Below the pieces are notes generated by a model that saw only the letters and a list, made by a program, of their open reading frames with translations, had not been told where the DNA came from and did not search any database. Both the position numbers and the translations under genes were made by a program. From a virus: a stretch of DNA of 34,532 nt. Below are positions 1-34,532 of the stretch, one piece after another. The DNA is taken from positions 1 through 34,532 of IMG/VR virus record IMGVR_UViG_3300031576_000207. One strand, given 5' to 3'. Numbering within the stretch: the first letter of the stretch is position 1; the number at the start of each line of letters is the position of its first letter.

Positions 1-312
1 CAAGAGGAATACGAAAAGACCGAGTTTGTTCTAATCGAGTTTTTGGAATCGATTTCTGCAACATCGACGGCCAAGTATGAAGGCATCGGTTACGTGCAGA
101 TTCAAAAGCCAAGACTCTATGCCAGCTGTCGTGAGGAAAACATCAAAGCGTTGTTTGATTTCCTTAAAGAACAAGGACGTGAGGATTTAATCAAGACCAC
201 TGTCTTGCCTCAAAGCCTGTCGAGTTTTATCAGCGAATGCATAGAGAGCGGTATGGAGATTCCAGAGTGCATCACTTATTACCTTAAACCGTCAGTCAGG
301 CTTTATTCATAA
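1..312 (+). CDS. Phage replication-module protein, C-terminal part (5' end outside window)
   Basis: The reading frame is open from base 1 to the TAA at 310-312, so the start lies upstream of the window. A TTG at 43 could be read as a start, but the codons before it are also plausible protein, and I favour a gene truncated by the window edge. About 103 residues are visible: a short beta-like stretch (GIGYVQIQKPRLYASC) followed by helical sequence with LFDFLKEQGREDLI. This layout is familiar from small proteins in phage replication or recombination modules, but I cannot name the family. It is followed 12 bp later by a strong AAAGGAGG site and the next gene, so the two are probably co-transcribed. 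Function unknown. Confidence 0.6.
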   Translation, partial: QEEYEKTEFVLIEFLESISATSTAKYEGIGYVQIQKPRLYASCREENIKALFDFLKEQGREDLIKTTVLPQSLSSFISECIESGMEIPECITYYLKPSVRLYS

Positions 313-324
313 AGGAGGCAGGTC

Positions 325-1053
325 ATGTCAAATGAAGTCATCGAGAAAACACAAACAGGTTTAGTTCCGTCAACGCAACCGCAAAGAGGTTTTGAAGGCG
401 GTGTTGATCAAGAAGATTTGATCATCCCTCGTGCGAAACTCATTCAGGCATTATCGCCGGAGTTAGCGGAAGGGGTTGATGGGATCAAGATCGGATCAAT
501 CATCAACTCATTGACCAAAGAAGTTTTGGCGCAGGATTTTATTCCGATATTCACGTTTAAGAATTTCATCCGGTTTAATCCGCGCAGTAAGGACGATCCG
601 AATTTTGACGGTGATTATGAGCCGGGTGCTGTCATTTGGAAGTCAATCGACCCGACGGATCCACGCGTCAAAGAGCAAACAAAGTTCGGGCCCAATGGCG
701 AGAAGCCGGTGGCAACGACGTTTATTAACTTCTTCTCGTATTTCCCGGGTGTGAGCATGCCGATTATCGTTAGTTTTTCAAAGACAAGTTATAAGGCAGG
801 GAAGAATTTGTTATCGCTGGCCAAGTTTTGCGGTGGGGATATGTTCTCACGCAAATACAAGTTGGTATCGCAAATGGAAACCAACGACGTGGCGACGTAT
901 TCCGTTTTAAAAGTCAAGCCGGTCGGTGCCGTAACGCCGGAAGAATTTCAATTGTGCGAACGGTTATGGAATGAATTTTCCTCAAAGGTTGAAGCCATAC
1001 AGGTTCATGAGGGTGATGTGCAGGAAGATGTTGAAGGGAAAAGACCGTATTAA
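325..1053 (+). CDS. Putative phage ssDNA-binding-like protein
   Basis: 242 aa. The start is fixed by AAAGGAGG about 7 nt upstream of the ATG. The protein has a polar N-terminus (about 1-30), a mixed alpha/beta core beginning at LIIPRAKLIQ, a central stretch with aromatic and basic residues (FKNFIRFNPRSKDD), and an acidic C-terminal tail (HEGDVQEDVEGKRPY). It sits between the upstream phage gene and the primase-helicase. The acidic tail ending in Pro-aromatic resembles the protein-docking tip of single-stranded DNA-binding proteins (bacterial SSB ends in DDDIPF). No OB-fold signature can be proved by eye, so the SSB role is inferred from context and tail. Alternatives are a recombination mediator or an unnamed replication accessory protein. 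Confidence 0.7.
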   Translation: MSNEVIEKTQTGLVPSTQPQRGFEGGVDQEDLIIPRAKLIQALSPELAEGVDGIKIGSIINSLTKEVLAQDFIPIFTFKNFIRFNPRSKDDPNFDGDYEPGAVIWKSIDPTDPRVKEQTKFGPNGEKPVATTFINFFSYFPGVSMPIIVSFSKTSYKAGKNLLSLAKFCGGDMFSRKYKLVSQMETNDVATYSVLKVKPVGAVTPEEFQLCERLWNEFSSKVEAIQVHEGDVQEDVEGKRPY

Positions 1054-1057
1054 TTGA

Positions 1058-1092
1058 GGAAGCGGGGGTTTTACTACTCCGCTTTCTTTTTT
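1058..1092 (+). terminator. Rho-independent terminator after the SSB-like gene
   Basis: Arms 1058-1067 and 1077-1086 pair with two G-U wobbles and the core AAGCGG/CCGCTT. The loop is 9 nt and a run of six T follows (1087-1092). It lies 4 nt after the stop of the upstream gene and just before the ribosome binding site of a 57-aa gene, so it may attenuate rather than fully stop transcription into the primase gene. Confidence 0.75.
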
Positions 1093-1109
1093 AACAGAGG
1101 AGAACCGAC

Positions 1110-1283
1110 ATGAAGATAAAAATTTATTACGGGAGAGATTGGGAAACAATCGAGGAATTAATCAATGCGTTCCTGATTAATAAGAAGCTTGTCGAGATTA
1201 AACAAAATGTTGTTAGGGCAGGAGTTTTTGACTCATATCACCTTCTTGTCATTACTGTCATTTATGAGGAAATTGTTAAATGA
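1110..1283 (+). CDS. Small hypothetical protein (57 aa)
   Basis: A short frame starts at ATG 1110, 4 nt after AGAGGAGAA, and reads MKIKIYYGRDWETIEELINA and onward to EEIVK, ending in TGA at 1281-1283. The stop overlaps the ATG of the primase-helicase in the ATGA arrangement, a hallmark of translational coupling. The strong ribosome binding site and the exact overlap support a real gene. The composition is that of a small soluble alpha/beta protein with no membrane segment or zinc motif. Function unknown. Its place between a terminator and the primase suggests an accessory or regulatory replication protein. Confidence 0.7.
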   Translation: MKIKIYYGRDWETIEELINAFLINKKLVEIKQNVVRAGVFDSYHLLVITVIYEEIVK

Positions 1284-3415
1284 TCGATCAGGCATTGATC
1301 TATGCCAAGCGCGGCTGGGCGGTATTTCCATGTAAAAACAAAATTCCTTTAACGGCTCATGGCTATAAAGACGCTTCGATTGACGAGGCGGTGATCAGGC
1401 AAATGTTCGCAAATCATAAAGACGTGAACATTGCCATTGCCACAGGCAAAGTGTCAGGAGTTTTTGTCGTTGATATTGATGTTAAAAACGACGCGCATGG
1501 AGATGAGTCGCTAGTTGATCTTGAACGGGAATTTGGACAACTACCTCATACAGTTGAGTCATTGACGTGGACTAAAGGCAGACACATTTTCTTTCAGTAT
1601 CCGCAAGCAGGCGTTGGATGTAGAACGGGACTTAGGCCGGGCATTGATATTCGAGGTGACGGTGGTTATGTGATCGCCCCGCCAAGCATCATCGAAGGCA
1701 AATCATATGCATGGGAAGCATCGCATGACCCAGATGAAACGATGATCGTTGACGCCCCTGATTGGCTTATTGAATTGCTTAGTGAGAAACAACAGGCGGT
1801 TGATTTATCGGATGAAGGCGCAAAGATTACTGAAAACCGCAACGACACTCTTATGCACATGGGAGTCAAGATGCGCAAGATGGGTTTGGAATATCAGCAA
1901 ATCGAAATGATGCTTCAGACAATTAACGCAAACCGCTGTGCACCGTCATTAGCAAAAAAAGAAGTGTCAGCAATTGCCAAGAGTGTTTCACGTTACGGCA
2001 TTGAAAGTAGGAAGAAGTACTACGATCCCTTGACGGACGTCTGGAACGCCAAGATGTTTTTCGATAAATGCGGCGAGGACATCAAGTATTGCGACGCTTT
2101 AGGCGGCTGGTTTATTTGGGATGGGACGCGCTGGAAAAAAGACGATACGTTTCAGATTTTGCGGCTGGCGAAGAACACCGTCAAACAAATGTACCAGATG
2201 GCCAAGGTTAATAGCGACAAATTTCTTTTTAAGCACGCCGTTAAATGTGAAGGCGAGTCGCGCCTTAAGGCAATGATCAGTCTTGTTAGAAGCGAGGAGA
2301 AGATAGCGGTGGTGAATGATCAATTCGACAGTGATGTGTTCTTGCTTAATTGTTTAAACGGCACGCTCAATCTTCAGACGGGAGAATTAAAACCGCCCAG
2401 CAAGGACGACTATATCACTCGTCGGGTTGAGCTTAATTATAACAAGAACGCTGATTATCCAGAATGGCGGCGATTTTTAATGACGATATTTCAGGGTGAT
2501 TTACAGCTTATCGAATTCATGCAGAAAGCTGTTGGTTATTCATTATCAGGATCAATCAAAGAGCAGTGCATCTTTATTTTGTATGGCGTTGGAATGAACG
2601 GCAAGTCTACGTTCTTAAAACATATCTTCCGAATGTTGGGTGATTACGCGCTTAATACGCCAGCGTCGACCTTGATGGAGAAATATAACGATTCCATTCC
2701 CAACGATGTGGCAAGGCTTAAAGGGATGAGATTTGTGACCGCGCTTGAATCCGGCAAATCAAAGGCGATGGCTGAGGCGCAAATCAAACAGTTGACGGGT
2801 GATGATCCGATATCGGCGCGGTTTTTGCATCGTGAGTATTTTGATTTCTTTGCGACGTTTAAGATTTTTTTTGCCACAAATCACAAACCAAACATATCGG
2901 GAACGGACAAAGGAATTTGGCGGCGTATTATTACCGTTCCATTTGAGAAGGTGATTTCGGCTAAAGAGTGCGATCCCAAGATGGATGAGAAATTGGTGCG
3001 TGAATATGAGGGCATTTTGAATTGGGCGATTGAGGGATTTCGATTGTGGCAAGCACATGGATTAGGCAGACCAGATAAAGTCACCGCGGCCACTAATGAA
3101 TATCAAGAAGAATCAGATTTAATCGGTGGTTATTTGGATGAGCGGTGTGTCATAGGCGCAGATTTTAAAGTTCAGGCGAGTTTTATTTTAAAGGATATTC
3201 AGCAGTGGGCTAAGGATAACGGGCTTCGTTATGTGAATCGAAACGAGTTTATTGACTATATGAAGAAGAAAGGATTCAGGAAAGACAAGCTAACTTCCGG
3301 TGGAGATCGTGGAAATATTTTTTGGTTCGGGCTTGGGTTAAAGGCTGGCGATAATCAAAACAGGGGAGAAAGTGGAGAAGTTTTTAGTGATGTTTCAGAA
3401 AAAAGACCGTTTTGA
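1280..3415 (+). CDS. Bifunctional PrimPol primase / SF3 helicase (D5/P4 type)
   Basis: 711 aa. The N-terminal third looks like an archaeo-eukaryotic primase/polymerase (PrimPol) domain: it begins with the usual AIYAKRGWAVFPCK-like sequence, carries the metal-binding pair D65-I-D67, the GRH motif at 100-102, and GIDIRGDGGYVIAPPS. A D5_N-like linker (about 255-400, with GGWFIWDGTRWKKD) leads to a superfamily 3 helicase with Walker A GVGMNGKST (436-444), a Walker-B-like RFVTALESGK and motif C FFATNHKP. It would unwind DNA and prime synthesis at the phage origin. The C-terminus ends EKRPF, echoing KRPY in the SSB-like protein. The ATG overlaps the stop of the 57-aa gene. Iteron-like repeats begin in its 3' end. 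Family assignment is firm; catalytic details are inferred. Confidence 0.95.
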   Translation: MIDQALIYAKRGWAVFPCKNKIPLTAHGYKDASIDEAVIRQMFANHKDVNIAIATGKVSGVFVVDIDVKNDAHGDESLVDLEREFGQLPHTVESLTWTKGRHIFFQYPQAGVGCRTGLRPGIDIRGDGGYVIAPPSIIEGKSYAWEASHDPDETMIVDAPDWLIELLSEKQQAVDLSDEGAKITENRNDTLMHMGVKMRKMGLEYQQIEMMLQTINANRCAPSLAKKEVSAIAKSVSRYGIESRKKYYDPLTDVWNAKMFFDKCGEDIKYCDALGGWFIWDGTRWKKDDTFQILRLAKNTVKQMYQMAKVNSDKFLFKHAVKCEGESRLKAMISLVRSEEKIAVVNDQFDSDVFLLNCLNGTLNLQTGELKPPSKDDYITRRVELNYNKNADYPEWRRFLMTIFQGDLQLIEFMQKAVGYSLSGSIKEQCIFILYGVGMNGKSTFLKHIFRMLGDYALNTPASTLMEKYNDSIPNDVARLKGMRFVTALESGKSKAMAEAQIKQLTGDDPISARFLHREYFDFFATFKIFFATNHKPNISGTDKGIWRRIITVPFEKVISAKECDPKMDEKLVREYEGILNWAIEGFRLWQAHGLGRPDKVTAATNEYQEESDLIGGYLDERCVIGADFKVQASFILKDIQQWAKDNGLRYVNRNEFIDYMKKKGFRKDKLTSGGDRGNIFWFGLGLKAGDNQNRGESGEVFSDVSEKRPF

Positions 3416-3606
3416 GTGGAGAAAGCGGAGATTTGTGGAAGTTCAAAAATGCATTTTCCACGACAAAACAACCACAATTTAAATGGTTTAGGCAAAGCGT
3501 GGAGATAGAGGAGAAATATTCTCTCCTATATACATAAGTATCAAAAAAAATAATGAATATATATAGGGAAATTCCCCAGACAATTTCTCCTCCACTTTCT
3601 CCACGC
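3365..3606 (+). repeat. Iteron-like repeats and inverted repeat, candidate replication origin
   Basis: Four related copies of GTGGAGAAAGNGGAGAAAT occur: 3365-3380, 3416-3434, 3499-3517 (direct) and 3583-3606 (inverted). Copies three and four form a long imperfect inverted repeat (3497-3517 against 3583-3606). Between them lie AGGAGA...TCTCCT (3509-3514/3522-3527, separated by AATATTC) and a very AT-rich stretch (about 3528-3575). Iterons plus an AT-rich segment beside a primase-helicase gene are the classic form of an origin. The 200 bp between the primase stop and the next start contain no other gene that I would defend. Confidence 0.5.
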
Positions 3607-3615
3607 AAGGAAAAT

Positions 3616-3846
3616 ATGGATAAGTTCGACAGTTTCAAAGTTTTGTTTAAAAGGTTTATTGATGGCACGCGCTGGATCAATGAGCGCATGGTTAAAGGTA
3701 TCAATGTGGATAAAGACAAAGAGGATTTCAACCGAACGGTTGTTGAGCCGATGGATGCCCTATGGGCAGAGTTTACGGATGAGGGGAAAGACTACTGGCT
3801 TAAGGTAAGCGATGCGGTTCGCATCTTTAACGGAAGGATTGTTTAA
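3616..3846 (+). CDS. Small hypothetical phage protein (76 aa)
   Basis: The frame is open from 3553, but the first in-frame part lies in the repeat region. The ATG at 3616 has AAGGA 5 nt upstream, so I choose it. The product (MDKFDSFKVLFKRFIDGTRW...) is polar and helical, with several Trp residues and no membrane segment or recognisable motif. Its TAA (3844-3846) abuts the ATG of the next small gene without a gap, so the two are probably translated together. Located between the candidate origin and the modification/packaging genes. Function unknown. Confidence 0.65.
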   Translation: MDKFDSFKVLFKRFIDGTRWINERMVKGINVDKDKEDFNRTVVEPMDALWAEFTDEGKDYWLKVSDAVRIFNGRIV

Positions 3847-3981
3847 ATGGAAAAGGGTTTTCCGATTGTCTTGATCGTATTGGATTTATTAGCCGCATGT
3901 GTTTATGGATGGCAGGGCGATGTGCGTCATGCCGTCTATTGGTTGAGCGCGGCGGTGTTGACGATATGCGTGACGTTTTGA
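3847..3981 (+). CDS. Small membrane protein (44 aa)
   Basis: Starts on the base after the stop of the preceding gene and encodes 44 aa ending in TGA 3979-3981. Two hydrophobic segments (FPIVLIVLDLLAACVYG and VYWLSAAVLTICVTF) flank a short polar loop QGDVRHA. Small two-helix proteins with a GD...YW centre are, from memory, common in siphophage genomes near this position, of unknown function. The bare TAA-ATG junction suggests translation by reinitiation. No lysis role can be assigned. Confidence 0.65.
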   Translation: MEKGFPIVLIVLDLLAACVYGWQGDVRHAVYWLSAAVLTICVTF

Positions 3982-4058
3982 TCGTCGGGTCCTTCCATGG
4001 GGGGTGGCGTATGCGGGTCGGCTGGCGGGCAGACAGTCAGTGATGTTAGGTTTTAAAA
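3982..4058. other. GC-rich gene-poor spacer, possible cos/pac region
   Basis: After the small membrane gene comes a markedly G-rich stretch (3983-4044, with GGTCCTTCCATGG and tracts of GGGGGG and GGCGGGC) that differs from the AT-leaning DNA on both sides. No convincing gene lies in it: frames of 19 aa (from 3998) and 29 aa (4059-4148) exist but lack good ribosome binding sites. Lambda-type phages keep their cohesive-end site near the small terminase gene, so this is a weak cos candidate. The nicking site itself cannot be seen. Confidence 0.25.
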
Positions 4059-4148
4059 ATGTCGTGTCGTGGTCGCAAGGCCAAAATGAGTTTTAGATCG
4101 GCAGAGGTATTCCTCGTCGGTAAAGTGACAAAAATTAGGAGGTTTTAG

Positions 4149-5444
4149 ATGGCTATGATCAATGTAAAACCGGACATTCGGGATGTCCGGTTGTCCGATA
4201 TCAAACCAGCGCCGTATAATCCGCGCGAGATCGCACCAGAGGCCCTATCGGGGTTACGTCAATCACTGGAAAAGTTTGGGATGGTGGACCTTTTGGTGGT
4301 TAACCGGCGCAACATGCACATCATCTCCGGTCATCAACGTTACAAGATATTACAGGCGGAAGGGGTAGAAAGCGTTACGGCCATTATGGTGGATGTCGAT
4401 GAAGTTTCAGAAATGGCCATGAACGTTACGCTTAATTCGCAGGAGATCACCGGCCATTGGACAGCGGCTTTGATTCCGCTGTTAGAAAGATTAAGGACAG
4501 AAAACGCGGACGATTATCTTGCCCTTCGCATGAAAGAGTTACGTGAGGAAGTTTCAGAATTTGAAATTGAAAAAATAGGAAAGACTTTGCCGGATGATAT
4601 CCCTGCCGCACCCAAAGAGGCGGTCACGAAATACGGCGACTTATGGATTTTGGGAGATCATCGGCTTCTTTGCGGCGATTCGACCAATGAGGAAGATGTC
4701 GTGCGTCTTATGGATGGGCAGAAGGCAAAGTTGTTTGCCACCGATCCACCCTATTGCGTGGATTACACAGGTGCTGATCGCCCTAATGGCGGCAAAGACT
4801 GGTCAAATGTTTATCGTGAGATTGATATTCCCGATGCCGTTGACTTCATGCGCAAGTTTTATACGGTCGGTCTCAAATACATTCATGAGGGTACGGCGTT
4901 GTATTTGTGGCATGCGTCAAGGCGGCGGTCTGATATCGAGGGGGTATGTAAAGAATTGGGTATTCTCATCCATCAAGAAATTGTTTGGGTGAAGCCGTGC
5001 GTCATTTTAACCTATTCGTTTTATTCCTGGCGGCATGAGCCGTGTCTCTTAATGTGGATTAAAGGTCAGAAGCCAGAATATAAGCCAAAGAATAAATCTA
5101 TCGGTAGTGTATGGACGATTGATTATCTTAAGTCCGGTGACCCTTCAACGCCGGAGTATTATACCGATCTTTGGGAATTGGATTGGGAAGGGAAAAAAAG
5201 AAATTCTGGTCTTGAGCATCCAACTGTAAAACCAACGGAGGTGTTTGCGATCCCAATGCGTGTCCATACCACACCGGGAGATATTTGTTATGAGCCGTTT
5301 TGCGGATCAGGATCGCAGATCATTGCCGGTGAGCGTTTAAATCGGCGGGTCTTTGCGATGGAATTAGAGCCGATCTTTTGTGATGTTACCGTTAAACGCT
5401 GGACAGAATTTACGGGCAAGAAGGCCGTTTTGGAAAATGGCTGA
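4149..5444 (+). CDS. ParB-like domain fused to DNA (adenine) methyltransferase
   Basis: 431 aa. The start is fixed by AGGAGG about 6 nt upstream. Residues 10-100 form a ParB/sulfiredoxin-like domain (LSDIKPAPYNPRE, then IISGHQRYKIL). From about 155 comes an amino-methyltransferase in the beta-class order: catalytic DPPY at 199-202 precedes the SAM-binding FCGSGS at 384-389, with HPTVKP between. DPPY indicates transfer to an exocyclic amino group, most often N6 of adenine. The order ParB-methylase then terminase is common in phages and suggests protection of phage DNA from restriction or marking of DNA for packaging. No restriction endonuclease is adjacent, so it is an orphan enzyme. The 3' end overlaps the terminase small subunit by 8 nt. 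Confidence 0.93.
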   Translation: MAMINVKPDIRDVRLSDIKPAPYNPREIAPEALSGLRQSLEKFGMVDLLVVNRRNMHIISGHQRYKILQAEGVESVTAIMVDVDEVSEMAMNVTLNSQEITGHWTAALIPLLERLRTENADDYLALRMKELREEVSEFEIEKIGKTLPDDIPAAPKEAVTKYGDLWILGDHRLLCGDSTNEEDVVRLMDGQKAKLFATDPPYCVDYTGADRPNGGKDWSNVYREIDIPDAVDFMRKFYTVGLKYIHEGTALYLWHASRRRSDIEGVCKELGILIHQEIVWVKPCVILTYSFYSWRHEPCLLMWIKGQKPEYKPKNKSIGSVWTIDYLKSGDPSTPEYYTDLWELDWEGKKRNSGLEHPTVKPTEVFAIPMRVHTTPGDICYEPFCGSGSQIIAGERLNRRVFAMELEPIFCDVTVKRWTEFTGKKAVLENG

Positions 5445-6138
5445 GCAAAAACAAAACTTAGCGGAGATCGCCCGTAAGAAACGGCACCTGCATTTAATTG
5501 AAAAAATGCATAGCGGTAAGGCGTTGACCAAGCCGGAGATTACTGAGCTTGCCCAATTTGAGGCCGAGCCGTTATCCCCGACGGTTGTCAAGACGATGGA
5601 AGAAGTGGCCCGGGTGATGGGAGTCTCTTACCGCACCGTTCAGCGATGGAGGCAGGATGGTATGCCAACGACACAAGATGGTTTTTATGATCTGGATAAA
5701 GTCAAAGACTGGCATGCGGCGCGTAACGAGAAAGATGAACTTCAAGAAAGCAAAGAATACTGGGAGGAGCGGATTTTTAGTTACAAAGCTTCTTTGCTTG
5801 AGATGGATGTCAAGAAAGCCACCGGTGAGTTGGTGTCGAGAGAAGTTGTTGAGAAAGGCCGTATCTCAAGGATTATCGCGGTTAAAAGGGCGTTTCTCGC
5901 TTTGCCAAGAGTGTTGGCCCCGAGGCTTGCCATGAAGGAACCGAGGGAAATTGAGACTGAGTTGTATGAAGCCATTAGTGAAATTATTGATGAATTTTCC
6001 GGAGTGAATGATGATATTGAAAATGGACAAGGAAATTTGGAGCCCGAAGGAACGCCAGGCGTGGATGAGGCCGCGGCCGATAACAGTCAGCGAATGGGCG
6101 GATCAGTTCCGGATGCTCAATCCGGTGACATCGGCTGA
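5437..6138 (+). CDS. Terminase small subunit (Nu1-like)
   Basis: The frame is open from 5380, but the ATG at 5437 gives an ordinary 8-nt overlap with the methylase and has GGA just upstream, so I take 5437 (233 aa). A winged-helix/HTH of the Nu1 type lies at about 50-100 (VARVMGVSYRTVQRWRQDGM, then YDLDKVKDWHA), which would bind the packaging site. It is followed by a charged helical region (about 100-200) that probably contacts the large subunit. Lambda Nu1 is 181 aa, so this one is longer. The last 131 nt overlap the large-subunit gene in another frame; that tail is acidic and Gly-rich (GQGNLEPEGTPGVDEAAADN), as expected for overprinted sequence. Confidence 0.85.
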   Translation: MAEQKQNLAEIARKKRHLHLIEKMHSGKALTKPEITELAQFEAEPLSPTVVKTMEEVARVMGVSYRTVQRWRQDGMPTTQDGFYDLDKVKDWHAARNEKDELQESKEYWEERIFSYKASLLEMDVKKATGELVSREVVEKGRISRIIAVKRAFLALPRVLAPRLAMKEPREIETELYEAISEIIDEFSGVNDDIENGQGNLEPEGTPGVDEAAADNSQRMGGSVPDAQSGDIG

Positions 6139-7903
6139 ACCCGGCCGCTGGAAAACCAGCCGCACGCCGTATCTCAAGGGCATCATGGATGCTTTTACCG
6201 ATCCGCTTGTAGAAGAAATCACAATCATGGCGGCATCGCAGGTCGGCAAAACCGAGAGCATGTATAACATGCTCGGGTTTATCATCGATCAGGATCCTGG
6301 CCCTACTTTAATGGTCTTGCCAAGAGAGAACGATGCAAAGAGCATTTCCTACAACCGTGTTTTGCCGATGATTGAAGGATCGAAAGCATTGATGGTTCAC
6401 ATGACACCAATAGCTGATGATATTACGAGACTCGAATATCATCTGGATCGGATGATTCTCTATTTTGCCGGATCAAACAGTCCGGCGGATTTAGCGGGTC
6501 GGCCGATTCGTTATTTATTTCTTGATGAGGTGGATAAATACCCGAGGTTCTCGGGGCGAGAAGCTGATCCGATTAAGCTGGCCAGTGAACGCCAAAAAAC
6601 ATTTTGGAATAAAAAGACGGTGAAGGTTTCAACACCGACGACAAGAGATGGATATATCCACCGCGAATACGAAAAATCGGATCGACGTAAGTTTTATGTT
6701 CCCTGTCCGCAGTGCGGCAAATATCAGATTTTGGTATTCGGTCAGATTAAATGGCCAAAGGAAGAAAGATCGGCAGAGAAAATCAGAAATGAACGATTGG
6801 CCTGGTATGAATGTTTTTTCTGTCAGGGAAGAATCGAAGATTATCAAAAAGGGAAAATACTTTTACAAGGTCAATGGGTGCCGGACGGTTGTGAAATTGC
6901 GGATGACGGATCGATCAGAGGGGCCATAGTCAAGAGCAAACATCACGGGTTCTGGATCAATTCGTTGTATTCGCCATGGTTGACGTGGAGTGATGTCGCG
7001 GCAGAATTCTTAAAATCGAAAGATTACGTTGAGCTTTTAATGAACTTTGTCAATTCCTGGCTGGCCGAGGTGTGGGAGGAGAGAGTTGAAGAAACCAGTA
7101 TCGATAAAATCAGGGCTCTTGCTGGTGAGCATGAAGAGGGAATGGTGCCGGAGGAGGCGATTCTCTTGACGGCTGGCGTGGATGTTCAGAAAGATCACTT
7201 TTACGCGACGATCCGGGCCTGGGGATACCAGCAAAGGTCATGGAACATTTTGGCCGTTCGCTTGGAAGAATGGGAGGATGTCATCCGGGTTCTGTTTAAA
7301 ACGACGTATCCGTCAGAAGATGCCAATATTGAACCGTTCCCGGTACGATTGACCTGCATCGATACCGGTTATCGAACGTCCGAAGTTTACGAGATCTGTA
7401 GTGCCTGGCGGGATGTTGCCCGGCCAATCAAGGGGCGCAACCAGTTGGGAGGAATCCCCTATCGAATCAGTACAATCGAACGTTTCCCGGATTCCGGGGT
7501 CACAATTCCCGGCGGGCTGGCCTTGTGGTCTTTAGATACCAGTTATTTTAAGGATAAGGTGAGGAGGCTCATGCAAAATACTTCCTTGGATGGCCCGGGA
7601 GGTTGGTTTATTCATCGCAATCCTCCGGAAGAATATGTTAAGCAGCTTTGTTCGGAACATAAGGCCATTATCCGGGATAAAAAAACACGTCGAGCCCGGG
7701 AAGAATGGCGGCCGGTTAGCGCACATGCCGCGACACACTTTTGGGATTGTGAGATTTACAGTGCCGCAGCTGCCGAAATGTTACGGGTGTTTTATCTACA
7801 AGAAAATTCCGGACAGGTTATTCATCGGTCAGAGCAACACAAGAATTTCAGTTATAAAAACTGGATACCGCGAAAGCCTAATTGGAATAGACGTCATGGT
7901 TAA
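6008..7903 (+). CDS. Terminase large subunit (gpA-like packaging ATPase/nuclease)
   Basis: 631 aa, close to lambda gpA (641). The ATPase domain has a Walker-A-type AASQVGKTE (K81) and Walker B YLFLDEVD (D173-E174). A CPQCGK...CFFCQG four-cysteine zinc ribbon (about 235-280) is typical of this family. The C-terminal nuclease begins at TAGVDVQKDHFYA, whose Asp residues would bind metal. It cuts concatemers and pumps DNA into the prohead through the portal. The ATG at 6008 has GGAG 4 nt upstream and lies 131 nt inside the small-subunit gene; a second ATG follows at once. The 3' end overlaps the zinc-ribbon gene by 8 nt. Family assignment is firm. Confidence 0.96.
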   Translation: MMILKMDKEIWSPKERQAWMRPRPITVSEWADQFRMLNPVTSAEPGRWKTSRTPYLKGIMDAFTDPLVEEITIMAASQVGKTESMYNMLGFIIDQDPGPTLMVLPRENDAKSISYNRVLPMIEGSKALMVHMTPIADDITRLEYHLDRMILYFAGSNSPADLAGRPIRYLFLDEVDKYPRFSGREADPIKLASERQKTFWNKKTVKVSTPTTRDGYIHREYEKSDRRKFYVPCPQCGKYQILVFGQIKWPKEERSAEKIRNERLAWYECFFCQGRIEDYQKGKILLQGQWVPDGCEIADDGSIRGAIVKSKHHGFWINSLYSPWLTWSDVAAEFLKSKDYVELLMNFVNSWLAEVWEERVEETSIDKIRALAGEHEEGMVPEEAILLTAGVDVQKDHFYATIRAWGYQQRSWNILAVRLEEWEDVIRVLFKTTYPSEDANIEPFPVRLTCIDTGYRTSEVYEICSAWRDVARPIKGRNQLGGIPYRISTIERFPDSGVTIPGGLALWSLDTSYFKDKVRRLMQNTSLDGPGGWFIHRNPPEEYVKQLCSEHKAIIRDKKTRRAREEWRPVSAHAATHFWDCEIYSAAAAEMLRVFYLQENSGQVIHRSEQHKNFSYKNWIPRKPNWNRRHG

Positions 7904-8153
7904 ATGGATCAAGGCCAAAGGATGGTTAAGAGGATATCAATCCAGAAATCGAAACAATGTGGAGGCAAGTAAAGTTATTAAAGAATCCGAAGAGATAAGA
8001 AATGGAAATGGGGATATTGTCACGTTCACGCGTCCCAGGTGTCGAAAATGCGGGAACAAAGATAATCTGAAATGTTATGGTGCGTATGGAACGATTCGTT
8101 ATTATCGCTGTCAATGTGGGCATGAGTTTAAGGCGATGGAGGAAGAATCATAA
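7896..8153 (+). CDS. Small zinc-ribbon protein (85 aa)
   Basis: The open frame extends back to 7590 inside the terminase gene, but that part is a shadow. The ATG at 7896 gives an 8-nt overlap with the terminase stop. The N-terminus is basic (MVKWIKAKGWLRGYQSRNR). The C-terminal half holds CRKC (49-52), C60 and CQC (72-74) followed by GHEF, a treble-clef or zinc-ribbon arrangement. Such small proteins in late operons can be transcription or translation regulators (Mu Com, P2 Ogr) or assembly factors; the sequence does not decide. It is the last gene before the strong terminator at 8257-8305. Confidence 0.7.
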   Translation: MVKWIKAKGWLRGYQSRNRNNVEASKVIKESEEIRNGNGDIVTFTRPRCRKCGNKDNLKCYGAYGTIRYYRCQCGHEFKAMEEES

Positions 8154-8160
8154 AAATCAA

Positions 8161-8177
8161 TTTCAGCCAGGCTGAAA
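8161..8177. promoter_or_regulatory. Perfect interrupted palindrome, possible operator
   Basis: TTTCAGCC-A-GGCTGAAA is a perfect 8-bp inverted repeat around one central base, 7 bp after the zinc-ribbon stop. The single-base centre is too tight for an RNA hairpin loop without opening inner pairs, which favours a DNA site for a dimeric regulator. A TTGACG hexamer (8185-8190) follows immediately, though no good -10 is seen at 17 bp, so the promoter is uncertain. Confidence 0.4.
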
Positions 8178-8228
8178 CAGATTATTGACGAAGTAAATTA
8201 AGGTGATAGTTTTAAATCAAAGAAACAT

Positions 8229-8246
8229 TTAGAGGGACGCCTCTAA
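8229..8246 (+). other. Short perfect hairpin
   Basis: TTAGAGG (8229-8235), a four-base GACG loop, and CCTCTAA (8240-8246) form a 7-bp stem. It lies 10 nt before the compound terminator, so the two structures together could form an attenuator, mRNA 3'-end element or small RNA. Confidence 0.45.
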
Positions 8247-8256
8247 GTGTGAAAAG

Positions 8257-8305
8257 AAGCGGCATTCGGGTGCCCGAACACCTGTTTGCCGCTTTTTTAT
8301 TTTTT
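8257..8305 (+). terminator. Strong Rho-independent terminator with inner hairpin
   Basis: The outer stem AAGCGGCA (8257-8264) pairs perfectly with TGCCGCTT (8287-8294). Inside is a second hairpin, TTCGGG (8265-8270) with CCCGAA (8273-8278), and a long T tract follows (8293-8305). It ends the replication/packaging transcript and separates it from the signal-peptide gene at 8318. The long open frame through it (from 8249) is therefore not translated from its far end. Confidence 0.85.
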
Positions 8306-8317
8306 AAAGGAGATCAC

Positions 8318-8863
8318 TTGAGGAAATTATTTTTAATCATCTTTTTATTCCTTTTCACCGTAATTCCATCCTTAGTCCAAGCGGCCACAGGAACCATTCT
8401 CCTTCCCGTCCAGGCGGCGAAATTACCCGCCTCTAATCCCGCTCGTATCGATGGCGGACAGAATCGATGGTATTTGTTATTCGACGCCGCTACTTCCCAA
8501 AGCGGGCAATGGCAGTTTCGATTGCCCGCAAATTATTCTTCAGGACTCACCGCGAAAATCCAATATGCCATGGCCTCGGCGACTAGCGGCAATGTGATTT
8601 TTAGAGTCTCTGTGATGGCGGTGAGCGACGGTGATGCGGCGGATGTGGAAACCGATAGTTTTGCCACGGCCAATACGAGTGCCACCACAACCGTCCCCGG
8701 GACCGCCGGGTATATGGATGAGATCAGTGTATCGTTAACGAATGATGATGGAGCCGCGGCTGGAGATTTAATCATTATCAAATTGGATCGTGATGCGGCG
8801 ACTGATTCAGCCACCGGCGATGCCGAAGTGTTTAATGTTGTTCTTGAGTTTACATCCATTTAA
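8318..8863 (+). CDS. Exported beta-rich phage protein with Sec signal peptide
   Basis: I choose TTG 8318 because AAAGGAGAT lies 5-6 nt upstream and translation from there begins with a textbook signal peptide: RK, a hydrophobic run LFLIIFLFLFTVIP, then a VQA cleavage site. An earlier GTG (8249) would run through a terminator. The mature part (about 160 aa) is Thr/Ala/Asp-rich beta sequence (FRLPANYSSGLTAKIQYAM, then DGDAADVETD). This domain is familiar from virion or tail-associated proteins of environmental phages, but I know no assigned function. A signal peptide on such a domain is unusual. It opens a cassette of four genes between terminase and head genes. Export is inferred. Confidence 0.8.
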   Translation: MRKLFLIIFLFLFTVIPSLVQAATGTILLPVQAAKLPASNPARIDGGQNRWYLLFDAATSQSGQWQFRLPANYSSGLTAKIQYAMASATSGNVIFRVSVMAVSDGDAADVETDSFATANTSATTTVPGTAGYMDEISVSLTNDDGAAAGDLIIIKLDRDAATDSATGDAEVFNVVLEFTSI

Positions 8864-8878
8864 AAACAGGAGGGCTCC

Positions 8879-9127
8879 ATGGCCTATAAAGTAAAAATTA
8901 CCGCCATCACTCAAAATTTAGAAAAGATAACGATCAATTATCAGATTTTGGGACATGCCGATCAAATCATCGCTGACGCTCAGACGTTGAGTTTAAACGG
9001 AAGCGAAAAGTTTTCATTAACGGAAGTGAAGGGCAATCTGTTGGAGAAGGCGAGGAGAATGCAGAATGCGGAAAGTGTTGTGGTGTCTATGCAGACTTTT
9101 GTCGGTCAGTCTATTACTGTGGACTAA
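8879..9127 (+). CDS. Small hypothetical beta-rich protein (82 aa)
   Basis: Starts at ATG 8879 with AGGAGGG about 5 nt upstream. The 82-aa product (MAYKVKITAITQNLEKITIN...) alternates polar and hydrophobic residues like a small beta sandwich with one central helix (NLLEKARRMQNAE). There is no signal peptide, which sets it apart from its neighbours. Its last 62 nt overlap the start of the next gene in another frame, and that overlap encodes the neighbour's signal peptide. Probably a virion or assembly protein; function unknown. Confidence 0.75.
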   Translation: MAYKVKITAITQNLEKITINYQILGHADQIIADAQTLSLNGSEKFSLTEVKGNLLEKARRMQNAESVVVSMQTFVGQSITVD

Positions 9128-9932
9128 TGTCTGCTTTGCCGGAATAGATTTCGATGGGGTGGATGACTTTGTCAATGTCAGTTCAGTCTGGAATGCCACG
9201 CAAGATTATTCGATTTTTATTGTCGCCAGGAAAGAAGAGGCCAACCGAACCCAAGGAGTTTACGCCAACACGCAGAGTTGGGGTGATTTTGGAATTGCCT
9301 GCACCTCGGGAAATATTCTCAGACACTCCACGTTTGGGTATGCCGACCATGATTCGAATATCACCTGGAATATCAATAAGTGGGTCGCCATCGTCATTAC
9401 GGGGGATAAAGGCAATAGTTCGAGTGGTCTGACCTTTTATTATCGTGAATTAGATTCCAGTACGATCACCACGTATAACCGAAGCTGGGATGATCGTGGG
9501 GATACAAAAACTGTTGCTGGTTATATCGGCCGAAATCAATTCGGTGAATATTTCAATGGTCAGATCGCGGAAGTGTGCATTTGGGGCAATCGTCTTTTGA
9601 TGGACGCCCAGGCCAGACAATTACTTTCTTCGTACTCGAAGGGATTTGCCCGGCAGATGTATCCGGCGGATATCAAAGAATATTGGTTATTGGATGATCA
9701 GCCAGATGGCACCAGCGGCGACGGCGATACGTTTAAAGATATTAGCGGCAATGGCAAAAATGGGACAGGGGATAACGGAGGCAACAACACGGGATTAGCG
9801 ATGGCCGCTGAGCAGGTATTAAGTTATCCGGATTTTGTTCAGTTTGTGAATTACAACACCGTCGTTGCGGCCGCAGATGTTTATTCCGGTCGGGGAGTTG
9901 GCCGCGGTGTGGGCAGAGGAATCATGCGATGA
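9066..9932 (+). CDS. Exported LamG/concanavalin-like lectin-fold protein
   Basis: 288 aa. The ATG at 9066 has GAGGAG about 9 nt upstream. The N-terminus is a clear signal peptide: RK, hydrophobic run with WCLCRLLSVSLLLW, cleavage near VCFA-GI. The mature protein begins with GIDFDGVDDFVNV, the characteristic first strand of LamG/laminin-G3 domains (about 26-200), which bind glycans in phage fibres and bacterial adhesins; FNGQIAEVCIWGNRLL is the expected later strand. The C-terminus ends in Gly-Arg repeats (GRGVGRGVGRG). The start lies inside the upstream gene, and the stop overlaps the next ATG by 4 nt, so the genes are coupled. Ligand unknown. Confidence 0.85.
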   Translation: MRKVLWCLCRLLSVSLLLWTNVCFAGIDFDGVDDFVNVSSVWNATQDYSIFIVARKEEANRTQGVYANTQSWGDFGIACTSGNILRHSTFGYADHDSNITWNINKWVAIVITGDKGNSSSGLTFYYRELDSSTITTYNRSWDDRGDTKTVAGYIGRNQFGEYFNGQIAEVCIWGNRLLMDAQARQLLSSYSKGFARQMYPADIKEYWLLDDQPDGTSGDGDTFKDISGNGKNGTGDNGGNNTGLAMAAEQVLSYPDFVQFVNYNTVVAAADVYSGRGVGRGVGRGIMR

Positions 9933-11485
9933 TCAAAAGAGTTTTATTGATGGCTTTATTATTTTTGATGGGATGTAGTGAAGTCTCGTATGCCCTCGAG
10001 ATTATCCGCCAGAAAAACACCGCGACAAAGATTGTCTTCCCGATGATTGATGCCGATGGAGATACGGTAACAGGCGCGACTGGTCTCGACAGCGAGGAAA
10101 GCCATTGGGATAATTCTACGAATCCCAGTTCATTTGCCGATCTAACCAATGAAGCCACGGAGATCGGTACAACTGGGATTTATTATTTAAGTTTGACTTC
10201 CGGCGAAATGAATCAGGATTACGTGGCCATTCAGGTCAAGACCACGAGTAGTGGAGGAAAAACTCAACACATTTTGCTTCGAACTGTAGTCGGTGATCCC
10301 AGGAACATGGCGACTGTCACAACCGGCGGAAATTCAATCGATGTCACCTCAACGGGTGAAGTGGGACTGGATTTAAGTAATGTCAACGGGACACTCGATG
10401 CGAGTGAAATCGGCACAGACGCCATCACCTCAGCAAAGATAGGAGCCGATGCCATCGGTTCTTCTGAAATCGCCGCGGATGCGATTGGTGCGTCGGAAAT
10501 TGCCGCTTCAGCAATTACCTCAAGTGAGTTTGCCCAGAGCGCGGCTGATTTGGTGTGGTCCTCCACAACAAGATCATTAACGGACAAAGATGGGTTTCGA
10601 TTATCCGCGACGGGTGTGGATGATATCTGGGATGAATCCCAAGGCGGACATGTGACGGCCGGGACTTTTGGAAAATATCTGGATGAATCAATTTCTGGCC
10701 TCGATGACAATCCCTGGGATAACGCCACAAGAACGATCACCGGAGGAACCATTGATACCAACAACGATAAGAGTGGGTACCGTTTAAGCGCGACGGGTGT
10801 CGATGATATCTGGGATGAATCCCAAAGCGGTCACACCACGACCGGTACGTTCGGCAAATATCTCGATGAGGCGATCTCGGGAATTGATGATAACCCCTGG
10901 GATAACGGGACCAGGACATTAACTTCCAACGCGAATTTTAACGATCCGACAGCGGCGACAATCGCGGATGCGGTGTGGGATGAGTTAAGAGCGGATCACA
11001 CCATCTCCGGAAGTTTTGGTCAGGGAGTGGCCTCGGTCCAGGGGAATGTTACCGGCTCCGTCAATTCGGTAACAAGTGCCGTGACCGTAGGTACGAACAA
11101 TGACAAAACCGGATATCGATTAAGCGCGACTGGCGTGGATGATATTTGGGATGAAGTTCAAAGCGGGCATGTGACAGCGGGCACGTTTGGTAAATATCTC
11201 GATATTCAGGTTTCGAGCATAAGTGGGGGAAGTTGTCCGACGGTCGGTCAAATAGCCGATCAGGTCTGGGATGAAGCAATAGCGGATCACTTAACCTCGG
11301 GGACAACCGGCAATAAATTAAACGCGGCCGGTAACGCTGGAGATCCGTGGAATACATCATTGCCGGGTTCGTATGCCAGTGGAACTGCCGGAAAAATTCT
11401 ATCGAATATCAACGATTCGACCGATGGCGATAAAGAGGGTTCGAGTTATACCGGCATCGAGAACACGATCCGTCAGAACAGGTGA
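9929..11485 (+). CDS. Repeat-rich fibre-like protein with lipoprotein-type signal
   Basis: 518 aa. ATG overlaps the upstream stop (ATGA), with GAGGA 8 nt upstream. The N-terminus reads IKRVLLMALLFLMGC, a lipobox-like LMGC with C16 as the candidate lipidation site; a signal peptidase I site (SYA-LE at 22-24) is the alternative. A BppU-like beta domain (about 25-115) is followed by short DAI-S-x-I-A repeats (about 150-200), then three copies of a module with LSATGVDDIWDE, GTFGKYLD and DNPWDN, plus related VWDE units. These repeats are typical of phage tail-fibre or neck-fibre shafts. The combination with a lipoprotein signal is odd: it could be a surface-displayed adhesin or a fibre routed through the membrane. 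Confidence 0.83.
   Translation: MIKRVLLMALLFLMGCSEVSYALEIIRQKNTATKIVFPMIDADGDTVTGATGLDSEESHWDNSTNPSSFADLTNEATEIGTTGIYYLSLTSGEMNQDYVAIQVKTTSSGGKTQHILLRTVVGDPRNMATVTTGGNSIDVTSTGEVGLDLSNVNGTLDASEIGTDAITSAKIGADAIGSSEIAADAIGASEIAASAITSSEFAQSAADLVWSSTTRSLTDKDGFRLSATGVDDIWDESQGGHVTAGTFGKYLDESISGLDDNPWDNATRTITGGTIDTNNDKSGYRLSATGVDDIWDESQSGHTTTGTFGKYLDEAISGIDDNPWDNGTRTLTSNANFNDPTAATIADAVWDELRADHTISGSFGQGVASVQGNVTGSVNSVTSAVTVGTNNDKTGYRLSATGVDDIWDEVQSGHVTAGTFGKYLDIQVSSISGGSCPTVGQIADQVWDEAIADHLTSGTTGNKLNAAGNAGDPWNTSLPGSYASGTAGKILSNINDSTDGDKEGSSYTGIENTIRQNR
10596..11215 (+). repeat. Tandem coding repeats in the fibre-like gene
   Basis: Three copies of about 100 bp, starting near 10590, 10773 and 11111, share blocks encoding GFRLSATGVDDIWDE or GYRLSATGVDDIWDE and GTFGKYLD. 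Copies one and two are nearly identical at the DNA level around GATGATATCTGGGATGAATC; copy three differs at synonymous sites. This suggests recent duplication of the first pair. Confidence 0.8.
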
Positions 11486-11488
11486 GGT

Positions 11489-11998
11489 ATGGATTATATC
11501 CAAATCAATCAAGCATTCACGGCGACCATCGATTTACCGGATTCGATTAGCACAGATACTGTCAAGTACAAGATTTACAAGGCTGGTGACGGTTCGATCT
11601 TTGCCCAGGGCAATGCAACTTATATTGCAGGTATTCATTGGAAAGTGACGTTTACACCCAATATTCAGGATGTGTTCATCGTTGAAGTATGGAATGAGAC
11701 CCGGGCCATTGATGTTATTTATTCTCGAGAATTTCAAGCGGTCAGTAGTACGACATTATCACAGCCAATAGAGGATGATTCTTCCACCCCGACCGCCAGT
11801 GAATTGCTGGTGTTGATTGATAAGGCGATTAGAACAAGGTTAGCGGGTGGAGCCGTGCAATCGTATGCAATCGCAGGAAGAAATTTGCAGTACATGACTT
11901 TAACCGAATTAAGGCAGTTGAAAAATGAGTTGCAACAACAAATCGCCGCGGAGGGCGGCGGTGCCAGGAATTATGTTTCATTTACTAAACCACGTTAA
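11489..11998 (+). CDS. gpW-like head completion protein with N-terminal beta domain
   Basis: 169 aa. ATG 11489 follows GGTGAGGT and lies 3 nt after the previous stop. Residues 1-85 look like a beta sandwich (FTATIDLPDSISTDTVKYKI), similar to domains in phage baseplate or fibre proteins. From about 100 the sequence changes to a helical module (ELLVLIDKAIRTRLAGGAVQSYAIAGRNLQ...LTELRQLKNELQQQIA) ending RNYVSFTKPR, which resembles gpW and related head-tail joining proteins. gpW plugs the portal after packaging and, in lambda, sits directly before the portal gene, as here. The fusion to a beta domain is unusual, since gpW alone is 68 aa. Confidence 0.7.
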   Translation: MDYIQINQAFTATIDLPDSISTDTVKYKIYKAGDGSIFAQGNATYIAGIHWKVTFTPNIQDVFIVEVWNETRAIDVIYSREFQAVSSTTLSQPIEDDSSTPTASELLVLIDKAIRTRLAGGAVQSYAIAGRNLQYMTLTELRQLKNELQQQIAAEGGGARNYVSFTKPR

Positions 11999-12000
11999 CC

Positions 12001-13608
12001 ATGACAAAAAATAAAAATAGACCGGGGTTGATTGAGCGATTCAGTTCCGGATTAGATCGTCTTATCGGCGTTTTTTCTCCAGAAGCGGAATTGAAGAGGC
12101 GAATGTTTCGCTTTGCCAATAACTATGCCTTAAAGGGTAGTTATGCTGGTGCCAGCCGCGACCGATTGCGCTCTTCGTGGATTCCCTATGGCGGATCGGC
12201 CGATGAAGATTTATTGCCGGACTTAAATGATTTACGTGAACGCAGTCGTGACCTGGCCAGAAACGACGGCGTGGCCAGTGGAATTATCTCGAGCATGGTA
12301 TCGAATGTTGTTGGGCATGGTATCGTTCCACAGTGCCAGCTTGATAAAGAAAAAATAAATTTGTCCGACGATCAGGCTGAAAAATTCCAAAAAGATATTG
12401 AAAGCGCCTGGGAATTGTGGGGCCCGTTTGCCGATACGGCCGGACGGATGAGTTTCTGGGAGATTCAGCAGTTGGTGCAGTCGCAGGTTCTCATCAACGG
12501 CGAGGCGATTATTATTCGTGAGATGGTGGATGAATCCTGGCGGCCGTATTCGTTGGCGTTTAATGTCATCGAGTCTGATCGGATGGATACCCCGTCGGAT
12601 AAAAGGTCGGATAGAAGCATTCGTCGCGGTGTTGAGATTGGTTCACGCGGAGAACCGCTGGCGTATTGGATTTGTAAGACTCATCCCGGCGATGTCACAT
12701 ATACGAAACGTCATCCTGAGGCAAAAGAATACGTGCGATTTCCTGTGCGCAATCCGTACGGGCAATTAAACGTTTTGCATTTGTATTGGGTCAAGCGGCC
12801 TGGCCAGACCAGAGGAGAACCTTTTTTCTCACCGGTACTTTTGCGGTTTCGCGACTTGGCAGATTACATGGAAGCGGAACTCGTGTCGGCGCGTGTGGCC
12901 GCGTGTTTTTCTGTATTTATCAAAAAAACCAACGCCTACACTGCGGCGTTAAAAATGGCGAAGGACACTCAAAATGAAAAACGTATTGAAGAACTTGAGC
13001 CGGGCTTCATTGATTACTTAGGTCCAGATGAAGATATCTCGGTGGTCAATCCCAACCGACCTGGCGCCCAGTTCGATCCGTTTGTGGACAAGGTGATTCG
13101 TTTTATCGGAGCGGGTTTGAATTTGCCGTATGAGTTAGTGATGAAAGATTTTTCGAAATCCAATTATTCCAGTGCCCGGGCCGCCATTCTTGAGGCGAGA
13201 AAATATTTTAAATCCATGCAGGTGTGGACCGCCCAGAAATTGTGTCAACCGATCTGGGAACTGTTTTCCGAAGAGGCTTTTTTACGAGGATATATTGAGG
13301 CACCCGACTTTTATCAATCCAGGTCATATTACTGCCGGGCGAAATGGATAGCTCCGGGGTGGGGATATATCGACCCAGAGAAAGAAATCAATGCCTCGAT
13401 TGCTTCGATTCGAAACAATCTCTCAACGCACGCCGATGAAATCGCGGCGCATGGAAAAGACTGGGAAGATGTCTTCGAGCAGTTAGGTCGTGAAAAGAAA
13501 AAGCGAGAAGAATTGGGATTGCCGGATGGCGAGGGTGGCCGGATCACTTTGACGGCGACGAAGGAAAATAAGAAGAAGTCAGGAGATGAGAATGTCCAAG
13601 AAGATTAA
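12001..13608 (+). CDS. Portal protein (lambda gpB-like)
   Basis: 535 aa, nearly the length of lambda gpB (533). The N-terminus contains YAGASRDRLRSSW and DLNDLRERSRDLARNDGVASG, followed by the FNVIESDRM, YSSARAAILEARK and related stretches of the lambda portal family. It forms the dodecameric ring at one capsid vertex through which TerL pumps DNA, and nucleates prohead assembly. The ATG lies 2 nt after the previous stop with no clear ribosome binding site, suggesting coupled translation. The Lys-rich C-terminus overlaps the protease gene by 17 nt. Family assignment is firm. Confidence 0.95.
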   Translation: MTKNKNRPGLIERFSSGLDRLIGVFSPEAELKRRMFRFANNYALKGSYAGASRDRLRSSWIPYGGSADEDLLPDLNDLRERSRDLARNDGVASGIISSMVSNVVGHGIVPQCQLDKEKINLSDDQAEKFQKDIESAWELWGPFADTAGRMSFWEIQQLVQSQVLINGEAIIIREMVDESWRPYSLAFNVIESDRMDTPSDKRSDRSIRRGVEIGSRGEPLAYWICKTHPGDVTYTKRHPEAKEYVRFPVRNPYGQLNVLHLYWVKRPGQTRGEPFFSPVLLRFRDLADYMEAELVSARVAACFSVFIKKTNAYTAALKMAKDTQNEKRIEELEPGFIDYLGPDEDISVVNPNRPGAQFDPFVDKVIRFIGAGLNLPYELVMKDFSKSNYSSARAAILEARKYFKSMQVWTAQKLCQPIWELFSEEAFLRGYIEAPDFYQSRSYYCRAKWIAPGWGYIDPEKEINASIASIRNNLSTHADEIAAHGKDWEDVFEQLGREKKKREELGLPDGEGGRITLTATKENKKKSGDENVQED

Positions 13609-14953
13609 TGAGTTTGTTTTGTTGCGGCCTTGGGCAATGAAGCAGGAAACCTTACTTGCCATGAGCCAGATCATTGAGCGCCATTTACGCGGTGAGAAAC
13701 TTTCTGAAAGTGAAATTGCCGCTCGCATCGGCAAGGATAAGCGTGAGCCGACGGAATATGACGTTGTAGGCAATGTGGCCGTTATTCCCGTTTACGGCAT
13801 CATCGCCAAGCGGGCGAATCTGGTCGGAGGGATATCTCAACCGCAAGGGACATCCGTTGAACAGATCCAGAAAGATTTTCTGGCGGCCGTGGATGATCCG
13901 GCAGTAAGCACGGTACTTTTGGATATTGACAGTCCGGGGGGAAGTGTTGGCGGTGTGTCCGAGCTTGCGGATTTAATTTACGCTTCGAGAGGTAAGAAAA
14001 GAATCATTGCGTTTGCCAACGGGCAAATGGATTCCGCGGCTTATTGGATAGGTTCTTCAGCTGATGAAATTTTTGCCTCTAATAGCGCGGAGATCGGGTC
14101 TATTGGTGTTTACACCATCTTGAGTGATTATTCGGTCTGGTACCACAACGAGGGAATCAAGAAACAAATCATTAAGGCCGGGAAATTCAAAGCCGCCGGG
14201 GATCCGTCAAAACCTTTAACGGATGATGAGAAGGCAATCATTCAAGAAGAGATCGATTCTTACTACGAACTTTTTGTCGATGCCGTGGCTCGTAATCGTT
14301 CTATCAATCGTGGGGATGTATTGGCTTTAGCCGACGGGCGTGTTTATATCGGTAAAAAAGCTTTGGATGCCGGATTAATTGACGATGTGCGAACCTTTGA
14401 ATCATTTTTCTCTGTTGTGAATGTTGGAAAAAATAAATCAACGCTTAAGACAACCGTCCCTCAGAGGGACGATGACATAAATTTAAGCCAAACCAAAACA
14501 AGTGAGGAGGATAAATCGATGGGAGAACTAACGGTTGAGAAACTCAAAGCCGAGAATAAACCTTTGGCTGATGCGCTGATGTCCGAGGGAAAAGCCGCCG
14601 GTCTTGAAGAAGGAAAAAGTCAGGGCCGCCAGGAAGCTCTAAACGAAGAGAAGGCTCGTGTGGCCGGAATTATCGGGGCAACAGCGTCTGGCGCGGAAAA
14701 ACTGGCACTTGAGGCGATCAAGGACGGAAGCACGTCCGAGGCGTTTAAGGACAAATTACTCAAAGCCATGCAGGATGGGACCATTAAATCCGTCGGGCCG
14801 GATAATCCGGATGCCCGGGATGCGACGGACAAAGCCAAACAGGACGATGCGCAAGGCAAAAATCATCTGGAACGTGCCAGGGCATACCAGAAAGAGCATA
14901 AATGTTCTTTAGCGGTCGCGCTTCAGGAAACAGCATCCAAAAGGACAAAGTAA
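13592..14953 (+). CDS. Prohead protease (S49/SppA type) with C-terminal scaffold domain (gpC-like)
   Basis: 453 aa from ATG 13592; an ATG at 13586 touches the AGGAG site (13581-13585), so the second ATG is better placed. The S49 domain (about 60-280) includes LLDIDSPGGSVGG, nucleophile S148 in MDSAAYW, EIGSIGV and K200 in AGKFKAAG. The Ser-Lys spacing of 52 equals, as I recall, that of Bacillus SppA (S147/K199). From about 310 the chain becomes charged and helical (LKAENKPLADALM...GKSQGRQEALNEEKARVAGI), a scaffold-like domain. Lambda gpC (439 aa) has the same plan, with scaffold Nu3 made from an internal start. It processes prohead proteins. Position between portal and decoration protein is canonical. 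Confidence 0.92.
   Translation: MSKKINEFVLLRPWAMKQETLLAMSQIIERHLRGEKLSESEIAARIGKDKREPTEYDVVGNVAVIPVYGIIAKRANLVGGISQPQGTSVEQIQKDFLAAVDDPAVSTVLLDIDSPGGSVGGVSELADLIYASRGKKRIIAFANGQMDSAAYWIGSSADEIFASNSAEIGSIGVYTILSDYSVWYHNEGIKKQIIKAGKFKAAGDPSKPLTDDEKAIIQEEIDSYYELFVDAVARNRSINRGDVLALADGRVYIGKKALDAGLIDDVRTFESFFSVVNVGKNKSTLKTTVPQRDDDINLSQTKTSEEDKSMGELTVEKLKAENKPLADALMSEGKAAGLEEGKSQGRQEALNEEKARVAGIIGATASGAEKLALEAIKDGSTSEAFKDKLLKAMQDGTIKSVGPDNPDARDATDKAKQDDAQGKNHLERARAYQKEHKCSLAVALQETASKRTK
14503..14518 (+). promoter_or_regulatory. Internal ribosome binding site for the scaffold
   Basis: TGAGGAGG at 14503-14510 lies 8 nt before an in-frame ATG (14519) in the middle of the protease gene. It is one of the best Shine-Dalgarno matches in the window, and coding constraint alone is unlikely to place it exactly at the domain boundary. 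Confidence 0.75.
14519..14953 (+). CDS. Scaffolding protein from internal start (Nu3-like)
   Basis: Translation from ATG 14519 gives 144 aa in the same frame as the protease, starting MGELTVEKLKAENKPL. The product is almost entirely charged helix (GKAAGLEEGKSQGRQ, EEKARVAGIIGATA) with a C-terminal basic segment ending KRTK, typical of phage scaffolds whose C-terminus binds capsid protein. Lambda Nu3 arises the same way inside gene C. It would template the prohead shell and be degraded by the protease. Expression from the internal site is inferred from the strong ribosome binding site and the domain boundary. Confidence 0.7.
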   Translation: MGELTVEKLKAENKPLADALMSEGKAAGLEEGKSQGRQEALNEEKARVAGIIGATASGAEKLALEAIKDGSTSEAFKDKLLKAMQDGTIKSVGPDNPDARDATDKAKQDDAQGKNHLERARAYQKEHKCSLAVALQETASKRTK

Positions 14954-14987
14954 AGAATAAACAATTTTTATAGAGGAGGGTTTGTCA

Positions 14988-15716
14988 ATGTCTCAACAAA
15001 CAGAAGGAGCATTAAAGACGTTTCAGGCCGGGGCCGATTTGGAAGCGTACCGTCGTGTAAAACTTTCCAGCGGCAAAGTCGTTTATGCCGGTTCTGGTGA
15101 AGAATTTATCGGTGTGACTCAGGATAAAGTTTTAAACGGTGAGAATGTGACCGTGGCGTTACGTTCGCATGCGAGGACCTACAAGATGACAGCGGCCGGG
15201 TCCATTAGTGCCGATGCGGTGGTGTATGGAGCGGCTAACGGAAAGGTTCAAGGGTCTGCTTCTGGGACATCCCAGGGTACAGCTCTGGAAGCGGCCACAG
15301 CCGACGGAGATATTATCGAGGTCATTTTAAACAATGGTTCGGGGGCAGCCATCAACGGAGCCGCGACAACCGTTGAGGCCGAAGACGGCAATGGTTCTGT
15401 TCCCATCATCTTTGCCAAGCAAGGAATTACGGATGCGACGACCGATGTCAACATCGTGACCACAGCACCGTATAAATTTCGGATTATCGATTGGTGGATT
15501 GTCTCAAGAGATACAACAGCTGCCAATGTGAAAATCAAGAATGGTTCAAACGATGCGTCGGCTGTTGTGGCCAAAGGCACAACCGATGATGCCATCGTTC
15601 GCGGTGGAACGATCGTGGAAGCACAGAGGGATGTTGCCGCAGCCGGGGCGCTTAAGGTCAATGCTAGCGCAGCCGCGGCCTTCGATGTTTTCGTTAAAGT
15701 GATTAAAGTAGCTTAA
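14988..15716 (+). CDS. Head decoration protein (DUF2190-like) with C-terminal beta domain
   Basis: ATG 14988 has GAGGAGG about 8 nt upstream and is preferred to the TTG two codons before. 242 aa. Residues 15-115 match the plan of capsid decoration proteins of the DUF2190 type (AYRRVKLSSGKVVYAGSGEEFIG, then VTVALRSHART and GTALEAATADGDIIEV). Residues 125-242 form a second beta-rich domain (APYKFRIIDWWIVSRDTT...VKIKNGSNDASA) often attached to such proteins. It would bind the outer capsid surface and stabilise it, as lambda gpD (110 aa) does; the extra domain may project outward. It lies directly before the capsid gene, as in lambda. Confidence 0.8.
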   Translation: MSQQTEGALKTFQAGADLEAYRRVKLSSGKVVYAGSGEEFIGVTQDKVLNGENVTVALRSHARTYKMTAAGSISADAVVYGAANGKVQGSASGTSQGTALEAATADGDIIEVILNNGSGAAINGAATTVEAEDGNGSVPIIFAKQGITDATTDVNIVTTAPYKFRIIDWWIVSRDTTAANVKIKNGSNDASAVVAKGTTDDAIVRGGTIVEAQRDVAAAGALKVNASAAAAFDVFVKVIKVA

Positions 15717-15743
15717 CCAAAATTTTAAGAGGAGGATTCTCAC

Positions 15744-16706
15744 ATGGGAGTTGATTATCAAGGAACCAGGGCTAAACCTCGTCTGGATTTGGGCGCGGCC
15801 ATGATGGAGTATATTCAAAACGAAAGTGATTTTATCGGGACCAAGCTTTTTCCAATCTTCAAAACGCCGTTGAAAGGCGCGTCGTTCTCGGCGATCACCA
15901 GGGAATCGACCACGCAAACGCCTGATACGAAAAGAGGGCCCAAAGGAAATTACAATCGGGGCAGTATCGGGGCCAAGGACGTGCCGTATGACTGCAAAGA
16001 AAATGGTTTTGAAATGCCTCTGGGTGATGTGGAGCGCAAGTTGTATCAAACCGATTTCGACGCGGAGTTTGCGGTATCCAAGGCCGCCATGGATATCGTG
16101 ATGCGTAATCAGGAAATCCGTATTGCGGCCAAGGCCTTCGATACGGCTGTGTTTACCGGAGCCGCTCTTATCACCGACGTCTCGAGTTCGAATGCCTGGA
16201 GTGATGCCACCAAGAACATCGGCAAAACTGTCCGAGACGGCAAGGAAAAAGTCCGTCAGAACTGCGGAATGATGCCCAACACTTTGGTCATGAGCCACAC
16301 GAATCTCATCAGGTGTCTGGATAACAACGGCATCAATGATTCGGTGAAATATACCGCTCGTCCGACGGAAGCCGAGTTGATCAATGCTTTGAAGGATCTT
16401 TTCGGCATGAAATATGTCTTGATCGGCAATGCCGTCAAGAATTCAGCCAAAGAGGGACAGAGTTTTACGGGAGCTGATATCTGGTCGTCGACGTATGTCA
16501 TGCTGGCCTTAGTGGCGGAAGATGGTCAAGACTTAACACAGCCCTCCATTGGTCGGACGATGCTCTGGACTGAAGATTCACCGGAAAACGTCTTAGTCGA
16601 AGAGTACCGCGACGAAACCGTCCGCGGCGATGTGTTCCGATCAAGGCAACATACCGATGAGTTGTTGATTGATAAGTATTTTGCTCATCTTCTAAAGGTT
16701 GTTTAA
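15744..16706 (+). CDS. Major capsid protein (gpE-like, HK97 fold)
   Basis: 320 aa, near lambda gpE (341). AGAGGAGG about 9 nt upstream of the ATG indicates strong translation. Recognisable features are the N-terminal GAAMMEYIQNESDFIGTKLFP, the VPYDCKENGFEMPLGDVERK stretch with its domain-E-like region, a RTMLWTEDSPENVLVEEYRD stretch and the C-terminal HTDELLIDKYFAHLLK. It forms the icosahedral shell around the scaffold. No long delta domain or N-terminal arm to be cleaved is obvious. A GC-rich hairpin follows 24 nt after the stop. Family assignment by sequence and position is firm. Confidence 0.93.
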   Translation: MGVDYQGTRAKPRLDLGAAMMEYIQNESDFIGTKLFPIFKTPLKGASFSAITRESTTQTPDTKRGPKGNYNRGSIGAKDVPYDCKENGFEMPLGDVERKLYQTDFDAEFAVSKAAMDIVMRNQEIRIAAKAFDTAVFTGAALITDVSSSNAWSDATKNIGKTVRDGKEKVRQNCGMMPNTLVMSHTNLIRCLDNNGINDSVKYTARPTEAELINALKDLFGMKYVLIGNAVKNSAKEGQSFTGADIWSSTYVMLALVAEDGQDLTQPSIGRTMLWTEDSPENVLVEEYRDETVRGDVFRSRQHTDELLIDKYFAHLLKVV

Positions 16707-16730
16707 GCGTAATCAAAAAGTGAAAAGGAT

Positions 16731-16754
16731 TCCCGGGGTCATGCGGCCCCGGGA
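16731..16754 (+). terminator. GC-rich hairpin after the capsid gene (possible attenuator)
   Basis: TCCCGGGG (16731-16738) pairs perfectly with CCCCGGGA (16747-16754) around an 8-nt loop. The bases that follow, GTTTGT, are only weakly T-rich, so termination would be partial at best. The right arm contains the GGGAG that would serve the next gene, so the hairpin could cap the capsid mRNA and lower expression of the following connector gene. Confidence 0.55.
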
Positions 16755-16765
16755 GTTTGTCAGCC

Positions 16766-17113
16766 ATGACCTTTAAACAACAACTCAAAAATGACGCGCT
16801 CAATACGTTCCTGAACTTTAATGAGTTCGCGGAATCAGTTGTCTACACGCCCAAAGGCGGGACGGCTAAAACGATTAAGGCCGTTGTCGAAAGACAGCGG
16901 CTTAATCCCGCGGATGAAACATCGAATCGCGTCTTGATAAATCAGGTCCAGATTTTTATTGCCAAAGATGCGACGTATGGAGTCGGTTCCATATCCAAGG
17001 ATGGCGACCTGTGTTTAGTTGCCGATCAACCGGGCGGTATAGATCGTAGTTACCGTGTGAAAGATATTCTTGGGTCAGACGATGGAATCTGGCATTTGCT
17101 TTTGCAGAGGTGA
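16766..17113 (+). CDS. Head-tail connector protein (FII-like)
   Basis: 115 aa, close to lambda FII (117). The ATG at 16766 is preferred to a TTG at 16757; GGGAG lies about 10 nt upstream, inside a hairpin. The sequence is beta-rich (ESVVYTPKGGTAKTIKAVVERQ...NQVQIFIAKDA...GDLCLVADQPGG...YRVKDIL), the pattern of the FII/connector family that forms the ring joining capsid portal and tail. The stop (TGA 17111-17113) lies 2 nt before the next ATG. Identification rests on size, fold pattern and position. Confidence 0.75.
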   Translation: MTFKQQLKNDALNTFLNFNEFAESVVYTPKGGTAKTIKAVVERQRLNPADETSNRVLINQVQIFIAKDATYGVGSISKDGDLCLVADQPGGIDRSYRVKDILGSDDGIWHLLLQR

Positions 17114-17115
17114 GA

Positions 17116-17754
17116 ATGCGGTTCATCATCAAAGTCGAAAGTGATGAGTTACAGCGGCGCTTAGAGAAGGCGCCCATACGGGTTAAGAAAGTCCTGGCTG
17201 ATGGGCTTGATCACGCGACGAGAAGTTTCATGAAGACTTTTTTTAAAGAGCGCCTGCAGGGACCGCCCGGTATCAAACACAACCCCCGAGGAATATTTCA
17301 TCGTTTCAGAAGGGCCGTGATCGTCAAAGGCAAAGCGGTATTCTTAACACAAACTGCTTCATCGGATTCGACTATCAAATCCATTGCCAATTCCGCTAAA
17401 GACCCCATGAATATGACCGTTGAGATTTATTCTAAATCACGCGTGGCGGGAATCCATGAACGCGGCGGGTCAATTAACACAGGCAAGCCCATGCCGATAC
17501 CGTTATCAGAAGCGGCCAAAAGTTTATTGAGAAACAGAATCAGTCTTCAAGAACTTTCCCCCATCCATATTAACGGCAAACTTTTCTTAGCTAGGACGAA
17601 GGGAAGAGAAAAGCCGGAGTTACTCTTTATCTTAAAGCGCGGGATTAGAATCCGTCCGCGTTTGGGATTTTATCAGACGTGGGCAGAGCATCAAACGAGG
17701 CGCGGTGAGATTATGGACAAGGCGATGGACAAAGCCTTCAATAAACTTATTTGA
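17116..17754 (+). CDS. Minor tail/tail completion protein (gpZ-like)
   Basis: 212 aa (lambda gpZ 192). ATG 17116 with AGAGG 5 nt upstream is preferred to the GTG two codons earlier. The protein is basic with an amphipathic N-terminus (FIIKVESDELQRRLEKAP, then VKKVLADGLDHATRSFMKTFFKERL), like HK97 gp10/gpZ-type proteins that finish the tail end before joining the head. The central IHERGGSINTG fits the AGIHE-G-G motif common in such proteins. Located between FII-like and U-like genes, as in lambda. Confidence 0.75.
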   Translation: MRFIIKVESDELQRRLEKAPIRVKKVLADGLDHATRSFMKTFFKERLQGPPGIKHNPRGIFHRFRRAVIVKGKAVFLTQTASSDSTIKSIANSAKDPMNMTVEIYSKSRVAGIHERGGSINTGKPMPIPLSEAAKSLLRNRISLQELSPIHINGKLFLARTKGREKPELLFILKRGIRIRPRLGFYQTWAEHQTRRGEIMDKAMDKAFNKLI

Positions 17755-17757
17755 TAA

Positions 17758-18225
17758 ATGGCCGATACGATCAGAGAAAAAATTGTTAAGAATTTAAAAA
17801 CTACGCTCGAGGGAATCACGACGGCCAATGGTTACAACAATGAGGTGGGGAGTGTTCAGCGCTGGGACAAGCGTGGCAACGAAACAGCACAACAGAATAT
17901 TACGATCGTTATTTACCCGGGACCGGAAACAAAACTTCCTCAGCCCAATCCACTGTTCAGCTGTCGGTTGCCGTTAATGCTTGAGGTCTGGGTTATCCAG
18001 GATGAGGACGATACTTTATCGACGGACGAACGGTTGAACAGTATTTTGGGGGATATTGAAAAGGCGCTGATGGTTGATATAAAACGCGGGGGAAACGCTG
18101 AAGATACGGATATCAACGGAAACGAACAGTTTTTGACAATCGAGGGCCAGCCCAACGCCGGCCTGACGGTTGATATTGAGGTTAAATACCGTCACAAACA
18201 AACTGACCCGGAACAGATCGGGTGA
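17758..18225 (+). CDS. Tail terminator protein (gpU-like)
   Basis: 155 aa (lambda gpU 131). The ATG follows the previous stop after 3 nt with no evident ribosome binding site. Features are an N-terminal helix (IREKIVKNLKTTLEGI), a beta core (ITIVIYPGPET, LPLMLEVWVIQDED), a helix LNSILGDIEKALMVD, and a final strand (LTVDIEVKYRHK). This layout is that of the gpU/minor capsid fold that caps the tail tube and stops its growth. Assignment rests on secondary-structure pattern and position between Z- and V-like genes. Confidence 0.7.
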   Translation: MADTIREKIVKNLKTTLEGITTANGYNNEVGSVQRWDKRGNETAQQNITIVIYPGPETKLPQPNPLFSCRLPLMLEVWVIQDEDDTLSTDERLNSILGDIEKALMVDIKRGGNAEDTDINGNEQFLTIEGQPNAGLTVDIEVKYRHKQTDPEQIG

Positions 18226-18238
18226 GGGAGGATAACTG

Positions 18239-19387
18239 ATGTTAGCACGTCTAAGAAATATCGCTGGAAAGATCGAGGGTAGCGAGGGAGTTATCGAAAC
18301 TCTGGCGGCCACTGATGCCAAGACGTTTGTTTATAACCAAAAGGTTGATCTCAGTCCTGAAATATTTTCCCGTAATCTTGAGAAAAATTTCTTCGGCGAT
18401 CTGGCCCATCTAGTCGGAAAACGGCCTGGCAAAATGTCCTTTGATTGTGAAGTGAAAGGATCGGGTGTCTTAACGACCGCACCCGATTGGTGGAGATATG
18501 TCCAGGCCTGTGGGGCTTCGTCAAATACCTTAAAGTCGATCAGCATTGGTAGTATTACCAATGGTCCTTTTTTGCATGGAGAGACGATCACCGGCGGAAC
18601 GTCGACCGCGACGGGCAAGGTCATCAAGGTGACTACGAATGGCGCCAGTGCGATTCTAGTTGTTGTTTTGACCGGAACGTTTCAAAGTGGTGAGACAATC
18701 ACCGGTGGCACGAGCGGTGCAACGGCTACGACGTCGTCGACCGCGACCAATGCTGGTATGGTTCTTCTTCCTATTACCGCATCTGTCCCAAGTCTGACGT
18801 TAGGCGGTTATCAGGATGGGATCCGCAAATACATTAAAGGTGCCCGGGGATCAGGGCGTTTCAAATTTAAGACCGGTGACCCGACATTATTCAGCCCTGA
18901 ATTTATGGGCGTTGAGGCGGGAGTGACGGACAATTCTATTTTTTCTGGAATCGTTCCGGAAAGTATTTTACCGCCGGTTTTCTTAAACGCCACCATGACC
19001 GCCGATGGGGTAGCGGCCAAGATCAGTGAAATGGACATCGACCTGGGCGTTATCCTTGGGATGCGCACGGCTCCGGCCGATAACCGCGGTATTCTCTGTT
19101 ATTCAGTGACCGATCGCAAATCTTCCGGTTCATTCGATCCGGAAATGGTCCTTGTGGCCACCCACGACTTTTTCGGAAAGCTATTTGCCGGAACGACCAT
19201 GGAGTTGATTGCCAAATGGGGATCTGGCACGGGGGCGGTATTAACGTTTTACGCGCCTGCGATTCAGTATATTTCCGTCGGTGATGAAGAGCGTGATGGA
19301 ATAGCTACAGCCCCATGTAATTTCCGCCTGACCAGTAATTTAGGCATCGGGAACGACGACTGGGCTTTAATTCAGACTTCAACGTAA
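18239..19387 (+). CDS. Major tail tube protein (gpV-like) with inserted repeat domain
   Basis: 382 aa, longer than lambda gpV (246). GAGGGAGG lies upstream of the ATG. The N- and C-terminal parts form the tube fold (EGSEGVIETLAATDAKTFV; FDCEVKGSGV; IKGARGSGRFKFKTGDP; YISVGDEERDG...CNFRLTSNLG). Between about 105 and 175 lies an inserted Gly/Thr-rich module with two similar units (GPFLHGETITGGTSTATG and GTFQSGETITGGTSGATA), which would probably project from the tube surface. Stacked hexamers form the tail tube. Position before the G/T chaperones is canonical. Function of the insertion is unknown; surface adhesion is a guess. Confidence 0.85.
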   Translation: MLARLRNIAGKIEGSEGVIETLAATDAKTFVYNQKVDLSPEIFSRNLEKNFFGDLAHLVGKRPGKMSFDCEVKGSGVLTTAPDWWRYVQACGASSNTLKSISIGSITNGPFLHGETITGGTSTATGKVIKVTTNGASAILVVVLTGTFQSGETITGGTSGATATTSSTATNAGMVLLPITASVPSLTLGGYQDGIRKYIKGARGSGRFKFKTGDPTLFSPEFMGVEAGVTDNSIFSGIVPESILPPVFLNATMTADGVAAKISEMDIDLGVILGMRTAPADNRGILCYSVTDRKSSGSFDPEMVLVATHDFFGKLFAGTTMELIAKWGSGTGAVLTFYAPAIQYISVGDEERDGIATAPCNFRLTSNLGIGNDDWALIQTST

Positions 19388-19411
19388 TCTTCTAACTCGG
19401 GGAGGTTTTCA

Positions 19412-19837
19412 ATGTACACAGGAATCAATATCAATTCTATCGTTAATTACAAAGACCCCGGGGATTCGGATCCAAATAATCCGACGATTTTTAAGATCGG
19501 AGCGTTGGATTCGTTTATCAAGACGTTTATCGAGGATAAGACCACAGAATTCGATTTTGACGAGAATGATCCCAACGATAACGGCAAAATGCGGATCAAT
19601 ATCGGGATGCGGAACCTGATGAAAGTTAAATTCGGATTGAAGGGATTGGAGAATTTTATCGACCCGGCAACAGGCGCGGCATTACAGCTTCAGCTTCAGA
19701 AATTCACCATTAGCGGGTTATCTTATGACGTTGTTCCAGATTCCGTTCTGGCGATTCTCCCGAAATCTGTCTTTATAGGACTTGCCGGTGCCATCGACCG
19801 GCTGGGGTCATTAAGCCAGGATGAAAAAAAAATTTAA
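19412..19837 (+). CDS. Tail assembly chaperone, unshifted product (gpG-like)
   Basis: 141 aa (lambda gpG 140). Ribosome binding site GGGGAGG about 6 nt upstream. The chain has a beta N-terminus (IVNYKDPGDSDPNNPTIFKI), an acidic middle (FIEDKTTEFDFDENDPNDN) and helical C-terminal part, ending DEKKI at TAA 19835-19837. A run of nine A (19824-19832) sits three codons before the stop, and the -1 frame beyond it is open to 20187. Lambda-type phages make gpG and a -1 frameshifted gpGT from such genes; both coat the tape measure protein and recruit tube subunits. Confidence 0.8.
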   Translation: MYTGININSIVNYKDPGDSDPNNPTIFKIGALDSFIKTFIEDKTTEFDFDENDPNDNGKMRINIGMRNLMKVKFGLKGLENFIDPATGAALQLQLQKFTISGLSYDVVPDSVLAILPKSVFIGLAGAIDRLGSLSQDEKKI

Positions 19838-20187
19838 GTTTAGCCGTTCGATTCTTAAATTCAGAGGCGAAGAATCAATGTCACAAGATTCGTACCGGCG
19901 TATCGGCTGAGTGTGATGAAGATTGTAATACCGGTATTTGGAATTTAGGAGGCATGCGGATCACGGGATGTCCACTCAAGAAGATCACAAACAAAAGTTT
20001 CGTCTACGTAAACTTGTATCATTTCTATAAACGCCGGGAATATCCCAATCCCGGCGAATGGTTTCGCCAGCCTTTGAAATACTTAGCGGCGATGAAACAC
20101 ATCGAATTTATCATCGAGAAAAACGAACAAGAGGAATATCGCAATGCCAGGCAGGGAATTAGAGGTAAAGGCACAGCTCAGAGATGA
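19412..20187 (+). CDS. Tail assembly chaperone, predicted -1 frameshift product (gpGT-like)
   Basis: If ribosomes slip back one base on the A9 tract (19824-19832; codons GAA AAA AAA), translation leaves the zero frame before the TAA and continues without a stop to TGA 20185-20187, giving about 258 aa. The added T part reads NLSLAVRFLNSEAKN, then contains three Cys (CHKIR...ECDEDC), NTGIWNLGG and PGEWFRQPLKYLAAMKHIEFI. It fills the otherwise empty 116 bp between the G stop and an ATG at 19954, and overlaps the tape measure start by 44 nt, as in many siphophages. An independent start at 19954 (after TTAGGAGG at 19945-19952, spacing only 1 nt) is possible but less likely. Confidence 0.78.
19824..19832 (+). 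other. A9 slippery site for programmed -1 frameshift
   Basis: Nine consecutive A, placed so that the zero-frame codons are GAA AAA AAA ATT with a stop immediately after. A AAA AAA fits the X-XXY-YYZ heptamer and tRNA-Lys slipping preferences. The +1 frame ends at 19913, whereas the -1 frame reaches 20187. Confidence 0.75.
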
Positions 20188-21616
20188 AATCACGGGCAAG
20201 CTAAACACAATCCGTGACTCCGTGCGTAGTTTTACTAAGACCAGTAACGACATGCTCAAGCCCTGGGTGCAAATGCAGCAAACTTTTATGCGTTGGGCCA
20301 GGGTGGCGGCTATCCCTACGGCCGCTTTTTTTGTGATGAAAAAGGCGATGAATGATACCTGGCGCGAGATGAACGAGCTGGACCGCCAGGCCATCAAGCT
20401 GGGGACAACCACCGAAGAGTTATCGAAGAAAATCTACGGCTTTAACATAGCGACGCCAGAGGCGCGTATCTCGCAAGGGTTCTTCGCAAAACTGGGCCAG
20501 GAGTTAAAAAGTGATTTGCAGTTCTGGAAGAGCGCTTTTACCGATTCCGTCGGCGGGATTATTTCCTCTTCCCGGGCCGCGCAGTTGTCGGGAGAAATCG
20601 AGCATTTCCAGGCGCAGAGGCTCGGGCGTCCGCTCACTTACGATGAGCGGATGAATATTGCTCAACATACGAGAAGCTTAGCGCAAAAACAACTTTTGTC
20701 TGAATCAGAATCGGTAAAAAAAAATTCTCCGGCGGCATTGGCCGCTTCAGAGGAGGTTGTTAATAAAATCAATCAACTCACCTTAAGCAATTATGAATTT
20801 AAAAAGAAGATTTTTGATCAGGAAATATCTCTGTATCGATTAACGGGTGTTGAAGAAGGTCGACTGATGGAATATAAAGCCGCTTTTGAAAAGAATTCAG
20901 AGCGAGAGAAGTTCGTCGAGATCAAGAAGCTTCAGGCCCAGTCCTTACAGGCCAAAGGGGAAACGCTGGCCGCCCAGGATTTGATGGATGAGGGCGCCTT
21001 AGAAGAGTTCAAACGTAAGTGGGGTGAGGATGGAGAGGCTGTCGAAGCCTTTAAAGCCGCTCAGGAGGCCATGAAGAGAGAGAAAACGCCTTTTATTCAG
21101 ATGGCAAAGAATATCGGCGCGGCCATGTCGGACGCATTGGGAAATATTTTTGTCGATGGGATTACGAATAAGTTTAAGTCGGCCCGGGAAATTTTTTCTG
21201 ATTTCGGCCGGTCGATTTTAAAGATGCTGGCTGATCTGGCGGCACAGTATTTAATCAGCTCGACTTTGGGAAGTATTTGGTCTCCGTTTAACATTCTTGG
21301 TTTATCGAGAAAACATAGCGGAGGGATTATCCGGGCACACTCCGGTCTGGCTGTTGATGAGGTCCCAATCATTGCCCAATCCGGGGAAGGAGTTTTGTCC
21401 CGCCGAGGAATGTCAGCCTTGGGCCGGTCAAATTTTGACCGACTGAACCATGGTGAGTCCATTGGGGGAGGGAATGTCAACATCCAGCCTGTCCTGGTCA
21501 TTCACGCCTGGGATGCCAGTGACATTATGCGCCACCAAAAAGAGATTGAAGGCATGATGGTCAACTCTATCGTCCGCAATTCGTCAGTTCGCGAGGTCAT
21601 AAAGAAATATGGCTGA
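20144..21616 (+). CDS. Tape measure protein (gpH-like, short)
   Basis: 490 aa. Helical N-terminus (ELEVKAQLRDEITGKLNTIRDSVRSF) with a hydrophobic stretch (RVAAIPTAAFFVM, about 53-66), a long helical middle rich in Lys, Glu and Ala (about 140-330), a C-terminal hydrophobic segment near 355-380 (MLADLAAQYLIS), then the family-typical tail HSGGIIRAHSGLAVDEVPIIAQSGEGVLSR. It sets tail length; by the lambda ratio (853 aa for about 135 nm) the tail would be about 75 nm, rather short. The gene begins 44 nt inside the T part of the chaperone. The end overlaps the M-like gene by 8 nt. Identification is firm from C-terminal motif and place. Confidence 0.9.
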   Translation: MPGRELEVKAQLRDEITGKLNTIRDSVRSFTKTSNDMLKPWVQMQQTFMRWARVAAIPTAAFFVMKKAMNDTWREMNELDRQAIKLGTTTEELSKKIYGFNIATPEARISQGFFAKLGQELKSDLQFWKSAFTDSVGGIISSSRAAQLSGEIEHFQAQRLGRPLTYDERMNIAQHTRSLAQKQLLSESESVKKNSPAALAASEEVVNKINQLTLSNYEFKKKIFDQEISLYRLTGVEEGRLMEYKAAFEKNSEREKFVEIKKLQAQSLQAKGETLAAQDLMDEGALEEFKRKWGEDGEAVEAFKAAQEAMKREKTPFIQMAKNIGAAMSDALGNIFVDGITNKFKSAREIFSDFGRSILKMLADLAAQYLISSTLGSIWSPFNILGLSRKHSGGIIRAHSGLAVDEVPIIAQSGEGVLSRRGMSALGRSNFDRLNHGESIGGGNVNIQPVLVIHAWDASDIMRHQKEIEGMMVNSIVRNSSVREVIKKYG

Positions 21617-21944
21617 TTTTCCTTACGTCGCTGATTTTAATTGGAAGGCAAAACCGTCTTACGGCGTTTTGCGGTCCAAGTTTGAAAATGGCGTTGAACA
21701 AAGACGCCTCAAGCGCGGCGTGAATTTAAGGACGTTTGAACTTGTTTTTAACAACCGGAATGCAGTGGAAATGGATGCTGTCCTTGATTTCTTTGACAGC
21801 AAATATGAATCCCTTACGGCGTTTTCAATATTCATCAATGGCGAAGATGTAACAGGAATTATTGTCGAAGGTACATTTAATCATGGGCGGTCCGGGCCTA
21901 ATTCTTATGACTATAACTTTCGCTTTGAGGAGGTTCTTGCGTGA
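21609..21944 (+). CDS. Minor tail protein (gpM-like)
   Basis: 111 aa (lambda gpM 109). The sequence begins ADFPYVADFNWKAKPSYGVLRSKFENGVEQRR and has the family pattern of a short beta protein with an Arg-rich turn (RLKRGVNLRTFELVF) and FFDSKYESLTAFSIFI. It lies directly after the tape measure gene and before the L-like gene, as in lambda. gpM-like proteins join the tail tip complex at the distal tube end. The stop overlaps the next GTG in a GTGA arrangement. Confidence 0.8.
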   Translation: MADFPYVADFNWKAKPSYGVLRSKFENGVEQRRLKRGVNLRTFELVFNNRNAVEMDAVLDFFDSKYESLTAFSIFINGEDVTGIIVEGTFNHGRSGPNSYDYNFRFEEVLA

Positions 21945-22552
21945 GAGACGTTAACGCCGCATTTACTGCTGAGAAAAACAAGCGCGTCAATAAGCCCATT
22001 CATCTTTACATCATCGAGGATTATAACGGCGCGGGTGGGATCTTGCGGTTTGCCGAACACGCCTCCAACGTCACTTTTGCCGGACAGACGTATACCAAAT
22101 TTCCCATCAAATTTAATTCCGTTAATGAAAACAACCGTGGGCAGATCGATTCGGTCCAGATTGTCTTGGCGAATGTCTCCCGGCTGATTCAGTCGTACTT
22201 AGAGGATTTTGATTTTCGCGGCAAGAAGGTCACTATCCGCACGGTCTGGGAAGATGAAATTGCCGTCGCTGATGCGTACATGGATGACGTTTATTACATC
22301 GATTCCTATGAGGCGGACCAGGACAACGTTGTGTTTACGTTGGCGAGCAAACTGGATGTGCTTGATGTCCAGTTGCCCCGCCGGGCTTATTCCCGCAACT
22401 TTTGCGGCTGGCGTTTTAAGGGAGCAGAGTGCGCTTATGCCGGTGCCGAGAGTACATGCAACAAGACCAAACAGCGCTGTAAAGAGTTAAATAATTTTCA
22501 ACGATTCGGAGGATTCCCATCGATACCATCGAACAGACAATTTGTCGGGTGA
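21941..22552 (+). CDS. Minor tail protein (gpL-like, iron-sulfur type)
   Basis: 203 aa (lambda gpL 232). GTG start with GAGGAGG 8 nt upstream, overlapping the previous stop. The N-terminal two thirds form the DUF2163-like beta domain (KPIHLYIIEDYNGAGGILRFAEH, then GQIDSVQIVLANVSR). The C-terminal part carries four Cys, C155, C164, C173 and C180, in FCGWRFKGAECAYAG...CNKTKQRC, followed by NNFQRFGGFPSIP. Lambda gpL binds a 4Fe-4S cluster through four C-terminal Cys; the first and last spacings (9 and 7) match what I recall. It is part of the tail tip between M and K/J. Ends in GTGA overlap with the peptidase gene. Confidence 0.88.
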   Translation: MRDVNAAFTAEKNKRVNKPIHLYIIEDYNGAGGILRFAEHASNVTFAGQTYTKFPIKFNSVNENNRGQIDSVQIVLANVSRLIQSYLEDFDFRGKKVTIRTVWEDEIAVADAYMDDVYYIDSYEADQDNVVFTLASKLDVLDVQLPRRAYSRNFCGWRFKGAECAYAGAESTCNKTKQRCKELNNFQRFGGFPSIPSNRQFVG

Positions 22553-22983
22553 CACCAAAAGATATTATTAACAAATATTTGGGCGTCCCATTTAAGCACA
22601 TGGGCCGTGATCCAAGAACCGGACTGGACTGCTGGGGTTTGATCAAATGTATTTACACGGATGCTGGGATTGACCTCTTTGATTTGGAATCGTATGAAAT
22701 CCATTTTGCGTTATTGGGCAAAAATTATTTCATTGAGAATTACTCGAGGCAATGGGCAAGAGTCGAATCCCCACAGTTTATGGACGTTGTTTTGTTCCGG
22801 ACCAAGGGGAATGTCGTTAATCATGCCGGTTTGGTTTTAAACGAATCGCGGTTTATTCACACCGGACCTTCGAAACTTGGCGTGATCGTTTCACGTTTAG
22901 GTGAGTTGAGTATTTTTCAACGAACAGCGGGATTTTATCGATACAAACATGATCAAAATAAAATATTATCCGATACGGTTTGA
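22549..22983 (+). CDS. Tail tip NlpC/P60 peptidase (gpK-like)
   Basis: 144 aa, GTG start overlapping the previous TGA. The NlpC/P60 signature is complete: catalytic C28 in GLDCWGL, H92 in NHAGLVL, with H104 in FIHTG as the probable third polar residue. The enzyme would cleave peptide cross-links of peptidoglycan at the tail tip during DNA entry. Lambda gpK has an extra N-terminal JAMM domain that is absent here. The last 35 nt overlap the start of the J-like gene. No separate endolysin is seen in the window, so this is its only recognisable wall-cleaving enzyme, but its place in the tail cluster argues for an entry role. Confidence 0.9.
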   Translation: MTPKDIINKYLGVPFKHMGRDPRTGLDCWGLIKCIYTDAGIDLFDLESYEIHFALLGKNYFIENYSRQWARVESPQFMDVVLFRTKGNVVNHAGLVLNESRFIHTGPSKLGVIVSRLGELSIFQRTAGFYRYKHDQNKILSDTV

Positions 22984-25900
22984 CCAGTCCGGCAAGGTCG
23001 AGAAAGCATTTGAATTCTCGCGTAATTTCCAACTGCGTGATTATTTGGATTCATTCAAAGAAATTCCACAAATTAATTTTACCGAATTTGACATCATTGT
23101 TTCCGGGAAGGTCGTTAAGGACTTCAATGAATTTGTGAACGATGGTGATGAAATCATCGTAACGCCAAAGATCGGAGATCCGGGAACAATTTTCGGAGTT
23201 ATTGCGACAGTGGCCACGGCATTAGGAGCTTCGGCAACAACCGCGGCCACGATCGCGGCCATCGGCACGGTTCTGGCCGTTGGCGCAACATTAGCGGCCA
23301 TTGGCTATTCGATTTATTCGGCATTTCAAAGACCGAGTTTACCCGGGTTTGGTGGTATCTCCGGAGGTGGTGGTCTTGATGAAGGATCTCCGACGTACGG
23401 ATGGGAAGGGGGCCGGACGCTCAGTGACGTTAACGTCCCGGTTCCCATTATCTACGGCCGTCATAAAGTTTATGGTAATGTGATCAACGAGTACATTCAT
23501 TCCGATGGCGATAAGCATTTCTTAAATATGCTGGTCGCCTTGGGAGAGGGTGAGATTAATTCAATCAGCGATTTAAAACTGAATGACAATCCCATTGCCA
23601 ATTTTCAAGGGGTGAGTTTCGTTTCCCGCATGGGAACAAATAATCAGACGATCATTCCCAATTTTGAAGACCTTCACAACTTAATCGACGTTAACGTCCA
23701 ACTGCTTAAAAATAATGCGTATGTTTATACGACCATCGATAATGACGTTGAAGCATTCGAGATTAGGTTTGTTTTGCCGTCAGGATTATTTCAACAGAAT
23801 GCGGACAATGGAGAAATCGTGAGCTGGTCGGTAACGTACCGGGTTGAGTATAAATTAACGACTTCCGGCACGTGGATTGATTTAGGTTTAATGTCCATCA
23901 CCGATAAAAGGCGAGCGTCATTCTTTCGGGTATTCCGCAAAGACGGTTTAACGGCCGGTAAATACGATATCCGCGTCACAAAAACTTCCGACGACTCAAC
24001 ACTTTCTCCAGCCAGGACAGGGGATTTCTATTTGTCCCAAATCGATGAAATTAAAACGGATGATCTGATTTATCCCAACACAGCTTTGGTCGCCATCGAG
24101 GCGTTGGCTTATGAACAGCTTAACGGACGTCGGCCAAAGTTTTCATGCATTGTGGAAGGAAAGAAAATTTCTATCCCTAAGGTGATGAACGGCGGCAATG
24201 AGGTTGATTGGGAGGATTATTACTGGGACCAGGCTTCCGGTCAGTACAAATTATTTTCCGGCGGAACGGTATTAAGCTGGGACGGTTCAACGTATGTCGA
24301 TAAATTCAGCGCGAATCCGGTCTGGTGTTTTAAAAATTTAATCACGAAGACCCGTTACGGCCTGGGTGAGTTTATTTCCTCGAGCTTGCTCGACAATACT
24401 CTCATGCTCGAGCTTTCCCGGTATTGCGAGGAAAAAGTCCCGGATGGAAACGGCGGATTTGAGAAGCGATTCAGGTTGGATGTCGTCATCGATAGTTTTA
24501 CGAAATCATTGGATCTGATTCAGCAGTTGGCCGCGACGTTTAACGCGTTTCAGTATTATTCGGCTGGTACGGTTAAATTGGGGATTGATAAAGAGGAGAC
24601 ACCGGTTCAAATCTTTGGGATGGGGAATATTATCGAGAACTCATTTCGGCAGATTTGGAAGTCGGTCAAAGATATTCCCAATGAGGTGGAGGTGCAGTTT
24701 CTCGATCACGATAAAGATTATGAGCAGGAGACGATTTCGTTACGTGATGAGACCGCCTTAAACAGCGGGGACCCGGTACGAACCCATCGGATCAGACTTT
24801 ATTGCACCGGGGTTGCTCAGGTCTTAAGGGTGGCACGGTATGCTCTTAACGTTGCCAAGAATGTTACGCGCAGCTGTTTTTTCCGTGCCGGCATTGATGC
24901 GATCGCCTGTCAGGTCGGCGATTTGATCGGAGTTTCTCATGATGTCCCGCAGTGGGGTTTTAGCGGCCGGGTGAAGGCAAATTCCACAACGACGCTGGTT
25001 AAGTTGGACCGTGAAGTGATTATCGAAAATGGCAAGACGTATAAAATTCAAATCAGATTTGCCGATGATACCGTTGAGGAAAGGACAGTTTCATCGGCAC
25101 CGGGGACTTACACTCAGGTTCAGGTCTCAAGCGCGTTTTCTCAAGTCCCGGCCGATTACGATGTCTATTCCTTCGGAGAGACGAATATCGTCACCAAACC
25201 TTTCCGGATTTACGCCATGCGCCGGACAGAGCACGACGAGGTTGAGATTGAGTGTGTGGAATATATCGAAGCGGTGTACGACGATTCGGCCGTCACAATC
25301 CCGCAGACGAACTATTCCGCGTTAAGCCGCGAAATACCTGATGTTAGCAATTTAACGGCCGTTGAGAAAAACGTTAGGCTCAAAGACGGAACCATCGGAA
25401 GCATCATCGAAGTTTATTTTTCGCGACCGGATCGAACAACGTACGCCATAAACCAGTTCTCTTATGCAAAAATATATTTTTCCGATAATTTCGGGGCCTC
25501 TTGGATATTTGCCGGTAGCACATTTTCTGATTCGTTCGCAATCACAGAAGGCATTCAGGCCGGGAAAACCTACAAGGTTGCCGTAGCCAGCACTTCCGCT
25601 GATGGCGCGGAGAATGCGATCGCCGATTCCCCTCAGGTTTCGATTACGGCCTTAGGAAAACTGGCCCCGCCCAGTAACGTGACTGGGTTCGATGTTCAAC
25701 AGCGCGGCGATCGATTGCGCTTTTCCTGGAACCCTATAACCGATGGCGATCTGGCCCGGTACATCATCAAGAAAGGCGGGGATTGGCCAACGGGACAAAC
25801 CATCGCGGAAAAAGTCGACGTCACGGAATTTGAATATCCAATCGGAACCATTGGTGAGCAAACGTACATGATCAAAGCCATCGACACCTCCGGTAATGAA

Positions 25901-26659
25901 AGCGTGTCATCGGCAACGGATACTTTGACGGTCATTCCACCGCCGGAAGGAAATTTTGTCGTGCAATTGGATCCCTGGGCGCAGAACCGCGAGTATAAGC
26001 TCACCAATATTGATCGCATTCAATTGAATCTTTTTGATCCCGCTTATGCACGGGATGTTTTTGTTTTAAAAACTCAAGACACGTGGGCAGACGTAGATGG
26101 TCAGGATTGGGAAGGATTGAATCTCGGTAATAAACTGGTAGAGGCCTCCGGAGAGATTGAGCAAATTGAGCCGATCGATCTTGGCGTCATATTCGAGTTT
26201 AATCTTTTATTGGACATCCTATTTAATAATGTCGCTGGCGGATCGATAACGGTGCAGGTTTCAACCAGCGAGAACGGGACGACATTTACGGCCTTTGCGG
26301 ATATCAACCCGGAAGAAAATTATCGGGCCAGGTATGTCAAATTTAAAATCATCATTGAGACTTCCAACACGGATAATCAGGTTTTCTTTTACGCGGCGAC
26401 GATATTCATCGATTCGCCAACGGCAAAACAATTTCCGTTTCGGGACGTTGCCATTGCCATCGGCGGTTCAACAATAGTTTTTCGTGATGATTTTACACAG
26501 ATTCCGCGTGTACGCGGATTGGTTGTCACTAATGGCATCTTAGGAATTCCACAGATTACGGCTTTGAGCATAACCAGCATGACGGTCAAGGTCTGGGATC
26601 CGATTACGGCAGCTTATATCGGCACAGCCGAAGTCAGCGGGGAGGTCGTTGGGGCGTGA
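22949..26659 (+). CDS. Central tail tip/host specificity protein, I-J fusion (gpJ-like)
   Basis: 1236 aa (lambda gpJ 1132). Residues 1-76 form a ubiquitin-like beta-grasp (FQLRDYLDSFKEIP...IIVSGKVVKDFNEFVNDGDEIIV) and 82-124 a hydrophobic Ala-rich segment, the arrangement of lambda gpI, here joined to gpJ. From about 145 comes the J core (EGGRTLSDVNVPVPIIYGRHKV...LALGEGEINSISDLKLND-like), with tail-hub domains to about 790. Two FN3-like domains follow (about 795-904 and 906-1000), then a discoidin-like beta domain (about 1010-1160, with VQVSTSENGTTF and RYVKFKI). It forms the trimeric tip that binds the receptor and plugs the tube; the hydrophobic segment may insert in the membrane during injection. 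The start lies 35 nt inside the peptidase gene. Confidence 0.9.
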   Translation: MIKIKYYPIRFDQSGKVEKAFEFSRNFQLRDYLDSFKEIPQINFTEFDIIVSGKVVKDFNEFVNDGDEIIVTPKIGDPGTIFGVIATVATALGASATTAATIAAIGTVLAVGATLAAIGYSIYSAFQRPSLPGFGGISGGGGLDEGSPTYGWEGGRTLSDVNVPVPIIYGRHKVYGNVINEYIHSDGDKHFLNMLVALGEGEINSISDLKLNDNPIANFQGVSFVSRMGTNNQTIIPNFEDLHNLIDVNVQLLKNNAYVYTTIDNDVEAFEIRFVLPSGLFQQNADNGEIVSWSVTYRVEYKLTTSGTWIDLGLMSITDKRRASFFRVFRKDGLTAGKYDIRVTKTSDDSTLSPARTGDFYLSQIDEIKTDDLIYPNTALVAIEALAYEQLNGRRPKFSCIVEGKKISIPKVMNGGNEVDWEDYYWDQASGQYKLFSGGTVLSWDGSTYVDKFSANPVWCFKNLITKTRYGLGEFISSSLLDNTLMLELSRYCEEKVPDGNGGFEKRFRLDVVIDSFTKSLDLIQQLAATFNAFQYYSAGTVKLGIDKEETPVQIFGMGNIIENSFRQIWKSVKDIPNEVEVQFLDHDKDYEQETISLRDETALNSGDPVRTHRIRLYCTGVAQVLRVARYALNVAKNVTRSCFFRAGIDAIACQVGDLIGVSHDVPQWGFSGRVKANSTTTLVKLDREVIIENGKTYKIQIRFADDTVEERTVSSAPGTYTQVQVSSAFSQVPADYDVYSFGETNIVTKPFRIYAMRRTEHDEVEIECVEYIEAVYDDSAVTIPQTNYSALSREIPDVSNLTAVEKNVRLKDGTIGSIIEVYFSRPDRTTYAINQFSYAKIYFSDNFGASWIFAGSTFSDSFAITEGIQAGKTYKVAVASTSADGAENAIADSPQVSITALGKLAPPSNVTGFDVQQRGDRLRFSWNPITDGDLARYIIKKGGDWPTGQTIAEKVDVTEFEYPIGTIGEQTYMIKAIDTSGNESVSSATDTLTVIPPPEGNFVVQLDPWAQNREYKLTNIDRIQLNLFDPAYARDVFVLKTQDTWADVDGQDWEGLNLGNKLVEASGEIEQIEPIDLGVIFEFNLLLDILFNNVAGGSITVQVSTSENGTTFTAFADINPEENYRARYVKFKIIIETSNTDNQVFFYAATIFIDSPTAKQFPFRDVAIAIGGSTIVFRDDFTQIPRVRGLVVTNGILGIPQITALSITSMTVKVWDPITAAYIGTAEVSGEVVGA

Positions 26660-27063
26660 TGGGCTATTGCGTGGCATTAAAGAGAATGGTGGAAATGGCG
26701 GAGGTGGAAACAATTCAACTGCCGGATTTGTCGTTTGTTCATCGGGGTAAATTTACCGACGATAAAGGTAAGGTGCATGTGATTCATCGCAAGGTTTATC
26801 CTCAAGAAATTATTATCGATCATACCGGACATCATTTCCCGAATGAAGTTCATGTCGGACAAAAAACTCCTGAGAAGATTTTTCAGGAGCCGGTGGGCCA
26901 ACTCATTATTGTCGATGGAAAGAATATCAAGACCGTTCACGCAGACGGCAAACTCAAAACCAGGGAAGAATTGGAAGCGGAGGTTAAAAGAGATGAGAAA
27001 GTTACTAAAGTTTCTGGCAATTCTGACATTAATAAGCCAGGTCTCACTAAGCCGGGCAGATGA
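26656..27063 (+). CDS. Hypothetical protein between J and tail fibre (about 135 aa)
   Basis: GTG 26656 (or ATG 26659) overlaps the stop of the J-like gene; ATG 26686 is another possible start. The sequence contains ETIQLPDLSFVHRGKFTDDKGK, repeated His residues (HVIHRKVYPQEIIIDHTGHHFPNEVH) and a Lys-rich C-terminus. Clustered His might bind metal, as in some fibre proteins, but no family is recognised. The 3' end overlaps the tail-fibre start by 71 nt, and that stretch encodes the fibre's signal peptide in another frame. Probably a tail-tip or fibre-attachment protein by position. Confidence 0.65.
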   Translation: MMGYCVALKRMVEMAEVETIQLPDLSFVHRGKFTDDKGKVHVIHRKVYPQEIIIDHTGHHFPNEVHVGQKTPEKIFQEPVGQLIIVDGKNIKTVHADGKLKTREELEAEVKRDEKVTKVSGNSDINKPGLTKPGR

Positions 27064-28948
27064 GGTTAGATATCAATCGGACTGGAATTTCCCCAGGGAT
27101 GTCATCAGCCGGGAAGATTTCCGGTCGACGTTGCGAGGACTCAACCAAATGGATCTGGGGCCTTTGCGTGCCTCAGCCAAATTTGTTTTGGATCAAATGG
27201 AATATTCTTCCAATGCCTCGGTTCAAGCTCAGTATTCCGGAACTGGTGTGACGATAACAACCGAGTCGTCGATTAAACAGGAAGGAAGTTATTCTCTCAA
27301 GGCCGTTATCGATGGGACAAACGATCGGAATTTTTCAAGGACGTTTAGCACAAACCTTTTGGGATTTCAATCGATCACCGTTTGGACCAGATCAACGGCC
27401 ACATCTTCGGCGATTCAGTTTTTCTTAAGCGACGGCACGAATTCATCCTATTGGAATGTTACGACCGATTCTTCAGCCAATACCTGGAAACAGCACACAT
27501 TGACATTGGCCTCACCGGACGCGAATTCCGGATCCCCGGCAAATTTATCTGCGATCGCATCGTACGGGTACCGCCTTCTGGATGCGTCAGCGACGTATTA
27601 TTTCGATACGATTAAAGCCATCGTGGGGATGAAAGTGGCCGTGCGGGGGACGAATTTAGGTTCGTATTATCGGCATGTTTATTTGGGGGTGTCGCCTTTA
27701 TTGGTCGACACGCAGGCATCGCCGACAATTACAGCTCCATCGGCAAATCCTCGTTACGACATTTTATTGATTGATACTTCAGGAACATTATCCTGGGTGA
27801 CCGGGACGGAATCAGCCAGTCCGACGATTCCCTGGAGTTCAATAGCGCGTAACAAAATTCCCCTAGCGATTGTTTATTGCAAGACGACGATGACTAAAGT
27901 TTTGGATTATGAAGATAAAGATACCGACGCCAATCAGGGATATATTTTTGCAGACGTCCGTCCGTTTATAAATCTTTCGATGGGCTGGGCCAAAGGAGTG
28001 GATGTTGCCAGCGCGTCAACAACGACGCTGGGCAATGATGGGAATGTGTTTGATATTACAGGAACAACTCAGATCAATACGATCACGGCCAAACCGGCCG
28101 GGGAATGTGTTTTCCTTCAATTCGATGGAATATTGACCGTCAAAGACGGCACCGGGAATCTGAAGTTAAACGGTGATTTCCAGACGGCCGCTGAATCCAC
28201 CTTGACGCTATGTTCGGATGGGACTAATTGGAATGAATTCGCCCGCCAGCCGACGGCATCGACATTTCTGGGATTGACGGATACGCCTTCGAGTTATTCC
28301 GGGCAGGCTTTGAAATACACCAGAGTCAATTCCGGGGAGACAGCGATTGAATTTGTCGCGGATCCGTTTAATACAACCTCTGGCCACGATCATGATGGTA
28401 CGGATTCAAAAAAAGTTTTAGCCACTAATCTCGACCCGACGGGAATAACGGACGGGCATTTTGTTAAACGTAGCGGGTCAGCGTTGGCAGGAGTCGCCCT
28501 GTCTCAGCCAAAACACAGATTCTCAGTTTATTCTAATACTCAATCTGTCGATTCAGGGGGGAGCGGTCCAGTTAAAGTTAAATTCGATGTGGAAGAATTT
28601 GATGAGGGTGGAAATTTTGACCCTGCAACCAATTATCGATTTACGGCTCCGGTGACGGGTAAGTATTTGATTGGCGTGACGGTCAGGATTCAAACTGCCG
28701 GTTTCAGTTTTTATGTGGATTTGTATAAGAACGGTTCGTCATTCAAAAGGGTCGGCAATGGAACTGATGTGGATGCCAATGATTACATGACTGTCTCGGC
28801 TACTTTTATCCTGAGTTTAAATTCCGGAGATTACCTGGAGGTTTATTTCGGGAAAGATACGGGTGCGGCCGGGAGTATTGCGACCGGCACAGGACAAGCA
28901 AACTCGTCATTTTGCGGGACTCTTTTAGAAGATATTTCTGGCCTATGA
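26993..28948 (+). CDS. Tail fibre with signal peptide and C1q-like tip
   Basis: 651 aa from ATG 26993; the open frame extends back to 26843 but that part overlaps the upstream gene and looks like shadow. It begins RKLLKFLAILTLISQVSLSRA-D, a clear signal peptide. Domains: a jelly-roll region resembling a carbohydrate-binding module (about 70-205, KQEGSYSLKAVIDGT to YYFDTIKA), a beta middle, the fibre motif FLGLTDTPSSYSGQALKY (about 425-445), DGHFVKRSG, and a C1q/TNF-like jelly roll (about 505-651, RFTAPVTGKYLIGVTVRI, SGDYLEVYFGKD). C1q-like tips trimerise and bind receptors. An export signal on a tail fibre is unexpected. The stop overlaps the next ATG (ATGA). Confidence 0.85.
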   Translation: MRKLLKFLAILTLISQVSLSRADEVRYQSDWNFPRDVISREDFRSTLRGLNQMDLGPLRASAKFVLDQMEYSSNASVQAQYSGTGVTITTESSIKQEGSYSLKAVIDGTNDRNFSRTFSTNLLGFQSITVWTRSTATSSAIQFFLSDGTNSSYWNVTTDSSANTWKQHTLTLASPDANSGSPANLSAIASYGYRLLDASATYYFDTIKAIVGMKVAVRGTNLGSYYRHVYLGVSPLLVDTQASPTITAPSANPRYDILLIDTSGTLSWVTGTESASPTIPWSSIARNKIPLAIVYCKTTMTKVLDYEDKDTDANQGYIFADVRPFINLSMGWAKGVDVASASTTTLGNDGNVFDITGTTQINTITAKPAGECVFLQFDGILTVKDGTGNLKLNGDFQTAAESTLTLCSDGTNWNEFARQPTASTFLGLTDTPSSYSGQALKYTRVNSGETAIEFVADPFNTTSGHDHDGTDSKKVLATNLDPTGITDGHFVKRSGSALAGVALSQPKHRFSVYSNTQSVDSGGSGPVKVKFDVEEFDEGGNFDPATNYRFTAPVTGKYLIGVTVRIQTAGFSFYVDLYKNGSSFKRVGNGTDVDANDYMTVSATFILSLNSGDYLEVYFGKDTGAAGSIATGTGQANSSFCGTLLEDISGL

Positions 28949-29244
28949 GTCAAGGTGACGGAAAATTAGTTTGGTGGTTAATGGGGATTTTTGCGTTGAT
29001 CATTATTGGCGGGGCGGGTTTCTTCGGGAGTACGTTGTATGGTTCCGTGAAGTCTCTGGAAGCATCGATGACGGCCAAAGGAGAGAGGATCGTCACCCTC
29101 GAAAGCAGCTACAGTTTTATTTCCCAGCGGTTGAATAGAATTGAAGACACCCTCGATGATGTGGCTGGGAAGGTTTCGGAGATTTATCACGAGTATAAGA
29201 AGGATCGGGATTACGGGTCCCGGCGGATGAATAAACCAAAATAG
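28945..29244 (+). CDS. Small membrane-anchored coiled-coil protein (lysis-related?)
   Basis: The ATG at 28945 overlaps the fibre stop and is preferred to an upstream start. 99 aa: a short cytoplasmic N-terminus (MSQGDGK), one membrane segment (LVWWLMGIFALIIIGGAGFF, about 8-27), then a charged helix with heptad-like spacing (VKSLEASMTAKGERIVTLE...LNRIEDTLDDVAGKVSEI) and a basic end. An N-in single-pass protein with a coiled coil resembles inner-membrane spanins (Rz type) or phage membrane accessory proteins. Its place after the fibre and before a holin-like gene supports a lysis role, but this is inference. Confidence 0.65.
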   Translation: MSQGDGKLVWWLMGIFALIIIGGAGFFGSTLYGSVKSLEASMTAKGERIVTLESSYSFISQRLNRIEDTLDDVAGKVSEIYHEYKKDRDYGSRRMNKPK

Positions 29245-29257
29245 GAGGAATTTCTCA

Positions 29258-29476
29258 ATGAATCCAATCGATTATCTCAACAATTTTGCACAACAACACG
29301 CGTGGATCGGCTTGGCGATTGCTATCATCATCGCCGTCCATACCGGGCTCAAGGCCTTGCGTGATGCGATTGATAGCACACCGCAAACCGACGACAACTG
29401 GTTTGAACGGATCGTGACGATCATGGGCAAGATCACCGGTTATCTGGCAGGGTTTCGCGCTAAACGAAACCCCTAG
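29258..29476 (+). CDS. Small holin-like membrane protein (72 aa)
   Basis: ATG 29258 with AGGAGG 9 nt upstream. A short N-terminus (MNPIDYLNNFAQQH), one hydrophobic helix (AWIGLAIAIIIAVHTGLKAL, about 15-34), an acidic loop (DSTPQTDDNW) and a second amphipathic stretch (FERIVTIMGKITGYLAGF) ending in a basic tail RAKRNP. Size, topology and basic tail fit a class of small phage holins, and the neighbour is a membrane coiled-coil protein. No endolysin follows, which weakens the call. Confidence 0.6.
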   Translation: MNPIDYLNNFAQQHAWIGLAIAIIIAVHTGLKALRDAIDSTPQTDDNWFERIVTIMGKITGYLAGFRAKRNP

Positions 29477-29502
29477 ACGTCCTCCCATTAAAATACCGCA
29501 TC

Positions 29503-29736
29503 TTGGCGAGGACAATTCTTTTCCTGTGCGGATTTAGAATTTACCGTCAGAGATTTGGTAGTGCGGGTTTTTGGATTGTGACAGATAAACCATTGCCTCG
29601 AGAAATTCATGACGAGGATATCGTGCTTGAAAATAAAAATGCTCAGAAAGGCCAGATCAGAAAAGTGAAATTAGTTTGTGATGGTGAAGAAGGCCGGGTG
29701 AAATGCCGGTGGGTTTTTGACGTTCAGAAAACATAA
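29503..29736 (+). CDS. Hypothetical small protein, start uncertain
   Basis: The frame from TTG 29503 to TAA 29736 encodes up to 77 aa (GFRIYRQRFGSAGFWIVTDKPLPRE and onward) with alternating charged and aromatic residues and a beta-like end (KVKLVCDGEEGRVKCRWVFDV). No ATG, GTG or clear ribosome binding site marks the start, and the frame is open further upstream. The downstream part looks protein-like. It follows the holin-like gene in a region of accessory genes. Function unknown. Confidence 0.4.
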   Translation: MARTILFLCGFRIYRQRFGSAGFWIVTDKPLPREIHDEDIVLENKNAQKGQIRKVKLVCDGEEGRVKCRWVFDVQKT

Positions 29737-29773
29737 ATGCCTTGCCAATCGTTGAGAACTATGGCCTACTTGC

Positions 29774-29792
29774 CCCCTCAATGAGGGGTTTT
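29774..29792 (+). other. Hairpin with T tract overlapping a ribosome binding site
   Basis: CCCCTCA-A-TGAGGGG is a perfect 7-bp inverted repeat (6 bp with a 3-nt loop as RNA) followed by TTTT. It resembles a small terminator. Its right arm GAGGGG (29783-29788) is also the only ribosome binding site for ATG 29796, so folding would hide it. Confidence 0.55.
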
Positions 29793-29795
29793 AAC

Positions 29796-30062
29796 ATGGT
29801 TAAAAAAAATATGACAGTTGAAAAGTCGCGGTATATTTGCGTTAGCATCGATGGAATGGAAGTGTACACCGAGAACATCTCCGCGGCTGGGTCGATGAAG
29901 GATCAACTTTCGGCCGCGAAATTGCGTTTGCGGGAAATCCAACGCGTAATGCCCCTGGGGCAGTGGTCGATACGGATTGAACAACAATGGCCGAAAAAAG
30001 ACGCGCGGCACTTTCAGTGGATCGATGTCGCGTCCGGTAAACTTGAAGAACGGATAATGTAA
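29796..30062 (+). CDS. Hypothetical phage protein (88 aa)
   Basis: ATG 29796 has GAGGGG 7 nt upstream and is preferred to a TTG 54 nt earlier. The product (MVKKNMTVEKSRYICVSIDGME...) has beta strands at the start, a helix SAAKLRLREIQRVMPL and a Trp-containing end (WSIRIEQQWPKKDARHFQWID), suggesting a small alpha/beta fold. No membrane segment, no known motif. A second strong site (GAGAGGAGAT) follows it for the next gene. Function unknown. Confidence 0.6.
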   Translation: MVKKNMTVEKSRYICVSIDGMEVYTENISAAGSMKDQLSAAKLRLREIQRVMPLGQWSIRIEQQWPKKDARHFQWIDVASGKLEERIM

Positions 30063-30083
30063 ACAACAAGAGAGGAGATCAAC

Positions 30084-30332
30084 GTGGTTAAAAAAGTGAA
30101 AAAGTCGAAACAAAAATTAGCGACTAAGGCGCCGGTGAATCATCCGGAAACCCGGCAGGCTTTGATGATAAAAGCAAAAGAACGAGGTATCAAGAATTTT
30201 CGGGTACTTAACAAAGTGGAGCTTGGCGCGGTCCTGGTCGAGGGTGTGACACCAGAACAAATTCAGGAAGTCGTCTCTGGGGCCGTTGCCAGATGGAAAT
30301 CCGGATGGGGTTCCAAAAAGGCCAAACAATGA
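30084..30332 (+). CDS. Small basic protein with Rho-N/SAP-like helix-extended-helix
   Basis: GTG start with AGAGGAGAT 6 nt upstream. 82 aa. Lys-rich N-terminus (VVKKVKKSKQKLATKA) and then RQALMIKAKERGIKNFRVLNKVELGAVLVEG, which matches the spacing of Rho-N/SAP-type motifs (a helix, a Gly-Ile turn, a strand-like link, a second helix). Such motifs bind RNA or DNA. The C-terminus is also basic (RWKSGWGSKKAKQ). A nucleic-acid binding accessory protein is likely. The stop overlaps the ATG of the next gene. Confidence 0.6.
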   Translation: MVKKVKKSKQKLATKAPVNHPETRQALMIKAKERGIKNFRVLNKVELGAVLVEGVTPEQIQEVVSGAVARWKSGWGSKKAKQ

Positions 30333-30667
30333 AGATTCGTGCGACGTTAGATATTGAAGTTGCGATGGGTGGTGTCTCGCATAACGGCACCGGATTGCAG
30401 GGCTATTTGCCATACGGGACAAGGTATGAGGAAATCGTCAGGGTGTTCGGTTCCCCTCAACAACGCAACTCACTGGACGGTAAAATCAAGTTGGAGTGGG
30501 TTGGAAGAATTTGCGGCCTTATTTTTACGATTTACGACTACAAATCGGGAGTCAATCCCAAAAATAACACCGATTGGCATATTGGCGGCCGTTTGAAGCT
30601 AACCGCCGATGTGTTGAATGCTTATTTTCAGTCTGTCCAATCAAAGCAAACGCTTCCCTTATCATAG
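30329..30667 (+). CDS. Hypothetical phage/accessory protein with WHIGG motif (112 aa)
   Basis: ATG 30329 overlaps the previous stop (ATGA) and is preferred to an in-frame start at 30293. The sequence has GVSHNGTGLQGYLPYGTRYEEIV, VFGSPQQRNSLDGKIKLEW and FTIYDYK followed by DWHIGG. Proteins with FGxP, an EW...IYDYK block and WHIGG occur, from memory, in many phages and plasmids with no assigned function. It ends the accessory region; a new promoter follows. Confidence 0.65.
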   Translation: MKIRATLDIEVAMGGVSHNGTGLQGYLPYGTRYEEIVRVFGSPQQRNSLDGKIKLEWVGRICGLIFTIYDYKSGVNPKNNTDWHIGGRLKLTADVLNAYFQSVQSKQTLPLS

Positions 30668-30690
30668 GTTCACAGCCTAATTCCGGTATA

Positions 30691-30770
30691 TTTCCGTGGT
30701 ATAATTTACATGGATTAAAGAGTATTAATATTTCTTTAACTTTTCTATAAAAAACTAAAAGCCACGGAAA
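30691..30770 (+). promoter_or_regulatory. Extended -10 promoter with flanking inverted repeat
   Basis: TGG-TATAAT at 30697-30705 is a perfect extended -10; no good -35 is seen at 17 bp (CTAATT). Transcription would start near 30712, 58 nt before the ATG. A perfect 9-bp inverted repeat, TTTCCGTGG (30691-30699) and CCACGGAAA (30762-30770), brackets the promoter and leader; the right copy ends on the A of the start codon. This may be a pair of operator half sites. The leader between is very AT-rich. Confidence 0.65.
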
Positions 30771-33700
30771 TGAATCCTCAAAAGACAACCTATTTCAAGA
30801 TGTCGTCTTTTCTCAAGACGAGATTCTGCTATTTTCTGAGAATATTTGTCGTCTGCACTCTACTCTACTCTACTCTACTACCCACTCAAAGTTTAGCACA
30901 AGGTACCTTAACCGGCGGAAGTATTTTGAATCTTCCCGTCCCTGGCGTGATGGTGAAGCCAACGGTGGGATTTAATCCGACGCTTCTTGTTGGTGTGAAA
31001 GTCCATCCTGACAACCCTTTCCGGTTTGATTTTATCGTGGACACTGGCGAGGATAAATTGCAGGGAGAAGAACTTAAAGCTGAATCCACCAAACTCATCA
31101 AATATTTTTTGGCCTCATTAACGGTTCCCGAAGATGAGCTGTGGGTCAATCTCTCGCCGTATGAAAAGGATCGAATCATTCCTGAGAAGTTTGGAATCAC
31201 CGAGATGGGCAAAGACCTGTTGGCCCAGGATTATCTACTCAAACAGTTGACCGCCTCATTGATTTATCCCGAAGATGAATTGGGGAAGAGTTTTTGGGCT
31301 AAAATTTATCAAAAGGCGTATGACTTGTACGGGACGACCAATATTCCCATTAATACGTTCAATAAAGTTTGGATCATTCCAGATAATGCGGTGGTGTATG
31401 AGAACAAAGATGTCGCCTTTGTGGTGGAAAGCCATTTGAAGGTGATGCTCGAAGGGGATTACTTGGCACTCCAGAATAATCTTCACAAAGAAGAGATTGG
31501 GACGGATAAACTTGAGGATAAGGATGTCAGACAGTTAAGCGATATGTCCTCGCAGATCGTCAAGGATGTTATCTTGCCAGCCATTGAGAAAGAGGTTAAT
31601 GACGGTAAAAATTTCGCCCAGTTAAGACAGATTTACAGTGGATTGATTTTAGCGGCGTGGTATAAGAAGCGCCTTAAAGAAAGCATCTTGGCCAAGGTGT
31701 ACGCGGATAAGAATAAGGTGGCCGGTGTTGATGTCGAGGATAAGGAGATTAAGGATAAGATTTACGAGCAATACGTCGAGGCATTTAAACAGGGCGTGTA
31801 CGATTACATTAAAGATGACGATGATCCTTTTATGGGTAAAACCCTCAGACGTCGGTATGTTTCGGGTGGTTTTACAACAGACGGTTTGATTAGCACAGAC
31901 AAGCATCTAAAAATCATTGATGAGGCTCAAATTGCTACGTCCCCGCCACTCAGACAAAAGATTTTCGATGGTTTTAGAAAAATTTTGAATCCGATTATGA
32001 TAGTGGGTGCGGCACTCTTATTGCCCAATTCTGCGTCTGCCCAAGACCGCCCTCAGCAACCAGCGGTAGTTACCCAATCAAACCTTGGTCAAACGAACCA
32101 AAATACTTCTGTTCCCACTAATCCGAATCTCGTTTTTTCAGCATTGGCTAAAGAATATGAGCTATTGGTCAGTAAACCCAATTATAATCATGAAGATGAA
32201 AAAGGACGGGAGTTATTAATGAGTATTGGCCGGACTAAGTCAATAGAAGCTATAAATTTTTTGTCAACACAAAGTAAAAAACCTCTCGCGTTGCATTCTA
32301 ATCAGCGAGGATTCATTATAGATGCTCTTATGGAGACGCAAAGAATAGAAGCATTACCTGTTTTAATAAAGATAGTTAAGGGAGACCCGTTTGAAATAAT
32401 CGAACAATACGTTTTTAGGACGATTAACGTCAATACAGGCAGAGAAGAAGTTTTTGAGAGAGACGGGGAGACACGGTACGGTGCTGGTTATAAGAAAATT
32501 CTTAATTTTAAGCCACCGTCAGAGAGTTTAAACACATTAGTTGCAAATTTTCAAAGGGCTTTACAAGGGGAGGATTATTATGCCGCCAATATATATCTCT
32601 CAGTTATGGGGAATATTCATACTCCGGCGGGAGCCGAGGCTATCGATGTCATTATTCGGAAAATAACTTTTGCTCCGACTCAAATGGTAACAACCCGATT
32701 AGGAAGGGTTGATGGACATTATCATCAAAAGATAGCCTTAATGAAATTTGGGTTTGAAGCTTTAGGGAAGAATGGAACACCAGAAGCACTGTCCATTTTA
32801 TTAACACGCCTTAATGAATCCTCACAGGATGGGTCTATTTATCAAAGACGTGCCCAAATTATGACTTCTATAGCGACGTATGCGCAGTTGACGGGAGATC
32901 TCAAGGCCTTTTCAGCTTTGGAGTCGGTGTTAAATACAAATAAATATGATGATCGAGTACAAATCTTTGATTTACTGGGAAACATAAACGGTCCTTATGC
33001 TTATTCTGCCGTGCAATTGCTGGATAAGCATTATCAACTATTAATTGAGAAGTTAAAAAATTTGTCTGAGAAAGAAAAGGAAGAAGCCAGAGTATATCTC
33101 CAGGAGGGTATAACCAGAGGAGATTCGACATGGAGCGCAATGAGTGAAAGACAAACAATAACTAACTCTTTAATGCGGTTAGCAAACAATGGGGTAAAAG
33201 AAGCTTACCAAGTACTCCCCAAAATTGTCCTTAACGCTGATAAGAGAACGGTAGCTAATATACTCATTCTTTTAAGGCATGATGGAGAGAGTTATGAGTC
33301 GATTCCTCTTTTGGAATTAATTTATAATAACACTGCTTATTTGGATTTGAAGGAAATGATTGTGGATATCTTAGGCGGGATTAAACATCCTTCCTCAACG
33401 CAATTATTAATTAAAATTATTAATGATGGCGATTATTATTTACATACCGGTGCGTTAAAAAGTCTTGGATATACACAACAGCCTGAAGCGCGAGAATTTT
33501 TACTCATTCACTATAACAAAGACGCACGAGAACAAGACGATAAAATTGCTTGCATTGATGGCTTAGCAGTCACTGGGCTCAAGGAAGCAAAAAGTGATTT
33601 ATTAAACATTTATCACGGTTCTCAGAATAGAGGGGTTCGTCTTGCTGTGGTTTCAAATCTGGCCGAACATTTCCGAGATGATAAGTTGGGTGATTTCATG

Positions 33701-34429
33701 GTTGATTTGTATGAAGAAGATATCAAAGAAAGTCAGTTGAGTCTACGTGAGCAGTGGAATAAATATTCTTTGAAAGATTTTCTAACAGGTCTTTATGAGA
33801 ATGAGCATGCTGATATCAGAGGTGCTATTCTTCAATACGTTGTCAAATTCAATGCAACTCCTGAAAAGACAAAAAATTTTGAAAATTATTTAACCAAAGA
33901 GACGAGTATAGAGAATGCCCAAATGATTATCCCTTATATTAATAGCAGCTCATTACTTTTGGAGATTATTGATAATCCGGGAAATTTTGCTTTCCTTAAA
34001 AAAGTGAGCAGTGAAGAGCGAGCTAAGATTATTGGAATAACTTGGGGGAGGATCATGCATTTGGTAAGTACAAATTATTTCAAATCTCCAGAAGTAAACA
34101 ATAGATTACTTGCTAGGTTCTCTCAAGATGTCCATGCTATTCAAGAGAGGAGTATATTGGGTGAGGTATTGGGGAAAGTCTCCGAGACTCTAAATGAAAA
34201 CTCTATTACAAATAACAAGAAAGAGGCGTTCAGTGTTTATATGGAACGGATGATGGATGTATTCGAGGAGCATTATACACAGGATGGAAGGCGTGTTGAA
34301 CGTTTGAGACCGATTCGAAACAGGGCTGTGCCTCTTGAGATCACACAAAAAATAGAACCAAAGGGGCCCGGCGCAGTAGTTAATGTGATTGAACCTTTAT
34401 CAGAAATCATTGCTGTCTTAATTAGCTGA
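30770..34429 (+). CDS. Large secreted Omnitrophota-type protein with HEAT-like repeats
   Basis: 1219 aa. Signal peptide (about 14-43, hydrophobic FLRIFVVCTLLYSTLLP, cleavage near SLA-Q). Residues 45-395 contain the block LPVPGVMV...GVKVHPDNPFRFDFI, LWVNLSPYEKDRIIPE, TASLIYPEDELGK and NTFNKVWIIPDNAVVYE, known to me from the N-termini of large secreted Omnitrophota proteins of unknown function. At 402-424 a second signal-peptide-like segment occurs (FRKILNPIMIVGAALLL...SASA-Q), followed by a Pro/Gln/Asn linker. From about 470 to 1180 the chain is helical HEAT/ARM-like repeats (ALGKNGTPEALSILLTRL, DILGGIKHPSSTQLLIKI), a protein-binding scaffold. The repeat half is more AT-rich by eye, suggesting a chimera. 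Host gene beside a prophage, or cargo. Confidence 0.75.
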   Translation: MNPQKTTYFKMSSFLKTRFCYFLRIFVVCTLLYSTLLPTQSLAQGTLTGGSILNLPVPGVMVKPTVGFNPTLLVGVKVHPDNPFRFDFIVDTGEDKLQGEELKAESTKLIKYFLASLTVPEDELWVNLSPYEKDRIIPEKFGITEMGKDLLAQDYLLKQLTASLIYPEDELGKSFWAKIYQKAYDLYGTTNIPINTFNKVWIIPDNAVVYENKDVAFVVESHLKVMLEGDYLALQNNLHKEEIGTDKLEDKDVRQLSDMSSQIVKDVILPAIEKEVNDGKNFAQLRQIYSGLILAAWYKKRLKESILAKVYADKNKVAGVDVEDKEIKDKIYEQYVEAFKQGVYDYIKDDDDPFMGKTLRRRYVSGGFTTDGLISTDKHLKIIDEAQIATSPPLRQKIFDGFRKILNPIMIVGAALLLPNSASAQDRPQQPAVVTQSNLGQTNQNTSVPTNPNLVFSALAKEYELLVSKPNYNHEDEKGRELLMSIGRTKSIEAINFLSTQSKKPLALHSNQRGFIIDALMETQRIEALPVLIKIVKGDPFEIIEQYVFRTINVNTGREEVFERDGETRYGAGYKKILNFKPPSESLNTLVANFQRALQGEDYYAANIYLSVMGNIHTPAGAEAIDVIIRKITFAPTQMVTTRLGRVDGHYHQKIALMKFGFEALGKNGTPEALSILLTRLNESSQDGSIYQRRAQIMTSIATYAQLTGDLKAFSALESVLNTNKYDDRVQIFDLLGNINGPYAYSAVQLLDKHYQLLIEKLKNLSEKEKEEARVYLQEGITRGDSTWSAMSERQTITNSLMRLANNGVKEAYQVLPKIVLNADKRTVANILILLRHDGESYESIPLLELIYNNTAYLDLKEMIVDILGGIKHPSSTQLLIKIINDGDYYLHTGALKSLGYTQQPEAREFLLIHYNKDAREQDDKIACIDGLAVTGLKEAKSDLLNIYHGSQNRGVRLAVVSNLAEHFRDDKLGDFMVDLYEEDIKESQLSLREQWNKYSLKDFLTGLYENEHADIRGAILQYVVKFNATPEKTKNFENYLTKETSIENAQMIIPYINSSSLLLEIIDNPGNFAFLKKVSSEERAKIIGITWGRIMHLVSTNYFKSPEVNNRLLARFSQDVHAIQERSILGEVLGKVSETLNENSITNNKKEAFSVYMERMMDVFEEHYTQDGRRVERLRPIRNRAVPLEITQKIEPKGPGAVVNVIEPLSEIIAVLIS
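30857..30876 (+). repeat. (ACTCT)4 tandem repeat in signal-peptide codons
   Basis: Four exact copies of ACTCT, followed by a partial fifth (ACT), encode part of the hydrophobic core of the signal peptide (TLLYSTL). The unit is not a multiple of three, so gain or loss of one copy shifts the frame. Confidence 0.85.
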
Positions 34430-34532
34430 AGGCCAGTTCATATTGTAAAGTGGCCTTCGATTTAGGTTGATGAAAAGGGTCATTGAGCCAATCCCACAAG
34501 TTTCGTTTTGAGAAAATATTTGTCGGTAAGAC
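34422..34532 (-). CDS. Possible C-terminus of a convergent gene (runs off window)
   Basis: On the minus strand a frame is open from the window edge to TAA at 34424-34422, encoding at least 36 residues ending NLWDWLNDPFHQPKSKATL...ELAFS. The sequence is protein-like, with Trp and balanced polar residues, and would converge on the large + strand gene, overlapping its end by 8 nt. It is too short to identify, and chance openness is quite possible. Confidence 0.25.
   Translation of the reverse strand, partial: VLPTNIFSKRNLWDWLNDPFHQPKSKATLQYELAFS
34428..34458. terminator. Hairpin at the end of the large gene
   Basis: GAAGGCCA (34428-34435) pairs perfectly with TGGCCTTC (34451-34458) over a 15-nt loop, starting within the TGA of the large gene. 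There is no proper T tract on the + strand (GATTTAGG follows), so it is at best a weak or factor-assisted terminator, possibly bidirectional. Confidence 0.45.

Follow-up and report, generated by a model that had tools for sequence, protein, structure and literature searches.

Fibres set the host range of phages, and their synthesis and attachment are assumed to take place in the cytoplasm. Why, then, should fibre genes in the late region of a lambda-like phage begin with what look like Sec signal peptides? The question is raised by IMGVR_UViG_3300031576_000207, a complete IMG/VR record of 34,532 nt, which was analyzed over its whole length and is called the window below. The window has the lambda-like gene order of terL (GpA), gpW, lambda-type portal, protease, head, tail, tape measure, NlpC/P60 and J. 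Judged by its gene content, it is a prophage of an uncultured bacterium of the Omnitrophota. The protein family at its right end (30770-34429) is a multi-copy one of the Omnitrophota, with members in 36 of 145 genomes of the phylum, and the terminase family of the window is present in 18 of 384 Omnitrophota genomes, the best matches listed being 55-73% identical. The original prediction for this locus placed four genes between the terminase and gpW/portal, and open reading frames are indeed found at those positions: the terL-gpW interval holds g1, g2, g3 and g4, with predicted Sec signal peptides on g1, g3 (LamG) and g4 (fibre). A fourth signal-peptide fibre gene, absent from that prediction and outside its interval, follows the J gene (Table 1). 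In the open-access literature, covered mostly as titles and abstracts, we found no description of tailed-phage fibres with signal peptides. The absence of signal peptides has even been used as support for the phage origin of variable binding proteins (Benler et al., PMC6199706).

Table 1. Positions of the genes and leader elements discussed in the text
Feature	Position	Strand	Basis
terL, terminase large subunit (GpA type)	6008-7903	+	Pfam GpA_ATPase, GpA_nuclease
Conserved leader of cassette/head operon, ~150 nt	8160-8317	+	Covariance model match 8161-8318
Leader inverted repeat	8160-8178		
Leader promoter-like TTGACG with TGATAG	8185-8190 and 8204-8209		Conserved letters
Leader hairpin HP1	about 8228-8247		
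Leader terminator hairpin HP2 and T-tract	about 8257-8299 (hairpin 8257-8295)		
g1, signal peptide (22 aa) and beta-rich fibre-tip domain	8318-8863	+	TTG start with AAAGGAG
g2, small protein without signal peptide	8879-9127	+	ORF call
g3, signal peptide and LamG/ConA-like domain	9066-9932	+	Pfam Laminin_G_3
g4, signal peptide (22 aa), ~100 aa Ig-like N-domain and fibre repeats	9929-11485	+	Homologue alignment, AF2
g5, head-tail adaptor (gpW) lacking a signal peptide, with an additional ~100 aa Ig-like domain at the N-terminus	11489-11998	+	PHROG head-tail joining/adaptor
Portal protein (lambda family)	12001-13608	+	Pfam Phage_portal_2
J, central tail fibre	22949-26659	+	PHROG 31, E 1e-146
Tail fibre, one gene after J: signal peptide, tail-fibre motifs and C1q-like end	26993-28948	+	Homologue comparison

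Signal peptides of the fibre genes

The predicted N-termini of g1, g3, g4 and the tail fibre each combine a positive n-region, a hydrophobic core and a site of signal-peptidase I type. The export signals read MRKLFLIIFLFLFTVIPSLVQA in g1, MRKVLWCLCRLLSVSLLLWTNVCFA in g3, MIKRVLLMALLFLMGCSEVSYA in g4 and MRKLLKFLAILTLISQVSLSRA in the tail fibre, with predicted cleavage before A, G, LE and DEVRY, respectively. Export had been proposed for the first three, and these signals appear to be more than chance products: the homologues carry diverged but equivalent signals with an aligned cleavage site. In the set of nine g4 homologues compared (the window, L002, L015, L029, L090, L096, L097, G034/L169 and G105/L174), a signal is predicted in every member with the cleavage site aligned, and mean identity is 36% over the signals versus 73% over the next 100 residues, which belong to the mature domain. 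The lipobox (LMGC) originally read in g4 did not hold up in this comparison. Its cysteine occurs in the window only, eight of the nine homologues have no lipobox, and the signal-peptidase I site is present in all nine; as the cysteine is not shared, g4 is best read as a substrate of signal peptidase I and not as a conserved lipoprotein. The AF2 model of g4 (pLDDT 89) is a beta-sandwich, and a Foldseek search with the N-domain returned Ig-like folds only, none of them decisive.

The same g4 domain also occurs without a signal, in L098-L106 from Burkholderiales, Eisenbacteria, Ardenticatenaceae, Brocadia (five contigs) and Minwuiaceae. Their N-domain is 49-56% identical to that of the window, and the proteins start exactly at the domain (MAASDARPVPRKN..., MAASD..KN); upstream of this start no hydrophobic stretch was found, and nearly all have in-frame stops there. 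These cassettes resemble the window in the g4 N-domain, in the fibre- or LamG-like gene upstream and, in some, in a small Ig-like gene downstream, but differ in having no signal peptide. Homologues consistently starting downstream of the hydrophobic segment would speak against export: such starts are encountered in phages of other host phyla, but in the Omnitrophota-phage clade all homologues are signal-bearing. The tail fibre shows a similar division. Four homologues (the window, L093, L094 and L182) carry diverged signals with aligned cleavage sites, preceding DEVRY or DEVMY, and five have none (L097, starting with MADEIRY, and L184-L187, starting with MERHI), while in either kind the virion-proximal N-terminal domain shares 47-63% identity with that of the window. 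The pairs with and without signals in the g4 and tail-fibre families indicate that at least two fibre families have gained or lost a signal exactly where the N-terminal domain begins. Not every fibre has to be exported, since within L097 g4 has a signal peptide but the tail fibre does not.

To gauge the background rate, 80 terL-anchored loci were taken and their ORFs of 100 aa or more ranked by a crude home-made signal score. The score exceeded 3.5 in 11 of 876 ORFs, and all of these except one (L063, minus strand) sit in the terL-gpW slot. Comparative conservation is stronger evidence for the signals than the score, and as far as sequence can tell the export signals are genuine.

In L087 the C-terminal part of a signal-peptide tail fibre matches the g1 domain at 46% identity, and in L086 a signal-less protein matches it at 59%. 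The Laminin_G_3 match of g3 (E 1e-5, 26.0 bits) lies just below the Pfam cut-off of 27.6, and the signal-coding stretch of g3 overlaps the end of g2. A C-terminal tag of g3, YSGRGVGRGVGRGIMR, is conserved in L002, L015, L029, L096 and L097. The tips that precede it are swapped: the domain is LamG-like in the window, L002, L029, L096 and L097, and a different one in L015, where the YSGRGxGRG tail is retained. The equivalent place of g2 in relatives is taken by signal-peptide QCxWKI proteins; comparison by hhalign (0.6%) found no relation between them and g2.

The gpW extension and the leader

The head-tail adaptor next to g4 changes with the cassette. A gpW extension is present in 10 of 10 phages with a fibre cassette and in none of 72 contigs without one; the latter comprise 61 contigs and 11 further Omnitrophota prophages in which gpW is a bare core, and count as contigs and not as independent events because several are near-copies. 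In the nine members of the family whose cassette bears signals (the window, L002, L015, L029, L096, L097, L169, L174 and G185/L230) the extension is Ig-like and about 95-110 aa long. In the tenth phage, L003, the slot holds a fibre cassette without signals, and the gpW extension is of a different kind. On the terL tree, L003 groups with L004 and L008, both without cassette and extension, L169 forms a deep separate lineage, and the terL of G185 is 58% identical to that of the window. The contrast of L003 with L004 and L008, together with the deep lineages L169 and G185, would thus represent separate instances of the co-occurrence.

The best PDB fold match of the g5 model is 8gtd_M, from the portal-adaptor complex of siphophage vB_DshS-R4C (rank 1, E 4.6e-6), although the whole-chain TM is low (0.34), the C-terminal part and the domain orientation of the model being uncertain. 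Like g5, the R4C adaptor (PDB 8gtd, PMC10276861) joins a tube domain to an N-terminal Ig-like 'attachment' domain; the fold match is full-length, and modelled g5 agrees with the R4C-type adaptor fold in both domains. Identity between the two is 15%, and no exported fibre cassette has been described for R4C, whose authors read the Ig-like domain of this two-domain plan as stabilizing and not as fibre-holding (PMC10276861). Because the extension co-occurs with the fibre cassette, we infer that in the window it may serve for fibre docking.

Immediately upstream of g1 lies a conserved leader, with two-sided compensatory changes at 9 of 22 pairs (13 sequences) and no match to a known RNA family in Rfam. 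Its putative promoter is recognized from conserved letters, and a generic promoter scan did not list it. According to the covariance model, the leader precedes the cassette in all cassette phages tested. It is also found in L003, L004 and L008, which have no signal-peptide cassette, and in cassette-less kin it precedes gpW/portal; G034 has two copies, one before the cassette and one before gpW. The terminator was originally thought to isolate the cassette from the packaging genes. The hairpin is real, but it is part of the leader and is present in the cassette-less L004 and L008. As leader and terminator are common to cassette-less relatives, they do not insulate a moron, and the cassette has no promoter and terminator of its own distinct from the late operon. 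In lambda, late control at pR'-tR' relies on a promoter followed by an immediate terminator ahead of the structural genes. By analogy, the leader may be an arrangement of this kind; if so, the cassette would be expressed late in the lytic cycle, and a lysogenic-conversion moron would be less likely.

Distribution in other phages

Similar signal-peptide fibre modules appear to occur in unrelated IMG/VR phages. Adjoining the major head protein gene, L090 has several signal-peptide genes including the g4 homologue. In G024/L087, whose terminase is of another type, three signal-peptide genes follow one another; they encode a tail fibre with a g1-like end, a small protein and a LamG-like protein. 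Searching with internal parts of the L087 fibre revealed at least eight further distinct contigs where a signal begins the fibre-motif protein, such genes often standing in runs of 3-5, and three contigs in which the protein has none. Phage context is seen upstream in L220 (tape-measure gene) and L211 (major head gene), and the other contigs are phage-confirmed in part.

Among GenBank phage records we found no match for g1, the LamG protein of L029 or the fibres of L087 and L090. Mature g4 has repeat-level matches only, in uncultured phages. For the tail fibre, matches among phage isolates (Caulobacter, Pelagibacter and other phages) were confined to C1q-like or motif regions. The phage records yielded no close relative among isolates. 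The fibre domains are of a known phage kind; we rate the Sec addressing as new. As candidate host-genome families, g4 and the tail fibre were rejected, since only prophage loci were found.

Virion fibres or envelope proteins

The module is best explained as a receptor-binding appendage module of a temperate lambda-like Omnitrophota phage, the fibres of which appear to have been re-addressed to Sec. Of the roles originally offered, periplasm-routed virion fibres seem favoured over surface display, because the gpW extension and the N-terminal fibre domains are retained. The N-domains are homologous to phage fibres, and the genes lie in the structural operon beside the presumed docking proteins, with g4 adjoining gpW and the tail fibre close to J. 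An export signal is not expected in a virion appendage, and because the signal peptides are conserved, we claim appendage membership for the domains and not for the maturation route. N-domains well conserved with and without signals, combined with swapped tips, look like virion parts.

The fibres would be made late, exported to the periplasm, and cleaved and folded there. Docking would take place at lysis, as particles cross the periplasm of a cell opened by lysis proteins: g4 would dock at the gpW/neck extension and the tail fibre at J. Export might keep sticky fibres from assembly, allow folding in the periplasm, or both. That neck and tail fibres of the virion are exported and join the particles at lysis in this way comes close to an even chance without reaching it. 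Tailed phages are assembled in the cytoplasm, which counts against a periplasmic route, and to our knowledge no virion fibre is known to attach after export. More tentative still, and something we lean against, is a widespread route of Sec-secreted, periplasm-processed fibres assembled at lysis, evolved repeatedly by addition of signal peptides before docking domains.

The main alternative is that fibre modules were co-opted as exported envelope proteins, acting in the periplasm or at the surface of lysogens or infected cells in receptor masking, superinfection exclusion, blocking of adsorption to debris, or host adhesion. The signal peptides themselves agree with such a role. So does the versatility of the slot, which also accepts envelope genes, as it holds a signal-peptide outer-membrane-like barrel in L007 and L009 and lysis genes in L073. 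Lambda Lom-type morons likewise include an exported protein encoded within a lambdoid late region, the outer-membrane protein gene lom lying between the tail spike and tail fibre genes (PMC12309495). Lom, however, is a membrane barrel and not a fibre, and unlike in Lom-type morons, the window shares its leader and terminator with phages that have no cassette, and its neck protein varies together with the cassette. Another parallel is provided by the MAT fibres of the predatory bacterium Bdellovibrio, phage-fibre-like surface adhesins with a signal peptide, a beta-rich domain directly after it, a shaft and diverse tips (PMC10769870). These are encoded and displayed by the bacterium, outside any phage structural operon (PMC10769870), and many of them, in one of two subgroups, end in the peptidase/chaperone S74, for which scanning g3, g4 and the tail fibre against Pfam gave no match. 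Neither a surface anchor, by Pfam, nor a conserved lipobox was found in the window proteins, their docking domains and the gpW extension are retained, and the cassette shares the structural-operon leader. In addition, the g4 and tail-fibre domains occur in Omnitrophota genomes at prophage loci only (2/384 and 1/384, respectively). On balance we consider an envelope role doubtful, but a substantial possibility.

The two fates could also be combined, if inefficient or regulated export split the fibres between virions, supplied from a cytoplasmic pool, and the periplasm, where they would block receptors. Optional signals within one fibre family would find an explanation here, and the L093 tail fibre has an in-frame ATG exactly at its mature start. 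In most of the other homologues an internal start at the mature end is lacking, so that the cytoplasmic pool would keep the signal, and we regard this dual fate as improbable. Least credible of all is that the hydrophobic N-termini are accidents of wrong starts or recent chance fusions on ordinary cytoplasmic virion fibres: in two cases the preceding gene runs into the signal-coding stretch, which might be chance overprinting, but the homologue comparison already contradicts this reading, with aligned cleavage and diverged signals in nine g4 and four tail-fibre homologues, usable internal starts absent in most of them, and such N-termini very rare outside the terL-gpW slot.

Returning to the exported virion fibres, the conserved signals suggest an unrecognized way of building or deploying phage fibres, possibly with assembly outside the cytoplasm. 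Should the exported fibres attach to virions, tailed-phage assembly would include an extracytoplasmic step; otherwise, there would be an entire class of phages that use their own fibres to decorate or block the host. Because homologues exist both with and without signal peptides, the question can be tested directly through an element of about 20 residues.

Leader and terL-gpW interval

The head operon of the Omnitrophota phage clade to which the window belongs is preceded by a covarying leader, composed of a promoter-like motif, a hairpin with GGGACGC and a terminator hairpin in which the loop and the 5' arm are complementary to each other. The element is absent from Rfam, and is present in duplicate in G034. 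More distant relatives (L005, L012, L024 and L063) carry similarly laid-out hairpins of other sequences (GGTGCACC) at the equivalent position. The zinc-ribbon-like ORF after terL is kept in nearly all relatives examined, with the cassette present or absent.

Other occupants of the terL-gpW interval are found among the relatives: an outer-membrane-like beta-barrel protein with a signal peptide in L007 (12331-13095), and holin/spanin-like lysis genes in L073. In deep lineages of the family, the interval opens with another recurrent signal-peptide protein (xYNQxxxDLG...).

Coordinates of the tabulated features
Feature	Sequence	Position
Zinc-ribbon-like small ORF, 3' of terL	window	about 7830-8153
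Leader, covarying	window	8160-8317
Leader, covarying	L169 (in G034)	11737-11900 + 17621-17781 (minus strand)
xYNQxxxDLG... signal-peptide protein	L056	3426-4457
xYNQxxxDLG... signal-peptide protein	L169	16154-17650 (minus)
xYNQxxxDLG... signal-peptide protein	L230	435-1961
HEAT-repeat protein with signal peptide, 1219 aa	window	30770-34429

Overlapping and coupled genes

The signal-peptide codons of the LamG-like cassette gene g3 (9066-9127) and of the tail fibre gene after J (26993-27063) each coincide almost exactly with the 3' end of the gene upstream, and both overlaps look as if the signals had been born by overprinting. The C-terminal YSGRGVGRGIMR tag of g3 (9880-9932) is kept in relatives on differing domains; its codons contain the AGAGGA ribosome-binding site of the fibre gene g4, and the two genes are coupled through ATGA.

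Fibre copies, cargo and the right end

In one assembly, of Brocadia sp. WS118, each of five contigs (L101-L105) bears a similar copy of a signal-less fibre gene pair, which appears as if multiplied within the genome. Runs of radical-SAM-like genes, an unusual cargo in a lambda-like phage, lie downstream of the central tail fibre gene J, past the tail fibres, in L138, L141, L150 and L151. The family of the HEAT-repeat protein is present in 36 of 145 Omnitrophota genomes, with many copies per genome. The HEAT-repeat gene of the window is probably host flank, and the right chromosome junction would therefore fall inside the window, near 30.7 kb.
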